Below are positions 1-64,000 of a stretch of 64,000 nt of DNA, one piece after another. A model generated the notes under the pieces. That model had not been told where the DNA came from, did not search any database, and saw only the letters and a list, made by a program, of their open reading frames with translations. How positions within the stretch are numbered: position 1 is the stretch's first letter; each line of letters opens with the position of its first letter. Origin of the DNA: Sulfurospirillum sp. (GTDB lineage: Bacteria > Campylobacterota > Campylobacteria > Campylobacterales > Arcobacteraceae); assembly GCA_030491005.1 (NCBI GenBank), contig JAKZMJ010000030.1, forward strand, positions 62,001-126,000, written 5' to 3'. The position numbers and the translations under genes were made by a program.

Positions 1-192
1 ATTGTAAAAAAAGACTTAGCACTTTTTGATAAAGGTTGTGAAGCTTGTGGAATGACAGGAGTTAAAGCTATGATTAATTCATCTATTAAATACAAACTTA
101 AAACTCATTTTTTACATTATTGTACTAGCTATGATAATACTAAAGATGATAAAAGTGTTGTTGGTTATGCTTCTGTACTTATTGGCGAATAA
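1..192 (+). CDS. C-terminal fragment of an unrecognised protein
   Basis: The window opens inside a reading frame on the plus strand that stays open for 63 codons and ends in TAA. The visible tail contains a Cys-x-x-Cys pair (GCEACGMTG, about residues 13-21 of the fragment) and a later HYC, so it may bind a metal or be redox active. The start lies outside the window and I do not recognise the family. It converges on the hydrogenase maturation genes, with 149 bp between its stop and the hypA stop. That gap shows no gene and no clear terminator. Confidence 0.55.
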   Translation: MVKKDLALFDKGCEACGMTGVKAMINSSIKYKLKTHFLHYCTSYDNTKDDKSVVGYASVLIGE

Positions 193-341
193 TAAGATAT
201 CAAATTAACTAAAAGAATAGTCATACATTCCACAGCAGTTACTATACTACCCCATTTTTCATTAAGTCAATTAATCTAAAAAATGATTTACTCACACTTT
301 TTTAGAAGAAACCATAATATATTGATATTACTAAAATACTA

Positions 342-683
342 TTATTCTAATTCCAACTGCATTAGCATCAAATCTTCACCATCAATGACATCTAATTCCA
401 CACTTTTACATTTTGGACAAGCATAGTCACTTTTTTCTAATTCACTCGTTGTATCACAGTCTAAACATTTTATTTTTATTTTTTGAATATTTTGGATATA
501 CTCACAATCTTCACATATCGTACCTTCTTTAAAAGTATCAAATGCAGTTTTTAATAAATCAGGTTCAACTCCACTCATTACACCAATCTTTACAACAACT
601 CTTAAAACTTTTGTAGAATTATTAGCTTTAACATTTTCTTCACATTGGTCTAATAAACTTTGAACTATACTATATTCATGCAT
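342..683 (-). CDS. hypA: HypA, nickel insertion chaperone for [NiFe]-hydrogenase
   Basis: HypA delivers nickel, with HypB, to the hydrogenase large subunit precursor in the cytosol. The 113-residue protein has the usual family length. It starts MHEYSIV, which gives the conserved His2-Glu3 nickel site at the N terminus. The zinc domain has two Cys-x-x-Cys pairs, at about residues 73/76 and 89/92. In Campylobacterota HypA can also serve urease, but no urease genes are in view. It is the last gene of the hyp operon and its start overlaps the end of hypX by 8 bp, so the two are probably translationally coupled. Confidence 0.95.
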   Translation of the reverse strand: MHEYSIVQSLLDQCEENVKANNSTKVLRVVVKIGVMSGVEPDLLKTAFDTFKEGTICEDCEYIQNIQKIKIKCLDCDTTSELEKSDYACPKCKSVELDVIDGEDLMLMQLELE

Positions 684-2316
684 TTTTATTTTCCTTATAT
701 TTTAATCTTTTAGGTGTTGAAGTTTGACATATTTTATGAACAAATTCATATCTTAGTTTATGAAAGACAGAATCTTTATTCCAAAATTCATCATACATTA
801 TAGTTATTTCATTTTTACGATATTGTTCTATTTGTGATTGATTTTCTTCTAAATAATCTTCTTTATTCCAAAGTATATTATCAAACTCGTCTTCATTATG
901 TATTAGGTTTTGACAATAATTTTCTAAATCACTGTTATAAGTTTTTATACCAAAAACTTCATCTACTAAATTTATCTTTTTAGCTTTTAAAGCTGATATA
1001 GGTAAACAATTATCCAATAGTTTACTTGCAATATCTTTATTTACTCTTTTATATAATGAATAAATATGGTATTCACTCCCACTTAATCCTAATGATTTGT
1101 AATGTGGATTAAATATTGTTGTATTTGATGATATAACTTTATCACAAGCAGTTGCCAAAAAAACTCCGCCTGCACCTGCATTTTTACTAACAGATGCCAC
1201 TGTTATAACTTCACTAGCAAATATTATTGATTTTAATAAATCATTAATGGCATTGATATTACTCCAGCCATCTTCACCATTTTTTTTACTATCTTCTAAA
1301 ATATTTAGATTTATTCCATTAGAAAAGAAATCATCACCTCCCATAAGCACTAAAACTTTTACTTGAGTTTTAATATATTCAATAGCATATTTTAATCTCA
1401 TACATTGCTCAGCTCTAAATGCACCATTGTGAAAATTAAAATACAAATAAGCAATATCATTTTTTATATCACAAGATATTTCATAAAATGTTTTATAACT
1501 TTTATCAAATATCAAAGGCAATCTATGCTCTTTAATCCCTTTTAATTTGTTTTTTAATACATAAGTCGCAGGAAGCTTAAATTTATCTATCTCTTTTAAA
1601 TGACTTATCCAAATTGCACCATCAATAGTACCCAAACAAATTGCACCATCTCTTTTTGCAATTATCTTTTTTGGTTTATCACTATATAATTTTTCTTCTA
1701 TCCAAGCTCCAAATAAAAAGTACTTCATACCTAATATCTCATCTAAAATCCCAGGGAAACTATCAAGAATATTTATTTTATTAACTATCTCTTGTGATGT
1801 GTCTTTTTGCCAATTTATTTGTAAATTTGGTTTGTTATTTAGTGGATTTAATATTTGTTTTGTATAAATAGCATCTTTAAAATTTATAAACAAATCATCT
1901 AATGTAGCATAAAAACTATTGTTTACTTCATTTCTATATATACTTGCCTTTGTGGTTTGTCTTATCTTAAAATCATAATTTGTGTATATATCTCCACCAT
2001 CATATATATCATTAGCTTTTAAAATAACTACACCCCAATTTTTAAGACTAAGTGAATTTTCTAAACTATAAGCACCTCTATCACCTTTAATTCCTGGATG
2101 AAATATAAAAGTTGGATATACTTCATAAATCTCCTTAGATATAAAATCTTTTAAAAATGGGCATAAAATGATATCAGGCTTAAAAGTATTAATCTCTTCC
2201 ATTTTAGTGTTTGAATTTGAATACACAATATCAACGAAATAATCTTTATCTTTTAGATATGTATATGTTAATTGAGAAAGTGAATTAAATGATGTTACTA
2301 GAAGTGTTATTTTCAT
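676..2316 (-). CDS. hypX: HypX/HoxX-type hydrogenase maturation protein (formyl transferase + enoyl-CoA hydratase fold)
   Basis: HypX proteins make the active-site CO ligand from N10-formyl-tetrahydrofolate by way of formyl-CoA, which lets [NiFe]-hydrogenases mature in air. The 546-residue protein has both expected halves. The N-terminal formyltransferase-like part shows FNSLSQ (residues 10-15), HPG (73-75) and GDRG (78-81). A crotonase-like C-terminal part from about residue 280 shows NFHNGAFRAEQ, the oxyanion-type segment NAGAGGVFLATACD and the GSEYHIY segment. It lies between hypE and hypA, 9 bp after hypE and overlapping hypA by 8 bp. No strong ribosome binding site precedes its ATG. The assignment rests on recognised motifs; activity is inferred. 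Confidence 0.92.
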   Translation of the reverse strand: MKITLLVTSFNSLSQLTYTYLKDKDYFVDIVYSNSNTKMEEINTFKPDIILCPFLKDFISKEIYEVYPTFIFHPGIKGDRGAYSLENSLSLKNWGVVILKANDIYDGGDIYTNYDFKIRQTTKASIYRNEVNNSFYATLDDLFINFKDAIYTKQILNPLNNKPNLQINWQKDTSQEIVNKINILDSFPGILDEILGMKYFLFGAWIEEKLYSDKPKKIIAKRDGAICLGTIDGAIWISHLKEIDKFKLPATYVLKNKLKGIKEHRLPLIFDKSYKTFYEISCDIKNDIAYLYFNFHNGAFRAEQCMRLKYAIEYIKTQVKVLVLMGGDDFFSNGINLNILEDSKKNGEDGWSNINAINDLLKSIIFASEVITVASVSKNAGAGGVFLATACDKVISSNTTIFNPHYKSLGLSGSEYHIYSLYKRVNKDIASKLLDNCLPISALKAKKINLVDEVFGIKTYNSDLENYCQNLIHNEDEFDNILWNKEDYLEENQSQIEQYRKNEITIMYDEFWNKDSVFHKLRYEFVHKICQTSTPKRLKYKENKNA

Positions 2317-2325
2317 TATTGATTA

Positions 2326-3321
2326 TTAACAAATTCTAGGTAACAATTCTCCAGTTGGAGTATCTAAAAACCTTTGTGTTCCATACGGACTATTGAGTAT
2401 TACTTTTTTTTTGTGTTTATCACTTACGCTTGCTAAAATTACAGCATTCTCATTAAATTCTTGTAGTATTTCTAAAGCTTTTTGTGCATCTTCTTTTTTG
2501 ATAGCTAAACAAAATGTTCCTTCATTTGCCAAGCTCATAGCTTCAAAGCCTAGCATTTCACACATACCCTTTACTTCATTATTTACTGGTATTTTTTCTT
2601 CTTGCACTTCTATACAAATGTTACTTTGATTTGCCCATTCATTTAAAACAGCACTCACTCCACCTCTTGTAGCATCTCTTAAGGCTGTTATATTTATATT
2701 TTTATCAATTATTTTTTGAACTATCGGATATAAAGACCTACAATCACTTTGGATAGTATTTGACATCTCGATACCTTCTCGTGCTGCAAATATGCTTGCA
2801 CCATGACATCCTATATCACGACTTACTATTATCATATTATCTTTTGAGATATTATTTGAAGATATTCCATCTTTTTGGATTTCACCAATTCCAGTTGTGT
2901 TTATAATAATTTTATCAATTGTACCTTTTGGCATAACCTTTGTATCACCACTTACAATGATTGCTTCATTTATAGCTAGTTCTTCTTTTATAGATTGAAC
3001 GATTTTTTCTAAATCTCGTAAGGCAAAACCTTCTTCTATAACAAAACCAATAGTAAGGTACTTCGGTTTTGCACCCATCATCGCTAAGTCATTACAAGTT
3101 CCGCAAACTGCAAGCTTTCCTATATTTGCTCCTGCAAAAAATAGTGGGCTAATTGTAAAACTATCAGTACTCATAGCAATTTTACCATTTACATCTAAAA
3201 CTGCAGCATCTTCACTTTTACTTAATATATCATTCTTAAAGGCTTTATAAAAAACCTTTTTGATTAACTCATTATTTTCTTCTCCACCATTTCCATGGGC
3301 TAGTGTTATTGTTTTTTTCAT
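2326..3321 (-). CDS. hypE: HypE, carbamoyl dehydratase of cyanide-ligand synthesis
   Basis: HypE takes a carbamoyl group from HypF on its C-terminal cysteine and dehydrates it with ATP to a thiocyanate, the source of the Fe-CN ligands. The 331-residue protein begins with the family signature HGNGGEENN. It has the PurM/ThiL-type ATP-binding fold (for example SEDAAVLDV and STDSFTISP) and ends PRIC, with the acceptor Cys as the last residue. It lies 21 bp after hypD and 9 bp before hypX. All key features look intact. Confidence 0.96.
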   Translation of the reverse strand: MKKTITLAHGNGGEENNELIKKVFYKAFKNDILSKSEDAAVLDVNGKIAMSTDSFTISPLFFAGANIGKLAVCGTCNDLAMMGAKPKYLTIGFVIEEGFALRDLEKIVQSIKEELAINEAIIVSGDTKVMPKGTIDKIIINTTGIGEIQKDGISSNNISKDNMIIVSRDIGCHGASIFAAREGIEMSNTIQSDCRSLYPIVQKIIDKNINITALRDATRGGVSAVLNEWANQSNICIEVQEEKIPVNNEVKGMCEMLGFEAMSLANEGTFCLAIKKEDAQKALEILQEFNENAVILASVSDKHKKKVILNSPYGTQRFLDTPTGELLPRIC

Positions 3322-3342
3322 AATTTACCTTTTTAAAATTTA

Positions 3343-4491
3343 CTATTTTTTAAGTAAATTACCATATTTATAATATGCTGCGCAAGCACCTTCACTACTT
3401 ACCATACAAGAACCAAGTGGAGTGCTTGGTTTACAGGCTGTTCCAAATATTGTACACTCATCAGGATGTGCCATACCTCTTAAAATATCACCACAAATAC
3501 ATAATTTATGATCTTCGACTTCATCAATTGGTAATATATCTTTATATAAAAATTCAGCATCTAAAGAGTTAAATTCATCTTTTAATTTCAGTCCACTATC
3601 TGGTACATTACCAAGTCCTCGCCATTTAAATAATGATATTTTGTCAAAATATTTATTGATAATATTTTGAGCTGTAATATTTCCATGATAAGTAACCACT
3701 CTATTATATTGTATTTCCATTTCACATCTTTGTTGTGTAAATTGTTTAAGTATCATATAAATACCTTCCATCATATCTACAGGTTCAAATCCAGTTACAA
3801 CTACTGGCTTCTTGTACTGCTTTGGAAATTTATCATATATTTTAGCACCACTTATAACACTTACATGTGATGGTCCTAAAAAGGCATCTATTTGGTTGTT
3901 GTAACTATCTACATGTTCATCTCTACTATCAATTAATTCAACCATAACTTCAGGCACCGTTACATGATTGATGTGAAAAAATATATTTTTTATATCTCTT
4001 TTTATAACAGTATTTAATAATACTGCTGTCATAGGAGTCGTGGTTTCAAATCCTATTGCAAAAAAGATAACTTTTTTATATTTATTTTTATCTGCAATTT
4101 TTAAACATTCCATAGGTGAATATACATATCTAACATCAGCACCTTTTGCTCTTGCATCTTGTAAACTTCCATTAGTACCAGGTACTTTTATCATATCACC
4201 TAACGTTACTAATATAACATTTTCTTGCATTGCTAAAACATATGCATGATCGATTCTTTCTTTTGGCATAATACATATAGGGCAACCAGGACCATGAATA
4301 AACTTTACATTATCAGGCATTAATTGAGGTAAACCAAATTTCATAATTGTATGAGTATGTCCACCACATACTTCCATAATATTTATTGTTTTTTTTAATT
4401 TATTTGCTTCTTCTTGGATTAATTTAGCATAAGCTTTTATCGTAGAAGGATCTCTAAAATCATCATATAGATTTTTAAGTTCAAGTGCCAT
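3343..4491 (-). CDS. hypD: HypD, Fe(CN)2CO assembly scaffold
   Basis: HypD is an iron-sulfur protein that forms the scaffold complex with HypC on which the Fe(CN)2CO unit is built. The 382-residue protein contains the invariant motifs CGGHTHTIMKFG (Cys42), GPGCPICIMP (Cys70/Cys73) and a cysteine-rich C-terminal [4Fe-4S] region with CICGDILRG and GTACKPSTPLG. The length is normal for the family. It starts 2 bp after the end of hypC, so the two partners are made from one tightly packed message. Confidence 0.96.
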   Translation of the reverse strand: MALELKNLYDDFRDPSTIKAYAKLIQEEANKLKKTINIMEVCGGHTHTIMKFGLPQLMPDNVKFIHGPGCPICIMPKERIDHAYVLAMQENVILVTLGDMIKVPGTNGSLQDARAKGADVRYVYSPMECLKIADKNKYKKVIFFAIGFETTTPMTAVLLNTVIKRDIKNIFFHINHVTVPEVMVELIDSRDEHVDSYNNQIDAFLGPSHVSVISGAKIYDKFPKQYKKPVVVTGFEPVDMMEGIYMILKQFTQQRCEMEIQYNRVVTYHGNITAQNIINKYFDKISLFKWRGLGNVPDSGLKLKDEFNSLDAEFLYKDILPIDEVEDHKLCICGDILRGMAHPDECTIFGTACKPSTPLGSCMVSSEGACAAYYKYGNLLKK

Positions 4492-4493
4492 GT

Positions 4494-4784
4494 TTATAAT
4501 TCTCTATTTGTATATTCATCGTCTTCAAGTATTGCTTTTTTTCTATCTTCTTCATCCATGAGTTTCAATATCTCTTTGTATGTATCAATGGATGCCAATG
4601 CATCTTCTTCATCAATTTTATTCATCACAAATCCGATATGTAACAGTACATAATCTCCAAGCTTAACATCATTTACTTCCATTAAATCTAAAGCTGCATC
4701 TCTTTGAACACCCATTGTATCAACAGTTGCAATATTTGATTCTTTATTTATACTTACAACTTTACTAGGAATTGATAAACACAT
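4494..4784 (-). CDS. hypC: HypC, hydrogenase assembly chaperone
   Basis: HypC is a small chaperone that carries the iron-ligand unit with HypD and holds the large subunit precursor open until nickel is inserted. It starts MCLSIPSKVV, giving the essential N-terminal Cys2 after Met removal. The OB-fold core is followed by an acidic tail. At 96 residues it is slightly longer than many HypC proteins because of that tail. Its start codon overlaps the hypB stop by one base, a TAATG junction. Only one HypC/HupF-type chaperone is seen for the two hydrogenases in this window. Confidence 0.95.
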   Translation of the reverse strand: MCLSIPSKVVSINKESNIATVDTMGVQRDAALDLMEVNDVKLGDYVLLHIGFVMNKIDEEDALASIDTYKEILKLMDEEDRKKAILEDDEYTNREL

Positions 4785-5569
4785 TATCTCATCTCCATTT
4801 TAAACTTTATCCAAGAAGCAACTTTCTTTAAAGATTCTTCATCTTTAGTACTTACTTCAAGAATATCAACATTTGGTTTTAATTTTCTGGCAGTTTCTTT
4901 TTCTTGTTCCATATCATAATCAAAATAAGGTAATAAATCTGTTTTAGTAAATAAAATTAAATCAGCAACTCTAAACATAACAGGATATTTTGCAATTTTA
5001 TCTTCACCTTCTGGAATTGAAACTAGTACAATATTTAAGTGAGACCCAACATCATAAGAAGCAGGACATACTAAGTTTCCAACATTTTCAATAAAACAAA
5101 CATCTAATTTTTCCATATCTATATGATGTAAAGCTTTATGTACCATAAAAGCATCAAGATGACATGCTGATCCTGTTTGTATTTGATGAGCCTGAATGCC
5201 TTTGCTTTTTAGTCTATCTGCATCTCTACTAGTTTCTAAATCACCTTCAACAACCGCAAATTTAAAATCACAAATATCACTTAAATGTTCTAGTAAAGTA
5301 GTTTTACCACTTCCAGGACTAGACATAAGGTTTATACCAAGAACATTTTTATTTTCAAAATGTTCCCTATTATGAGCTGCTTCCTTATCATTTTTATCTA
5401 ATATTTTTGTAATAATATCAATAGTCTTTTTATCATTTAACTGAGGATTATCATGTAAATGTTTATGTGCACCTTGGTGTTCACTACTTGTTCCGTCATT
5501 ATTGTCATGAGAATGACTATGTTCTATTCTATCTTCATTTGTTATACTGCATCCACAATCTCTACACAT
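4784..5569 (-). CDS. hypB: HypB, GTPase for nickel insertion
   Basis: HypB is a SIMIBI-class GTPase that works with HypA to load nickel. I choose the ATG at 5569, 11 codons inside the longest frame, because it gives the family N terminus MCRDCGCS and is preceded by a strong AAGGAG. Cys2, Cys5 and Cys7 form the high-affinity nickel motif. A His-rich stretch follows (HSHSHD, then HQGAHKHLHD, residues 17-40), which is probably nickel storage. The P-loop is SPGSGKTT (about 84-91), and the GSACHLDA segment carries the G-domain metal-binding Cys and His. It is separated from hypF by 164 bp, the largest gap in the hyp block, so it may have its own promoter. Confidence 0.96.
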   Translation of the reverse strand: MCRDCGCSITNEDRIEHSHSHDNNDGTSSEHQGAHKHLHDNPQLNDKKTIDIITKILDKNDKEAAHNREHFENKNVLGINLMSSPGSGKTTLLEHLSDICDFKFAVVEGDLETSRDADRLKSKGIQAHQIQTGSACHLDAFMVHKALHHIDMEKLDVCFIENVGNLVCPASYDVGSHLNIVLVSIPEGEDKIAKYPVMFRVADLILFTKTDLLPYFDYDMEQEKETARKLKPNVDILEVSTKDEESLKKVASWIKFKMEMR

Positions 5570-5733
5570 TTTATCTCCTTTTGTTCTAATAATATATTGC
5601 ATTCAAGAGCAAGTGAAACTACACCAGCTCTTGCAAATATTCTTTTAACATTTTGTTCTCATTTTATATCAAATTCTTGTAAAGTTTTAGCAAAAATAAG
5701 AATTTATCCTAAATATTCCATATCTTACGTTTA
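5570..5733 (-). other. Intergenic gap between hypF and hypB with coding-like remnant
   Basis: This 164-bp gap interrupts an otherwise gapless operon. On the minus strand one frame reads coding-like sequence from about 5658 towards 5543, including IFARAGVVSLALECN, with a TGA in frame just before it and no good start codon. A 7-bp inverted repeat (5604-5610 with 5627-5633) lies in it. It could be a decayed gene, an internal promoter region, or chance. I see no convincing terminator. Confidence 0.3.
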
Positions 5734-7947
5734 TTATGAATTACTATTCATTATTTTATCTAAATAATAATAAATTTGCCCTAATGAAATTCCACCATCA
5801 TTTATTGAAGTTTCATTTTGATAAAAGTATTTTATTTGTTCTTTGTCTAAACTTTTTATTATAAGTTCCAATAAAGTTTTATTTTGAAAAACACCACCAC
5901 TTAAAATCACATCCATTTTTTCTACTTTAGATATATCAATTACAATGCTAACAAGAGTGTTCATAAATTTACTTATAAGTTTAGTATCAAAAAAATCATA
6001 CTCTATTTCAATTATATTATTTACTATTTTATAATTAAAGTTTTCAATGCATTTATTATCATAATTTACTTCACACAAAAGCCCAGTTTCACCTTCATAT
6101 GATTGATAGTGACAAATGTTTGCAAAACTAGATACAGCATCAAATAACCTACCAATAGAAGAGGTTGCAGGACAATTTAAATTTTTAGCCCAACTTTGAT
6201 GTAAAATATTAATTTCACTATTAGTAAAAGTTTTCAATAAATCAAAATTCATATTTGAAATTTCATCTAAAGTATATTTCTCAAATAGCATTGATAAAGC
6301 AATTCGTCTAGGTTCCTTTATAGCTTTTAATCCTCCCAAAAGTTTTATTTTCTTAAATGTGTATTTCCTATTATTTCCTACAAAAATTTCACCACCCCAA
6401 AGTGTTTTATCATCTCCATAACCAGTACCATCAAAGACAAAACCTAAGTAATCTTTTTTTAAACTATACTCTGCTTTACAAGAATATATATGTGCAAGAT
6501 GATGTTGTACTTGAAAATGTTCTACTTGAAAATGTTCTTTTGCCCATATTGTAGATACATATTGCGGATGTTTATCATATATTATAACATCAGCCTTAAA
6601 GTCATAAAAGCGAATAAAAGTTTCAATTGTTTGCTTGAAGAACTCAAAGGTTTCAATATCATCTAAATCGCCTATGTAAGGAGATGTTATTATTTTATTA
6701 TCAAAATATAATGATATAGAGTTTTTTGAATTAGCACCAAGTGCTAAAATATTTTTTTTAATTTTATATGAAGTAATAATTTCTTTTGGAGTATATCCAC
6801 GTGAAAGCCTTAAAACTTGTAGTTTTTTATTAACTATTTGCACGACACTATCATCAACAGCATTTAATATATCTCTATTGTAATCAACTACAAAATCTAC
6901 AAAAGGAAGTTTTTTAAGTATATCTTTTGAATTAGTTATAATAGGCTCACCATTAATATTTGCACTAGTAGCAATTATAGGGATTGATAAATATTCAAAT
7001 AATAGATGATGTAAAGCTGTATATGGTAATAAACAACCAATTTTATTGATATTTGGTGCAATATTAGAACTTAAATTATAATCATTTGATTTATTTAATA
7101 CAACTATAGGAGCTATATTACTTGTTAATAATTTTTCTTCTTCATTATTTAAAGTAGCAAATGAAGATATTTGCTCTATGTCCTTGCACATAATAGCCAA
7201 TGGCTTACTTGGACGATTTTTGTGTTTTCTTAAAGTATTAATGGTACTCGCATTCATGCTATCGCAAATTAAGTGAAATCCACCCATACCCTTAATAGCA
7301 CCAATTTTACCATTTTTTATGAGCGATGCAACATCTTCATAAGAAAAGGTTTCACTTTTTATACCTTTGATTGATAAAGTTACTTTTGGACCACAATTAT
7401 TACAGGCAGTAGGTTGAGCATGGTACCTTCTATTGCTAGGGTTATTATAATCTTCATCACATGATTGACACAATTTAAATTTTTTCATTGATGTATTAAT
7501 TCTATCATAAGGCACAGTTTGAATAATAGTATATCTAGGACCACAGTTAGTACAATTGATCGCAAAATATTTTTGATATTTACTATTAAAGAAATGTATT
7601 TCTAATAAACATATTGAGCAAATTTTAGTATCAGGAATAATCGATGCCGTTTTACAAGGAGAAACTCGAATTTTATTTTGTTCTATTATTTCAAACTGTC
7701 TCTTATGACAGATTTTTATTTCATTTATACTAATATAATCAATTTTTGCTAATGGTGGTAGTTTTACTAGCATTAGTTTTTCAAACTTTTCTAGTATTTT
7801 TTTTATTCCTTGTATCTCAATTACAACACCAGCTTCATCATTAAACACAAAACCATCTATTTTTAATTTTCTAGCAAGAGTAAAAATAAAAGGTCGAAAT
7901 CCAACACCTTGAACTTTGCCTTTTACTAAAATCTTTTTTCTAAGCAT
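5734..7947 (-). CDS. hypF: HypF, carbamoyltransferase of cyanide-ligand synthesis
   Basis: HypF converts carbamoyl phosphate and ATP to carbamoyl-AMP and transfers the carbamoyl group to the HypE C-terminal Cys. All domains are present in order in 737 residues. They are an acylphosphatase domain (KVQGVGFRPF near the start), two zinc fingers of Cys-x-x-Cys type (CSICLLE...CTNCGPRYT and CQSCDEDY...CNNCGPKVT), a YrdC-like domain (KGMGGFHL, SKPLAIMCKD) and a Kae1-like domain with the metal-binding QHHLAH, FDGTGYGDD and LSGGVFQNK. The start overlaps the end of hydE by 8 bp, joining the structural and maturation halves of the cluster. Confidence 0.96.
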   Translation of the reverse strand: MLRKKILVKGKVQGVGFRPFIFTLARKLKIDGFVFNDEAGVVIEIQGIKKILEKFEKLMLVKLPPLAKIDYISINEIKICHKRQFEIIEQNKIRVSPCKTASIIPDTKICSICLLEIHFFNSKYQKYFAINCTNCGPRYTIIQTVPYDRINTSMKKFKLCQSCDEDYNNPSNRRYHAQPTACNNCGPKVTLSIKGIKSETFSYEDVASLIKNGKIGAIKGMGGFHLICDSMNASTINTLRKHKNRPSKPLAIMCKDIEQISSFATLNNEEEKLLTSNIAPIVVLNKSNDYNLSSNIAPNINKIGCLLPYTALHHLLFEYLSIPIIATSANINGEPIITNSKDILKKLPFVDFVVDYNRDILNAVDDSVVQIVNKKLQVLRLSRGYTPKEIITSYKIKKNILALGANSKNSISLYFDNKIITSPYIGDLDDIETFEFFKQTIETFIRFYDFKADVIIYDKHPQYVSTIWAKEHFQVEHFQVQHHLAHIYSCKAEYSLKKDYLGFVFDGTGYGDDKTLWGGEIFVGNNRKYTFKKIKLLGGLKAIKEPRRIALSMLFEKYTLDEISNMNFDLLKTFTNSEINILHQSWAKNLNCPATSSIGRLFDAVSSFANICHYQSYEGETGLLCEVNYDNKCIENFNYKIVNNIIEIEYDFFDTKLISKFMNTLVSIVIDISKVEKMDVILSGGVFQNKTLLELIIKSLDKEQIKYFYQNETSINDGGISLGQIYYYLDKIMNSNS

Positions 7948-9352
7948 CTAAAGCATAATATTTTGAAAAATATGGATTGCTAGTATTAAATTTACTTAAA
8001 ATCCTACTATATAAAATACTATTTTCAAACATATCACCCATAATAATAAAGTTTTCTATATCTAATTTAGTTTTAAGTTGATTCATACTTGCAATACTCA
8101 TATCACCAAAAGCTTCAAATATACTATATGCTAAATAATGATCATCTGTTGCAGCTAACTTAAAACTCATGATAGAACCAAAAAATGATACAAAATCAAA
8201 ACCATATTCATCAAAATTCATATCAATTTTTAATCCACCATTTCCTCTAAATTCTAATGACTTATCACTTACAGCTTCAAAACTATGCTCTTTTAATTCT
8301 AGTATTACACTTAATGCTTCAAATATACTATAGTTTTCATTAGCTTCTAATAGTGTGATAGTATTATCATATTTTTTAATAAAATTATTTAGTAATTTAG
8401 ATTTATTTTCATCATTTTTCATATCAATGAATAACTTTTTTACATTAAAGTCTTGAAAACTTAAGACTTTTTGTGCTCCTTCATCATTAGATACCATAAA
8501 TGATATTCCATTACTTACACTAATATATGCACCAATTGCATTATTTTTATTACCCATTTCATTTGCAATATTTAAAAATCTATTAACTACTTTATCATCT
8601 GAATAGTCACTTAGTTTTGATGTGATTCTTGTATCTCTAATATACGATGTATTTTCTTGAATATTAATTATTTTACTTTCATTAATATCTTCAAAAAACA
8701 AATAGTCAATTTCACTATCTTCTGCATTAAGAGCAGCTAATGAACCTTTTACATTATGAGGTGATTTAACATTTATATAAGTTTTTCCAGTCATTTCTTT
8801 TAGTGATTGCTCTTTAATCGTAACTTTGATTGTTGGCTTTTCTATTGAAAATAATATCTTTTTTTCATTATCAGTAATTATGAATAAATCATCTACCTTG
8901 GAAGCTTTACACAATAATAATGTACAGCATTTACTATAATGAGGTGAATATAGTGTTAAATCTTGATTTTCTTTCATTTCTTCATTGCTATAATGGTTAC
9001 ATCTAATTGTATCATCAAGATATCTATTACTACTAGGTCTTGTTAAATCTTCTAAACATCTAAGGCACAATGCAATATTATATGAAGGTGATGTAAATGG
9101 TTTAGAATATACTATCTCATCAGTACGAAGTGTTTGTATATGTCCTAAAAATATTGAATGTGGTAAATATTTTGATGTTATTTTACTAAATAATTCAAGT
9201 TTTTTTGCATCACTATCATCTAAGATTAATATTATTTCATCTTTATTAAAAGTCACTGAACCTTCAATTTTTACCTCATTTTTAATATAGTTTAGAAAAC
9301 CTGCAAAATATTTATTTTCACTGTTATACTTTATTATTTGCTTGATTGCCAT
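7940..9352 (-). CDS. hydE: HydE-type hydrogenase accessory protein, degenerate HypF-like
   Basis: By position after hydA-hydB-hydC-hydD this is the HydE accessory protein of Campylobacterota. Helicobacter pylori HydE is reported to be needed for hydrogenase activity, but its biochemical role is not settled as far as I know. The 470-residue protein has a HypF-like zinc-finger segment (CLRCLEDLTRPSSNRYLDD and a later CNHYS). Near the C terminus FIIMGDMFENSILYSRIL lines up with the HypF segment LSGGVFQNK. It lacks the acylphosphatase signature, the GGFHL motif and the His-x-x-x-His metal site. I therefore infer a catalytically dead HypF paralogue. It overlaps hydD by 1 bp and hypF by 8 bp. Confidence 0.8.
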   Translation of the reverse strand: MAIKQIIKYNSENKYFAGFLNYIKNEVKIEGSVTFNKDEIILILDDSDAKKLELFSKITSKYLPHSIFLGHIQTLRTDEIVYSKPFTSPSYNIALCLRCLEDLTRPSSNRYLDDTIRCNHYSNEEMKENQDLTLYSPHYSKCCTLLLCKASKVDDLFIITDNEKKILFSIEKPTIKVTIKEQSLKEMTGKTYINVKSPHNVKGSLAALNAEDSEIDYLFFEDINESKIINIQENTSYIRDTRITSKLSDYSDDKVVNRFLNIANEMGNKNNAIGAYISVSNGISFMVSNDEGAQKVLSFQDFNVKKLFIDMKNDENKSKLLNNFIKKYDNTITLLEANENYSIFEALSVILELKEHSFEAVSDKSLEFRGNGGLKIDMNFDEYGFDFVSFFGSIMSFKLAATDDHYLAYSIFEAFGDMSIASMNQLKTKLDIENFIIMGDMFENSILYSRILSKFNTSNPYFSKYYALDA

Positions 9353-9909
9353 TATTTTAATCCTTCTAAATCTTTTCTTGCAACTGGGTTATCATATGCA
9401 TGAATTATCTCATCCAAACTTGTATAGCTGGCTTTTTTCTTATATGTAATTCCATAAGTTTCTATCTGAGTTAATGCAACCTTTATAAAATCTGGAAATT
9501 TATCATTAAGTTTAGGTGTTAATTTTGTAATTACTTCATCAATATTTTCTGGTACTATTCCTATAATATTAACATCAGCCATTCTTTCTAAAAGTGAACA
9601 AATCTCTAGCATTTCAACTATTTCTACTTCATGTGCAGATTGTTTATAAGAACCAAGTCCCATGAGTTCTTGTGCAGGTAAATTATATATTGCACCTGCC
9701 TCATCATCTTGCATTGTTATAGTATCAAGTATTACAACTTTATCATAGTCTTGATAATATACCATTAATTTAAAGCCTAATACACCGCCATCAACAAAAG
9801 TAATGTCATGATCAAATTCATAGTTTTCCTCTAAATACTTTTGAGCATAAACACCAATACCTTCATCTTGATAAATTATTGTTCCTGCGCCTACTATTGC
9901 TATTGTCAT
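9352..9909 (-). CDS. hydD: HydD, hydrogenase large-subunit maturation endopeptidase
   Basis: This 185-residue protein belongs to the HyaD/HybD/HupD endopeptidases, which cut the C-terminal peptide off the large subunit after nickel insertion. The N terminus, GAGTIIYQDEGIGVYA, is the variant form of the family motif GxGNxLxxDDGVG and keeps the acidic nickel ligand. VVILDT carries the conserved Asp and SAHEVEI the conserved His. Its expected substrate is HydB, which has a 20-residue tail after the last Cys motif. HupV-like 14076-15344 has no tail and should not need it. The start overlaps nothing upstream (37 bp after hydC) and the stop overlaps hydE. Confidence 0.92.
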   Translation of the reverse strand: MTIAIVGAGTIIYQDEGIGVYAQKYLEENYEFDHDITFVDGGVLGFKLMVYYQDYDKVVILDTITMQDDEAGAIYNLPAQELMGLGSYKQSAHEVEIVEMLEICSLLERMADVNIIGIVPENIDEVITKLTPKLNDKFPDFIKVALTQIETYGITYKKKASYTSLDEIIHAYDNPVARKDLEGLK

Positions 9910-9946
9910 ATATTACTTCTCCTTTATAAAAAGCCACTTATAAATA

Positions 9947-10657
9947 TTATTTTATATTCTCATCTTCTTTAACAAATTTACTTCCACCAACAACAATGGC
10001 AATATCAGCTTCTTTCCAAAAAATTGTTCTCCATACTTGATAATATATGTGAAATACTATCCATGAAAGTATCAAATACATACTCAAATGATGTGCATAC
10101 CTAACATCAATGTTAGTACCACCTGTAATATTTAAAGTCCAATCAGTCATTATGTGTAACATTGTTGGCCACCAGCTTCCAATTGAACTCATACCTGATG
10201 ATAAACCATGTACGTAAAGCTGAAGACCAGTTAATAACATCCAAACTAATAATAAATGAAATACTGTAAAAAATACAACATTAAAACTATCAGGATGACT
10301 ACTATTAAACTTTTTTCTTCTATTTAAAGTAATTAAATTTATAAGTACTTCTAAAAATTCTTTTAAATTTTTACTCGTTGGTATTAATTTTTTATATGCT
10401 TGTTCAAATCTCGAGAAGAAAAATAAATAACCAATTAGCATACTACTTACATCAAAAATTATTGCTGCATAAAGGTGTATAAGTCTATTCCATGCCATAA
10501 CAAATTTTGTAACAGCTGGATCAGAGATAAAACTTTGATAATATGGATGTCCTATGTATAAACCAGTAATAACTGCTGCAATCATACATAATGCGACAAG
10601 CCAATGATTTATTCTCATTACGGTTGTCATTCTTTCTATTTTTTTATAATTAGCCAT
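9947..10657 (-). CDS. hydC: HydC, cytochrome b subunit of uptake hydrogenase
   Basis: HydC anchors the HydAB heterodimer on the periplasmic side of the inner membrane and passes electrons from H2 through two b hemes to menaquinone. The 236-residue protein has four clear membrane segments (about residues 19-40, 60-83, 127-150 and 188-210). It has candidate heme His residues in NHWLVA, LIHLYA, FHLLLVW and HHLSMY/FHIYYQ. It fits the Ni/Fe-hydrogenase I b-type cytochrome family and follows hydB by 12 bp. Confidence 0.94.
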   Translation of the reverse strand: MANYKKIERMTTVMRINHWLVALCMIAAVITGLYIGHPYYQSFISDPAVTKFVMAWNRLIHLYAAIIFDVSSMLIGYLFFFSRFEQAYKKLIPTSKNLKEFLEVLINLITLNRRKKFNSSHPDSFNVVFFTVFHLLLVWMLLTGLQLYVHGLSSGMSSIGSWWPTMLHIMTDWTLNITGGTNIDVRYAHHLSMYLILSWIVFHIYYQVWRTIFWKEADIAIVVGGSKFVKEDENIK

Positions 10658-10669
10658 AATAACTCCTTA

Positions 10670-12427
10670 TTAAATATTACAATTAGGATTAACTTTAAAA
10701 CTACTAAGTTCACGACCTTTTGAATCAATAATATGTACAGCACAGGCAATACAAGGATCAAAAGAATGAATAGTTCTTAAAATTTCTAGTGGTTGTTCAG
10801 GATCAGCTACTTTAGTACCAATTAATGAAGATTCATATGCTCCCATTCTACCTTTATAGTCTCTTGGGGCAGCATTCCATGTTGATGGAACCACAGCTTG
10901 AAAATTTTTAACTTTACCATCTTCTATTACAATCCAGTGTCCTAAAGAACCTCTTGGAGCTTCAGCCATACCAAAACCTCTAGCACTTTTAGATACTTTA
11001 TCAAAATCAAACTCTGTCCATGTAGATTTATCTCCAGAGGCTACATTAGCAGCTAATTCATCAAGCCAATCAATCATTACATTTCCCATTACTTCAGTTT
11101 CAATAGCACGAGCAGCTGTTCGTCCAACTGTTGATAATATTACACTTGCAGGTGCTGCTTTCCCTAAACCTAATTGCTTTCCTAATTTTCCTAAGAATGA
11201 AGTTGCTGCACTTGTAATTCCTTCATGTTTGGCAGCCAAACCTACAACTATTCTAGCTAATGGTCCAACTTCCATTCTTATATCATCATATAATGGGGAC
11301 TTTATCCAAGAGTATTTTTCTTCAGTTTTTAAATATGCATAACCATCTTCTTTTTTCTCTAAACCTGTATACTTAGGTACAGTTTTACCTTCATATGGAT
11401 GAAGACCAACATCTGGTTCTCCTTTTCCATCGTACCATGAATGTGACACATCTTCTGTAATCTTAGTTTGATCTAACGGATGAAGTTTTGACAAATCTCC
11501 ATCTAGTACAATACCCCTAGGAAATAATAATTCTGAACTATAAAAATCATTATCATTTAATCTGAAATCACCATAAGACATATAATTTTTAAGTCCAGCT
11601 CCTGTACCATCTAGTGCTTCATCAGCATAAATAGTACCAGCCATTAAAATATCAGCCATATATGCATTTTTGATAAAGTCATTTATTTTAACTAAATGTG
11701 ATTTGAATTGTGCGATTCTTGCTGGGTTTTGAATGTCTTGGATACAAGTAACTCCACCAACAACTAAAGATTGAGGATGTGGCATTTTCCCACCAAAAAT
11801 AGCTTGCATTTTTGACATATCTCTTTGAATATCTAATGCCTGCAAATAATGTGCCACGGCAACTAAGTTTTGTTCAGGAGATAGTTTGTAATGTTTATTA
11901 CCCCAATAAGCATTTGAGAAAATCCCAAGTCTACCTTGTTCTACAAACTTTCCAACTCTTTCTTGAATTTTTTTTAAGTCTCCTTCTCCAGATCCATATG
12001 GAGTATCTGTCCATCTTAATGCTTCATTTGCAGCTAGTTTTGGGTCAGCTTTTAATGCTGAAATAATATCAACCCAGTCAAGAGCATGTAGGTGATAGAA
12101 GTGTACAACATGATCATGTAAATATAATGCACCTTGAATTAAGTTTCTTACGATTCTAGCATTTTTTGGAATCTTCACATTAAAAGCATCTTCTACAGCT
12201 TCTATACTTCTTTGATAATGTGTTCCAGTACAAACCCCACATATTCTCATAGTCATTAATCCTATATCTCTAGGATCTCTATTCTTAACAATTGTTTCAA
12301 TACCTCTAAACATTGTAGATGATGTATATGCATCAGTTATGATATTGTTTTCATCAATTATTGCTTCAACTCTTAAATGACCCTCAATTCTAGTTATTGG
12401 GTCAACTATTATATGTTTTTTACTCAT
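10670..12427 (-). CDS. hydB: HydB, uptake [NiFe]-hydrogenase large subunit
   Basis: HydB is the catalytic subunit with the NiFe(CN)2CO site. I take the ATG at 12427, preceded by AAAGGAA, rather than the start 33 bp upstream, because MSKKHIIVDPITRIEGHL is the normal N terminus and the longer start would overlap hydA. The L1 motif is RICGVCTGTH and the L2 motif is DPCIACAVH, so all four nickel/iron cysteines are present. A 20-residue tail follows the L2 His and should be removed by HydD. It would be exported with HydA through the Tat pathway. It lies 10 bp after hydA. The sequence looks like a group 1 respiratory enzyme. Confidence 0.97.
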   Translation of the reverse strand: MSKKHIIVDPITRIEGHLRVEAIIDENNIITDAYTSSTMFRGIETIVKNRDPRDIGLMTMRICGVCTGTHYQRSIEAVEDAFNVKIPKNARIVRNLIQGALYLHDHVVHFYHLHALDWVDIISALKADPKLAANEALRWTDTPYGSGEGDLKKIQERVGKFVEQGRLGIFSNAYWGNKHYKLSPEQNLVAVAHYLQALDIQRDMSKMQAIFGGKMPHPQSLVVGGVTCIQDIQNPARIAQFKSHLVKINDFIKNAYMADILMAGTIYADEALDGTGAGLKNYMSYGDFRLNDNDFYSSELLFPRGIVLDGDLSKLHPLDQTKITEDVSHSWYDGKGEPDVGLHPYEGKTVPKYTGLEKKEDGYAYLKTEEKYSWIKSPLYDDIRMEVGPLARIVVGLAAKHEGITSAATSFLGKLGKQLGLGKAAPASVILSTVGRTAARAIETEVMGNVMIDWLDELAANVASGDKSTWTEFDFDKVSKSARGFGMAEAPRGSLGHWIVIEDGKVKNFQAVVPSTWNAAPRDYKGRMGAYESSLIGTKVADPEQPLEILRTIHSFDPCIACAVHIIDSKGRELSSFKVNPNCNI

Positions 12428-12437
12428 TATTATTCCT

Positions 12438-13664
12438 TTATTCCGATTTTTTTCCAGCAATTACACTTGCTGCTGCATGAATAGCAATACCAATACCAGC
12501 TGCTGTAACTAGCCCTATACCAAATTCATCTACAGTTTTTTCTACTCCACCAAATGGGGCAAAGTTATTAAACTTCGTATCTGACATTGGTCTTTCTTGT
12601 GCAAATTTATCCCAAAATTGTGGTTCACTACAACCAATACAACCATGTCCTGCTCCAATTGGCCAGTTAGTTCCACTATTGTATTTTACAATTGAACAAT
12701 TATTAAAAGTCATGGGACCTTTACAACCCATTTTGTATAAACAGAAATTATTTTCAGCACCTTCATCTCCCCATTCTTCAACAAATTCACCTGCATCAAA
12801 ATGTCCTCTTCTTTCACAGTTATCATGAATCCTATAACCAAATGCAAATTTTGGTCTATTAAGATGATCTAACTCAGGAATTTGACCTGTTAACACATAG
12901 TGTAAAATTGTACCTGTAATATTAGCTGGGTTTGCAGGACAAGCAGGAATATTAATAATCGCTTTATCTTTTATTATATCTTGTACTCCAACTGCACCAG
13001 TTGGATTTGGTGCAGCTGCTGGAATTCCACCAAATGTAGCACAGGTTCCAACTGCAACAACAGCTGCACAATTTTTTGCTACTCTTTTTAGATGCGCTTC
13101 AAATGTTTCACCATTCGCACCAATAGTTCCATATAAACCATTCATAGCTCTAGGTATCGAACCTTCCACTAAACAAAGATACTTACCTTTAAAAGTTTCC
13201 ATAGCAGCATTTAAATGTTCTTCTGCAGCATGACCAGCTGCTGCCATTAATGTTTCATTAAATTCTAAAGAAATCGTTTCTAAAATTAGCTCATCAATTG
13301 TAGGCGAATCTGATCGTAGTAGTGCTTCTGAATTTCCAGCACAATCTTGTAATTCAATCCAAATAACAGGAACTCTATTCATTAATTCAGCTGCTTTTAC
13401 AACTAAAGGTGTAAAAGAAGCTGGTATCATAAGTGCAGCACATGCAGCACTTGCCCATTTCATAAAGTCCCTTCTTGTTAAACCTTCAGTTTCAAGTAAA
13501 TGATCAATTGATATTTTACTAGCAGCTGGTGTATTTTCAAGTTCAATTAATCTATCTTCCATTTGTTTGGCAAGTGTATTATAATATTCATCACCACGAT
13601 TAGTATTAACTCTTGTCCCTTTTGCACTAAACATAGCACTTAGGGCATCTCTTCTATCAACCAT
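12438..13664 (-). CDS. hydA: HydA, uptake [NiFe]-hydrogenase small subunit with Tat signal
   Basis: HydA carries three iron-sulfur clusters from the active site to HydC. The 408-residue precursor has a twin-arginine signal, TRRDFMKW, unusually deep at Arg64-Arg65, and a second Arg pair at residues 4-5. A C-terminal hydrophobic helix (GLVTAAGIGIAIHAAASVIAG) is the membrane anchor. In the proximal-cluster motif the usual CxGC is CAGN (residues 108-111), so one Cys is Asn. The other cluster ligands are visible: GTCATFGG, PACPANP, IHDNCERRGH, KMGCKGP, NNCSI and GCIGCSEP. The ATG at 13664 has AAAGGAA upstream. It is the first structural gene after a 411-bp gap. Confidence 0.96.
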   Translation of the reverse strand: MVDRRDALSAMFSAKGTRVNTNRGDEYYNTLAKQMEDRLIELENTPAASKISIDHLLETEGLTRRDFMKWASAACAALMIPASFTPLVVKAAELMNRVPVIWIELQDCAGNSEALLRSDSPTIDELILETISLEFNETLMAAAGHAAEEHLNAAMETFKGKYLCLVEGSIPRAMNGLYGTIGANGETFEAHLKRVAKNCAAVVAVGTCATFGGIPAAAPNPTGAVGVQDIIKDKAIINIPACPANPANITGTILHYVLTGQIPELDHLNRPKFAFGYRIHDNCERRGHFDAGEFVEEWGDEGAENNFCLYKMGCKGPMTFNNCSIVKYNSGTNWPIGAGHGCIGCSEPQFWDKFAQERPMSDTKFNNFAPFGGVEKTVDEFGIGLVTAAGIGIAIHAAASVIAGKKSE

Positions 13665-13687
13665 AATATTTCCTTTAAGTTATTTTA

Positions 13688-13701
13688 AATGAATATTCAT
13701 T
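13688..13701. promoter_or_regulatory. Palindrome upstream of hydA, candidate TetR-family operator
   Basis: AATGAATATTCATT is a perfect 14-bp palindrome, followed by a further TCAT repeat of the half-site. It ends 24 bp before the hydA ATG. ATGAAT/ATTCAT half-sites are common in TetR-family operators, and a TetR-type gene is at 16211-16804. That this protein binds here is inference. Confidence 0.45.
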
Positions 13702-13713
13702 CATATTTTAAAT

Positions 13714-13719
13714 ATTATC
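13714..13719 (-). promoter_or_regulatory. Possible -10 box of hydA
   Basis: GATAAT on the minus strand would place the transcript start near 13707, just upstream of the palindrome at 13688-13701. A better consensus TATAAT lies at 13785-13790 and would give a leader of about 115 nt. No clear -35 is seen for either, which is usual in Campylobacterota. Confidence 0.3.
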
Positions 13720-14055
13720 TTATTTGAACTTTTTAGTAACTTAAGGGCAACTCTAAAATAAATTTTAATGTAAAATAATTTATAATTATATAGTCAGTCC
13801 TAAAAAATTTACTTTTAATATCTACTTGTATGATGTGAAATTAGTGAAATATAGTTTGATTAATATTAATATTTGATATAAAGATTTAAATTTCATTGTT
13901 CGATTAATAACTATACAACTTTTACATACAAACTTTATAAGGATTGATTTTACAAATAATTCCGTTCTAATTTATTGGAAATTACAACTATTGAATTTTT
14001 GTATTTATTGTTAGAGATGCCATTAATAAATATAGATTTTTACATTAAATAGTGT

Positions 14056-14080
14056 ATTAATATAAATAGTTTATATTAAT
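14056..14080 (-). terminator. Perfect inverted repeat overlapping the hupV-like stop codon
   Basis: An 11-bp perfect inverted repeat (14056-14066 with 14070-14080) has a 3-nt loop TAG and includes the stop codon of the large-subunit gene. The stem is pure A/T and no U-run follows on the minus strand, so it is at best a weak terminator. It may protect the mRNA 3' end. Confidence 0.35.
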
Positions 14081-15344
14081 GTGTGGTACAAACGGAGCAA
14101 ACATCAAATGACTTAAATGCTATTTCTGCTAGTTTAACATTGTTAAGTCCACACATTGCCTTTTGTGAAATTCCAAGGTTTTCTCGTGTACCATTGGATA
14201 AGTTCCATTGTGTAGGAGTGATAATATCATATTTTGAAATTATTCCATTTTTTAAAGTAACTTTATGTATTAAACTACCTCTTGCTGCTTCAACAGCACT
14301 TTGCCCAAAACCTGTCATATTTGATATATCAATATCAGGTTTTATATATGATACTTCATTTAAATCTATTTCTTTTATTAGTTTTTTACAATGATTTAAA
14401 AGTTGCGGTATTTCATATGTTCGTGCAATAATTCTTGTAAAAATACTATCAGAGTATTTTCTATGTGCATCTTTTATTAATGGTATTTTATTTATCATAG
14501 CACGACTAAGTGGACCTACTTCATAATATTTACCTTTGTACATAACATTTTTTGCTTTTGATTTAATATTTTCAAATTCATTCACATTATTTATAATAAC
14601 ATTCTTTGTTACATTGGTTTTTAATGCTTTTCCACTATTAAAAAAGCTATTAGATCCAAAAGCGATAAATCTATCAAAACTTTTTCCAATATTTTGCCAA
14701 TTTTGAGTTTTAATATATTTTAATAAAGTAGGTAAATCCCCATCTCTATTTAATAACTCATAAACATTTTCATACATTTTAGAATTTTTATCATTTCTAG
14801 TGATGACAGTATCTTCAAAATACTTTATAGTTTCATTTATGTAAGATTCAACTTTAATTAAATCCATAGTTGTAATATCACAATTCACACCTCCAACAAT
14901 TGCATAAGAGTTATGTGGATATTGACCTGCAATAGTTGCTATTGCTTTTGCCATTATTTGTGATGGTTTTGTGGCTTTTAATATATATTGTTTATATCCA
15001 AATAAAGGTAATAAATTTAAATAAAACCATTTAAAATGGTTTTGAATTAATTCAAAATTTAAAGTTAATTCTCTCAAAAGTTTTGCTTTTTGAGTGATTT
15101 GTATATCTTCATAACAATCTTCAAGAGCTTGAACAGTGGCAATGAGATGTGCTTGACCACAAATTCCACAAACTCTAGGATTAATCACTAAAGCGTCAAG
15201 AGCTGGTTTGTTTTCTAAGATTTGTTCTATATTCCTCGTATTCATAAACTCTATATCAACAAAATCTATTTTTTTATTTTTACCAAAAGAAAAATTTAAT
15301 TTTGCTTCGCCTTCAATTTTCTCAATAAGTTTAATTATGTTCAA
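14076..15344 (-). CDS. Cytosolic [NiFe]-hydrogenase large subunit, HupV/HoxC-like (H2 sensor type)
   Basis: This 422-residue protein has the L1 motif RVCGICGQAH and the L2 motif DVCSVCTTH, so the four nickel/iron cysteines are kept. It ends directly at that His. The missing C-terminal peptide is the hallmark of regulatory, H2-sensing hydrogenases (HupV/HoxC), which skip protease maturation. The N terminus, KLIEKIEGEAKLNF, fits the family and requires a TTG start at 15344, which overlaps the stop of the small-subunit gene (TTGA). It forms an operon with that gene and the TetR-type gene. A sensory role is inferred; a low-activity cytosolic uptake enzyme is the alternative. Confidence 0.85.
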   Translation of the reverse strand: MNIIKLIEKIEGEAKLNFSFGKNKKIDFVDIEFMNTRNIEQILENKPALDALVINPRVCGICGQAHLIATVQALEDCYEDIQITQKAKLLRELTLNFELIQNHFKWFYLNLLPLFGYKQYILKATKPSQIMAKAIATIAGQYPHNSYAIVGGVNCDITTMDLIKVESYINETIKYFEDTVITRNDKNSKMYENVYELLNRDGDLPTLLKYIKTQNWQNIGKSFDRFIAFGSNSFFNSGKALKTNVTKNVIINNVNEFENIKSKAKNVMYKGKYYEVGPLSRAMINKIPLIKDAHRKYSDSIFTRIIARTYEIPQLLNHCKKLIKEIDLNEVSYIKPDIDISNMTGFGQSAVEAARGSLIHKVTLKNGIISKYDIITPTQWNLSNGTRENLGISQKAMCGLNNVKLAEIAFKSFDVCSVCTTH

Positions 15345-16210
15345 AATAAATCTTCTTCTAATCTTTGTATTTTAAATGATTTAGTTACACCTGCTAATGT
15401 TAGATAAGCTCTTTTACCAACACCTAAGGGTAAGTTCTGTGGGATACCCATATTTTTTTTAGTATTAAATAAATCTAATCGTGGAAAAGTAGGTTCTGTG
15501 CAACCATGACAAGGTTCTCCTGATCTAGTCTTAGAATTTACTTCATTCCAAAGTATTTTATTGCAACTTCCTTGTGTATATGGTCCTTGACAACCATGGT
15601 CATAGAACATACATCCTTCTTTTTCACCAAAATTATGATTATCAATTTTATACTCAAAATACTCATTTCTTGTGCATCCGTTATGAATTGTATATGAAAA
15701 ATACTCTTTTGGTCTTAGAAACTTATCAACTTTTATTTGTATTTCGTTTTTAATACTAAATAAAGTATTTACTAGTTTTTCTGGATGTAATGGACAGCCA
15801 CTTATGCTTATAGTTTTTTCCTTTAAACTTGAAAATAAAAATGTTGATTTGTCTTCATCAAAATGTAAGCCTGTAGTATAATTAAATTTACTTTGTCTAA
15901 ATATACCACCAAATGTTGCACAAGTTCCAGCAGTGATAATTTTTTTTACTTTTGAAGAATATTTATTTATAATATTTATTATAGGTACATCTGCTTTTTT
16001 ATATTCAGGAGATATTGCACCTTCTAAAATCATAATATCACAAGGTATTTCTTTATTTATTATATCATCTAACGTATAGATACTATCAATAATAGGATGA
16101 TAAATAAACTCAAAGTTTTCTAAAAATTGTTCAAGTAATGAATAATTTAAAAAAGAATGTGCATTTCCATTACATCCTATAGCATTTATCCATAAGACTT
16201 GTGTTTTCAT
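15341..16210 (-). CDS. Cytosolic [NiFe]-hydrogenase small subunit, HupU/HoxB-like
   Basis: The 289-residue protein starts directly with MKTQVLWINAIGC and has no twin-arginine signal and no C-terminal membrane helix, so it is cytosolic. Iron-sulfur ligands are visible in GTCATFGG, SGCPLHPE, IHNGCTRNE, EGCMFYDHGCQGP, GSCNKILW and PCHGCTEP. The first motif is GCNGN instead of GCxGC, so the second proximal-cluster Cys is Asn, as in HydA of this window. The start codon abuts the TetR stop (TAAATG) and the stop overlaps the large subunit start, so the three genes are one translational unit. The function as H2 sensor subunit is inferred from layout. Confidence 0.85.
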   Translation of the reverse strand: MKTQVLWINAIGCNGNAHSFLNYSLLEQFLENFEFIYHPIIDSIYTLDDIINKEIPCDIMILEGAISPEYKKADVPIINIINKYSSKVKKIITAGTCATFGGIFRQSKFNYTTGLHFDEDKSTFLFSSLKEKTISISGCPLHPEKLVNTLFSIKNEIQIKVDKFLRPKEYFSYTIHNGCTRNEYFEYKIDNHNFGEKEGCMFYDHGCQGPYTQGSCNKILWNEVNSKTRSGEPCHGCTEPTFPRLDLFNTKKNMGIPQNLPLGVGKRAYLTLAGVTKSFKIQRLEEDLF

Positions 16211-16804
16211 TTATACACTCAATGCTTTATAAATATTATAACTCACATCATCTATATAATTATCTAAATCATTTGGTAATACCTTCTCCCCTTTTAGAAA
16301 AACCATACCACCTAAATATCCCATAAATAAACCAAAAGCACTAAAGAAATCTTGATCTCTTAAATCACCAGCTTTTACACCTTCTTCAAAATAAATCATA
16401 ATTTCTGTTACAAATTCATTTACACAAATCATACCCTCACAACCATCTTTAAAAACTTCTCTATTTGATAAAAAAATTCTTAAAAAGTAATCAATTATTT
16501 CTGGTCTTAATTTTGCAGTTTTAAAATAAATTTCAATTATCTTTCGTGTTTTTTCTTCTGTACTAATATCTAATTCATTTATAGCTTTTAGTTTATTACC
16601 TAAATAAATTGAAATAAAAGATATAATCTCTTTTGCTAAAATATCTTTAGATTTAAAATAATTATACATATTTCCAACACTCATAGATAATTCTTTTGCA
16701 ATATCAGGAATAGTAGTATTATAAAAACCTTTTTTTGAAAAAAGTTCCAAAGAAGATTGAATAATTTGATTCTTTTTTTCTTGTTTTTTATCTGTAATTT
16801 TCAA
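16211..16804 (-). CDS. TetR/AcrR-family regulator leading the sensor-hydrogenase operon
   Basis: The 197-residue protein has an N-terminal TetR helix-turn-helix (residues about 26-55: TTIPDIAKELSMSVGNMYNYF) and a helical C-terminal ligand/dimer domain without recognisable cofactor motifs. The only in-frame start is TTG at 16804, and an out-of-frame ATG with 9 codons precedes it. It is first in an operon with hydrogenase small and large subunits, with zero spacing. Known H2-sensing hydrogenases signal to a histidine kinase and an NtrC-type regulator; none is here. I infer that this TetR protein controls the hyd/hyp genes, possibly under control of the sensor. Confidence 0.88.
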   Translation of the reverse strand: MKITDKKQEKKNQIIQSSLELFSKKGFYNTTIPDIAKELSMSVGNMYNYFKSKDILAKEIISFISIYLGNKLKAINELDISTEEKTRKIIEIYFKTAKLRPEIIDYFLRIFLSNREVFKDGCEGMICVNEFVTEIMIYFEEGVKAGDLRDQDFFSAFGLFMGYLGGMVFLKGEKVLPNDLDNYIDDVSYNIYKALSV

Positions 16805-16834
16805 TTGTAGTTTTCATCCTTTTATATTTAAGTC

Positions 16835-16840
16835 ATTATA
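16835..16840 (-). promoter_or_regulatory. -10 box of the TetR-sensor hydrogenase operon
   Basis: A consensus TATAAT on the minus strand lies about 30 bp upstream of the TTG start. AGTCA (16831-16835) and TGACT (16862-16866) flank it as an inverted pair about 31 bp apart, centre to centre, which could be a regulator site. An AGTCAGT element also occurs upstream of hydA (13792-13798). Confidence 0.45.
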
Positions 16841-16999
16841 CATCAATTTAAATAAAATAACTGACTAAATATTATTACTTAACTTTCGCACCTAAAATAA
16901 TCTAAAAAACATCAATAAAATCATTCGTAATCCTATTCTTCGCTATAAATAGGACTTAATGAAAAATTCAGGCTCTTAAATATTTACTTTAATGATATT

Positions 17000-17878
17000 T
17001 TATTTATCAAATCTTGTTCTATATTCACATTTTTGACATAATTCTTCTAGTAGAATATTTTTTTTAAATGCCTCTTGTATATTTGTAACTTTGTTTGAAT
17101 TTAGTATATCTTTTAAATTATTTTGTGTTGAGTCACCTAAATTTATTTCAGCATTAATATCTAAACAGCAAGGTACAACCGTACCAGATGAAGTAATACC
17201 AAAGTGTGAGTCTAAACCATAACAAAAACCTTCTTTAGAAACAATTTTATTATCTAAAGAAGGCCATTTAAAATATTCATCAAAATCAAAAAATATCTTT
17301 CTAGCAATTCTAATATTCTTAGGCTTTTCTTTATATATCTTTTCTAAATCAACCTTAAGATTAAATCTTTTATTAACTATGTCAAAAACTTTTGTATTAA
17401 AGTCTTTTGAACTTTGAACTTTATCAAAATTCCAAATTCTTAAATTGATAAAAAAGTCTTGCTTTTTATCAATACAAAAAGAGATAAAATCTAAAATTGG
17501 CTTTAGATATTCTTCTAAAGATTTTTTATGTGAGTTTCCATTATAAGAGTTAATTGAGAAGTTAATTTGCCTAATAGTTTTATGAGATAAGACTTCAAAA
17601 TCATCTTTTGTTAAAGTATTTCCAGCTGTTGTGATATTTACTTTTAAATTATATTTACAACTTACATTTAGATACTTCTCTAAGTTACCAAGAACTAAGG
17701 GGTCACCAAGGAGATGATAAGCTAGTTGCTTTGTCAAGTCTTTTAGTTGGGAATTTAAAATATCAAAATTTTCCAAAGACATGGTCTTATTGTCATTTAG
17801 TGGAGGTGGACAAAAGCTACATTTTAAATTACAGATATTTGTTAGTTCTATATATACTTTTTGAAATTTTTTTACCAT
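17000..17878 (-). CDS. Radical SAM protein with SPASM-type C terminus
   Basis: The 292-residue protein has the radical SAM cluster motif in IELTNICNLKCSFCPP (CxxxCxxC, about residues 16-23). The HLLGDPLVLGNL segment is typical of the SPASM-type branch, and the C terminus has extra cysteines (FCYGLDSHFG, GTVVPCCLD, LCQKCEYR) for an auxiliary cluster. Such enzymes often modify peptides or proteins, but the substrate is unknown. No small precursor-peptide gene is visible nearby. Its start overlaps the upstream 371-residue protein by 7 bp, so the two probably work together. Confidence 0.85.
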   Translation of the reverse strand: MVKKFQKVYIELTNICNLKCSFCPPPLNDNKTMSLENFDILNSQLKDLTKQLAYHLLGDPLVLGNLEKYLNVSCKYNLKVNITTAGNTLTKDDFEVLSHKTIRQINFSINSYNGNSHKKSLEEYLKPILDFISFCIDKKQDFFINLRIWNFDKVQSSKDFNTKVFDIVNKRFNLKVDLEKIYKEKPKNIRIARKIFFDFDEYFKWPSLDNKIVSKEGFCYGLDSHFGITSSGTVVPCCLDINAEINLGDSTQNNLKDILNSNKVTNIQEAFKKNILLEELCQKCEYRTRFDK

Positions 17879-18987
17879 TTCTTAAGTAGTTTTTTAATTA
17901 GATTAATATCTTTTATATTTATTAAAAAGTTTTCATCCATTATAAATTTTAAAAATCTAACTTCTGCATTTGTAAAACCGTCCATATCTTTGTCTTTGAT
18001 TTTTATACTATCTTTTTGTATATGAATTCTTTTTAGTTTATTGTTTTCAAGTTTTGCATAATATACTAAATCATAAGACCCTTTATTTATCTTTTCTATG
18101 CTTACAAAAATTTTAAAAATCTTTTCATTAAAACTTGGAAGTAAAAGTAAAAAATCTTCACTACAAATATAACCAATATATAATTTTGTATAAATATCAA
18201 AATATAATTTATTTATAGAAGATTGTAAAAAGTTTATGTCAATTTTATGTAGCTTATGTTTTCTTGTTTGTTGTAGAATATATTCTAAATTTTGGAAATA
18301 ACTAAATCTAGTATAACTTATATCATTTGTTTGTATGTACTTTTTATCTTTTACTTGTTTTAGTGCTTCTTGCTTGTACTTACTAAAGACTATTTCTTCT
18401 AATAATTTGTGATCAGTAAAATCACAACTTAGCCAAATAGTAGCATAAGAGGGGAAACTTCTAAGACCAACAGAACCCTTTGTTAGAATAATCAAAGCCT
18501 TAATTTCAAAATGAGGAAAAAGTATAGTTAATAAGGCATATTTTTTAGCAAGTCTTTTATTTAAACTGGCAGTTTTTTTAGAAGTACTCATTTCTACAAA
18601 GACAAGAGAAGTTTTTGTAAAAAACATAGCATCAAATTCACTTATATCTTTATAAGCAGATTTATATACTATTTGTGAACTTTTATCGATCATTAAACCA
18701 TGTTTAAAAAATAAATTATTATTAAACTGATGGGGACCTTTTAAAATAAACTTTGTAATATCAGTATTTAAATTGGCATATAATAACAATAATTCATATA
18801 TAATATTTTCGTATATTTCACCCTTAAAGCTATTATAAATAGAAAAATCTTCTAACTCTTCTTTGGAATGAGTTGTTTTCATAAGCTTTTTTATACTTTT
18901 ACTAGAATACTTATAATGAAAAAGATTGCTTTTAATTTTTTCTATGTTTAAGTTTTGTATATCATCGGGAATTATAAATTCATTCAT
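17872..18987 (-). CDS. Unrecognised protein with nuclease-like core, coupled to radical SAM gene
   Basis: I do not recognise this 371-residue protein. The segment KGEIYENIIYELL (Glu60 region), then SEFDAMFF (Asp119) and LVFVEMSTSKK (Glu132, Lys137) follows the order helix Glu, Asp, Glu-x-x seen in PD-(D/E)xK nuclease-like folds. The usual ExK is E-M-S, so activity is doubtful. The rest is Lys-rich and helical with no signal peptide or membrane span. It overlaps the radical SAM gene by 7 bp, the only strong clue to its role. The start ATG at 18987 follows 135 bp of gene-free sequence. Confidence 0.7.
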   Translation of the reverse strand: MNEFIIPDDIQNLNIEKIKSNLFHYKYSSKSIKKLMKTTHSKEELEDFSIYNSFKGEIYENIIYELLLLYANLNTDITKFILKGPHQFNNNLFFKHGLMIDKSSQIVYKSAYKDISEFDAMFFTKTSLVFVEMSTSKKTASLNKRLAKKYALLTILFPHFEIKALIILTKGSVGLRSFPSYATIWLSCDFTDHKLLEEIVFSKYKQEALKQVKDKKYIQTNDISYTRFSYFQNLEYILQQTRKHKLHKIDINFLQSSINKLYFDIYTKLYIGYICSEDFLLLLPSFNEKIFKIFVSIEKINKGSYDLVYYAKLENNKLKRIHIQKDSIKIKDKDMDGFTNAEVRFLKFIMDENFLINIKDINLIKKLLKKW

Positions 18988-19122
18988 TTGTTATTCTTTA
19001 TCATTATTTATTGTATCTAAAGGCAACTAAAGAAAAGGATTAAAGCTATAATCAACGAAATATTTGTAAGTATTTTTAGTTTAAATTTTACTCACATTTA
19101 TGTATTTTAAAATTCCATACAC

Positions 19123-19998
19123 TTATTTTCTAAGAGTATTTAATATATCAATTAGTTGGTTAGGGTCAACTGTAACACCATGAAGTTTAATAGTAAAATG
19201 CAAGTGTGGTCCAGTAATTCTTCCTGAACTTCCACTAAGAGCAATGACATCGCCTTGTTTTACTTTCTGATCTTTTTTAACATAAAATTTACTTAAGTGA
19301 AAATAACAGCTATAAAGTCCTTGACCGTGATCAATGATGACAGAGCCACCTGCATAAAATCTATTTTTAACAAGTTTAACTATTCCTGCATTAGTAGCAT
19401 AAATATTTTCACCCACACTAGCTCTATAATCAACCCCACTATGATATGATTTTATTTGTTTATTATAAACTCTTTTTATTCCAAAAGGACTTGTTACTTT
19501 AGAGATGATTGGCTGTATAAACTCTTTTGTCCATAATATTTTGCTTGAAATTTTCTTATATATTTTTACAGCTTCCCTATACTCTTTTTGTGTTCTTTTT
19601 TTATCTTTAGCATTTAAGCTAACTTTTGATTTTGCTACTTTTATAATCTCACTTTTGTATTTTCCTTTTATTACATTAAAGCTAATGCCTTTAAAATATT
19701 TTTTGTTATTTTTTATATAAGATATTATTATTTTATGTTTTTTATAAGAAGTATAATAAGAAATAGGAACAAGTGCATAAAGTTGATTTTTTTTAAATGG
19801 ATTTTTATAAAAATTTATATTTAATTTTCTTTTAACAACATTTAGAGATAACTTAGCATTTGAGATATTTTTGTCATTTATTACTAATAAAAGACTTTGT
19901 GCATTTACTATATATTTGCTTGAAATATCAACTTTGACATTTGAAGAATAAAGCAAAGAGGAAAACAAGAAAAGAGCTAGTAAATATTTATAAATCAT
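19123..19998 (-). CDS. M23 (LytM) family metallopeptidase, cell wall
   Basis: The C-terminal half is a peptidase M23 domain with the zinc motifs HSGVDYR (HxxxD) and HLHF, normally a D,D-endopeptidase that cuts peptidoglycan cross-links. The N terminus, MIYKYLLALFLFSSLLYSS, is a signal peptide. I use the internal ATG at 19998 because the upstream one (20019) only adds residues in front of it and has no ribosome binding site. The middle region is basic and unassigned. In Campylobacterota, related proteins such as Pgp3/Csd-type enzymes shape the helical cell; that specific link is not shown here. Confidence 0.88.
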   Translation of the reverse strand: MIYKYLLALFLFSSLLYSSNVKVDISSKYIVNAQSLLLVINDKNISNAKLSLNVVKRKLNINFYKNPFKKNQLYALVPISYYTSYKKHKIIISYIKNNKKYFKGISFNVIKGKYKSEIIKVAKSKVSLNAKDKKRTQKEYREAVKIYKKISSKILWTKEFIQPIISKVTSPFGIKRVYNKQIKSYHSGVDYRASVGENIYATNAGIVKLVKNRFYAGGSVIIDHGQGLYSCYFHLSKFYVKKDQKVKQGDVIALSGSSGRITGPHLHFTIKLHGVTVDPNQLIDILNTLRK

Positions 19999-20062
19999 AT
20001 ACGATTGTATCCAAATCATATATAAAATTTATGATTTATGATTTTCTTTATTTCAAATTTGA

Positions 20063-20068
20063 TATAAT
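20063..20068 (+). promoter_or_regulatory. -10 box of yebC-like gene
   Basis: TTTGATATAATGG holds a consensus TATAAT 26 bp upstream of the ATG, and GGAG precedes the start codon. No -35 is clear. Confidence 0.55.
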
Positions 20069-20094
20069 GGCATAAAAAATGAACGGAGTTATTT

Positions 20095-20805
20095 ATGGGT
20101 AGAGCCTTTGAATATAGAAAAGCATCAAAGTTAAAAAGATGGGGCATTATGTCAAGAGTTTTTCCAAAACTTGCAAAAGCTATTGAAATGGCAGCAAAAG
20201 CTGGAGTGCCAGATCCTGAGATGAATTCAGCTTTAAGAACAGCTATTTTAAATGCCAAAGCTGAAAATATGCCAAAAACAAATATTGAGGCTGCGATAAA
20301 AAGAGCTAGTGCAAAAGATGCTAGTAATTTCGCAGAAGTTAATTTTGAAGGCAAAGGACCATATGGTTCGTTAATTTTTGTTGAAAGTGCAACAAATAAT
20401 AATACAAGAACAGTGGCAAATCTTAAAATGTATTTTTCAAGAAATGCAGGAAGTTTAGCGCCAACTGGATCATTAGAATTTATGTTTGATAGAAAAGCTA
20501 TTTTTGAATTTAACAAAACTTCTGATATGGATTTAGAAGAATTAGAGTTAGAATTAATAGATGCTGGTTTAGAAGATATTGAAGAAGAAAATGGCATAGT
20601 TTTAGTAACTGCTGATTATAAAGATTTTGGAACTTTAAATACAGCTTTTGAGACTTTAGATATAAAACTTACAAAAGCAAAACTTGAAAGAATTTCAAAT
20701 AATCCTCAAAATTTCACACAAGAGCAACAAGAAGAAATAGGAAAATTATTAGAAAAACTTTATGAAGATGATGATGTTCAAGCAGTATATACAAATATAG
20801 CATAA
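20095..20805 (+). CDS. YebC/PmpR-family protein
   Basis: The 236-residue protein begins MGRAFEYRKASKLKRW and continues with PKTNIEAAIKRA and the FEGKGPYG segment, the hallmarks of the YebC/PmpR (DUF28) family, and has the usual length. Family members are described as transcriptional regulators and, more recently, as translation factors that help ribosomes at proline stretches. Which applies here cannot be told from sequence. It has its own promoter, diverges from the M23 gene and converges on an AraC-type gene 13 bp downstream. Confidence 0.95.
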   Translation: MGRAFEYRKASKLKRWGIMSRVFPKLAKAIEMAAKAGVPDPEMNSALRTAILNAKAENMPKTNIEAAIKRASAKDASNFAEVNFEGKGPYGSLIFVESATNNNTRTVANLKMYFSRNAGSLAPTGSLEFMFDRKAIFEFNKTSDMDLEELELELIDAGLEDIEEENGIVLVTADYKDFGTLNTAFETLDIKLTKAKLERISNNPQNFTQEQQEEIGKLLEKLYEDDDVQAVYTNIA

Positions 20806-20818
20806 ATTATGTATTGAG

Positions 20819-21685
20819 TTATCTCAAACAAACAGGCACATAGAAATCTATTTCAAAAGTTTTATTATTGTTTATAAAATGATTTTTATTATATATAGTA
20901 TAAGCTGGTAAAGTTAGAGCTTCATAGTGGCTTTTTGGTAACCATATATGGTATACATATGCCATTATATTAAAAATATCACCATACTCACCACTTGTTG
21001 TAAACACGGCACATAAGCTTTTGGGAAATTCTAATAAAGAAATACCATTACTTCCCATAAAGTTTTTTTCAACTTCAAATCCAGCAACATAGTTACATAA
21101 ATGATGTTTTATTAATAAAGGATTATCATGATGAAGTCCTATTTGAACTGAAGAATTAAGCTTATTTTCGTAAGCAAAAGCTAGAAGTTTATCCCAAGTT
21201 TTTGAAATAGATTTATCATATCCCGTATGTCTAATATAGGCATAATATTTTGTATCTATTATTTTAATCTTTGGGCTTAAGTATTTGAATTTATTAAAAT
21301 CTATATTTTGATTTTTTAATATACTTTGTGAAAATTCTTTATATCCAAATTTTTTATACTCTAATGGTGTATAAATAAATTTATTTTTAAAAGCTTTTAT
21401 AAATGAGCTATGAGAAGAATATCCACACATATTAGCAATTTGGCTAATTGTTGAGTCTTGATTTGTAAGTAATAAGCTACTTGCTTTTTGCAGTCTTATT
21501 GAAGTTATTTTATTAAATAGTGTTTGGTTTGTTTCTTCTTTAAATATTCTGTGAAAATGATATTTGCTAAGATTGTTTAAAGAAGCTAATTCTTCTAAAG
21601 ATATATTTGTATCAATATACTTATAAATATAAAATAATGTTTTATTAATAATATTTGTTCGTAAATGTTTTGTATTTTTTTTCAT
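20819..21685 (-). CDS. AraC-family regulator with GyrI-like effector domain
   Basis: The 288-residue protein has two AraC helix-turn-helix units at the N terminus (SLEELASLNNLSKYHFHRIF and TISQIANMCGYSSHSSFIKAF), followed by a GyrI-like small-molecule-binding domain from about residue 130 to the C terminus. This is the Rob/SoxS-like layout with effector domain behind the DNA-binding part. It is divergent from the aminotransferase gene at 21804, with 118 bp between the starts, so it may regulate that gene. The ligand is unknown. Confidence 0.88.
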   Translation of the reverse strand: MKKNTKHLRTNIINKTLFYIYKYIDTNISLEELASLNNLSKYHFHRIFKEETNQTLFNKITSIRLQKASSLLLTNQDSTISQIANMCGYSSHSSFIKAFKNKFIYTPLEYKKFGYKEFSQSILKNQNIDFNKFKYLSPKIKIIDTKYYAYIRHTGYDKSISKTWDKLLAFAYENKLNSSVQIGLHHDNPLLIKHHLCNYVAGFEVEKNFMGSNGISLLEFPKSLCAVFTTSGEYGDIFNIMAYVYHIWLPKSHYEALTLPAYTIYNKNHFINNNKTFEIDFYVPVCLR

Positions 21686-21773
21686 AAGTTATGATAACAA
21701 AAAAAAACAAAAAATAGCAATAAAAGACAATAAAAATGTTGTTTTAGATGAAGAGATTAATCTATGTATTTCG

Positions 21774-21779
21774 TATAAT
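21774..21779 (+). promoter_or_regulatory. -10 box of aminotransferase gene
   Basis: TCGTATAATAAAGG contains a consensus TATAAT 24 bp before the ATG, with AAGGAAAA as ribosome binding site. It lies in the intergenic region shared with the divergent AraC-type gene. Confidence 0.5.
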
Positions 21780-21803
21780 AAAGGAAAAATCAAGGAAAAT
21801 ATA

Positions 21804-22913
21804 ATGAAACGATCATATATTAGAGAGATATTAGAGTCAATTAATGAGCATACTATTTCATTCGCAGGAGGCTTACCAAATAAAAACCTATTTCCTTTAA
21901 AACAAATTAGGCAAGTAAGCCTAAAGGTTTTAGAATATCCAGACGCCTTACAATATTCACAATCACAAGGCTTAGAAAGTTTGCGTAAAGAAATTTCAAA
22001 TATATATACAAATAAATTTAATTTTAAAACAAATAAAGATGAGATTTTAATTACCACAGGAAGCCAACAAGCTTTTGATATCATTCTTAAAACTTTTCAA
22101 ACAGATAAAATGATAGTTCAAAGTCCATCTTATATAGGGGCTATTGGTGCTTTTAGAGCATTAAAATTAAAAATAAATTCTTTTGAAAGCATTAATTATT
22201 TAAAAAATACTTTAAAAAAATCAAATATATTATATCTTATGAGCGATTTTCAAAATCCAAATACCAAATCTTATACCAAAGAAGAAAGAATGGAAATAGA
22301 GCAGGTTTTAAAAAAACAATCTTCTATTTTAATAGAAGATGGGGCATATTCTTTTTTAAGTTTTGATGGAAAAATATCACAAGCTATTTCTTCGCATTAT
22401 TCTAATTCTTTTCATTTAGGCACTTTTTCAAAGATTATTGCACCAGGATTAAGAGTTGGGTGGATAAGAGCAAAAAAAGAAAATATTCAAAAAATCTTAT
22501 TTGCTAAAGAAGCATTAGATTTACATACTTCAACTTTAAATCAAATGATTATATTTGAATATTTAAATACTTTTAATTTAGAAGATCATTTAAAGCTTAT
22601 AAGAGAAGACAATTATAAAAGAATGATATTTTTATCAAAATGCTTTAAAAAATTTTTGCCTTATTTTGATTTTGAATTACCAAAAGGTGGTATGTTTATT
22701 TATGGTAAATTTAAAGATATTGATACTATGAACTTAGCTAAACAAATACAAAAATTAAATATTGCATTTGTTCCTGCAAGCGTATTTTATCACGATGATA
22801 GAGTAAGCTATGAAGCTAGATTTAATTTTACAAATTTATCTTATAAGCAAATGCTAAAGGGTATTAAAAAGATAGCTAACTTTATAGATAAACACAAGTA
22901 TATTTCATCTTAG
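21804..22913 (+). CDS. PLP-dependent aminotransferase, class I/II
   Basis: The 369-residue protein is a fold-type I aminotransferase. It has FAGGLPNKNLFP near the N terminus, ITTGSQQAFD for the cofactor phosphate, FQNPNTKSYTKEER, the Asp in EDGAYSFLSF, and LGTFSKIIAPGLRVGW with the Schiff-base Lys and the phosphate-binding Arg. It resembles the aminoadipate/valine-pyruvate group (LysN-like) and the aminotransferase half of MocR regulators, but without a DNA-binding domain. The substrate is not deducible. It is divergent from an AraC-type regulator. Confidence 0.88.
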   Translation: MKRSYIREILESINEHTISFAGGLPNKNLFPLKQIRQVSLKVLEYPDALQYSQSQGLESLRKEISNIYTNKFNFKTNKDEILITTGSQQAFDIILKTFQTDKMIVQSPSYIGAIGAFRALKLKINSFESINYLKNTLKKSNILYLMSDFQNPNTKSYTKEERMEIEQVLKKQSSILIEDGAYSFLSFDGKISQAISSHYSNSFHLGTFSKIIAPGLRVGWIRAKKENIQKILFAKEALDLHTSTLNQMIIFEYLNTFNLEDHLKLIREDNYKRMIFLSKCFKKFLPYFDFELPKGGMFIYGKFKDIDTMNLAKQIQKLNIAFVPASVFYHDDRVSYEARFNFTNLSYKQMLKGIKKIANFIDKHKYISS

Positions 22914-22926
22914 TGTTTATTTTTTA
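22888..22926 (+). terminator. Possible terminator after aminotransferase gene
   Basis: ATAAACAC (22888-22895) pairs with GTGTTTAT (22913-22920) and a run of T follows on the plus strand. The loop is long (17 nt) and the hairpin spans the stop codon, so this is a tentative call. The facing gene tsaD ends 10 bp further on. Confidence 0.35.
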
Positions 22927-23883
22927 AGAAAAACATTTATTATTATAGTGTTCAATAGAAAGTCGTCCTATCATAGCAGCATTGTCACTACAATATTCTA
23001 GTTTACTTAGATGTAAGTTTGTATTATATTTAATACATAAATCATTTATTTGATTTCTTAGTTTTATATTAGCACTAGCTCCTCCTACAATTGCAAAATT
23101 TATAGGAGGATTTATTTTAAATAATTTTGTAACTTTTTGTACAATATGTTTAATTGCAATATTCTGAAAAGATGCACAAAGATCTTCTTTGTCTTTTTTA
23201 CTTAGGCATTCTTTTTCTTCTTTTAATTTTTCTATTTTTAATCTTATAGCATTTTTTAATCCAGAATATGAAAAAGCTATTTTAGGACTTTGCTGTAAAG
23301 GAGTTGGTAAAGAGAATCTATTTTCATCTCCTTTTTTAGCATATTGTTCAACAATAGGACCTCCTGGATAAGATAAACCTAACATTTTGGCTACTTTATC
23401 AAAACTCTCTCCAAATGAATCATCTAAAGTTGAGGCGATAATATCTGTATCATCATAAGATTTTGCTTGAATAATTTGAGTATGTCCACCAGAAACTAAC
23501 AAAACACACATAGGAAAGATTTCTTTTTTTTCTATAAAAAGTGAATAAATATGTCCTTTTAAATGATTGATATTAATTAAAGGTATGTTTAAACTTAAAC
23601 TCAATGCCTTAGCCATCATAATGCCTTGAGCTAAACTTACAGATAAACCAGGTTCACTTGTAACGGCAATGGCTTTTAAGAACGGAAAATATTCTTTACA
23701 CAAAACTAGTATATCAGGTAAAGTTTGGACATGAAGCCTTGAAGCTAATTCAGGTACAACTCCCCCATAGATACTATGTTCTTTTTCTTGTGATATTTTT
23801 TTGTGGTAGATTAATTTTAAAGTTTTAATACAAGTTATTGCGATTGAACTATCATCACAAGAGCTTTCTATGCTTAAAATCAT
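22924..23883 (-). CDS. tsaD: TsaD, tRNA A37 threonylcarbamoyltransferase subunit
   Basis: TsaD transfers threonylcarbamoyl from TC-AMP to A37 of ANN-decoding tRNAs. The 319-residue protein has the ASKHA/Kae1 motifs: [12 protein letters not shown] at the N terminus, [10 protein letters not shown] (HxxxH metal site), [26 protein letters not shown] and [10 protein letters not shown], with SDNAAMIG near the end. It is slightly shorter than many bacterial TsaD proteins. It is the last gene of a cdsA-dxr-two small genes-tsaD operon with spacings of 13 bp or overlaps. The start ATG has only a weak ribosome binding site. Confidence 0.95.
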
Positions 23884-23896
23884 ATTTTATTTTTCA

Positions 23897-24325
23897 TTAT
23901 TTTATATCTCTTACACATCTAATATATTTTTTCTTATCTCTATTATCAAAGTATTGTGTTCCACTTAGGAAGTTCATATAATCAGCATAAAACCAAAATG
24001 TACGCCAATGTGCTTTTAATGCCCAATATCCTGAGGGAAGATTGTATTTAAAGGCTTTATTGATATATGTTTTTTCATTTTTTTTATCTACTATTAATGT
24101 TAGTTCTTTAATTGTAGGAACTCTCCAATTAGAATAAACGCGTTTTGATAAATTTAAACAATAATTTTCCACTTTTTTATGCGTTACTTTTACTTTTACA
24201 GCAGATATATCATCTATCCACATTAGTTTATTTTGTCTATCAATGACTACTTCGATATTGTTTTTTCTAAATAAATTATTTGCGAACAATAAATTGCTAA
24301 GTAAGAAAAACAATAGATATTTCAT
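23897..24325 (-). CDS. Secreted DUF1566 (Lcl-like) domain protein
   Basis: The 142-residue protein has a short signal peptide (MKYLLFFLLSNLLFA). The body looks like a DUF1566/Lcl domain: VVIDRQNKLMWID, then SNWRVPTIKELTLIVD, and a Trp-rich part ending KKYIRCVRD. These domains occur in periplasmic or surface proteins of unclear function. The start overlaps the 93-residue upstream gene by 4 bp and the stop is 13 bp before tsaD, so it rides in a housekeeping operon. Confidence 0.7.
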   Translation of the reverse strand: MKYLLFFLLSNLLFANNLFRKNNIEVVIDRQNKLMWIDDISAVKVKVTHKKVENYCLNLSKRVYSNWRVPTIKELTLIVDKKNEKTYINKAFKYNLPSGYWALKAHWRTFWFYADYMNFLSGTQYFDNRDKKKYIRCVRDIK

Positions 24326-24603
24326 TGCTTTTCTTTTATTTGAAATCTATTTTTTTCTAAAGCATCTAATACTTTATTATCAAGTAATTCTATACTAAGA
24401 GTATAGTTTTCTTTATAAACTAAACCTACTAATTCTTTACAAGGTTTTTCTTGATTTTTTTTAAAATCTGTAGTTTTTTTCCATTGTTCAAATTTCTTAT
24501 CATAGATTTGAAGTATCTCTTTTTCAAATTTTCCTCTTGTATACATAAAATAAATCACTAAAACAAATAAAAAACCAAATGGTAATAATAAATCAAGACT
24601 CAC
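24322..24603 (-). CDS. Small single-pass membrane protein, unrecognised
   Basis: I do not recognise this 93-residue protein. It has one N-terminal membrane segment (LLLPFGFLFVLVIYFMY) followed by a Lys/Glu-rich cytosolic part with one Cys (EKPCKELVG). It overlaps dxr by 11 bp and the DUF1566 gene by 4 bp, and its base composition matches its neighbours, so it is probably real and translated by coupling. Confidence 0.6.
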   Translation of the reverse strand: MSLDLLLPFGFLFVLVIYFMYTRGKFEKEILQIYDKKFEQWKKTTDFKKNQEKPCKELVGLVYKENYTLSIELLDNKVLDALEKNRFQIKEKQ

Positions 24604-25672
24604 AATAAACCCTTACTTCTTTGTCTATTTCAAAAAGTTCATCAATATTTTTAGCATGTATATGTGAAAATTTATTTAAAGCTTCTAATGTTAGTTTACT
24701 AATATCTAAAAAAGAGATTTTTTTGCTCAGGAACTTTGCAACAGCTATTTCATTTGCCGCATTTAAGACAACACCTAAGTGTGGATTATCTAAAATATAA
24801 TCTTTAATCTCCCAAATAGGATATCTTTTAGAGCTAATTTTTTCAAATTTTAAGGCATTTATTTTTAACAAATCCACATGTTCCAAAATTTCTTCATCAA
24901 TTACATCTTTTAAAGCATAAGCAATTGGAAGTTGCATATTAGCCTTTGCTATATGTGCTGTGGTACTACCATCTTTAAAATTAATTAGTGCATGAACTAA
25001 AGAGTGTCTTTCAATTATGGCATCTATTTTTTTAGTTTTAAACAAATGCTTAGCTTCAAGTAATTCATATAATTTATTTGTCATCGTAGCTGAGTCAATA
25101 GTGATTTTATCTCCCATTGACCAATTTGGGTGATTTAAGGCTTCTTTTATTCCTACATTTTTCAAGCTCTCCAAAGGATAATCTCTAAAAGAACCTCCTG
25201 AGGCAGTTATAAGCATAGAGTGTATTTTCTTATCTTGTAATAAATACCATAAGCCAAAATGCTCTGAATCAATAGGTCTTAGATTATCATATTTTAAAAA
25301 CTCACCTGCAACAACTAAAGATTCTTTATTTGCAAGGCATAATTGTTTTTTACATTCAATTGTTTTTAAAGATGGTCTTAGACCAAAAAAACCACTCAAA
25401 GCATTTAAAACTTTAGTCGATTTTGCCTTCTCAATTACTTCAAGTATTGCTTCTTCACCTGCTTGTACACTTATTTGTAAAGAAGTGTGCTTCACTTTAT
25501 GAAGATCATTTTTTGAAGCAATGACTACAAATGAGGGCTTAAATATTTCAATTTGTTTATTTAATAAATCTATATTGCTTCCAGCAACTAATACTTCAAT
25601 ATTTATATTAAATTTCTGTGCAAGCCTTAAAGCATTAATTCCAATTGAACCAGTACTTCCTAATAAAATCAA
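24593..25672 (-). CDS. dxr: Dxr/IspC, 1-deoxy-D-xylulose 5-phosphate reductoisomerase
   Basis: Dxr makes 2-C-methyl-D-erythritol 4-phosphate with NADPH, the committed step of the MEP isoprenoid pathway. The 359-residue protein starts at the NADPH-binding loop ILLGSTGSIG. It has the LANKESLVVAG and PIDSEHFGLWYLL motifs with the metal-binding Asp/Glu, the TASGGSFRD loop and HPNWSMGDKITIDSATM. The N terminus is short, as in other Campylobacterota. The start overlaps the cdsA stop by 4 bp. Confidence 0.96.
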   Translation of the reverse strand: MILLGSTGSIGINALRLAQKFNINIEVLVAGSNIDLLNKQIEIFKPSFVVIASKNDLHKVKHTSLQISVQAGEEAILEVIEKAKSTKVLNALSGFFGLRPSLKTIECKKQLCLANKESLVVAGEFLKYDNLRPIDSEHFGLWYLLQDKKIHSMLITASGGSFRDYPLESLKNVGIKEALNHPNWSMGDKITIDSATMTNKLYELLEAKHLFKTKKIDAIIERHSLVHALINFKDGSTTAHIAKANMQLPIAYALKDVIDEEILEHVDLLKINALKFEKISSKRYPIWEIKDYILDNPHLGVVLNAANEIAVAKFLSKKISFLDISKLTLEALNKFSHIHAKNIDELFEIDKEVRVYCES

Positions 25673-26427
25673 AGTACAACTCTTAAAATAACTAGCATAA
25701 TAACACCCGCAAATAAAAAGCCATCAGTTCTATCTAAAACTCCACCATGCCCAGGTAAGATATCTCCACTATCTTTTACTTTTGCTTCTCTTTTTAAATA
25801 CGACTCAAATAAATCTCCAAATATAGATGAAATAGCAATAAAAAATGAAATTATTAAAGCCCCTATATAAGATAGCTCACCTAAAGCAAATAAGGGTCCT
25901 AATAAAGAGGCTAGTATTATTCCACCTGCCACACCTTCTAAAGTTTTTTTAGGGCTAGTTTCACAGAATTTTGTCTTTCCAAAAGCACGACCAATATAAT
26001 ATGCTCCTATATCAGCAGAAGCTACTATAAATAAAATCCACCATAAAACTTGTATTCCAAATTCACTATATAAAGTAAATAAAAATAAAAATGAAGCAAG
26101 AGGATATAAGATAACTAGAATTATCTTTTTGTCTATTTTTTTTGAGTATGCTAAAATAGAAGCATAGACTATGATAATAAAAGCCAATAAATCAAAAGGT
26201 TGGGGATAAAAATATATAAGCACCCATGTAATACTAGCAAATTGATATGCACTATTATCTTCAATATTAAATAACTTCATAGCCTCACTAATACCTATTA
26301 GCATAAAAATTCCTAGAAATATCCAAGTTAGAAACAAAGTATCTATTAGACTAACAATAGCAAATACTGTAAAAAGAACTAAGGCTGTTTTTATTCTAAG
26401 TGAGCTGTCTTTTATTATATCTAGCAT
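25669..26427 (-). CDS. cdsA: CdsA, phosphatidate cytidylyltransferase
   Basis: CdsA makes CDP-diacylglycerol from phosphatidate and CTP in the inner membrane, the entry to all phospholipids. The 252-residue protein has about seven hydrophobic segments and ends with the CdsA signature KVKDSGDILPGHGGVLDRTD. It heads the cdsA-dxr operon. Forty-six bp upstream ends the peptide-binding protein gene on the same strand. Confidence 0.95.
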   Translation of the reverse strand: MLDIIKDSSLRIKTALVLFTVFAIVSLIDTLFLTWIFLGIFMLIGISEAMKLFNIEDNSAYQFASITWVLIYFYPQPFDLLAFIIIVYASILAYSKKIDKKIILVILYPLASFLFLFTLYSEFGIQVLWWILFIVASADIGAYYIGRAFGKTKFCETSPKKTLEGVAGGIILASLLGPLFALGELSYIGALIISFFIAISSIFGDLFESYLKREAKVKDSGDILPGHGGVLDRTDGFLFAGVIMLVILRVVL

Positions 26428-26473
26428 AAGTAGAACCTTTTAATATATTTTTTGTATTTTAACATTACTTTAC

Positions 26474-27997
26474 TTATTTTTTAATCCAGTCTTTTTGATT
26501 GTGCATTATTCCTGTAAATACAGGTTCGATATTTTTAATATTTTTATTCACTGCTATTATTGAGTTTGGTATATATAAAAATAAATATGCCAAATCATCT
26601 GTGATTATTTTAAATATTTGTTTATTTATTTTGGCTAATTTTTCTTTATCTATGGTACTAGATGCTGTTTCTATTAATTTATCTACTTTTTTATTTTTAT
26701 ACCCTGTTAAATTAAAAGCTCCTAATTTATTTGATTTACTATGCCATAAAGGTCTTGCATCTGGCATTAGAGGTAAACTCCAACCTAGAAGTAAGCTTTC
26801 AAAATTTCTTGGGTGAACAATAGTATTTAAAAAAGCTTGCCATTGCATAACTTTGATTTTCATTTTTACAGATACTTTTGCTAATTGATGTTGTAATATC
26901 TGTGCTGCATATATCCTTGTAGCACCTCCCGTATTTGTATGAACTTCAAAAGTAAAAGGATTATTCTCATCATAACCAGCTTCTTTTAAAAGTTGTTTTG
27001 CTTTTTTGATATTTTGTTGTATTGGTTTAACTTTATCATTAAAAGCAGAACTATTAGGTAAAAATGGACCCGTACATACTTTGCCATGACCAAAAAATAA
27101 AATATCAATTAATTCTTGTCTATTTATAGCTAAAGATAAGGCTTGTCTTACTTTTATATTTTGAAATTTCTTTTTATTTAAATTAAAAGCTAAATAATCA
27201 TAAGAAAAACTAGCTCTCTCAATTATCTTATAATCATTTTTAAATTTATCATTAATTTGCCTATCAACTTGTAAGGGAGTCAATGAGGCAAGGTCTAGTT
27301 TATTTTGTTTTAGCATTAAAAAAGTTGTTTGTGGGTCTGGTAAATATTTATAATGAATTTCATTTATTTTTGCTTTTCCATCAAAATAATCTTTAAAAGC
27401 ATATAACTTAATATCTTGTCCAGCTTTAAAACCTTTTAATGTGTAAGCTCCTGTCCCAATTGGATGTTTATTAAAAGAACTTGTCATTAGGTTTTTTTCA
27501 TTTTTTAATATATGATAAGGAATAATTCCTACCATCCAAATTTCTAAAGCTTTAAAATAAGGTTCGGTATAAATAATCTCAATAGTATATTTATCTATTT
27601 TATTTACTTCTTTTACTTTATTATAATTTGATAAAATAGAATTTACATTTTTTGGATTTTTAATCTGTGTATATGTAAAAATCACATCATCAGCTGTAAA
27701 TTCAACTCCATCATGCCATAATACATTTTGCTTTAATTTTATATGTAATTGTGTTCTTGTTTTAAACTTATATGATTTGGCTAAATCTAGTTTAATATTT
27801 CCATTTTTATCATAAGTAAATAAAGCATTAAAAACCCATTGTTCAATTTCACTACTAGCACTATCACTTGATAAAATTGGGTTTAATCTACTTGGACTTG
27901 AACTAATAGATAAATTTAACGTATCAGCTTGGATATAAGACAAATATAAAGATATAAATAAACTAAAAAAAAGTATTTTTGTGATTTTATTTTTCAT
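26474..27997 (-). CDS. Peptide/solute ABC-transporter binding protein (SBP family 5)
   Basis: The 507-residue precursor has a signal peptide (residues 1-24, ending YIQA-D) and the SBP_bac_5 fold typical of OppA/DppA: PSRLNPILSSDSASSEIE, VLWHDGVEFTADDVIFTY, KHPIGTGAYTLKGF, and NIKVRQALSLAINRQELID in the conserved binding core. No permease or ATPase genes are adjacent, so partners must be encoded elsewhere. It could bind peptides, nickel or other solutes; the sequence does not decide. A terminator for the ribosomal operon upstream separates it from rpsI. Confidence 0.87.
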   Translation of the reverse strand: MKNKITKILFFSLFISLYLSYIQADTLNLSISSSPSRLNPILSSDSASSEIEQWVFNALFTYDKNGNIKLDLAKSYKFKTRTQLHIKLKQNVLWHDGVEFTADDVIFTYTQIKNPKNVNSILSNYNKVKEVNKIDKYTIEIIYTEPYFKALEIWMVGIIPYHILKNEKNLMTSSFNKHPIGTGAYTLKGFKAGQDIKLYAFKDYFDGKAKINEIHYKYLPDPQTTFLMLKQNKLDLASLTPLQVDRQINDKFKNDYKIIERASFSYDYLAFNLNKKKFQNIKVRQALSLAINRQELIDILFFGHGKVCTGPFLPNSSAFNDKVKPIQQNIKKAKQLLKEAGYDENNPFTFEVHTNTGGATRIYAAQILQHQLAKVSVKMKIKVMQWQAFLNTIVHPRNFESLLLGWSLPLMPDARPLWHSKSNKLGAFNLTGYKNKKVDKLIETASSTIDKEKLAKINKQIFKIITDDLAYLFLYIPNSIIAVNKNIKNIEPVFTGIMHNQKDWIKK

Positions 27998-28021
27998 AAG
28001 TTATTTTAGCAAAAAGAACAT

Positions 28022-28048
28022 AAAAAAAGGAGCCATTTAAATGACTCC
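28022..28048 (-). terminator. Rho-independent terminator of rplM-rpsI
   Basis: GGAG-C-CATTTAAATG-A-CTCC (28029-28048) forms a stem with one mismatch, followed on the minus strand by a run of seven U. It lies about 43 nt after the rpsI stop and just before the binding-protein gene. Confidence 0.75.
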
Positions 28049-28090
28049 ATTTGAAAAAGAATAATAAATTTCTTTTTTGTATTTTGTATT

Positions 28091-28480
28091 TTATCTTTTT
28101 GAAAATTGTGTAGATTTTCTAGCTTTTTTTCTACCACATTTTTTTCTCTCAACAGTTCTTGCATCTCTTGTTAATAAACCATAAGGCTTTAATACAGCTC
28201 TAAATTGTTCATCATAAGCCACTAATGCTTTTGAGATACCATGTCTAACAGCATCAGCTTGTGCTGAATAACCCCCACCCATAGTTCTAATTACAAGATT
28301 AACTGAAGTAAGTTGCTTACATACTTCTAAAGGTTGAATAAGTCTTTTTTTAATAGCCTCTAAACCACCTAACCATACATCTAATGTAACTCCATTAATG
28401 CTTAGTTTACCACTTCCATTTTCTAACCAAACTTTGGCTATTGCAGATTTTCTTTTTCCTGTTGCATATACTTTTGCCAT
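28091..28480 (-). CDS. rpsI: Ribosomal protein S9
   Basis: The 129-residue small-subunit protein has the family start [15 protein letters not shown], the core [19 protein letters not shown] and the basic tail [13 protein letters not shown], whose last residues reach the P-site tRNA. It starts where rplM ends (1-bp overlap), the standard rplM-rpsI pair. Confidence 0.98.
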
Positions 28481-28905
28481 TAGTTTTGTCCTTTAATTTG
28501 TGCAGTGTGAGGATGTTGATCATCTGCATATACTTTTAATTTTTTTAACATCACTTTACCAAGTTTATTTTTTGGTAACATTCCTCTTGTTGCTAACTTA
28601 TAAAGTTTTTCAGGATTATTAGCAAACATTTCAGACATTTTGTGAGTTTTTGTACTTCCAAAATAACCTGAATGAGTATAATAATTCTTATCTTCTAATT
28701 TCACACCTGTAAATCTTGCTTTACTTGCATTGATAATAATTACATTATCTCCACAATCTACATGCGGTGTAAAAAAAGGTTTATTTTTCCCTCTTAATAT
28801 AGTTGCAACTTGGGTAATAATTCTTCCAAAGACTTGATCTTTAGCATCTATAACCACCCACCCTTTAGTTATTTCACTGGCTTTTGCCATTTTAGTAAAT
28901 TTCAT
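28480..28905 (-). CDS. rplM: Ribosomal protein L13
   Basis: The 141-residue large-subunit protein shows [28 protein letters not shown] and AVRGMLPKN-like [15 protein letters not shown] keep the ATG at 28905, five codons before the second Met, because GGAGAG lies at the right distance. It is the first gene of the rplM-rpsI operon. Confidence 0.97.
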
Positions 28906-28977
28906 TTATTCTCTCCGTTTCAATTAATGAGGTGGAATATTAGTATAAGAATACTTATAAAGTACTTAAATTAAGTC

Positions 28978-29415
28978 TTATTTAATATTATCTTTACTTT
29001 TATTTTGTTTTTTTTCTTGATTTAGAATAACATTCGCTGTCTCTTCTGATACCTTTATATTACCAGGAGAAAATTTAATGGTTAAAATTCTAAATACAAA
29101 AAAGATAGATATCACAAGAAGCAAAAATAAAACATTAAAATGATTAATATCTTCATGAGATGATAAGATAATAACATCACGAATTAGAAAAATGATAAAA
29201 ACATCTATGATAAAACGAAGTCTTAACTTTGCTTTTTTAATAAAATCAGAAATCATCTTAACTATTTCAATGATTACTATAAACTCTAGCATTAGTATAG
29301 TAGCTTTATAAAAATCAAACTTTGTTATTAATATAAGAATAAAAACAAGTATAGCTATTAAAATTTCATAATTATTCATGAAATATTTTCTTATTTTACT
29401 TAATGCTCTTTTCAT
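28978..29415 (-). CDS. PsiE-like small membrane protein
   Basis: The protein (145 residues from the ATG at 29415) has four hydrophobic segments and resembles the PsiE family: LEFIVIIEIVKMI, then RFIIDVFIIFLIRDVIIL with the conserved Arg near the third span. Family function is not known beyond phosphate-starvation induction in E. coli. A longer frame opens at a TTG (29457) inside the end of prfA but has no ribosome binding site, so the start is uncertain. It sits downstream of rpsT-prfA on the same strand. Confidence 0.65.
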   Translation of the reverse strand: MKRALSKIRKYFMNNYEILIAILVFILILITKFDFYKATILMLEFIVIIEIVKMISDFIKKAKLRLRFIIDVFIIFLIRDVIILSSHEDINHFNVLFLLLVISIFFVFRILTIKFSPGNIKVSEETANVILNQEKKQNKSKDNIK

Positions 29416-29437
29416 AGTATCATCATCTTTAGGTTTT

Positions 29438-30505
29438 TTACAAACCACCTTCTTCAATTAATCTTGCTTGATGATTAGCTAATAAAGGATCAATTACTTC
29501 ATTTAATAAGCCATCATTCATAATATAATCAAGCCTGTAAAGAGTTAAACTTATTCTATGTTCTGAAATTCTATTTTGTGGATAGTTATAAGTTCTAATT
29601 CTTCCACTTCTATCTCCACTTCCTACTTGCTCTTTTCTATTAGCACCTTCTTTACTTTGTCGCTCTTTTATTTCCAAATCATATAATCTGGCTTTTAAAA
29701 CCTTCATCGCTTTATCTTTATTTTTATGTTGTGATTTTTGATCTTGGTTTGTTACAACTATACCACTTGGTAAGTGAGTAATTCTCACAGCAGAATCTGT
29801 CGTATTAACAGACTGTCCACCACACCCAGATGATCGCATAACATCTATTTTTAAATCATTTGCACTAATTTGAATATCGACATCATCAACTTCAGGAATA
29901 ACAGCAACTGTAATAGCAGAAGTGTGAACTCTTCCTTGGGATTCTGTTTGAGGAACTCTTTGAACTCTATGTGTTCCACTTTCAAACTTCATTTTTGAGT
30001 ATACATGCTCACCTTTAAAAAGTGCAATTATTTCTTTATAGCCACCAGCTTCACTTTCGTTTTTATTCATAAGTTCCACTTTCCAAGAATTGTTTTCAGC
30101 ATATTTCAAATATGTTGAAAATAAATCACCTACAAAAATAGCCGCCTCATCACCACCTGCCCCAGCACGAAGTTCTATAAAAATATTTCTATCATCATTT
30201 GGGTCTTTTGTAATCATCAAAATTTTGATTTTATCTTCAAGTTCTTCTTTGAAAACTTCTAAGTATTTTAATTCTTCTTTTGCTAATTCATTTAATTCAG
30301 GGTCTTCAAGCATTAGTTTATTGTCTTCAATATCAACAATAGTTTTAATATACTTTCTAGCTATTATCACAGTAGCTTCTATACTAGCTTGTTCTTTTGA
30401 AAGTTCGGTCATTTTTTTAATATCATTGATAATATCAGGAGAAATTAATAAGTCATTAATTTCCTCAAATCTATCTATAAATGTTTGCAGTTTATTTTGT
30501 AACAT
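29438..30505 (-). CDS. prfA: Peptide chain release factor 1
   Basis: RF1 releases the peptide at UAA and UAG. The 355-residue protein has the GGQ motif in [16 protein letters not shown] and the codon-recognition PxT region as [14 protein letters not shown], which reads PQT rather than the common PAT or PVT. Length is normal. It follows rpsT by 17 bp. Its stop codon lies within the possible extended frame of the PsiE-like gene. Confidence 0.97.
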
Positions 30506-30522
30506 AAAGGTTTATCTTAATA

Positions 30523-30792
30523 TTATTTTGCTTCTATAGCATTTACTTGAACTTGTAATCTGCTTACTTTTCGTGCAGCTGTTCCTTTTTTAAGTATTCC
30601 TTTACTTACACAATGATGTAAATACTTGTTAGCTGTTTTCATAGAAGATAATGCTTTTTCTTTATCTTGTGTTTCAATTGCTAATACTACTTCTTTGGTA
30701 ATATTTTTAATTCTAGTCTTATAAAATCTATTTCTTTGTGTTCTTACTATAGTTTGTTTCATTCTTTTAATAGTAGATTTATGATTTGCCAT
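30523..30792 (-). CDS. rpsT: Ribosomal protein S20
   Basis: The 89-residue basic protein starts [21 protein letters not shown] and ends in the helical [13 protein letters not shown] segment, both typical of S20. It leads the rpsT-prfA operon, a conserved Campylobacterota pairing, and is divergent from glmM. Confidence 0.97.
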
Positions 30793-30885
30793 GATAATTA
30801 ACCTTTTTATAATTTTTTTAAGGATAGAATGTTAGCTAAATAACTTTAAAGTAAGGTTAAAATAAATTTAAGTTTAGGATTGATA

Positions 30886-32220
30886 ATGAAACTATTTGGA
30901 ACAGATGGAGTAAGAGGAAAAGCAGGTGATGTTTTAGATGTAAATACAGTATTAAAACTAGCACAAGCAGTTGGAATTTATTTTAAAAAACATTCAAAAA
31001 CAAAAAAAATATTAGTAGGTAAAGATACTAGAAGAAGTGGGTATATGATAGAAAATGCACTTGTTAGTGGTCTAATATCCGTAGGTTATGATGTCATTCA
31101 AATAGGACCCATGCCAACCCCTGCTATTGCATATCTAACACAAAGTATGAGATGTGATGCTGGTATTATGATATCTGCCTCACATAATTCATACGAAGAT
31201 AATGGAATAAAATTTTTTAATTCACAAGGTAATAAACTAAGTCAAAGTTGTGAAAAAGAAATTGAAAGTATATTTTCTAACCAAGCATTAATTAAAGATG
31301 AGCAAGTAACTGATAAAAACATAGGTATTTCAAAAAGAATTGATGATGTAATAGGTAGATATATCGTGGCTATAAAATCATCTTTTCCTAAAGATTTAAG
31401 CTTACAAAATTTTAGAATAGTATTAGATTGTGCAAATGGAGCAGCTTATAAAGTAGCACCTACGATTTTTGAAGAATTAGGAGCTGATCTTATTGTTATT
31501 AATAATCAACCAGATGGTTTTAATATAAATGATAATTGTGGAGCCTTACACCCTAGAATTTTAGGAAAACTTGTAGAAGAGTATAGAGCCGATATCGGTA
31601 TTGCACTTGATGGCGATGCTGATAGATTAGTTGTAGTTGATGAAGAAGGAAATAGTATTCATGGAGATAAACTCTTAGGAGCATTAGGAGTTTACTTAAA
31701 AGATGAAAATATTTTAACAGGTAAGGCTTGTGTTTCAACTATTATGAGCAATAAAGCTTTAGAAGATTACTTAAACAAGTTTGATATTCAATTAAAAAGA
31801 AGCGAGGTTGGGGATAAGAATGTTGTCGAACTTATGAATAAACTTGGTATAAATTTTGGAGGAGAGCAAAGTGGTCATATTATATTTTCCGATACTGCTA
31901 ATACAGGAGATGGTTTAGCTTCAGCTTTAAAAGTTTTAGCCTTAGTTATTAAAAGTGGGAAAAAAGTAAGTGAAGCTTTAAATTTATTTGACTTATATCC
32001 CCAAGAACAATATAGTATAAAAGTTACAGAAAAAATACCCTTAGAAGAAATAAAAGGTTTAAAAGAACTTCAAGCTGAGTTTAAAAAGAAGAATTTAAGA
32101 GAAAATGTAAGATATTCAGGAACAGAAGATAAAATAAGATTATTAATTGAAGGTAAAGATAAAGATGAAGTTAAAGATGCCATGAAAAAATTAGTTGATT
32201 TTATTAAACAAGCTATATGA
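30886..32220 (+). CDS. glmM: GlmM, phosphoglucosamine mutase
   Basis: GlmM converts glucosamine 6-phosphate to the 1-phosphate for UDP-GlcNAc synthesis. I use the ATG at 30886, two codons inside the longest frame (which opens with TTG), with AGGA upstream. The 444-residue protein starts [14 protein letters not shown]. It has the active-site Ser in [14 protein letters not shown], the Mg-binding [11 protein letters not shown], the sugar-binding GGEQSGHI and the phosphate-binding [10 protein letters not shown]. The stop overlaps lspA by 4 bp (ATGA). Confidence 0.97.
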
Positions 32221-32684
32221 CAAGAAAACTTATAAGGTTTTTTAGTATTTTTATAGTTTTATTTATAATTGATCAAGCTGTAAAATATGGCTTTGCCGTT
32301 TTATCTTGGAATTATGATGGTTCTTATATGTCTTTAAATCTAGCATATAATTACGGAGTGGCTTTTTCATTATTGACTTTTTTAGCACAATATCTAAAGT
32401 ATATACAATTAGGCATATTATTTTTAGGTTTTATTTATTTGTATAAAAACCAAGATGTGTTTTTGAAATATTATATTTCTATTTCTTTAATATGTGCAGG
32501 AGGCTTATCTAATATTTTAGATAGGTTTACTTATGGTGGAGTTGTGGATTATTTTTATTGGCATTATGGTTTTGAATTTGCAATATTTAATCTAGCCGAT
32601 GTTTTTATAAATATCGCAATTGTACTAATCATATATATTCAAATTATAGAATCACGAAAAACCAAAAGCAAAAATAAAAACTAA
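32217..32684 (+). CDS. lspA: LspA, lipoprotein signal peptidase II
   Basis: LspA cuts signal peptides of prolipoproteins after diacylglycerol addition. The 155-residue inner membrane protein has four hydrophobic spans, with the early DQAVK segment and the two catalytic Asp residues in [15 protein letters not shown] and FNLADVFI. The Lys-rich C-terminal tail runs into a hexanucleotide repeat that includes the stop codon. It is translationally coupled to glmM. Confidence 0.95.
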
Positions 32685-32700
32685 AACTAAAACTAAAACT
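32677..32700 (+). repeat. Tandem hexanucleotide repeat (AAAACT)x4 at the lspA stop
   Basis: Four exact copies of AAAACT run from the last lspA codons into the intergenic region. The stop TAA spans the first and second copy, so a change in copy number would alter only the spacer between lspA and the leuC promoter. Confidence 0.85.
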
Positions 32701-32758
32701 AAAATATAAAGTTTATTAGAGCTTTGTTTTTAAAATTCTAGCTTAAAATAAGTTTTGA

Positions 32759-32764
32759 TATAAT
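32759..32764 (+). promoter_or_regulatory. -10 box of leuC
   Basis: TTTTGATATAATAC contains TATAAT 30 bp before the leuC ATG, with an extended TTTTGA context typical of Campylobacterota vegetative promoters. TTAGGG before the ATG may act as ribosome binding site. Confidence 0.55.
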
Positions 32765-32794
32765 ACATTAAATTAAAGAAATTAGGGTAATACT

Positions 32795-34063
32795 ATGGGA
32801 CAAACAATAACTGAGAAAATATTTAGTGAGCATATGAAAAAAGATGTTTATGCTGGTGAGATTATTAGATGTGATATAGATATGGTAATAGGTAATGATA
32901 TTACAACACCTATTTCTATTAAAGCGTTTGAGGAAAGTAAGCAAGAACACTTAGCAAATCCAGATGGCTTTGCTATTGTGCTTGATCATTTTATTCCTGC
33001 TAAAGATATAGCTTCTGCTAATCAAGCTAGAATATCAAGAGATTTTGCACTAAAACATGATTTGAAAAACTTTTTTGATGAAAAAGACATGGGAATTGAA
33101 CATGCCTTATTACCTGAAAAAGGTTTGGTAATTCCAGGTGATGTTATAATAGGAGCTGATTCTCACACCTGTACACACGGAGCTTTAGGAGCATTTTCTA
33201 CGGGTATGGGAAGTACTGATATATCATTTGCTATGATTACAGGGGGAAATTGGTTTAAGGTTCCACAATCTATAAAAGTAATTTTCAAAGGAAAACCTAA
33301 AAAATTCGTAAGTGGTAAAGATTTAATTTTAGAAATCATAAGAATATTAGGTGTTGATGGAGCTTTATATAAAACATTAGAATTTACAGGTGATACTATT
33401 AAATACTTAAGTATGGATGATAGATTTGCCTTATGTAATATGTCTATTGAGGCAGGTGCAAAAAGTGGCATTATTGCTTATGATGAGATAACAGAAGAGT
33501 TTTTAAATACAAGAGCGAGTCTAAGAGCTACACCAAAGATATGTTATAGCGATGATGATGCTTCTTATTGTCAGACTATAATCGTTGATGTGTCTGCTTT
33601 AGAACCAGTTATTGCTTATCCTTTTTTACCATCAAATGGACACCCTTTAAGTAAGGCTGTAAAAGATAATATAAAAGTTGACCAAGTATTTATAGGGTCT
33701 TGTACTAATGGAAGATTGAGTGATTTTAAAGTTGCCGCACAAATATTAGAAAACAAAAAAGTAGCACGGCATACAAGACTAATAGTAACGCCTGGAACCC
33801 AAAAAATTTTAAGAGAAGCTACAAAGTTAGGTTATATTGATATCTTAATAGACGCAGGTGCAGTTGTCTCAAATCCAACTTGTGGGGCATGTTTAGGTGG
33901 ATATATGGGTATTTTAGGGGATAATGAAGTTTGTATTTCTACAACTAATAGAAACTTTATAGGAAGAATGGGGAGTAGAAGCTCTAAGATATATTTATCA
34001 AATACTGCCGTTGCAGCTGCTAGTGCAGTATCTGGCTATATTAGTGACCCTTTATTAGTTTGA
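32795..34063 (+). CDS. leuC: 3-isopropylmalate dehydratase large subunit (LeuC, short type)
   Basis: The 422-residue protein is an aconitase-family dehydratase large subunit that isomerises 2- to 3-isopropylmalate in leucine synthesis. It starts MGQTITEKIFSEHM and has IGADSHTCTHGALGAF, the cluster cysteines in FIGSCTNGRLSDF and NPTCGACLGGYMGI, and STTNRNFIGRMGS. The length is that of the short LeuC/homoaconitase-like branch, not the 470-residue E. coli type. leuD is not adjacent. The stop overlaps the next frame (mobA) if that uses TTG. Confidence 0.9.
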   Translation: MGQTITEKIFSEHMKKDVYAGEIIRCDIDMVIGNDITTPISIKAFEESKQEHLANPDGFAIVLDHFIPAKDIASANQARISRDFALKHDLKNFFDEKDMGIEHALLPEKGLVIPGDVIIGADSHTCTHGALGAFSTGMGSTDISFAMITGGNWFKVPQSIKVIFKGKPKKFVSGKDLILEIIRILGVDGALYKTLEFTGDTIKYLSMDDRFALCNMSIEAGAKSGIIAYDEITEEFLNTRASLRATPKICYSDDDASYCQTIIVDVSALEPVIAYPFLPSNGHPLSKAVKDNIKVDQVFIGSCTNGRLSDFKVAAQILENKKVARHTRLIVTPGTQKILREATKLGYIDILIDAGAVVSNPTCGACLGGYMGILGDNEVCISTTNRNFIGRMGSRSSKIYLSNTAVAAASAVSGYISDPLLV

Positions 34064-34083
34064 TAAATAAGCCAAAAGAGATA

Positions 34084-34641
34084 ATGCCTTGTATTATATT
34101 ATGTGGGGGGCAAAGTTCAAGAATGAAAGAAGACAAATCACTTCTTGCTTTTTCTTCCTACTCTTCTTTGGCACAGTTTCAATATGAAAGATTAAAATTA
34201 GAATTCAAGAAAGTTTATATCTCAGCAAAAGAAAATAAATTTGATTTTAAACTAGATATTATCTTAGATAAAAGTACAATATTCTCACCTATAATTGCTC
34301 TACAAAGTATCTTAAAAAACTTTGAGAAAAGTCATATAAAAAGTGTTTTTATCTTAAGTGTAGATACACCTTTTGTTAGTATAACTTCAATTAAAAAACT
34401 TATTTTATCTTCAAAAAAATATGATACTTGCATAGCCCAAACATCAAGAAAGCATAATTTATCTGGAGTTTTTAATATAAATATCTTAGATAAAATTGAT
34501 TTAATGTTAAAGCAAAACATTCATAAAGTGTCATATTTATTAGATATATGCGATACTAAATATATCACATTTTCTAATGAAAATGAATTTATAAATCTAA
34601 ACAAAAAAGAAGATTATGAAAAAGCATTAAGCTTACTTTAG
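34084..34641 (+). CDS. mobA: MobA-like molybdenum cofactor guanylyltransferase
   Basis: MobA joins GMP to molybdopterin to give the bis-MGD cofactor of DMSO-reductase-family enzymes. The protein starts MPCIILCGGQSSRMKEDKSLL, the nucleotide-binding signature of the family, and has ILSVDTPFVSI with the metal-binding Asp. I choose the ATG at 34084 with AAAGAG upstream. A TTG at 34060 that overlaps the leuC stop would add eight residues. No MobB or molybdoenzyme gene is nearby. It converges on argH with 20 bp between stops. Confidence 0.88.
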   Translation: MPCIILCGGQSSRMKEDKSLLAFSSYSSLAQFQYERLKLEFKKVYISAKENKFDFKLDIILDKSTIFSPIIALQSILKNFEKSHIKSVFILSVDTPFVSITSIKKLILSSKKYDTCIAQTSRKHNLSGVFNINILDKIDLMLKQNIHKVSYLLDICDTKYITFSNENEFINLNKKEDYEKALSLL

Positions 34642-34661
34642 TTATCTAATATATTCCTTCT

Positions 34662-36050
34662 TTATTTGATATCATCTAGCCACTTTTCAAATTCTTTTAT
34701 CTGCTCTTTCGTACTTTGTGTAGATGCTCCACCTTTTGAAGTCCTTGAATTCATAGATGTTTTAAGGTCTAAGTGCATTATAATTTCTTCATCAATATTT
34801 TCTAATTCCTTACAAGCTTCTTGTAATTCTTTAAGATTTAATTCACTTATATCTTTATTCAAACTATTTGCATATTTTACTACATCTTTTGTAATATAAT
34901 AAGCATCTCTAAATGCTATATTTTTTTTATCTACTAAATAATCTGCTAAATCAGTAGCACTTAAGTGTCCTACTTTACAAGCATTTGCCATATTGTTTTT
35001 ATTTATTTCCATGGTTTTTATAATCTCGTTTAATATTTTCAAAGATATATTTATAGTTTTAACCGAATCAAATACACCTTCTTTATCTTCTTGCGTATCT
35101 TTATTATAAGCTAAAGGCAAAGCTTTCATAATCGTAAATAATGAAAATAAATTACCATAAACTCGTCCTGTTTTACCGCGTAATAATTCAGGTACATCAG
35201 GGTTCTTTTTTTGTGGCATAATTGAAGATGTTGTTGAGTATTCATCACTTAATTTGATAAATTTAAATTCATAAGATGACCACATTATTAACTCTTCAGA
35301 TATTCTTGAAACATGCATCATGGAAGTTGCAATATTAAACAAAATCTCTAAGGCAAAATCTCTATTTGATACAGAATCCATAGCATGTGAACTTGGAGCT
35401 TTAAAGCCAAGTAGAGAACTTGTAGTATTTCTATTTATTTTATGTGGAGTTCCAGCTAAGGCAGCACTTCCTAATGGTGAGAAATTATTTCGCTCGTATG
35501 AACTTTGAAATCGTTCATAATCTCTTTTAAACATATTGGCATAAGTTAATAAATGATAGCCAAAATTTACAGCTTGAGCATGTTGTAAATGAGTCATACC
35601 TGGTATTAAAGTATCTGTATGTTTTCTTGCCACATTCACAAAAGTTTCAATTAAGTTTTTCAATAAGGCTTGAATATCTAGTGATTTTTCTTGAACATAT
35701 AAAGTAAAATCACACACAACTTGGTCATTTCTACTTCTTGCTGTATGTAGTTTTTTGCCAGTTTCCCCTATAAGAGTAGTTAATCTATTCTCAATAGCCA
35801 TATGAATATCTTCATCTTCAAGTAAAAATACAAATTTTTCTTCTTCTATTTCTTTTTCTATTTTGTTTAAGGCACTTTTGATTTGTGCATATTCGTCATT
35901 TGATATAATATTTTCTTGGCTTAACATCAAGCTGTGAGCTAGTGAAGCTTTTATATCTTGAGTATATAATTCTTTATCAAAAAAAATAGAAGAATTAAAT
36001 TCATTTAATAGTTTGGCATTTGTGTTTTTTAATATTTGTTCATTTGACAT
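34662..36050 (-). CDS. argH: Argininosuccinate lyase
   Basis: ArgH splits argininosuccinate to arginine and fumarate. The 462-residue protein has [25 protein letters not shown]-like [13 protein letters not shown] and the fumarate-lyase signature [19 protein letters not shown]. Family length is normal. It follows prfB by 32 bp and ends the cytochrome-prfB-argH run. Confidence 0.97.
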
Positions 36051-36082
36051 GTGTTTCCTTAGACTTCTATTTAAACTTCTAT

Positions 36083-37177
36083 TTATTTTGCATTTGCTAT
36101 TAAAACATCTTCTATCATCTTTGTTATATCTCCATCTAAAATGGCAGTTACATTAGAATAAGCATTATTTGATCTTGTGTCTTTTATTTGCTGATATGGT
36201 TGTAAGACATACGATCTTATTTGATGTCCCCATCCTATTTCACTTTTTTCTATGCCTTTTTCAATAGCTGCTTTAGTTTCTAATTCAAGTTCATACAACC
36301 TTGATTTTAACATCTTTAAAGCACTTGCTTTGTTCTTATGTTGGGATCTATCATTTTGACACTGTACAACTACATTTGTTTTTAAGTGTGTAATTCTAAT
36401 AGCACTTTCTGTTTTATTAACATGCTGACCACCTGCTCCACTAGCTCTATAAGTATCTATTCTTATATCTTTATCTTCAATAGTTATATTAATATCATCA
36501 TCAATTTCAGGTGATACCATAACTGAAGCAAAAGAAGTGTGTCTTTTTGCATTTGAATCAAAAGGTGAGATACGCACAAGTCTGTGTATACCATTTTCTA
36601 CTTTTAAATAACCATAAGCATTTAATCCTTTTATGATAAAAGAAACATCTTTTATACCAGCTTCCTCACCATTTTGATAATCAAGTACTTCTAGCTTAAA
36701 GTTTTGTCTTTGAGCCCATCTTAAATACATTCTATAAAGCATGGCAGCCCAATCTTGGCTTTCTGTTCCACCTGCTCCTGGGTGAATTGATATAATGGCA
36801 TTTAAGCTATCATCTTTTTTAGCTAACATAAGAGATATTTGTGTTGATAAAATCAACTCCTTAAGCTCTTTTGCTTCTTCATAAAGCATTAAAAATGTAT
36901 CTTCATCCTTATCAAGTTTTGCTAGCTCATAAAGCTCATTTGTTCCATTTAGTGATTCATAGGCTTTATTATATTTTGCTAATTTTGATAAGATATGATT
37001 TTTTTCAATTCCTATTTTTGTAGCATTAGAAATATCTAGCCAGAAATCTTGCTTTGCTTCTAGGGTCTGTATTTCTTTTATTCTATCATTTAGTTCTTTT
37101 GGCTTTAGTATATTTGTTATATTAATAAGTTGTATATTTAGTGTTTTTAATAATTCACTATATTCATATTCGTCCAT
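36083..37177 (-). CDS. prfB: Peptide chain release factor 2
   Basis: RF2 releases the peptide at UAA and UGA. The 364-residue protein has the SPF codon-recognition motif in [14 protein letters not shown] and GGQ in [14 protein letters not shown]. The frame is open from the first ATG ([10 protein letters not shown]), so the autoregulatory programmed frameshift at an early UGA, common in other bacteria, is absent. It lies 3 bp after a cytochrome c gene and before argH. Confidence 0.96.
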
Positions 37178-37180
37178 AGA

Positions 37181-37840
37181 TTATTTTGTTTCTTCTTTTT
37201 TCTTCTTCTCTTTTTTCACTTTCTTTTCTTTACTTAAGCTTTGGATATAAGAGTAAACATTCTTTAAGTTTCTACTAGATAACATAATAGCATAAGGTTT
37301 CATCAAAAATGCTCTACCTCTATCATAATCATCTAAAGTATAGTCTCTAATAGCTGTTTTCATATCAGAATAATTTAAGTCTACTAAAGGTCTTGAAGTA
37401 TTTTGTGCCTTAATATCTGCATTAATTCCATGGCATTTTTGGCATTTGTTTATATATAATTCTTTACCATTTTTTGACATAGTATATTTTATTTCTTGTT
37501 TTTTCTCTTCTACTTCTTGTTTCTTTCTCTCTTTAAGTCTTTGCATAATTCTTTTTTCTATTTTTTCTTCATCAAGTGAACTTATTGTAGTTTCATTTTT
37601 TTTTAAAATATATATATAAGTTTTTCCATTTTTATTTTGGCTTATATTTATATCTTCTATTTTCCAATTTTGCTTTTTCATGTCTTCCAAAGAATACAAA
37701 CCTTTACATTCTCCACCATCAAGAGCAGTATTTGAAATACTACTTAAATCTTTGTGATTTTCTTTAAAACACATACTAGTTTGTGAAAAAGCCAAAGTTG
37801 TAAAAAAGATTGTTGTATATATGATATTGATAAGTTTCAT
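37181..37840 (-). CDS. Periplasmic monoheme c-type cytochrome
   Basis: From the ATG at 37840, preceded by AAGGATATC, this is 219 residues with a signal peptide (MKLINIIYTTIFFTTLAFSQ). The N-terminal half is unassigned and ends in a charged coiled-coil-like stretch (about 90-130). The C-terminal half is a cytochrome c domain with the heme motif CQKCH and a possible axial Met in FLMKPYA. The tail is an extreme Lys/Glu run. An electron donor or acceptor role is likely but the partner is unknown. It lies upstream of prfB-argH in one operon, an odd pairing. Confidence 0.82.
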   Translation of the reverse strand: MKLINIIYTTIFFTTLAFSQTSMCFKENHKDLSSISNTALDGGECKGLYSLEDMKKQNWKIEDINISQNKNGKTYIYILKKNETTISSLDEEKIEKRIMQRLKERKKQEVEEKKQEIKYTMSKNGKELYINKCQKCHGINADIKAQNTSRPLVDLNYSDMKTAIRDYTLDDYDRGRAFLMKPYAIMLSSRNLKNVYSYIQSLSKEKKVKKEKKKKEETK

Positions 37841-37946
37841 TGATATCCTTGTATTTGCTAAGTTTAAATAAAAAGGACATTTTAGCATAAGTCTTCTTAG
37901 TTCAGCTAAAGAATAAGTAATCTTTAGTAGTTTTAATATGGCATTA

Positions 37947-37979
37947 AAAAAGCCTAGAAGTAAAACTTCTAGGCTTTTT
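37947..37979 (-). terminator. Strong terminator of the porin gene
   Basis: A perfect 14-bp stem (37947-37960 with 37966-37979) has loop TAAAA and core AGCCTAGAAG. A-runs and T-runs on both sides make it work in either direction. It lies about 70 bp after the porin stop, before the cytochrome gene on the same strand. Confidence 0.9.
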
Positions 37980-38049
37980 CTTATATACTAATCTATTTCT
38001 AAACTCACAATAGACTAAGTATCAGTTAAATATTTTTCTAATTATTATA

Positions 38050-39399
38050 CTAGAAAGAATATTTTAATTCTAATCTACCTTGAGTAGTTTTAACACTAGT
38101 TACACTATCGTTAACTCTATTACCAGCATAAGCATTGTTATTTAAGTTTCCATTTTTTGCCATAGAATAATAAGAAGAGATTGTAAAGTTCTTACTCATA
38201 GCATAAGAAGCAGATAATACAGTTTCTTTTGCTTTTGCTTTATAGACTTTTGTATTTGCTCTTTTATTTCCATTAGCAGTTAATCTTGTAGCACCACGAA
38301 GTTTATGACTAGCAGATAGATAATCCAAACCTAAAGTTATATTTGAAGTTGGTTTAAAAGAAACTCCAACTTTAAAAGCTTTAGCATCATTCATACCAGT
38401 TGCTACAGCTATTTGTTTTAACTGAAAGTCATTAACTTTTGCATCTTCATTTGCATCAATAGATGCTCCACCAATTCCTCCATTTTGAAAGAAATCATTA
38501 TCAATACCTGTTTTTGCAAAACCAGCACTTAAACTAACAGCACCTAAATCAACAGAAGCGTTTATCTTAGCTACAGTTACTTTTAATGCATTTATTGCTT
38601 TATAATTTGCATTATTATCCTGATCTGTTTTAAATTTCTTTTTAGAAAATCTAGCACTTAAAGCTACGGGACCTACCGCACCACCTAAACCTAAAGTATA
38701 AGCATTCAATCTTTCACTTACTTTTGCATACCATAGATCAGCGTTAACAGGACCAAAAGAACCCATAACAGCAGCTTGCCATACATCCAGGTAAGAAGTA
38801 GGACCATTAACAGCACCTATATTAGTACCATTAAAGTATGTACCTACTAAAGTAACAGGACCAACAGGTACAGTTAATACTACACCAGTACCTTGAGCAC
38901 CATCAACGTGAGGACCAGGAATATTTTGTTTACCAAGGCTTCCTACGAAGTTAGCATTAGTATATAAGAAGTAAGCATCTTCTATATCAACATTAATATC
39001 ACTATCTGCTGCTGCACGACCTGCTCCATCCCTATCTATAGCTACCCCTACAAGAGCATTAGGAAGAGAAAGGGCATTCGTACTGTTTGTAGGATTAGCT
39101 CTTGAACTAAGGTTTGCACCCTTAGCACTATCATCATCAGCTCTAAAACCATTACCTACATCTATTTTTAAAACAGCTTTGATACTATCATTTACAGGTA
39201 TCTTAGCATTTATTTCAATATCATAAGCATTTACTTGATTTGAACCAGCTCTTTTCGTCTTTGTATCAGTATATCTATATCTCATCATACCAGATACATC
39301 TACACCTTTAATCGCTTCTTCTAAAGAAGCAGCATTTACTGTTGTAAGACCTGCTATTGCAACAGCAGTTACTAAACTTAATTTTACTATTTTATTCAT
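38050..39399 (-). CDS. Major outer membrane porin (Campylobacter MOMP-like)
   Basis: The 449-residue precursor has a signal peptide (MNKIVKLSLVTAVAIAG, cut after VNA at about residue 23), then SLEEAIKGVDVSGMMRYRY. It continues with repeated amphipathic beta strands and ends in LELKYSF with the terminal aromatic residue of beta-barrel proteins. It fits the Campylobacterota major outer membrane protein/porin group. Gly/Ala-rich composition and a strong downstream terminator suggest high expression. The 250 bp upstream holds its promoter; on the minus strand TACAAT near 39500 is a possible -10. Confidence 0.9.
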   Translation of the reverse strand: MNKIVKLSLVTAVAIAGLTTVNAASLEEAIKGVDVSGMMRYRYTDTKTKRAGSNQVNAYDIEINAKIPVNDSIKAVLKIDVGNGFRADDDSAKGANLSSRANPTNSTNALSLPNALVGVAIDRDGAGRAAADSDINVDIEDAYFLYTNANFVGSLGKQNIPGPHVDGAQGTGVVLTVPVGPVTLVGTYFNGTNIGAVNGPTSYLDVWQAAVMGSFGPVNADLWYAKVSERLNAYTLGLGGAVGPVALSARFSKKKFKTDQDNNANYKAINALKVTVAKINASVDLGAVSLSAGFAKTGIDNDFFQNGGIGGASIDANEDAKVNDFQLKQIAVATGMNDAKAFKVGVSFKPTSNITLGLDYLSASHKLRGATRLTANGNKRANTKVYKAKAKETVLSASYAMSKNFTISSYYSMAKNGNLNNNAYAGNRVNDSVTSVKTTQGRLELKYSF

Positions 39400-39622
39400 A
39401 TTTTCTCCTAAAATTTTTTGTAATCAGCAAATCAGAATGTGCGAACCCTTAAAAACATTCTTATCTTAAGGAACTTCCTGATACAACTGTCGCATACATT
39501 GTACTTAAGTTTAATTTAAAATTTTCTTAAACATGTTAAAAAAGTATAAATCAGATTAATAGTACTTGTATTTAAAAAAATATTATACAAATATTCTATT
39601 AAATTTATAAGTAATCATTTGT

Positions 39623-39628
39623 TATACT
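39623..39628 (+). promoter_or_regulatory. -10 box of the cobalamin gene trio
   Basis: TTGTTATACTTC contains TATACT 21 bp before the GTG start at 39650, and AGGAA is the ribosome binding site. I do not see a cobalamin riboswitch in the 250-bp gap. Confidence 0.45.
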
Positions 39629-39649
39629 TCATTAAAACAGGAATTAAAA

Positions 39650-40726
39650 GTGAAAATTACAAATATTTTAGGTACGAATGATTTTATAGAATCATTAAGA
39701 GGTAAAAAAGCGAACTTTATTCTAGCATTATGCAATGCTAAAACTTATGAAATACAAGGCATCACACAAGCAGGTATCCCTTCTAAGATACATCTAACCC
39801 CTACTCTTGATAGTGAGTTTGTTTGTACAGGACAGATTAGATCATTAAAGAATATTGCAACAACACCTAAAGGTGTACCAAGTCCTGCACTTATAACAAG
39901 AGCTGTTCATATATTAAAACCTTTTTCAAGCATAGAGCTTTTAAATTTAGGATTAGAAGTACTTCCTAAAATAGAATATTTTAAAATACATGATTTTGAT
40001 TTACAAGCAAGTAAGGCTATAAATACAAATGCAGAAATAAAAGCCTTTGAAGTATTTCAAAAAGCCTTAGATTTTGGTAAGAATTATGAGGCTTGTGCGA
40101 GTGAAGATAAGTATATTATCTTAGCAGAAAGTGTACCATCAGGTACCACCAGTGCGAAAGCTAGTGCTTTAGCATTAGATTATGAAGTTAAGAATTTATT
40201 TTCAAGTTCTTTTAAAGAAGAAAAAAATGATATCAAAAATCAAACAATAAAAGAAGCATTAAAACATATAAATAAAGATATGGATATATTTGAGAAACTA
40301 TCTTGTGTAAGTGATAATATGCTTATATTTTATGCTGGTTTTATCTTAGGTTTAAGTTCAAAAGAGCATAAAATCATACTAGCTGGTGGTACACAAATGG
40401 CTTGTGTATTGCTTATCATTAATTCTATAATGAATACCATGCAAGGAGAGTTTAACTCAAAAAATATAGCCTTATGTACTACAAAATGGATTTTAGAAGA
40501 TAAAAACTCAGATATCAAAAAGCTTTTAGAAATGTGTGATTTTAAGATAAATGCTTATGCTAGTGATTTTGATTTTAGCAACTCTACACATAAAGCACTT
40601 AAGATGTATGATGAAGGAGAGGCAAAAGAAGGAGTAGGAGCAGGGGCTTCTTTATGTTATGCAACAATAAATAATATTAAACAAAAAGATATCATAGAAC
40701 AAATTGAATCTTTTTTAAGCCTTTAA
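39650..40726 (+). CDS. CobT-like nicotinate-nucleotide phosphoribosyltransferase (TIGR00303 type)
   Basis: The 358-residue protein resembles the CobT branch found mostly in archaea and cyanobacteria rather than E. coli CobT: LNLGLEVLPKIEYF, LAESVPSGTTSAKASALAL and the glycine motif ILAGGTQMACVLL. CobT activates the lower-ligand base as an alpha-ribotide. The start is GTG with AGGAA upstream. It lies one base before the CobU-like gene, followed by cobS, which supports a role in nucleotide loop assembly. The exact base used is unknown. Confidence 0.82.
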   Translation: MKITNILGTNDFIESLRGKKANFILALCNAKTYEIQGITQAGIPSKIHLTPTLDSEFVCTGQIRSLKNIATTPKGVPSPALITRAVHILKPFSSIELLNLGLEVLPKIEYFKIHDFDLQASKAINTNAEIKAFEVFQKALDFGKNYEACASEDKYIILAESVPSGTTSAKASALALDYEVKNLFSSSFKEEKNDIKNQTIKEALKHINKDMDIFEKLSCVSDNMLIFYAGFILGLSSKEHKIILAGGTQMACVLLIINSIMNTMQGEFNSKNIALCTTKWILEDKNSDIKKLLEMCDFKINAYASDFDFSNSTHKALKMYDEGEAKEGVGAGASLCYATINNIKQKDIIEQIESFLSL

Positions 40727-40727
40727 G

Positions 40728-41219
40728 ATGAAAATATTATATATAGGTGGTCAAAAAAGTGCTAAAAGCAAGATGGCTTCAAAAAAAGCTATAAAAATAT
40801 CAAAACAAAAGCCATATTATATAGCTACTTATGATAATAGCTTTAAAGATAAAGCAATGCAGAGGAAAATCAACAAACATATAAAACAAAGAAGAGATGA
40901 GTTTATAAGTATAGAAAGAAATCAAAAACTACACAAAAGCATAAAAAAGAATAAAACTTATCTAATAGATTGTATTTCTATGTGGATATTTAACAATATG
41001 CACAAAACTAAAAAAGATTTATTAATAGAATTGAAAAAAATTTGTAAAAAAAAATCTAATATTATTTTTGTTTTAAATGATGTAAATAAAGGTTTAATTG
41101 CCCAAGATAAGATATCAAGAAGATTTGTAGATTTATCTGGCATTGTAGGGCAGTTTTTAGCTAAAAAATGTGATGAAGTAATAGAAGTACAATATGGCAT
41201 AGAAGTTAAAATAAAATGA
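40728..41219 (+). CDS. cobU: CobU/CobP-like adenosylcobinamide kinase/guanylyltransferase
   Basis: CobU phosphorylates adenosylcobinamide and adds GMP. The 163-residue protein is short but starts MKILYIGGQKSAKSKMA, the P-loop (usually GGxRSGKS, here GGQKSAKS), and has YIATYD, the middle YLIDCISMWI with the conserved Asp, VLNDVNKGLI, and a C-terminal VDLSGIVGQFLAKKCDEV. These positions match CobU well. It overlaps cobS by 4 bp. Confidence 0.87.
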   Translation: MKILYIGGQKSAKSKMASKKAIKISKQKPYYIATYDNSFKDKAMQRKINKHIKQRRDEFISIERNQKLHKSIKKNKTYLIDCISMWIFNNMHKTKKDLLIELKKICKKKSNIIFVLNDVNKGLIAQDKISRRFVDLSGIVGQFLAKKCDEVIEVQYGIEVKIK

Positions 41220-41953
41220 AAATAATCTTTGAGGCATTTTTATTTACTATTTCATATTTTACGCTTATTCCTATTAAAAAAAATCTTGATATAAAAAAAG
41301 AGACTTATTTTTATACACTTTTTTTCTTTCCTCTTATTGGTTTTATTTTAGGAAGTATTAGCATAATTGTATTTTTGCTTTTATCAAATATATTTCACCC
41401 ATTATATAGTGCTTTTATAAGTGCTGTCTTATATATATGTTTATATGGTTTTTTGCATTTAGAAGCTATTTGTGACGTGGTAGATGCAAATATGGCAAAG
41501 TATTCTAAAAAAGACATATATACTATCTTAAAAGACCCTCATATAGGTGCTATTGGAGCTATATATACTTTTGTGTTTATACTTGTCAAACTAGCTTGTA
41601 TTACTTATATCTTATATGAAAATAAATTTGAATTATTTTTAATAGTGCTTATTTTTTCAAGACTTAATCTAATCTATGCTTTAAAATATTTTACATTTCA
41701 TAAGAATAGTTTTATAAGTTTAGCTTTTAAACAAGAAGCAAATACCTACCTTGTAGCTTTATCTTTGATTTATCTTTTTATTGCTTTGTATTTAAATATG
41801 AGTGCTATTTTATTATTCTTAGTAGCTTTTTTTTGTTTTTTTATGATTTTAAAAATACTTCAAAAAAAGTTTTCTTTTTTAAATGGGGATTGTATAGGTT
41901 TTACAATCGAGCATACAGAACTTGTCTTGTTAAATCTAGCTTTAGTGGTATAA
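41216..41953 (+). CDS. cobS: CobS, adenosylcobinamide-GDP ribazoletransferase
   Basis: CobS joins adenosylcobinamide-GDP to the alpha-ribotide in the inner membrane, the last joining step of cobalamin assembly. The 245-residue protein has several hydrophobic spans and the CobS segments SYFTLIPI, LHLEAICDVVDANM, ILKDPHIGAIGAIY and GDCIGFTIEHTEL. It completes the trio for lower-ligand attachment. Corrin ring genes are not in this window, which would fit salvage. Confidence 0.93.
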   Translation: MKIIFEAFLFTISYFTLIPIKKNLDIKKETYFYTLFFFPLIGFILGSISIIVFLLLSNIFHPLYSAFISAVLYICLYGFLHLEAICDVVDANMAKYSKKDIYTILKDPHIGAIGAIYTFVFILVKLACITYILYENKFELFLIVLIFSRLNLIYALKYFTFHKNSFISLAFKQEANTYLVALSLIYLFIALYLNMSAILLFLVAFFCFFMILKILQKKFSFLNGDCIGFTIEHTELVLLNLALVV

Positions 41954-42001
41954 AAGTTCTAAAACTTTAGCATATAGCCTTGTATTAGCATTGCTATACT
42001 T

Positions 42002-42032
42002 GATATCTTCAGTCACTTAGACTAAAGATATC
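42002..42032. terminator. Hairpin between convergent cobS and symporter genes
   Basis: GATATCTTCAGTC pairs with GACTAAAGATATC (12 of 13 pairs) around a 5-nt loop. It lies midway between two convergent stop codons, where a two-way terminator is expected, but there is no strong U-run on either side. Confidence 0.45.
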
Positions 42033-42051
42033 TTCATAATATATTTAAATA

Positions 42052-43563
42052 TTATTTGTATTTTTTGATTTCTCCTGACTCAACTCTTCTAATAAAAGAA
42101 TTTAATTCAGCTTTAACAATAGGCATTAAGTAATATAATCCAACTATATTAAATATAGACATTGCAAACAATGCAGCATCTGAGAAGTCTATAACAGCAC
42201 CAAAACTTATACTTGCACCTATTACAACAAAGATACAAAAAATTGTTTTATAAGCAAGTTCAGTAACTTTAGTTTTTCCAAAAAGATATGTCCATGCTTT
42301 TAAACCATAATATGACCAAGATATCATCGTTGAAAAGGCAAACATAATTACGGCAATTGCTAAAATATATTCAAATATAAATGAAGTTTCGGTAAAAGCA
42401 GCAGCTGTTAATTCTACTCCACTTAACTCACCTGTATTCATACCTGAAATAGTAATAACTAAAGCAGTCATTGTACAAATTATTACTGTATCAATAAATG
42501 GTTCAAGTAAAGAAACTAAACCCTCAGTTATAGGCTCTTTAGTTTTTACAGCACTATGTGCAATTGCAGCTGATCCAACACCTGCTTCATTTGAAAATGT
42601 TGCTCTTTTTAGACCTTGAATTAAAGCTCCAATAAAACCACCAGCAACACCAGCACCCGTAAATGCTCCTAGAAATATTTGCGAAAATGCGTTTCCTATT
42701 TGATCATAATGAGTAATTAAAACAATAACTGCCATTCCTATATATATGAAAGCCATACCAGGAACCAATCTTGAAGTAACGGATGCAATTGAAGGCATAC
42801 CTCCTACAATAACTCCTCCTACAAATATAGCTAAAATAATACCCGTAACCCAACCATAACCAGGAGCTATTCCAAATGTTTGGACAATCATAGCATTTGC
42901 TTGATTACCTTGGAACATATTTCCAGCTCCAAGGGCTGCAAGTATTGTCATAATTGCAAAACCAACGGCTAAGAACTTACCAATTTTTGCATGACCTTTT
43001 TCTTTAAATCCTTTTGTCAAATAGTACATCGGACCACCTGATACTGTTCCATCATCATGCTCATTTCTATATTTCACACCTAATGTACACTCAGTAAACT
43101 TTGAAGCCATTCCAAATAAACCACATATAATCATCCAAAAAGTAGCCCCTGGACCACCTATTGCTATAGCAACACCAACTCCTGCAATATTTCCTAAACC
43201 AACAGTACCTGATAGGGCAGTTGTAAGTGCTTGAAAATGCGAAACTTCACCTTTTTCTTTAGAATTAGGATTTGAAAATTTTCCAGATACAATATCTATA
43301 GACAATCTAATTTTTTTAAATTGAATAAAACCAAAATAAAATGTAAAGATTATAGCCGCTGCAAATAGCCAACCTACAATTAAGGGAAATGTTACCCCAT
43401 CTTCTATTTTCACACCATAAAAGATGGTACTTGCGAACCAACCTAAATAAGTGTTAAAAAAATAATCAACTTTTTGATCAATTCCTGAAACCTCTTGTGC
43501 AAAACTTAGGCTTGGCATTAATAACATTGCTATATATAACAGCATATTTTTAAACATCTTCAT
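42052..43563 (-). CDS. Sodium:alanine (AGCS) symporter
   Basis: The 503-residue inner membrane protein has about ten membrane spans and the AGCS family motifs: HFQALTTALSGTVGLGNIAGVGVAI with the sodium/substrate loop, FWMIICGLFGMASKFTE, GGPMYYLTKG and RATFSNEAGVGSAAIAHSA. It probably imports alanine or glycine with Na+. An N-terminal signal-like stretch (ending SLSFAQE) precedes the first span. Upstream at 43581-43590 is the palindrome TTCGTACGAA. Confidence 0.94.
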   Translation of the reverse strand: MKMFKNMLLYIAMLLMPSLSFAQEVSGIDQKVDYFFNTYLGWFASTIFYGVKIEDGVTFPLIVGWLFAAAIIFTFYFGFIQFKKIRLSIDIVSGKFSNPNSKEKGEVSHFQALTTALSGTVGLGNIAGVGVAIAIGGPGATFWMIICGLFGMASKFTECTLGVKYRNEHDDGTVSGGPMYYLTKGFKEKGHAKIGKFLAVGFAIMTILAALGAGNMFQGNQANAMIVQTFGIAPGYGWVTGIILAIFVGGVIVGGMPSIASVTSRLVPGMAFIYIGMAVIVLITHYDQIGNAFSQIFLGAFTGAGVAGGFIGALIQGLKRATFSNEAGVGSAAIAHSAVKTKEPITEGLVSLLEPFIDTVIICTMTALVITISGMNTGELSGVELTAAAFTETSFIFEYILAIAVIMFAFSTMISWSYYGLKAWTYLFGKTKVTELAYKTIFCIFVVIGASISFGAVIDFSDAALFAMSIFNIVGLYYLMPIVKAELNSFIRRVESGEIKKYK

Positions 43564-43580
43564 TCCTTACTCCTTTTATT

Positions 43581-43590
43581 TTCGTACGAA
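43581..43590. promoter_or_regulatory. Palindrome upstream of symporter gene
   Basis: TTCGTACGAA is a perfect 10-bp palindrome 17 bp before the symporter start codon. CG-containing palindromes are rare in such AT-rich spacer, so a regulator site is possible, but no regulator is known. Confidence 0.25.
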
Positions 43591-43844
43591 CTATAAATCA
43601 AGATTTCTACTATCATAAATACAAAACCTAGGTATTAGCCTATAAATAGACACTTTATAGTATAATTAAATAGTACTAAAAAGTATATAAAGGTGTATTT
43701 ATGAGTTATTAAAATATTATCATAGATGAAATTAGTTCAAGGTTAAAAAATCTAATAATTAGGATAATGAATAATTGTTATAATAAATATGAATGAAAAA
43801 CCTTATAAAGCTTAGAAGATTTTAGGCATTTTTTAGTAAAAGCT

Positions 43845-45032
43845 TTACTTATAATTAGAATAATATCTTGAAGTAAAATTCATTTTATTTGTAACTGCTT
43901 TATATATATATTCATCTAAAGTATTTTTAGTAAATAAATAATGAACTATTATAGCCTTAGTTCTTTTTTTATTGGCTAATCGCTCTTTTGATTGTAAGTA
44001 TGTTGTTGCACTAAAATTAAGTGAATATATAATCATACAAGAAGCATAAGAAAAATCAACACCTTCACTAAATGTTTTAATATGACCTACAAAATACCTA
44101 TAAGGTTCATTTTTAAATTTATCAACATCATCTGTACTATTTGATAGTTTTTTTAGTAAAAGTTCCCTTTCTTTAACATAGTTACATAAAACGACAATTT
44201 TATTTTCATCTTGAAAATGATTTAATAGATAATTAACTTTATGTAAAGATATAAAAATAGATATTTGTTCATCTATTTTAATAGTACCGCCACTTAATTG
44301 GTGGCTTTTAGTAATTATGCTTGTTGGTGTGTCTGCTTCAACTTTATGTTTACCAATAGTTAATACTTTATGTTTTTCAAAGTATTTAATACCTTCTATT
44401 AGATGAGTGGGTGCTTGTATCAAGTGTATTTTTTCTTGAACAAAGACATCAAATTTGGCTTCAAGTTTTGTCATAGTAACCATTAGGTGCTCAATTTTAT
44501 CCATAATAATATCAACATATATTTTTTTATATCTTTTTCTTATTCTACCTTGTATCATAATACAATCATCTTGACCATAGTTTTTATACCATTTGTAAAA
44601 ACTGGCTTCGCTAAAGGGACTAAAGCTACTTATCCAAAACTGATGAAATATTTGAGAATATGTTTCAGCACTAGGTGTGGCACTTAAATATACGATTTTT
44701 TTATCTTTTGCTATTTCTTTTATACTTTTAGCTCTTTTTGATGGCTTAGGATAACTTCCTATACAATGGCTTTCATCTAAAATAATCACATCAAAGTTTT
44801 GTTTTTCTAGCTTATGAATTGATTCATAATTAATTACTTCAAAGTTAGTAGTTTGGGAAAGCTCTAAATCACTTAACCAACTAGAAATAGCTTTTTTCTT
44901 TGTAACAACTAATATATTGTCATAATCATTTTTTAATAAAAAGATACTTGCTAATGTTTTACCTGTTCTAGTTTGGGCTGCTATATAAACTATATTAAAT
45001 TTATCTAATATAAGCCTAGCTTGTTTTATCAT
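43845..45032 (-). CDS. Phage-type superfamily 2 helicase
   Basis: The 395-residue protein has superfamily 2 helicase motifs: Walker A AAQTRTGKTLAS (GKT at 24-26), motif II LDESH (85-88), motif III YLSATPS (116-119) and, near the C terminus, NFSATTYLQSKERLANKKRT in place of the QxxGRxxR of motif VI. The compact size and small spacers resemble phage and SNF2-like DNA helicases. The role is unknown. It follows a 281-bp gap-free-of-genes on one side and an HNH-like gene 68 bp away on the other, in what looks like an accessory patch. Confidence 0.75.
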   Translation of the reverse strand: MIKQARLILDKFNIVYIAAQTRTGKTLASIFLLKNDYDNILVVTKKKAISSWLSDLELSQTTNFEVINYESIHKLEKQNFDVIILDESHCIGSYPKPSKRAKSIKEIAKDKKIVYLSATPSAETYSQIFHQFWISSFSPFSEASFYKWYKNYGQDDCIMIQGRIRKRYKKIYVDIIMDKIEHLMVTMTKLEAKFDVFVQEKIHLIQAPTHLIEGIKYFEKHKVLTIGKHKVEADTPTSIITKSHQLSGGTIKIDEQISIFISLHKVNYLLNHFQDENKIVVLCNYVKERELLLKKLSNSTDDVDKFKNEPYRYFVGHIKTFSEGVDFSYASCMIIYSLNFSATTYLQSKERLANKKRTKAIIVHYLFTKNTLDEYIYKAVTNKMNFTSRYYSNYK

Positions 45033-45100
45033 AAGTTCTTGATGTTTGTATAATGTTATGATTTTATACCCTTAATATCGTGCATATTATATAGTTAAAT

Positions 45101-45721
45101 TTATTTATGAATTTTATTTAAAAGGCTATCCATAATATGCAAATCATGATATATTTTTTCATTATAGTTTGATTTTATTATACGATTACAGTCATTGCAT
45201 AATATTACAATATTTTCAAAATTAAACCCGCCCCCATCTTTCATCTGCTTAACTAATAAAGCATAAGAATTATTTTTTATCACATTATGTTCACATCTAT
45301 TGCATTTATTTTTATCTCTTTTTAATGCTTCAGTTTTTCTTTGAATCCAATCTGCTGGTAGTTTATTGTCTTTTTTTAATCTGGAATTTTCTTCATATGT
45401 TAACCATAAATGTTTTTTTTCTACAATTTTTTGTGTACTAAATACAAACTCTTCTCTTATAAATTGTTTGATTAAATCTTCTATTATTAACATTTGTTGT
45501 GTTTTAAAATTAGCTTCATTTGAATACTTATTAATTATTGTAAAATCAAATATAAATTTAGGATAATTTGTTTTTAAATATATTGTAATATCTTTTACAA
45601 AAGAATTAATATCAGGTTTTTTATTAAATTTTTGTATAAATTTTTTTCTATAAATATATAAAGGAATTAAAAGCATCACTAAAAGAGATGCTGTTATACT
45701 ATAATCAAGACCTAAAATCAT
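45101..45721 (-). CDS. Membrane-anchored HNH-like protein, catalytic His missing
   Basis: The 206-residue protein has one N-terminal membrane span (about 9-24) and a C-terminal HNH-type zinc fold: CNRC (140/143), LLVKQMKDGGG, FENIVILC, CNDCN (175/178). The zinc cysteines and the middle Asn are kept. The first catalytic His position reads Lys-Gln (158-159) and the last His is Asn179, so nuclease activity is doubtful. It starts 2 bp after the FrdB/SdhB-like gene, so both are in one operon. Confidence 0.65.
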   Translation of the reverse strand: MILGLDYSITASLLVMLLIPLYIYRKKFIQKFNKKPDINSFVKDITIYLKTNYPKFIFDFTIINKYSNEANFKTQQMLIIEDLIKQFIREEFVFSTQKIVEKKHLWLTYEENSRLKKDNKLPADWIQRKTEALKRDKNKCNRCEHNVIKNNSYALLVKQMKDGGGFNFENIVILCNDCNRIIKSNYNEKIYHDLHIMDSLLNKIHK

Positions 45722-45723
45722 AC

Positions 45724-46809
45724 TTATATTAATTCAGGATTTATATGATGATTACTTAAATTTTGTCGAACACTAGAGAATTCACCTGAAATTAATTTTG
45801 AAAATTCATTTTTATGTAATATTGGAAGTATTATATCCCGTCCTGAATACTGTTCTAATTCTTTTCTATTTGAGTCTAAGAGATTAAATGTTTTAATATC
45901 ATCAACGATTAATAAATCAGCTGAGTTATCAAAAGCATCAAGCATCATCGAAGATGCTATTTTATATGTAAATATAGGATGAGAAGAAAAAGTATCTAAA
46001 GCTAAATCACTTTTTAATGAAGCAAGGCTTAGAACGTTAGCCTTTGTCTTATCTAAAAGAGATTTTGTTTGTTTATCTTGCTTAAGACCTTCAAAATATG
46101 CGATATTAAAGTTAGCAAAATTATACTTAACTTCAAGTACTTCTTCAAAATCTCCAAAATCTAGTTTTTTATTGATTTTGTATTGATGTCTTTGTTTTTT
46201 TAATGTCAATTTATTTTTTAGTTTATTGATTTTATCTTCAATACTTAAATCAAAATCATAAATTCTATTTTTTAAACTAGTATGATATTCAATTCCATAT
46301 TCCACTTGTGAACAAATATTTAAAATATCTTTTTCTAAAGAGCTGTTTTTAAAAATTATATCACTAGCTATTAATAAAAAAGCATCTCCTACATAATCTT
46401 TAGCAAAGTTCAAAGTATTTGAAGCATAAAAATACATTTTGTAAGATTGATAATTTCTTTTATCTTCTTCATCTAAATAATCACTAAATAAAGACAATTT
46501 TTCTTGAAAATCTTTATCATCTATTAATAAATCCAAATAAACTCTTCTTGTAGATAAAGGCTCTATCTTAATATCAGTACCAAAATATTTAAATAAATCT
46601 TCACAAGTAATATTTGCACTAGTATAAATACCATTAATACATAGACATAAAGAGTCATTATTGCTATAAGAGAATTTATTTTCTTTATTAAGAGTATTTA
46701 ATATATCTAATAAATTTTTTTCCTCTTTTATGTTTATAAAGTGTGGTGTATAATATGGTAAATAATCAGATTTACAATCAAATCTAAATAAAGAGATTTC
46801 AAATTTCAT
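45724..46809 (-). CDS. FrdB/SdhB-like protein that has lost cluster cysteines
   Basis: The first 100 residues follow the plant-type ferredoxin domain of succinate dehydrogenase/fumarate reductase iron-sulfur subunits: ISLFRFDCKSDYLPYY, LLDILNTL, LCLCINGIYTSANITC (55-69), then IEPLSTRRVYLDLLID (82-97). Only part of the cysteine set remains. The helical region that normally holds CxxCGxC sets reads YFYASNTLNFAKDYVGDAF, with no Cys. The last third is unassigned. It may correspond to a Campylobacterota DUF (I think DUF5644), but I cannot confirm it. Function unknown. Confidence 0.6.
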   Translation of the reverse strand: MKFEISLFRFDCKSDYLPYYTPHFINIKEEKNLLDILNTLNKENKFSYSNNDSLCLCINGIYTSANITCEDLFKYFGTDIKIEPLSTRRVYLDLLIDDKDFQEKLSLFSDYLDEEDKRNYQSYKMYFYASNTLNFAKDYVGDAFLLIASDIIFKNSSLEKDILNICSQVEYGIEYHTSLKNRIYDFDLSIEDKINKLKNKLTLKKQRHQYKINKKLDFGDFEEVLEVKYNFANFNIAYFEGLKQDKQTKSLLDKTKANVLSLASLKSDLALDTFSSHPIFTYKIASSMMLDAFDNSADLLIVDDIKTFNLLDSNRKELEQYSGRDIILPILHKNEFSKLISGEFSSVRQNLSNHHINPELI

Positions 46810-46860
46810 TTTAAGACCTTTGCATAGTAAAATATAATTTTGTATTGCCTTTTTCTAACT

Positions 46861-48129
46861 CTAAGTCTTATTAGACCTAGAAACTTCTGCACCAATATTT
46901 TTTAACTTTTTATCTAAATTTTCATATCCTCTATCTAAATGATAAATTCTATGAATATTTGTCTGACCTTTTGCAACTAAAGCACATAAAACTAAAGCAG
47001 AAGATGCTCTTAAATCTGTTGCCATTACATCTGTCGCATTTAACTTATTTGGCGTTCCTTTAATGGTAGCTACATTACCGTTTAATTGTATATTTGCACC
47101 AAGCCTTAATAACTCACTAACATGCATAAATCTATTTTCAAATAATCGCTCATCAATAGTACTAGTACCATTTGCTTGAGTTGATAGTGCCATAAATTGT
47201 GCTTGCATATCAGTTGGAAAACCTGGATACTCAGAAGTTATGATATTTACAGGTTTAATCTCATTTGTAGGAATAATAGTAATAGAAGTTTTGTCTTGAA
47301 TAATCTTACAATTCATTTCTTCAAATTTTGCTATAACTGCTTCTAAATGAAGTGGTATTATTTTATTAATTGTTAATTCACACTTAGTAATAGCAGCCAC
47401 ACACATATATGTACCAGCTTCTATTCTATCGGGAATTATTGAAAAAGCTTTTATATCTAAAAGTTTTTTATTTGTTCCTTGAATAATTAGCTTTGATGTT
47501 CCAATACCTTGTATATTAACTCCTGCATTTTTAAGCACTTCACAAAGCTGAATAACTTCAGGCTCTTTTGCCGCATTTATTATAATAGTTTCACCTTTTG
47601 CTAAAGATGCAGCCATTAAAATATTTTCAGTACCACCAACGGTAACTTTATCAAAAACTATTTTTGCACCTCTTAAACCATCTTTACAAACAGCTTCAAT
47701 ATATCCATGATTAATAGTAATTGTTGCACCCATTTGCTCCAATGCTTTTAAATGTAAATCAACAGGTCTTTGTCCAATAGCACAACCACCTGGAAGTGAT
47801 ACTTCACAATGCCCAAATCTAGCAAGTAAAGGACCTAAGACAAGAATAGATGCCCTCATAGTTTTTACAATATCATAGTTTGCTTTTGTATTATTTAATG
47901 CTTTAGTACTTATTGTTAGCTTATCTTCTGTTTTAGTAAATACTCCACCTAATTTAACAATTAGTTTTAATAAAGTATTGATATCTACAACATCAGGAAT
48001 ATTTTGTATAAGAACTTCATCTTTTGCTAAAATCATAGCTGCTATTAAAGGCAGTGCTGCATTTTTAGCACCAGATATATCTACACTTCCTTTTAGTTTT
48101 TTTTGTCCAAGTATTTTTAAATATGTCAA
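46861..48129 (-). CDS. murA: MurA, UDP-N-acetylglucosamine 1-carboxyvinyltransferase
   Basis: MurA adds enolpyruvate from PEP to UDP-GlcNAc, the first step of peptidoglycan synthesis. The 422-residue protein has [17 protein letters not shown] with the catalytic Lys-Asn, the catalytic Cys loop in [14 protein letters not shown] (the fosfomycin-sensitive Cys form), and the ending [19 protein letters not shown]. It follows the isochorismatase-like gene by 36 bp. Confidence 0.97.
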
Positions 48130-48165
48130 ATATATATCCTGTGGTTTTTTAGTATTTTATTATTC

Positions 48166-48708
48166 TTACTTTACTAGTGCTGATATTTCTTTAAATACAG
48201 GGTTTTTAGAGCTTTTGGTTAATTCAAATAAAATTGATTCGTATGTTGTAGGTATTACTCCTGCTTGAATTAGTCTCTTTATTGCCATTTTAGTATTATG
48301 TTTTTCACGAGAACTTACACAATCAGTTACAAGGACAGGTGTAAAACCATTATCTAATAAATCCAAACAAGTTTGTAGTATACATACATGAGTTTCAATA
48401 CCTGCAACTAATACAAATGGTTTATTAATACTTTTAATTTTTTCTAAAGTATCTTCATTTTTACAACACGAAAATGTAGTTTTTTCAAAATGCAAATCTT
48501 CTGAAACCAAAGTTCTAATACTAGGAATGGTCTGTCCTAAACCTTTTTTATATTGTTCATTTATAATAAAAGGTATTTTATGTAACTTTAAACCTTTTAC
48601 TAAAGTTAAGAGATTTTTTTCTATTAAGTCTTTATTATTCATAAATGGAAAAAGACGCTCTTGTACATCAACTAAACAAAAGATAGTATTATCAACTTGA
48701 ATTCTCAT
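48166..48708 (-). CDS. Isochorismatase-family cysteine hydrolase
   Basis: The 180-residue protein has the catalytic triad of the family: Asp in FCLVDVQERLFPFM, a Lys in the FEKTTFSC region and Cys in VAGIETHVCILQTCLDL. It most resembles the YcaC-like branch of unknown substrate, not true isochorismatases or nicotinamidases. No signal peptide. It lies upstream of murA on the same strand, a pairing with no clear logic. Confidence 0.85.
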   Translation of the reverse strand: MRIQVDNTIFCLVDVQERLFPFMNNKDLIEKNLLTLVKGLKLHKIPFIINEQYKKGLGQTIPSIRTLVSEDLHFEKTTFSCCKNEDTLEKIKSINKPFVLVAGIETHVCILQTCLDLLDNGFTPVLVTDCVSSREKHNTKMAIKRLIQAGVIPTTYESILFELTKSSKNPVFKEISALVK

Positions 48709-48812
48709 TTTATTTCCTTACATACTTTTACAAATATTATAGCTTGTTTTTAAAAAATTGTATAATAACTTTTACTCAATGATTAAGACAATAAACTTAA
48801 AATATGCCATTA

Positions 48813-48840
48813 TAAAAAAGATACCTAAACTTAGGTATCT
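48813..48840 (-). terminator. Rho-independent terminator of acnB
   Basis: AGATACCTA (48819-48827) pairs with TAGGTATCT (48832-48840) around a 4-nt loop, followed on the minus strand by CTTTTTTATA. It lies 13 nt after the acnB stop. Confidence 0.85.
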
Positions 48841-48852
48841 AAAATATAATTT

Positions 48853-51429
48853 CTAAGAATGAACTAAGTTGGTTAATTCTTCTTTGCTTACTTCATGAAA
48901 ATTTAGATATTTATAAATATCAGCTCTTTTCTCAGGAGTGATTTTTTTAGGAACCATATCAAGATATTCTTTTTTTGTAGGAAGTCGTCCTAATAAAGCA
49001 CATAAAGCAGCAACTTCAGCTGATCCTAAATAAACTTGCGAATCTTTTCCAAGTCTATTATCAAAGTTTCTTGTACTTGTTGAAAATACAACAGCACCTT
49101 GAGCTACATTTGCTTGATTACCCATACATAAAGAACAACCTGGAATTTCAAGTCTAGCTCCTGCTGCTCCAAATATTGAATAATAACCTTCTTCAATTAA
49201 TTGTTGTTTATCCATTTTTGTTGGTGGTGCTATCCATAACTTAGCAGGAACAGTTCCCTCACCTTTTAAAATTTCTCCCAAAGCTCTAAATAATCCGATA
49301 TTTGTCATACATGAACCTACAAATACTTCATCTATTTTATCAGTTAATCTTTTTGGATCAGCTAAAATATTTGTTAAAGTATCAACATCATCTGGATCAT
49401 TTGGACAACATAATAATGGTTCAGTAATTGTACTCATATCGATCTCAATAGTTTCACAATAAGAAGCATTTTCATCAGGAGTAATTAATTCTGGATTTGC
49501 AATCCATTCTTTCATTTTATCAGCTCTTCTTTGAAGAGTTCTAGTGTCTTCATAACCTTCTTCAATCATTTTTTCAATTAATGCAATATTTGAAGATAAG
49601 TATTCAATGATTGGTTCTTTATTTAATTGTACACTACAAGCAGCTGCTGATCTCTCTGCTGCTGCATCTGATAATTCAAATGCTTGTTCAACTTTCAAAT
49701 CAGGTAAACCAGAAATCTCAATGACTTTTCCTGCAAAAATATTCTTTTTACCTTTTTTCTCAACAGTTAATAAACCTTGTTTCATTGCAAAATAAGGAAT
49801 TGCATTTACCATATCTCTTAAAGTAATACCTGCTTGCATTTCACCTATAAATTTTACATGCACAGATTCAGGCATAGTTAAAGGCATAGCTCCTGTTACT
49901 GCTGCAAAAGCAATAAGTCCAGAACCAGCAGGAAAACTCATACCTATAGGAAATCTTGTATGCGAATCTCCTCCTGTTCCAATAGTATCAGGTAGACATA
50001 ATCTATTTAACCACGAGTGAATAACGCCATCACCTGGTCTTAAAGTAACACCACTTCTTGAAGTAATAAACGAAGGCAAAGTATGTTGTAATTTAACATC
50101 AGCTGGTTTAGGATAAGCAGCAGTATGACAAAATGACTGCATAACCATATCAGCACCAAAAGAAAGTGCTGCTAGTTCTTTAATTTCATCTCTTGTCATG
50201 GGTCCTGTTGTATCTTGGCTACCAACGGTTGCACAAATAGGTTCACAATACATACCTGGCTTAATACCCTCAACACCACATGCACGACCAACCATTTTTT
50301 GAGCTTGTGTAAATCCTGCTCCATCATCTTTTGGTTGAGTGGGTGCTATAAATAAATCACTTGCACCTAATTTCAATGCTTCTCTAGCCCTTACAGTTAA
50401 ACCCTTTCCAATAATTAAAGGTATTCGTCCCCCTGCTCTCATCTCATCTGGTAAAGTATTTGGAGAAATAGTAAATGTTGATACCACAACACCATCTTTT
50501 TCTATTACTCCCTCATAAGGTTTAAGGGTAATAACATCACCTGTTTCTAACTCATCAACGGGTGCTTCAATTGGTAAACATCCTGAATCCTCAGCAGTAT
50601 TAAAGAAAATAGGAGCAATAATAGAACCAATTACAACACCACCTGTTCTTTTATTAGGAACTCCATTAATATCTCTACCCATATGCCATTGCACTGAGTT
50701 AATACCTGATTTACGAGAACTACCAGTTCCTACAACATCACCAACATAGGCTAAAGGATATCCTTGTTTTTTAAGCTCAATCATTTTGTTTAAGGGGTCT
50801 TCCATTCTTGATTGTAACATCGAAGTTGCATGTAAAGGAATGTCTGCTCTTGTAAATGCCACAGTTGCAGGAGATAAATCATCTGTATTTGTCTCACCTG
50901 AAATTTTATATACGCTTAGAGTAATTTCTTCATCTAAGGCAGGTTTATTTGTAAACCATTCACCATTAGCCCAAGACTGGATAATTTCTTTTGCATGAGT
51001 ATTTCCATTATCTGCTAAATCTTTTACATCATTAAATGAGTCATATACTAAAATAGTATTTTTTAATTGATTTGCTGATTCTTGTGCAAGATTTTCAATT
51101 TTAAGGGCATCAACAAGAGGAGTAACATTAAACCCACCCATCATAGTTCCTAAGATTTTAATTGCCTCAATTTTAGAAATCACAGAACAGCTTACTTTAT
51201 CTTGAACTATATCGTTTAAAAATGCTGCTTTTACATAAGCTGCATCATCAACACCTGGATTTATATTATTTTTAAATAAATCAAGTGCAAAATCAGAGTC
51301 TTTATTAGAAGTTTCTTTTAACAATTCTACTAATTCTACAGTTTGTTGGGCACTTAATGCTAAAGGTGGTAAAGATCCTTCTTCCAACCTTTCTTGTGTA
51401 TGTGCTTTATAATCAACGATTAAACTCAT
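48853..51429 (-). CDS. acnB: Aconitate hydratase B
   Basis: AcnB interconverts citrate and isocitrate in the TCA cycle. The 858-residue protein has the AcnB domain order: HEAT-like N-terminal region, swivel domain ([23 protein letters not shown]), then the catalytic domains with [13 protein letters not shown], the cluster cysteines in [10 protein letters not shown] and [11 protein letters not shown], and TRNFDNRLG. It is a single-gene unit with its own terminator. TCA enzymes in Campylobacterota use AcnB as the main aconitase. Confidence 0.97.
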
Positions 51430-51526
51430 ATATTACTCCTAATTTTAATTTTAATTTATTATATCATAAAGACAAAATGAACTATGTACAGTTTTTGTAT
51501 ATATATGTACAATTTTTATTTAACAT

Positions 51527-52768
51527 TTATATTTCAAATATTCTGTCTAATTTTGCTTTTGCTAAAACTTTATCATAATAAGCATTATTAATACTTTGTT
51601 TTGCTTGAATTAATAAATAATTTGCATTAACTAAGTCTGTGGTTGTAGAAATACCTTCTTTAAATCTTGCGTATACTATTTTATAATTTTCAAGAGATTG
51701 AATTAAAAAAAGTTGGGAAGTTTTAAAATTAAGTGTTGAAACATTAAACTCTTCTAGTGCAGTTTCGTATTCTAAATGTATTGTTAATTTTAAATTTATC
51801 AAATCTTCTTTTATTTGCATTATTTTTTTATTGAAAATAATATTTTGTATTTGATCCTTACTTCCATTATATAAATTCCATTTAATATTAATCGAGCTTG
51901 TTGTTTGGTCTTTTGGAGTATTTTTATTTTTATCTAATACAATATTCTTTCCAAATTTGCTATAAGCTAATTTCAAATCTACTTTTGCATAAGAAGAAGA
52001 TAAGGCTGATTTTTGTTGTTTTTTTAAACTCTGAATAGTCATATTCATAGCTTTTATTTCATTTTTTAGCTCTAAATTATCAAATTTATAAGTACTTAAT
52101 GAAACTTTTTCTCTTTTTATATCTTGTATTTCTTCATCTTTTTTTAGTTTATTACCTAAAAGATTTTTTAATTTAAACCAAGCAATTCTTTTATTTGCTT
52201 CTGCACTAGATAGGTTTTGTTTGGCTTGTAATTTTAAAGCGTTTACTTGAAGTAAATCATTTTTTGCAAGTAAACCTTGCTCAAATTTATTACTTGCATC
52301 ACTATATTGTTGTTGCAGTAACTTATAAGCAAATAACATAGTATCAATATTTTTTACACTTTTTAAATATTGGATATAAAGACTTTTTGTATTATATATT
52401 AAATCAAGCCTAGAAGCTTCAAAAATATATTTTGAATTTTTTAATATATCTTGAGAACTTTCTAAATTATACTTATCTTTAAAACCATTAAATAAATTGT
52501 ATGTCATAAAAATACTTGCACTTGCAGATTCTTTATTTTTTACTTTATTTGTATGGTTTTTTTCATACATATATGCAAAATCTAAATTTGGTTTAAAAGA
52601 AGATTTATATAAGTCTACATTTTTTTCTTTTTCTTCATATATATATTGTTGTTTTTTTAAATTATTATTATTGTCTAATGCCCGTTTAATTGCATCATTC
52701 ATATCTAAAGCATTTAAAGTAAAACTAACATATATAAGTATAAATATTTTTACTAGTATATTTTTCAT
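51527..52768 (-). CDS. TolC-family outer membrane efflux protein
   Basis: The 413-residue precursor has a signal peptide (ends TLNALD at about residue 21) and two repeated OEP units of long amphipathic helices, with the paired segments LDLIYNTKSLYIQYLKS and LINLKLTIHLEYETALEEF and the FKEGISTTTDLVNANYLLIQAK motif near the end. It forms the outer membrane channel for the RND pump encoded 14 bp upstream and is the last gene of the efflux operon. Confidence 0.9.
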   Translation of the reverse strand: MKNILVKIFILIYVSFTLNALDMNDAIKRALDNNNNLKKQQYIYEEKEKNVDLYKSSFKPNLDFAYMYEKNHTNKVKNKESASASIFMTYNLFNGFKDKYNLESSQDILKNSKYIFEASRLDLIYNTKSLYIQYLKSVKNIDTMLFAYKLLQQQYSDASNKFEQGLLAKNDLLQVNALKLQAKQNLSSAEANKRIAWFKLKNLLGNKLKKDEEIQDIKREKVSLSTYKFDNLELKNEIKAMNMTIQSLKKQQKSALSSSYAKVDLKLAYSKFGKNIVLDKNKNTPKDQTTSSINIKWNLYNGSKDQIQNIIFNKKIMQIKEDLINLKLTIHLEYETALEEFNVSTLNFKTSQLFLIQSLENYKIVYARFKEGISTTTDLVNANYLLIQAKQSINNAYYDKVLAKAKLDRIFEI

Positions 52769-52782
52769 TTCTTATTCCTATT

Positions 52783-55700
52783 TTATGATTTACTTAAATC
52801 AATATTTTTTGTTTTCATATTTTTTACACTTGTTTCTAGTTTTAAAAAAAACATTAGCAAAGCTGGTGTAACAAAAATTGTTAATATTGTAGAAAATGCT
52901 AAACCACCTGTAATTACAGAACCTAAACCTCTATAAAATTCACTTCCAGGTCCTGGTATTAAAACTAAGGGTAGCATACCAAAAATAGAAGTTAAAGAAC
53001 TCATATAAATCGGTCGTATTCTTGTTTTTGTAGCTTCCAGTACAGCTTCTTTGTGGCTCATCTCTCCACTTCTTATATAATTTAAACTTTGATGAACAAT
53101 TAAAATTGCATTATTAACCACAATACCTACAAGAATAATAAATCCCAACATTGTTAATACATCTAAAGGTTGAGGAGCTATAAATTCATTCGTTAAGTAT
53201 AAGCCTAAAAACCCACCAGCAGTGGCAAGTGGAACGGTAAACATTATAACTATTGGATATAAAAAATTACCAAACAATGCAGACATTAACAAATAAATAA
53301 CAACTAAAGATAAAATAAAATTCATACTTAGCATTTCTATTGTTTGAGATAGTTTATCAGCAGTTCCTGAAAGTCCAACTTCAACAGACTTATTAATCAT
53401 TCCTTTTGCCTGCATACCATTTAACATTTTATTAATAATCTTCATAGTCTCCTCAACGGTAACTCCCTTAGGTGGTGTAACTTGCAAAGATATTGTTCTT
53501 TTACCATTTAAATGTCTAATCTCTGATATTCCTGTCGTACTCTCATATGATGCCAATGATGAAACTGGAATTAATGAAGAATTAGGAAGTGCTAATTGAA
53601 CAGACATAATATCTTCAGGTGTTTTAATAACTTCATCTGAAGCCTTAAAAATTAAATCAATTTTCTTTTTTCCTTCTTGTTCAAAACTTCCAATTTTTCT
53701 ACCACTCATAATAACATCAATAGTAAGTCCTAAATTAAATGAATTCATACCCGTAGCCATTAAAGCATCTTGGTTTGGTTTAATTCTAATTTCAGGATAC
53801 AACAACTCAATAGAAGGAACTGGTCGTACTTGAGAGCCTTTTAATGTTTGCAGAGTTGCCCCAAAAAGTATACCACCTGCATTAGCTAAGTCCTCGATTT
53901 TTTCACCACTTATATCAATATTAACACTATTACCCTCACCAACACCATCTTCAAAAACACCTGACTGAATGCTAATGCCAAAAACAGATGGCAAAGAATT
54001 TACAATTGGTCTAAATAAAGGAATTAAATCTTTTCCTCTATCTTCATGTATAGAAGTTCCACCAAATAAATTAAAATCTCCAAAAGAAACAAAAAATGCC
54101 CTATTTACTCCAGGTAAATCTCCAACATCTTTATTAATATGTGGCTCAATTTTTTTCATTAGATATGCACCCATTTCATATCTTTCTTTATAAGAAAATC
54201 CAGGAGGCACTATTAGGATATTAAATACTAAGTTCTTATTACCTTGAGGCAAATAATCAACCTTAGGAAATAATAGAAAAATAATTCCACCTGAAAAAAC
54301 TGCCAAAGAAATAATTGTAAATATTTTAGTAAACATATTTTTCAATGAAAGAGTGACCAAAGACATTATAATATTAACAAGCTTATTACCAAAATCTCCG
54401 ATTATACTCTTTTGCACTTTTATTTCTTTGTCTTTAGTAATTTTTTTCCATAACATTGGAATTACTGAAATTGAAACAAATAATGAAAAAACAACAGCTG
54501 CGGTTACTGCAATAGCAATATCTTTAAATAATTGTCCAGCTTCATCTTGTAAAAAAATTATTGGTAAAAAAACTGCAACTGTTGTCAAAGCTGAGGCTAT
54601 TAAAGCACCCCATACTTCACTTGCACCAATATAAGCAGCTTGGGCTATACTCATACCTTCTTTTCTATGTCTATCCATATTTTCTAATACTACAATGGCT
54701 GAATCAACCAACATACCAACTGCAAAGGAAATACCTGCAAGTGAAATTGTATTTAACGATCGCCCCATTGCATCAAGTATTATAAATGTACCTATTACAG
54801 AAATGGGAATTGCAACTGAGACTACTGCTGTTGGAGAGAATGAACGTAAAAATATAATAAGAATAAAAATAGCTAGAAAAGCACCAATTATAATATTTTG
54901 TTGAACTAAATCAACTGAACCAACTATATAAGGTCTTTGGTCATAAATCCAATGAATTTTAAGATTTTGTTCTTTTAAAATATTTTTGTTTAGCTCATTA
55001 ATAACTTTTTCAACATCTTCAGTTAATTGCACAATATTAACAGAAGCATTAGGTTGAATTCCAGCGAAAATACCGTCTTTCCCTAAGTACATAGCTACAG
55101 AATTTGCAGTTTCTAAACCAAAATTAACCTCAGCTATATCTTTAACCCTAACTCTTTGTTCTCTATTTGAAATTAATAAAACATTTTTTATACTTGCAAT
55201 ACTTGTATATTTATTGACTGTTCTAATTCTATATGCTCTTCTTTCAAGATTTAAAATACCTGCTGATATATCAACATTTTCATTTTGTAAAATTTGAATA
55301 ACTTGAGAAATATTTAAACCATAAGATGCTAGTTTGTTTGTATCAAAAACTATTTGCATTTGATTTTTTCTACCACCAGCACTCATAACACCTGAAACAC
55401 CCTCAACTCTTTTAATAGTGGAGATAATCTCATCATCAAAAAATGTTTTATACTCATCTATATGGTTTTTATTATTTTTTAGTGTTTGTAACATCAACCA
55501 AATAACTGGACTTGCACTTGCTGTTTCAATTACTGGCTTTTCAACATTATTAGGATAATTACTTACTTCATTTAATTTATTTGAAACATCTTGTAAGGCA
55601 GCTCTTAGGTTCGTACCTAATTTAAATGTTAAAGTTAATTCTGAATAATTATCTTTAGATAAAGATTCATAATTAATTAGATTATTTAAAGATTTTAATA

Positions 55701-55908
55701 CACTTTCTTGCTCTTCAATAATCTCACGTTCAATCTCATAAGGAGTTGCTCCTGGCCAAACAGTTCTGATTTTGATTTCTGGTTTTGTAACTGAGGGTGT
55801 CAACTGATATGGTAGTTTCTCTAAAGATAAGAAACCAAACATTACTACTATTAAAACAGATACTATAATAGTAACTGGGTTTTTAATAGAAAATTTAATT
55901 AAATCCAT
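52783..55908 (-). CDS. RND-family efflux pump, inner membrane transporter
   Basis: The 1041-residue protein has the full RND (AcrB-type) layout: 12 membrane spans and two large periplasmic loops. It starts MDLIKFSIKNPVTIIVSVLIV and has TVWPGATPYEIEREI and, in span 4, GISFAVGMLVDSAIVVLENMDRH with a single proton-relay Asp where many pumps have two. The matching second-half segment is MLGFIILVGIVVNNAILIVH. The substrate is unknown; the position with MFP, TolC and TetR genes suggests drugs, detergents or similar compounds. Confidence 0.94.
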   Translation of the reverse strand: MDLIKFSIKNPVTIIVSVLIVVMFGFLSLEKLPYQLTPSVTKPEIKIRTVWPGATPYEIEREIIEEQESVLKSLNNLINYESLSKDNYSELTLTFKLGTNLRAALQDVSNKLNEVSNYPNNVEKPVIETASASPVIWLMLQTLKNNKNHIDEYKTFFDDEIISTIKRVEGVSGVMSAGGRKNQMQIVFDTNKLASYGLNISQVIQILQNENVDISAGILNLERRAYRIRTVNKYTSIASIKNVLLISNREQRVRVKDIAEVNFGLETANSVAMYLGKDGIFAGIQPNASVNIVQLTEDVEKVINELNKNILKEQNLKIHWIYDQRPYIVGSVDLVQQNIIIGAFLAIFILIIFLRSFSPTAVVSVAIPISVIGTFIILDAMGRSLNTISLAGISFAVGMLVDSAIVVLENMDRHRKEGMSIAQAAYIGASEVWGALIASALTTVAVFLPIIFLQDEAGQLFKDIAIAVTAAVVFSLFVSISVIPMLWKKITKDKEIKVQKSIIGDFGNKLVNIIMSLVTLSLKNMFTKIFTIISLAVFSGGIIFLLFPKVDYLPQGNKNLVFNILIVPPGFSYKERYEMGAYLMKKIEPHINKDVGDLPGVNRAFFVSFGDFNLFGGTSIHEDRGKDLIPLFRPIVNSLPSVFGISIQSGVFEDGVGEGNSVNIDISGEKIEDLANAGGILFGATLQTLKGSQVRPVPSIELLYPEIRIKPNQDALMATGMNSFNLGLTIDVIMSGRKIGSFEQEGKKKIDLIFKASDEVIKTPEDIMSVQLALPNSSLIPVSSLASYESTTGISEIRHLNGKRTISLQVTPPKGVTVEETMKIINKMLNGMQAKGMINKSVEVGLSGTADKLSQTIEMLSMNFILSLVVIYLLMSALFGNFLYPIVIMFTVPLATAGGFLGLYLTNEFIAPQPLDVLTMLGFIILVGIVVNNAILIVHQSLNYIRSGEMSHKEAVLEATKTRIRPIYMSSLTSIFGMLPLVLIPGPGSEFYRGLGSVITGGLAFSTILTIFVTPALLMFFLKLETSVKNMKTKNIDLSKS

Positions 55909-55916
55909 TTTAATTC

Positions 55917-56957
55917 CTATTTATTTATAACTTTTACAGGGGTATTTGGGAAAATTCTTTCATTACCTTTTGAAACAATATCCATACCCTCAACTAAACC
56001 TTTACCTTCAATTGCTATTTTATTTCCATCAAAACCTATAATTTTGATAGGTATTCTAATAGCTAATGATTTTTCATTTATTGCAAAAACTACATTTTGT
56101 CCAAAATTCTTAATCACACTATCTCTTGGTAAAACCATAGCTCTTTTTTTAACACTCTTAGCTAAACTAATTTTTGCTTCTTGCCCATCAAAAACAAAAG
56201 CACTTTTTAAAGTTGTTTTAAACTTAATAGGAAAAGTTCTTGTTATTTTATCTCCATTTGGAATAATTGCAATTAAACTTGATTTAAATGTTTTACCACC
56301 TATTAGAACAGTGTATTTTTCTTTAAAATTTAAAGCATTTACAAAACTAGAAGGTATGTTAAAAGTTAGTTCAATACTTTTTGTATTTACTATTTTAGCT
56401 ATTGGACTACCTGCATTTACCCATTCACCTAAATTTATCTTTTTTTCAACAATTATTCCACTAAAAGGTGCTTTAATTGATTTTTGTTTTTTTTGTATTT
56501 CAAATTCTTTTAAATTAGCTTGTAATACCATCAGTTTATTTAATGATGAATTTAATTTCAATAAAGAATTATCATACTCTTTTTGTGTAATTGATTTTGA
56601 ACTTAACAATTTTTTATACCTAGTAAAATCTTTAGAATAATTTTTTTGCTCATCTTTTGCTATTTTTAAATTAGCAAGTGCTGCATTGATTTTAGATTGT
56701 AATAATTCATCATCAATTTTTACTAAAACTTGCCCTTTTTTAACTTTATTGCCTATTTTAAAATAAATTTTTTTTACTAAACCAGAATTTTGGGCTGCTA
56801 AAAGTGATTTTTGATCAAAATTTACAGTTCCGTTAAATTTTTGTAAGGGATTTACTTCTGCATATGTAAGCTTTGTTACTTCAACTAGAGAAATAGCCAG
56901 TAATGTTGTAGAATAAATACTACACATTAATATATAAATAATAAATTTTTTAAACAT
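55917..56957 (-). CDS. RND efflux periplasmic adaptor (MFP)
   Basis: The 346-residue membrane-fusion protein has an N-terminal membrane/signal segment and the split lipoyl domain (QNSGLVKKIYFKIGNKVKKGQVLVKID and IKAPFSGIIVEKKINLGEWV), flanking a coiled-coil hairpin (about 85-150). Beta-barrel and membrane-proximal domains follow. It links the RND pump to the TolC channel. The start overlaps the TetR gene by 8 bp and the stop is 8 bp before the pump gene. Confidence 0.92.
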   Translation of the reverse strand: MFKKFIIYILMCSIYSTTLLAISLVEVTKLTYAEVNPLQKFNGTVNFDQKSLLAAQNSGLVKKIYFKIGNKVKKGQVLVKIDDELLQSKINAALANLKIAKDEQKNYSKDFTRYKKLLSSKSITQKEYDNSLLKLNSSLNKLMVLQANLKEFEIQKKQKSIKAPFSGIIVEKKINLGEWVNAGSPIAKIVNTKSIELTFNIPSSFVNALNFKEKYTVLIGGKTFKSSLIAIIPNGDKITRTFPIKFKTTLKSAFVFDGQEAKISLAKSVKKRAMVLPRDSVIKNFGQNVVFAINEKSLAIRIPIKIIGFDGNKIAIEGKGLVEGMDIVSKGNERIFPNTPVKVINK

Positions 56958-57573
56958 CTTTTTCCTTTTTATAATTTTTTTCTAAAATTAAATCAAATAA
57001 ATTATCAATAAAATTTTTATAAATATCTTGAGTGTTAAAATTTTTCCGACTCATTTTTAATAAAATCAAACCTTTTTCAAAAACGAAAATACTCTCAACA
57101 AAATTTATTGCAATAGCTTTTAATTCGCCTTTGTTAATGCCCTCATTAATTATGTCTTCTAAGCGTTTTTCAAAGAAATTATTAGTATCTTTATTCAAGT
57201 CATACATTCTAACATTTTTTTCTGAAAAAACAATTGATAAATATTCTTTATATGCATTAAAGTCTCGCATATTATCTTTACTATCATCAAGTACAAATTT
57301 AAAAAAAAAGAAAAGTTTTTCTTTCGTTGTTGATATGTTTTTTATTTTTTTTAAAAATTCTTTTTGGTAATTATAAATATTGATACTAATGATTTCAAAA
57401 ATTATATCTTCTTTATTTTCAAAATATTCATAAATCGTTCCCTTACCAATATCTGCACATTTTGCAAGTTTGGATACAGTTAGTTTTTTAATACCTATTT
57501 CATAAAGTAAATTACTACATAAATAAGCTATCTCTTTTCTTTTTTGTATTTTATTTACAAATTTTGGAGACAT
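56950..57573 (-). CDS. TetR-family repressor of the efflux operon
   Basis: I use the ATG at 57573, preceded by AAAGGAG, rather than a start 24 bp upstream. The 207-residue protein has a TetR helix-turn-helix (KLTVSKLAKCADIGKGTIYEYF, shown in part) and a helical ligand domain. It is first in the efflux operon and a palindromic site lies 29 bp upstream, so autoregulation and control of the pump are very likely. Confidence 0.9.
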   Translation of the reverse strand: MSPKFVNKIQKRKEIAYLCSNLLYEIGIKKLTVSKLAKCADIGKGTIYEYFENKEDIIFEIISINIYNYQKEFLKKIKNISTTKEKLFFFFKFVLDDSKDNMRDFNAYKEYLSIVFSEKNVRMYDLNKDTNNFFEKRLEDIINEGINKGELKAIAINFVESIFVFEKGLILLKMSRKNFNTQDIYKNFIDNLFDLILEKNYKKEKDV

Positions 57574-57601
57574 AAAACTCCTTTGATAATATATCATTAT
57601 C

Positions 57602-57620
57602 TTGACCGACCGTCAGTCAA
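57602..57620. promoter_or_regulatory. TetR-type operator upstream of efflux operon
   Basis: TTGACCGACCGTCAGTCAA is a 19-bp near-perfect palindrome (TTGAC-n-GAC-n-GTC-n-GTCAA, one mismatched pair) in the gap between the tetR start and the tgt stop. Its CG content stands out from the AT-rich surroundings and its position fits the operator of the adjacent TetR protein. Confidence 0.8.
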
Positions 57621-57653
57621 AAATTAATATATCATTTTAATACTTTATTTAAC

Positions 57654-58787
57654 TTAAATTACTAATGATTTTTGCCTTTTATAATAAAACTCATTTTTAA
57701 AATCATTCCATTTATTATTTAATATAGATTGCCTAGCTTCTTTCATAAGATTTAAATAATAGTGAAGATTATGTAAAGTAGCAAGTCTAAAATATGTCAT
57801 TTCTTTTGCTTTATACAGATGATTTAAATAAGCTCTTGAAAAGTTTTGACAAGTATAACAAGTGCATTCCTCATCAATGGCTTTCATATCTTCTTTATTT
57901 GAAGCATTTCTTATATTTAATCTTCCAAAAGAGGTAAAAAGTGTACCATTTCTTGCATTTCTTGTAGGCATAACACAATCAAACATATCTATACCTCTAT
58001 GTATATTTTCAATTAAATCCTCAGGAGTTCCTACTCCCATTAGATATCTAGGTTTTTCTTTTGGCATAAATTGTGTGGTAAATTCAACTGTTTCATACAT
58101 AGAAGTATTAGACTCACCTACACTTAAACCTCCAATAGCAAAACCATCATAATCTTCAAGCGAACATAACTGCTTAGCCGATATTTCTCTATATTTTTCG
58201 CTAGTTCCCCCTTGAATAATGGCAAAAATATTTTGATGAAAACCTATACCTTTTTCTTTTTGACTAATATGATAAGTTATAGCTTCTTTCGCCCATGCAG
58301 TCGTTCGTATGATACTTTGCTCAATTCTCTCATCACAATTTGGTAAGGCTACTAAATCATCTAGTATCATCATAATATCACTATTAAAATCATATTGCGT
58401 ATCTAAAACACTCTTTGGTGTAAAGTAGTGTTTACTCCCATCTATGTGTGATTTAAACATAATGCCATTGTCATCAGGTTTGGAGTTTTTACTTAATGAA
58501 AAAGCCTGAAAGCCACCTGAATCAGTTAAAAAAGAATGTGGAAATTTAGAAAAACCATGCAAACCTCCAAAGTCTTTAATTATTTTACTACCAGGTCTTA
58601 GATATAAATGATAAGTATTAGCAAGTATTATTTTTGCTTCTAAACTAAGCATATCATTTGCATCAAGTGTTTTAACTGTTCCTTGAGTTCCAACTGGCAT
58701 AAAAACAGGTGTTTGAATTATGCTACTTGCTGTTTGTATGGTACAAGCTCTTGCATTGTTAGATATCGCATCTATTTTAAATAACAT
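57654..58787 (-). CDS. tgt: Tgt, queuine/preQ1 tRNA-ribosyltransferase
   Basis: Tgt exchanges guanine-34 for preQ1 in GUN-anticodon tRNAs. The protein (377 residues from the ATG at 58787) has [33 protein letters not shown], the catalytic Asp in [17 protein letters not shown] and the zinc site CTCYTC...H. A TTG four codons upstream is the start of the longest frame but sits directly on the AAAGG, so I prefer the ATG. It stands alone between the efflux operon and a divergent Fic gene. Confidence 0.96.
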
Positions 58788-58888
58788 TTTAAATATCAAC
58801 CTTTAAAAAATAATGTAATTGTAGCTAAAATACGAAGGCTATATTCTTAATAAAGAAGAAGTTTAGTTTATGATATTATAAAAAATAA

Positions 58889-60196
58889 GTGAAAAAACTT
58901 AAAAGTCATCATAAAGAAATTTTAATGAATGCAAAAAAATATCCTACAACGAATAAGCAATGGGCAAAATATTTAACTATTCAAAACTATTATACATTAA
59001 ATGAAATAGAATATAGAAAATCATTAATCATAGAATCAAATTGTAACTTTGATAAAATTCTTAAAACTATTGTTGAGTACAGAAAAAAACAAAAAAATAT
59101 GGTGTTTGAATTTGAAGAAAAGAATTTTTATTTTGTTGAAACACAAGAATTACAAAATAGAATAGACAAAATAAAAAAAATTTGGAAAAGTACAAAATAT
59201 TTTGCACAAGATAAGTTTACACTTGAATTATTAAAAGAAACATTAATTTTTGAAGGGTATTATTCTTCTACAATAGAAGGAGCAAATAGCACGATAAAAA
59301 GGGCTAGAACTTTAGCAAAAGGTTATGAAGAACCAAAAAATAAAGATGAAATGATGGTTTTAAATAATTTTAAAGCACTTATGGAACTAAGAGAAAAAAA
59401 TGACTTTCCAAACCATAATTTAATAAAAAACTTACATAAAATAACAACAGATAAAACACTTGAATATGAAAGCCATTCAGGGGAGTATAGAAAAGAAGCA
59501 AATGAAATAGTAGACTCTAATCAAAAAGTGATTTTTGTACCACCTGCAAATATAGATACGATGAATAAAATGTTAGATTCATTATTGCAGTCCTTAGAAC
59601 CAGATGATTTAAAAAAACCCATAGATAATATCTATAAATCAATAATATTTCATTTTTTATTTGCATATATTCATCCATTTATTGATGGTAATGGAAGAAC
59701 GGTTCGTATTTTATTTACTTATCTTCTAAAATATTATGGATATGATATGTTTTATTATATTTCACTTTCAGAAATTATTTATAGAAAAAAAGCCAAAGAT
59801 TATTATAAAGCTTTTATTGATGTTGAGAGAAGTGATTTAAATGAAAAAAATAATTTTGATATAACATATTTTTTATATTATATGACAGATGTTATGTTAA
59901 AAGGTCTTGATATTTTAAAAAATAGAATTAATACTTATATGAGAGAAGATATTATTAATCATATTGCAAGTGAACGTGATATTGATTTAACCCCAAGACA
60001 ACAAAAGATTGTCAAAATATTATCAAATAAGGATAATTCATTTATGTTAACAACAAATGATTTATCAAAAAGCTTTAAAGTTGCACAAAGAACAATCCAG
60101 AAGGACTTGAAGTTATTAAGAGATTTTGAATTAGTAAAAAGAGTTAAGCCACCAAAGCAAGGTAAATATTACTTTAAATTAAATATAGATTTATAA
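58889..60196 (+). CDS. Fic-domain protein with built-in inhibitory motif
   Basis: Fic proteins transfer AMP or other phosphate-bearing groups to target proteins. The 435-residue protein has the active motif HPFIDGNGRTVR (His262) and an intact inhibitory motif SSTIEGAN (126-133) N-terminal to the Fic core, the class II layout that keeps activity low. A helix-turn-helix C terminus (LTTNDLSKSFKVAQRTIQKDL) may bind DNA. The start is GTG. No antitoxin gene is adjacent, in line with self-inhibition. The target is unknown. Confidence 0.9.
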   Translation: MKKLKSHHKEILMNAKKYPTTNKQWAKYLTIQNYYTLNEIEYRKSLIIESNCNFDKILKTIVEYRKKQKNMVFEFEEKNFYFVETQELQNRIDKIKKIWKSTKYFAQDKFTLELLKETLIFEGYYSSTIEGANSTIKRARTLAKGYEEPKNKDEMMVLNNFKALMELREKNDFPNHNLIKNLHKITTDKTLEYESHSGEYRKEANEIVDSNQKVIFVPPANIDTMNKMLDSLLQSLEPDDLKKPIDNIYKSIIFHFLFAYIHPFIDGNGRTVRILFTYLLKYYGYDMFYYISLSEIIYRKKAKDYYKAFIDVERSDLNEKNNFDITYFLYYMTDVMLKGLDILKNRINTYMREDIINHIASERDIDLTPRQQKIVKILSNKDNSFMLTTNDLSKSFKVAQRTIQKDLKLLRDFELVKRVKPPKQGKYYFKLNIDL

Positions 60197-60268
60197 TATA
60201 GAATTTCTTAGAATATTATTGATATTTTTAAAAAAATCTTTTTTACTTCTTAGCAAGTTATAAAAAGA

Positions 60269-60274
60269 TATAAT
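60269..60274 (+). promoter_or_regulatory. -10 box of M48 protease gene
   Basis: AAAGATATAATTGC contains TATAAT 35 bp before the GTG start, and AAGGA precedes the start codon. Confidence 0.5.
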
Positions 60275-60308
60275 TGCTTAAAATATATAATTTAAGGAAT
60301 GATATATC

Positions 60309-61544
60309 GTGTTAGAAATATTTGTTATTATTTATTGTGTTTATTTTATGGTCAATGTTTATACTTCGTTTGCACAAGTTAGTTTTATAAAAAATGCTAA
60401 AAGCCTACCTGCGATTATTTTAGATAAAGAAAAATATGAGCAAGCTGCTAATTATGCTATTGATAAAGAAAAGTTAGCAATAGCTTCTACTTTTTATGAC
60501 TTTATTTTATTTTTTATTTGGATTTCTTATGGTTTAAATTTTTTAGATACATATATAAGTAGTGAATATATTTGGTTAAAAGCCATTTTGTACATAAATG
60601 CTTTTATCATTATAAACTGGGTTTTAGCCTTGCCTTTTAGCTTATATACTACTTTTATACTTGATAAAAAATATGGTTTTTCAAATATGACTGCATCTTT
60701 ATATATTAAAGATACTATAAAAAGCTCTATATTATTTTTAATCTTTGGTTCTTTAGTTATTGGAATTATTGCTTTTATAATACAAAGTTTTACTACTTGG
60801 TGGATTTGGGGTTTTGTATTTCTATTTTTAGTTTTTATTTTGATTAATATGTTATATCCTCTAATTAGAGATAAGTTTTTTGATAAATTTGAAGCCTTAA
60901 AAGACAAAGAATTAGAAAGTAAGATAAATAATCTTTTAAAACAAGTAGGGTTTAAAAGCTCTGGTGTATTTTGTGTCGATGCTTCAAAAAGAGATAATAG
61001 ACTAAATGCTTATTTTGGTGGTTTAGGAAGTACCAAAAGAGTCGTATTATTTGATACTTTAATAGCAAAACTCTCACACAATGAGCTTTTAGCCGTACTT
61101 GGACATGAACTTGGGCATTTTAAAAATGGTGATATTATTAAGAATATTGGTATTATGGGTGTAGTGTTATTTATGTTCTTTGCTATTTTTGGGAATTTAC
61201 CTGATGATATGTTTATAAGTTTAGCATTAAATAAAGAAGCATTTTCGATAATAATTTTATTTTTGATATTTTCACCTATTTTGTCGTTTTTTCTAATGCC
61301 TCTTATTTCATATATTTCAAGACATAATGAATATGCAGCTGATGAGTTTGGTAGTAATTTAGCTTCAAAAGATGATTTAATAAGTGCTTTATTAAAACTT
61401 GCGAATGAAAATAAATCTTTTCCTTTATCTCATAAGATTTATATATTCTTTTATTACTCACATCCTCCTTTAACGGAGCGATTTAAAGAATTAGGTTATG
61501 ATGTTTATGCTAAGATAGATAAAGAACCTACGATAAAGCCTTAA
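60309..61544 (+). CDS. M48-family membrane metalloprotease (Ste24-like)
   Basis: The 411-residue protein has several membrane spans before and after the zinc motif HELGH (266-270), with the third ligand Glu in NEYAADEFGS. The N-terminal domain with about five spans and the spacing match the CAAX-protease/Ste24 (M48A) branch rather than HtpX. In bacteria it probably clears misfolded membrane proteins. The start is GTG. It is followed 4 bp later by the RmuC-like gene. Confidence 0.92.
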   Translation: MLEIFVIIYCVYFMVNVYTSFAQVSFIKNAKSLPAIILDKEKYEQAANYAIDKEKLAIASTFYDFILFFIWISYGLNFLDTYISSEYIWLKAILYINAFIIINWVLALPFSLYTTFILDKKYGFSNMTASLYIKDTIKSSILFLIFGSLVIGIIAFIIQSFTTWWIWGFVFLFLVFILINMLYPLIRDKFFDKFEALKDKELESKINNLLKQVGFKSSGVFCVDASKRDNRLNAYFGGLGSTKRVVLFDTLIAKLSHNELLAVLGHELGHFKNGDIIKNIGIMGVVLFMFFAIFGNLPDDMFISLALNKEAFSIIILFLIFSPILSFFLMPLISYISRHNEYAADEFGSNLASKDDLISALLKLANENKSFPLSHKIYIFFYYSHPPLTERFKELGYDVYAKIDKEPTIKP

Positions 61545-61548
61545 TATT

Positions 61549-63012
61549 ATGCAAGGTTTTTCAATAGAGATTATTTTATTTATTTCCTTAGCTTTTATTT
61601 TAGTTTATGTAATAACTTGGTTTAGATATAAACAAACTTTATTAAATAATTCTAATGAATACAAGCTACAAATCCAAGCATTAAACGACAAGTTAGATTT
61701 TTCTCATAAAACTTATGAATTAGAAAAAGAAAATCTAAGAAGTACTTTAGAAAAAGAAAAACACGAACACGAAGAAAATAAGATTAAGCTTGAAAATTTA
61801 AACAATACTTTAGAAAATGAAAAAAAAGAACAAGAAGAACATAAAATTAAAATTGAAAATCTAAATAGTACTTTAGAAAATGAAAAACAAGCAAATATCC
61901 AAGCTATTATTACACTTGAAAATGCTTTTAAGGCAAAAGAAGAAAGACTTAATAATGAATTTAAAATCAAAGAATTTAACTTTACTGAAAAACTAGATTT
62001 ATTAGAAAACTCACAAGAAAAACGAAAATTAGAGTTTGAAAATCTTGCAAATAAACTTTTTGAAGAACATAATAAAAAATCAAATATTAATTTAAATCAA
62101 GTACTAAATCCTTTTAAAGAAAAAATTGACGACTTTAGTAAAAGAGTAAATGACATTTACACAGAAGAAACTAAACAAAGGGTTTCTTTAACAAACCAAA
62201 TTGAAAACTTAAAAAGTCTAAATTATAAGATTTCAGAAGATGCTATAAATCTAACAAAAGCATTAAAAGGTGAGAATAAAACACAAGGCGATTGGGGAGA
62301 GATGATATTATCTTCCATTTTAGAGCAAACAGGTTTAAGTGAAGGAAGAGAATATTCTACACAAGGCTCTTATACAAATGAAGAAGGAAAGAGATTAAGA
62401 CCTGATGTAGTAGTTCATCTTCCTTCTAATAAAGATATCATAATTGATTCAAAAGTCTCACTTAATTCTTATTTAGATTATGTGCAAAGTGATGATGTTA
62501 TTGAAAAAGACACTTATCTTAAGAATTTAAATAAATCTCTTATAGCTCACATAAAAGGCTTAAGTGTAAAAAAATATGAAGATATCAAAGACCTTAGGAC
62601 ATTAGACTTTGTTTTAATGTTTATTCCAATTGAACAAGCTTTTTTACTAGCAACTTCAAAGAATCAAAATTTATTTAAAATGGCATTTGAACATAATATC
62701 GTGCTAGTATCATCTTCAACACTCTTTGTTACCTTACGAACTATTGAAAATATTTGGAGATATGAGCATCAAAATGAAAATGCCTTACTTATTTCAAAAA
62801 AAGCAGGTGATTTATATGATAAATTTGCCTTATTCTTAAAAGATATTGAACTAATAGGCACACATATTATACGAACGCAAAAATCATATGATGATGCTAT
62901 GAAGAAATTAAGTACAGGAAACGGTAATTTAATTAAAAGAAGTGAAGAATTTATACAATTAGGTATTAAGGCAAATAAAAAAATTGATACATTAAAATAC
63001 TTAGAAAAATAA
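61549..63012 (+). CDS. RmuC-family protein (DNA recombination-limiting type)
   Basis: The 487-residue protein has an N-terminal membrane span (FSIEIILFISLAFILVYVITW), a long coiled coil (about residues 40-170) with imperfect internal repeats (LNNTLENEKKEQEEHKIKI-like units), and the RmuC nuclease-like domain: GDWGEMILSSILEQTGLSEGREY, RPDVVVHLP and IIDSKVSLNSYL with the PD-(D/E)xK-like Asp and Lys. E. coli RmuC limits inversions at short repeats. The mechanism is not well settled. Confidence 0.9.
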   Translation: MQGFSIEIILFISLAFILVYVITWFRYKQTLLNNSNEYKLQIQALNDKLDFSHKTYELEKENLRSTLEKEKHEHEENKIKLENLNNTLENEKKEQEEHKIKIENLNSTLENEKQANIQAIITLENAFKAKEERLNNEFKIKEFNFTEKLDLLENSQEKRKLEFENLANKLFEEHNKKSNINLNQVLNPFKEKIDDFSKRVNDIYTEETKQRVSLTNQIENLKSLNYKISEDAINLTKALKGENKTQGDWGEMILSSILEQTGLSEGREYSTQGSYTNEEGKRLRPDVVVHLPSNKDIIIDSKVSLNSYLDYVQSDDVIEKDTYLKNLNKSLIAHIKGLSVKKYEDIKDLRTLDFVLMFIPIEQAFLLATSKNQNLFKMAFEHNIVLVSSSTLFVTLRTIENIWRYEHQNENALLISKKAGDLYDKFALFLKDIELIGTHIIRTQKSYDDAMKKLSTGNGNLIKRSEEFIQLGIKANKKIDTLKYLEK

Positions 63013-63031
63013 ATAATATAGGAAAAATTAA

Positions 63032-64000
63032 ATGTTTGAAAAATCACTAAATGCTTACAGCGATGCAAAAAAAGTAATACCAGCAGGAGTTAACTCACCT
63101 GTTCGTGCTTTTAATGGTCTTAAAGGAACTCCACCTTTTATACAAAAAGGACAAGGTGCTTATTTATTCGATATTGATGGTAATAAATACTTAGATTTTG
63201 TACAAAGTTGGGGTCCTTTAATATTTGGTCATTGTGATAAAGACATAGAAGAAGAAGTAATAAAAACGGTAAAATTAGGCTTGTCTTTTGGAGCGCCTAC
63301 CGTACTAGAAACCAAATTAGCAAATGAAATTACAAGTATGTATGATTATATAGATAAGCTTAGATTTGTAAGCTCTGGTACTGAAGCTGTGATGTCAGCT
63401 ATTAGATTAGCACGTGGGTTTACGAATAAAAACGATATTGTAAAATTTGAGGGTTGTTATCACGGACATAGTGATTCTTTATTAGTAAAAGCAGGTTCTG
63501 GCTTGGCTACTTTTGGAAGTCCAAGTTCAGCAGGAGTTCCAAGTGACTTAATTAAACATACGCTTTTATGTGAGTATAACAATATAAAAAATCTTAAACA
63601 ATGTTTTGAAGATTCAAGCGATATTGCTTGTATTATTATTGAACCAATTGCTGGAAATATGGGCTTAATACCAGCATCACAAGAGTTTTTAAAAGCTTGT
63701 AGAGATTTATGTGATAAGAATAATGCTTTATTAATTTTTGATGAAGTGATGTCAGGTTTTAGGGCATCTTTAAGAGGAGCTTCTAGCTTAGTTGATACAA
63801 AAGCAGATATTATTACTTTTGGAAAAGTCATAGGTGCAGGAATGCCCGTTGGTGCCTTTGCTAGTTCATCTAAAATAATGAACCATTTATCACCTGATGG
63901 AGCTGTTTATCAAGCAGGAACTTTAAGTGGAAACCCTGTTGCCATGAGTGCTGGCTTGGCTTCTTTAAAAAAGTTAAAAAGCAATAAAAATATTTATGAA
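63032..64000 (+). CDS. hemL: HemL, glutamate-1-semialdehyde 2,1-aminomutase (5' part)
   Basis: HemL makes 5-aminolevulinate from glutamate 1-semialdehyde in the C5 route to heme. The visible 323 residues start [20 protein letters not shown] with AGGAAAAA upstream. They show [62 protein letters not shown] and the PLP lysine in [14 protein letters not shown]. The frame runs off the right edge; about 100 residues should be missing. It follows the RmuC-like gene by 19 bp. Confidence 0.97.

Follow-up and report, generated by a model that had tools for sequence, protein, structure and literature searches.

Sensor hydrogenases of the HupUV/HoxBC type (group 2b) are cytosolic two-subunit [NiFe] enzymes with a tail-less large subunit, and their genes lie beside a regulator and hyd/hyp genes. 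Campylobacterota play a major part in H2 oxidation at vents, in sulfidic water and inside animal hosts, and how they tune their hydrogenases to H2 has been unclear so far. Their group 2d hydrogenases (also called huaSL, hupSL or 'group II') are arranged beside group 1b hydAB in the same order as at the locus described here. The role of these enzymes is unclear in the literature. Supply of low-potential reductant and energy conversion have been proposed (PMC2628731, PMC7952632), and one report, on S. multivorans, noted the adjoining TetR gene, which was thought to repress hupSL (PMC5357620). The window analysed here, the whole stretch of 64,000 nucleotides from Sulfurospirillum sp., carries a cassette of three genes that shares the above features with the HupUV/HoxBC loci and probably also places an uptake hydrogenase under H2 control.

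The tetR-hydrogenase cassette

All genes of the locus are on the minus strand. tetR (16211..16804) encodes a TetR-family repressor of 197 aa (PF00440 TetR_N, E=3e-13; NCBIfam agrees). It is followed by genes for the 289-aa small subunit (15341..16210; PF01058 and PF14720; NCBIfam) and the tail-less 422-aa large subunit (14076..15344; PF00374) of a cytosolic, group 2d-like [NiFe] hydrogenase, named hupU and hupV in the original prediction. As stated there, the three genes are joined without spacing: tetR and the small subunit gene meet at TAA|ATG (16213-16208), and the two subunit genes at TTGA (15344-15341). The TTG codon taken as the start of the large subunit is conjectural; in relatives, the two subunit genes share about 4-35 bp. 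The claim that the small subunit is cytosolic and the large one tail-less also holds, since the N-terminus of the former, MKTQVLWINAIGCNG, has no twin-arginine signal and the latter ends in SFDVCSVCTTH with no maturation tail. Likewise, the cassette lies upstream of the hyd/hyp genes as described. The start of hydA (13664) is 411 bp 3' of the large subunit gene, so that a separate intergenic region precedes the hyd operon. hydA (12438..13664; TIGR00391, 455 bits) encodes a group 1b-type small subunit with a twin-arginine signal, and is presumed to be the first gene of the operon under the proposed TetR control. hydB (10670..12424; PF00374, 709 bits) encodes a group 1b-type large subunit with a C-terminal tail, and hydC, hydD, hydE-like, hypF, hypB, hypC, hypD, hypE, hypX-like and hypA (342..10657) form the remainder of the presumed regulated cluster. 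Besides HydB and the large subunit of the cassette, the genome encodes no further [NiFe] large subunit of this Pfam family.

The hydrogenase of the cassette keeps its catalytic residues. The Ni-Fe ligands Cys59, 62, 416 and 419 of the large subunit are found in 60/60 relatives, and the Fe-S cysteines of the small subunit in at least 57 of 58; from these ligands, the enzyme can probably react with H2. The large subunits of all 60 relatives end within the last ligand motif. The label 'HupUV' is, in contrast, an analogy only, because the proteins lack several features of group 2b. The small subunit has 289 aa against 347 in HoxB and 331 in HupU, with no C-terminal extension. The proximal cluster, which has four Cys in group 2b, shows the motif CxGN here (CNGN; second position Asn), against CxGC in HoxB, and the one relative checked from family f15 (L085) carries CxGC. 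The L1 motif has His66 where group 2b has Gln (RxCGxCxxxQ), and a small tree separates the Campylobacterota proteins from both HoxBC and Huc-type enzymes. Membership in group 2b is thus ruled out by the tree, the C-terminus, the L1 motif, the proximal cluster and the partners, and the enzyme at most works like HupUV/HoxBC. It very probably belongs to a clade of its own which corresponds to the reported group 2d; the gene order of the cassette is the same as that around the enzyme of A. butzleri that was assigned to group 2d (PMC12286921).

The pairing of TetR with this hydrogenase, pointed out in the original prediction, is a conserved and co-inherited module in Campylobacterales. When 299 Campylobacterales genomes were searched with the large subunit and then again with TetR, 133 had both, two the large subunit only, seven TetR only and 157 neither (Fisher p = 2e-73 for co-occurrence). 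Both genomes with the large subunit only are cut at a contig end (133/135 carriers have TetR). Among the seven with TetR only, three (G058, G153, G247) are contig ends with a partial small subunit visible and two (G084, G106) are weak or paralogous matches, leaving two (G148, G232) with a genuine TetR and no hydrogenase. The order tetR-hupU-hupV occurs in nearly all of about 56 testable loci, with genes that abut or overlap, and among 80 further named loci, hupU comes after tetR in 77. In the three exceptions, tetR adjoins hypX (L238), has no hydrogenase gene within 6 kb (L233) or is close to another hydrogenase operon (L172). Such recurrence across Campylobacterales rules out a chance arrangement of the three genes. 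In Sulfurimonas paralvinellae, the entire cassette is located together with hydAB on a 49.8-kb plasmid. Pairwise distances of TetR correlate with those of the two subunits (rho 0.69 and 0.72) nearly as well as those of the subunits with each other (0.74), against a rho of 0.14 with the adjacent HydA. From these distances, the cassette behaves as one inherited unit, which has become joined to hydA genes of two different types. The class- and phylum-level searches covered genomes of Campylobacterales alone. No relatives were found among viral contigs, and the best 80 matches of a scan of genome contigs were all Campylobacterota-like. One of these loci, labelled Thermoplasmata (L189), is probably a mis-binned contig.

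The AlphaFold2 model of TetR has nine helices and a normal TetR fold (mean pLDDT 88). The protein carries a pair of cysteines, Cys122 and Cys127, in the conserved loop CEGMIC (codons at 16424..16441, minus strand). Both are invariant in 54/54 and 80/80 orthologues (134 in total, in which some of the 80 loci are from the same genomes as the set of 54). Mean pairwise identity reaches 76% over residues 112-137, whereas the DNA-binding domain has 63% and the remaining protein, the effector domain, 64%. The loop is modelled with low confidence (pLDDT 57-70), which would fit a segment that becomes ordered upon binding something. TetR paralogues (about 40-49% identity) were considered as alternative partners. 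Most are distant from hydrogenase genes and have no Cys pair at the same place, but three genomes hold at least one paralogue near hydrogenase operons.

A palindromic candidate operator in hydA promoters

The new element of this analysis is a palindrome in the hydA promoter, the candidate operator of TetR, that is tied to the presence of the cassette. An unbiased count of gapped dyads 5' of hydA returned TGAAT-N4-ATTCA in 28/51 and AATGA-N4-TCATT in 27/51 regions, where about zero were expected. The aligned sites give the consensus TGAATGANTATTCATT, located just 3' of the hydA -10 box. In the window, the operator, TGAATGAATATTCATT, is at 13688..13703, 23 bp 5' of the hydA ATG, and inspection of the sequence suggests a putative -10 region (GATAAT / TAAAAT; 13705..13719, minus strand) directly 5' of it. 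AATGANTATTCATT occurs once in the 2.69-Mb assembly, at this operator. In other genomes, the operator is usually 24-50 bp 5' of the hydA start codon, right behind a -10-like hexamer; across 98 sites, the commonest start of this hexamer is 8 bp 5' of the operator. In one genus, probably Sulfurospirillum as judged by gene order only, it is about 90 bp upstream, also after a -10-like box.

The operator was found in 50/57 hydA promoters of the discovery set (0.14 expected from shuffles) and in 41/42 of an independent set (0.09 expected), which together rule out a chance palindrome. The consensus was derived from promoters of related species, a concern limited by the independent set and by controls within the same genera. 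Among hydA promoters of cassette-free genomes, direct scoring found the operator in 0/28, and the same automatic procedure as applied to carriers found it in 0/21. These controls take in carrier genera as well as hydA products whose identity to that of the window is as high as 84%, and the 28 promoters rule out the operator as a generic part of Campylobacterota hydA promoters. Strict sites number 93 in 2.2 Mb of cassette loci, and no fewer than 77 of them are found immediately 5' of hydA. The operator precedes two different hydA types. It is present at several hydA genes remote from the cassette (L138, L139, L140, L141, L144, L145), and several Arcobacteraceae also have it at their second hydA, whereas four extra hydA copies in carrier genomes are without it (L136, L137, L142, L143). 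A dyad search 5' of tetR gave nothing above the AT-rich background and the operator is absent there, so that there is no sign of autoregulation through it.

Because the operator follows the presence of tetR, including in G148 and G232, which retain TetR, both cysteines and the operator after the group 2d subunits have gone, TetR would be the protein that binds it. Control of hydA by TetR via this candidate operator is, on such sequence evidence, highly probable. TetR is likely a repressor rather than an activator of hydA, because the operator sits at the transcription start. The original prediction had suggested a one-component alternative, with the sensor hydrogenase acting on a TetR protein, as one not known to be described. 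The adjacency of TetR had already been noted (PMC5357620). The literature searched, a partial selection without preprints, yielded neither an operator at hydA nor a link between TetR and the hydA promoter.

A proposed H2 switch and its alternatives

The following scheme, which we consider reasonably likely as a whole, can be drawn from these observations. TetR would repress the hydABC(-hyp) operon by binding the palindrome between the hydA -10 box and the ribosome-binding site and thereby blocking transcription. The co-encoded group 2d-type hydrogenase would be the sensory input of TetR: it would oxidise H2 when present and, by contact or electron transfer, possibly to Cys122/Cys127, cause release of the operator. 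This would result in an H2 switch that works without the HupT/HoxJ kinase and the HupR/HoxA activator. That H2 is the signal, passed through the group 2d hydrogenase to TetR, is a fairly probable part of the scheme. A redox or metal switch at the cysteines of TetR is more tentative. Equally speculative is the route in which the group 2d enzyme reduces the Cys122/Cys127 loop, or builds a metal or Fe-S centre on it, so that the operator is released. To our knowledge, a redox relay from a hydrogenase to a repressor is not a described route of H2 sensing, and we know of no electron-transfer path to TetR.

Published expression data bear on the scheme in both directions. A. butzleri is brought in here through such data, and the operator was read in the promoters of other carriers. 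RNA-seq of A. butzleri hDNRA1 showed both hydAB sets up and the group 2d genes down with H2, in a contrast of H2 plus acetate against acetate alone, i.e. between different donors (PMC12286921). The fall of group 2d mRNA is not accounted for by the scheme, because the operator is absent upstream of tetR. In Sulfurospirillum sp. hDNRA2, hydAB expression was equal on H2 and on formate, and formate yields H2. In S. multivorans, hydAB mRNA was constitutive with no rise upon H2, and a missing H2 sensor was suggested by the authors (PMC5357620); the transcript and protein of hupL were scarcely detected (PMC5357620, PMC6242987). The data from S. multivorans are a real objection to H2 signalling, although H2 made by the cells themselves could be partly behind the absent effect. 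Low transcription of group II genes was also reported in mangrove isolates (PMC12403661), and this could be compatible with a sensor role.

Alternatively, TetR may repress hydA in response to another signal, either a metabolite, as for FadR-type TetRs, or cellular redox/O2 sensed via its own cysteines, with the hydrogenase just co-inherited, for instance as a metabolic enzyme needed under the same conditions. G148 and G232 speak for such a signal, since control of hydA by TetR would be independent of the hydrogenase in these two genomes. So do the nearest solved structures to the TetR model, which include B. subtilis FadR (TM ~0.8), the weak similarity to BetI/FadR-type NCBIfam models, and the Cys pair, which could sense redox directly. 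However, just two hydrogenase-free genomes are known among about 138, and the history that TetR shares with the subunits is almost as close as that between the subunits. Conservation of the ligand domain equals that of the DNA-binding domain, which is unusual for a metabolite pocket that adapts, and hydAB is induced by H2 in A. butzleri (PMC12286921). A signal other than H2 is thus unlikely, if still worth considering. In a less probable reading, the group 2d hydrogenase works in H2 uptake in the cytosol, where it would reduce a low-potential carrier for CO2 fixation, and TetR mainly represses hupSL. Retention of all catalytic residues agrees with it, as do the published proposals of hupSL repression (PMC5357620) and of low-potential reductant or energy conversion (PMC2628731, PMC7952632). 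But the conserved operator is at hydA and absent upstream of tetR-hupSL, the operon has no carrier gene, and the subunit protein was hardly found in S. multivorans proteomes (PMC6242987). Moreover, A. butzleri has group 2d genes without key rTCA genes, and its group 2d mRNA falls with H2 (PMC12286921). These points make an uptake role of this kind improbable.

The cytosolic and tail-less subunits, which resemble those of sensor hydrogenases, could also be read by a classical HupT/HoxJ kinase and HupR/HoxA regulator encoded elsewhere in the genome. The original prediction had found neither in the window, and searches of the assembly, which is 97% complete, extend this absence. A HoxJ query (Cupriavidus) gave generic kinase-domain matches only, and a HoxA query receiver domains only, with no sigma-54 AAA+ domain; no HoxJ- or HoxA-like match was in the window. 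PF00158 gave weak AAA+ cross-matches only (best 1e-5) and no real NtrC-type AAA+ domain. No HoxJ/HoxA-type pair was therefore found in the genome, and A. butzleri has neither RpoN nor NtrB/NtrC (PMC2147049). For this assembly, a classical relay is largely refuted and extremely improbable.

The scheme of a TetR repressor informed by the group 2d hydrogenase would offer a likely role for this puzzling enzyme. The conserved cassette with its defined operator makes a testable circuit, and it may possibly serve as a compact H2-responsive promoter for engineering.

Comparison with known systems

The cassette differs from HupUV/HoxBC in having a TetR repressor in place of the kinase and the NtrC-type activator. 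Its hydrogenase falls in a separate clade, lacks the C-terminal extension of HoxB, and has His for Gln in L1 and CxGN for CxGC. Mycobacterium Huc (group 2a) carries [3Fe-4S] clusters. It provides the closest solved small subunit (7uur, 7utd; 155 bits), which shares the CxGN motif with the cassette. However, large subunits of group 2a type are tailed and encoded beside a protease gene, whereas the subunits of the cassette are shorter, the large one is tail-less and the neighbour is a TetR gene. On the regulator side, the fold of the cassette TetR is shared with B. subtilis FadR and similar TetR-family repressors. The operator of FadR is a similar palindrome, TGAATGA...TCATTCA. FadR binds acyl-CoA and controls fatty-acid genes, whereas in the cassette TetR the Cys pair is invariant, and nearly all likely sites of this protein lie at hydA.

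TetR without the group 2d hydrogenase

In two of the genomes searched (loci L146 in G148 and L147 in G232), the group 2d hydrogenase has been lost, while TetR and the operator, the palindrome of the hydA promoter, are retained. These natural deletions are helpful to tell the roles of TetR and the hydrogenase apart. TetR paralogues with about 40-49% identity occur at L148-L158, and the Cys122/Cys127 pair, invariant among cassette TetR orthologues, is mostly missing from those located away from hydrogenase genes. At least one paralogue lies near hydrogenase operons in three genomes (G023, G162 and G152). At one MAG locus (L238, 7090-9319), hypX directly follows the TetR gene, in place of the hydrogenase subunits.

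Operator copies and cassette location

In several Sulfurovum/Nitratifractor-type hydA promoters (L207, L212, L219, L223, L235 and L240), the operator is present twice, with a spacing of about 44-45 bp, corresponding to four helical turns. In the window, a second palindrome, TGAATTACTATTCA (5737-5750), is found at the hypF end about 135 bp before hypB, and may be a chance occurrence or a weak extra site. In S. paralvinellae, the whole tetR-hupUV-hydAB unit is encoded on a plasmid (L247, 5406-11306) with an integrase nearby, and thus may be able to move. The Campylobacterota cassette is also present on contigs titled Thermoplasmata archaeon (L189) and Helicobacter pylori (L186), so that these bins are probably contaminated or mislabelled.

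Neighbouring genes and the proximal cluster of HydA

Within the hyp cluster, a HypX/HoxX-like gene (676-2316) with formyl-transferase and enoyl-CoA-hydratase domains suggests CO-ligand synthesis under air. The region upstream of tetR (17000-18987) encodes a radical SAM/SPASM protein, and the gene that overlaps it specifies a protein of 371 aa without a Pfam match. In the group 1b HydA of the window (12438-13664), the usual CxxC of the proximal cluster is replaced by CxGN, here CAGN; the cytosolic small subunit likewise has CxGN.
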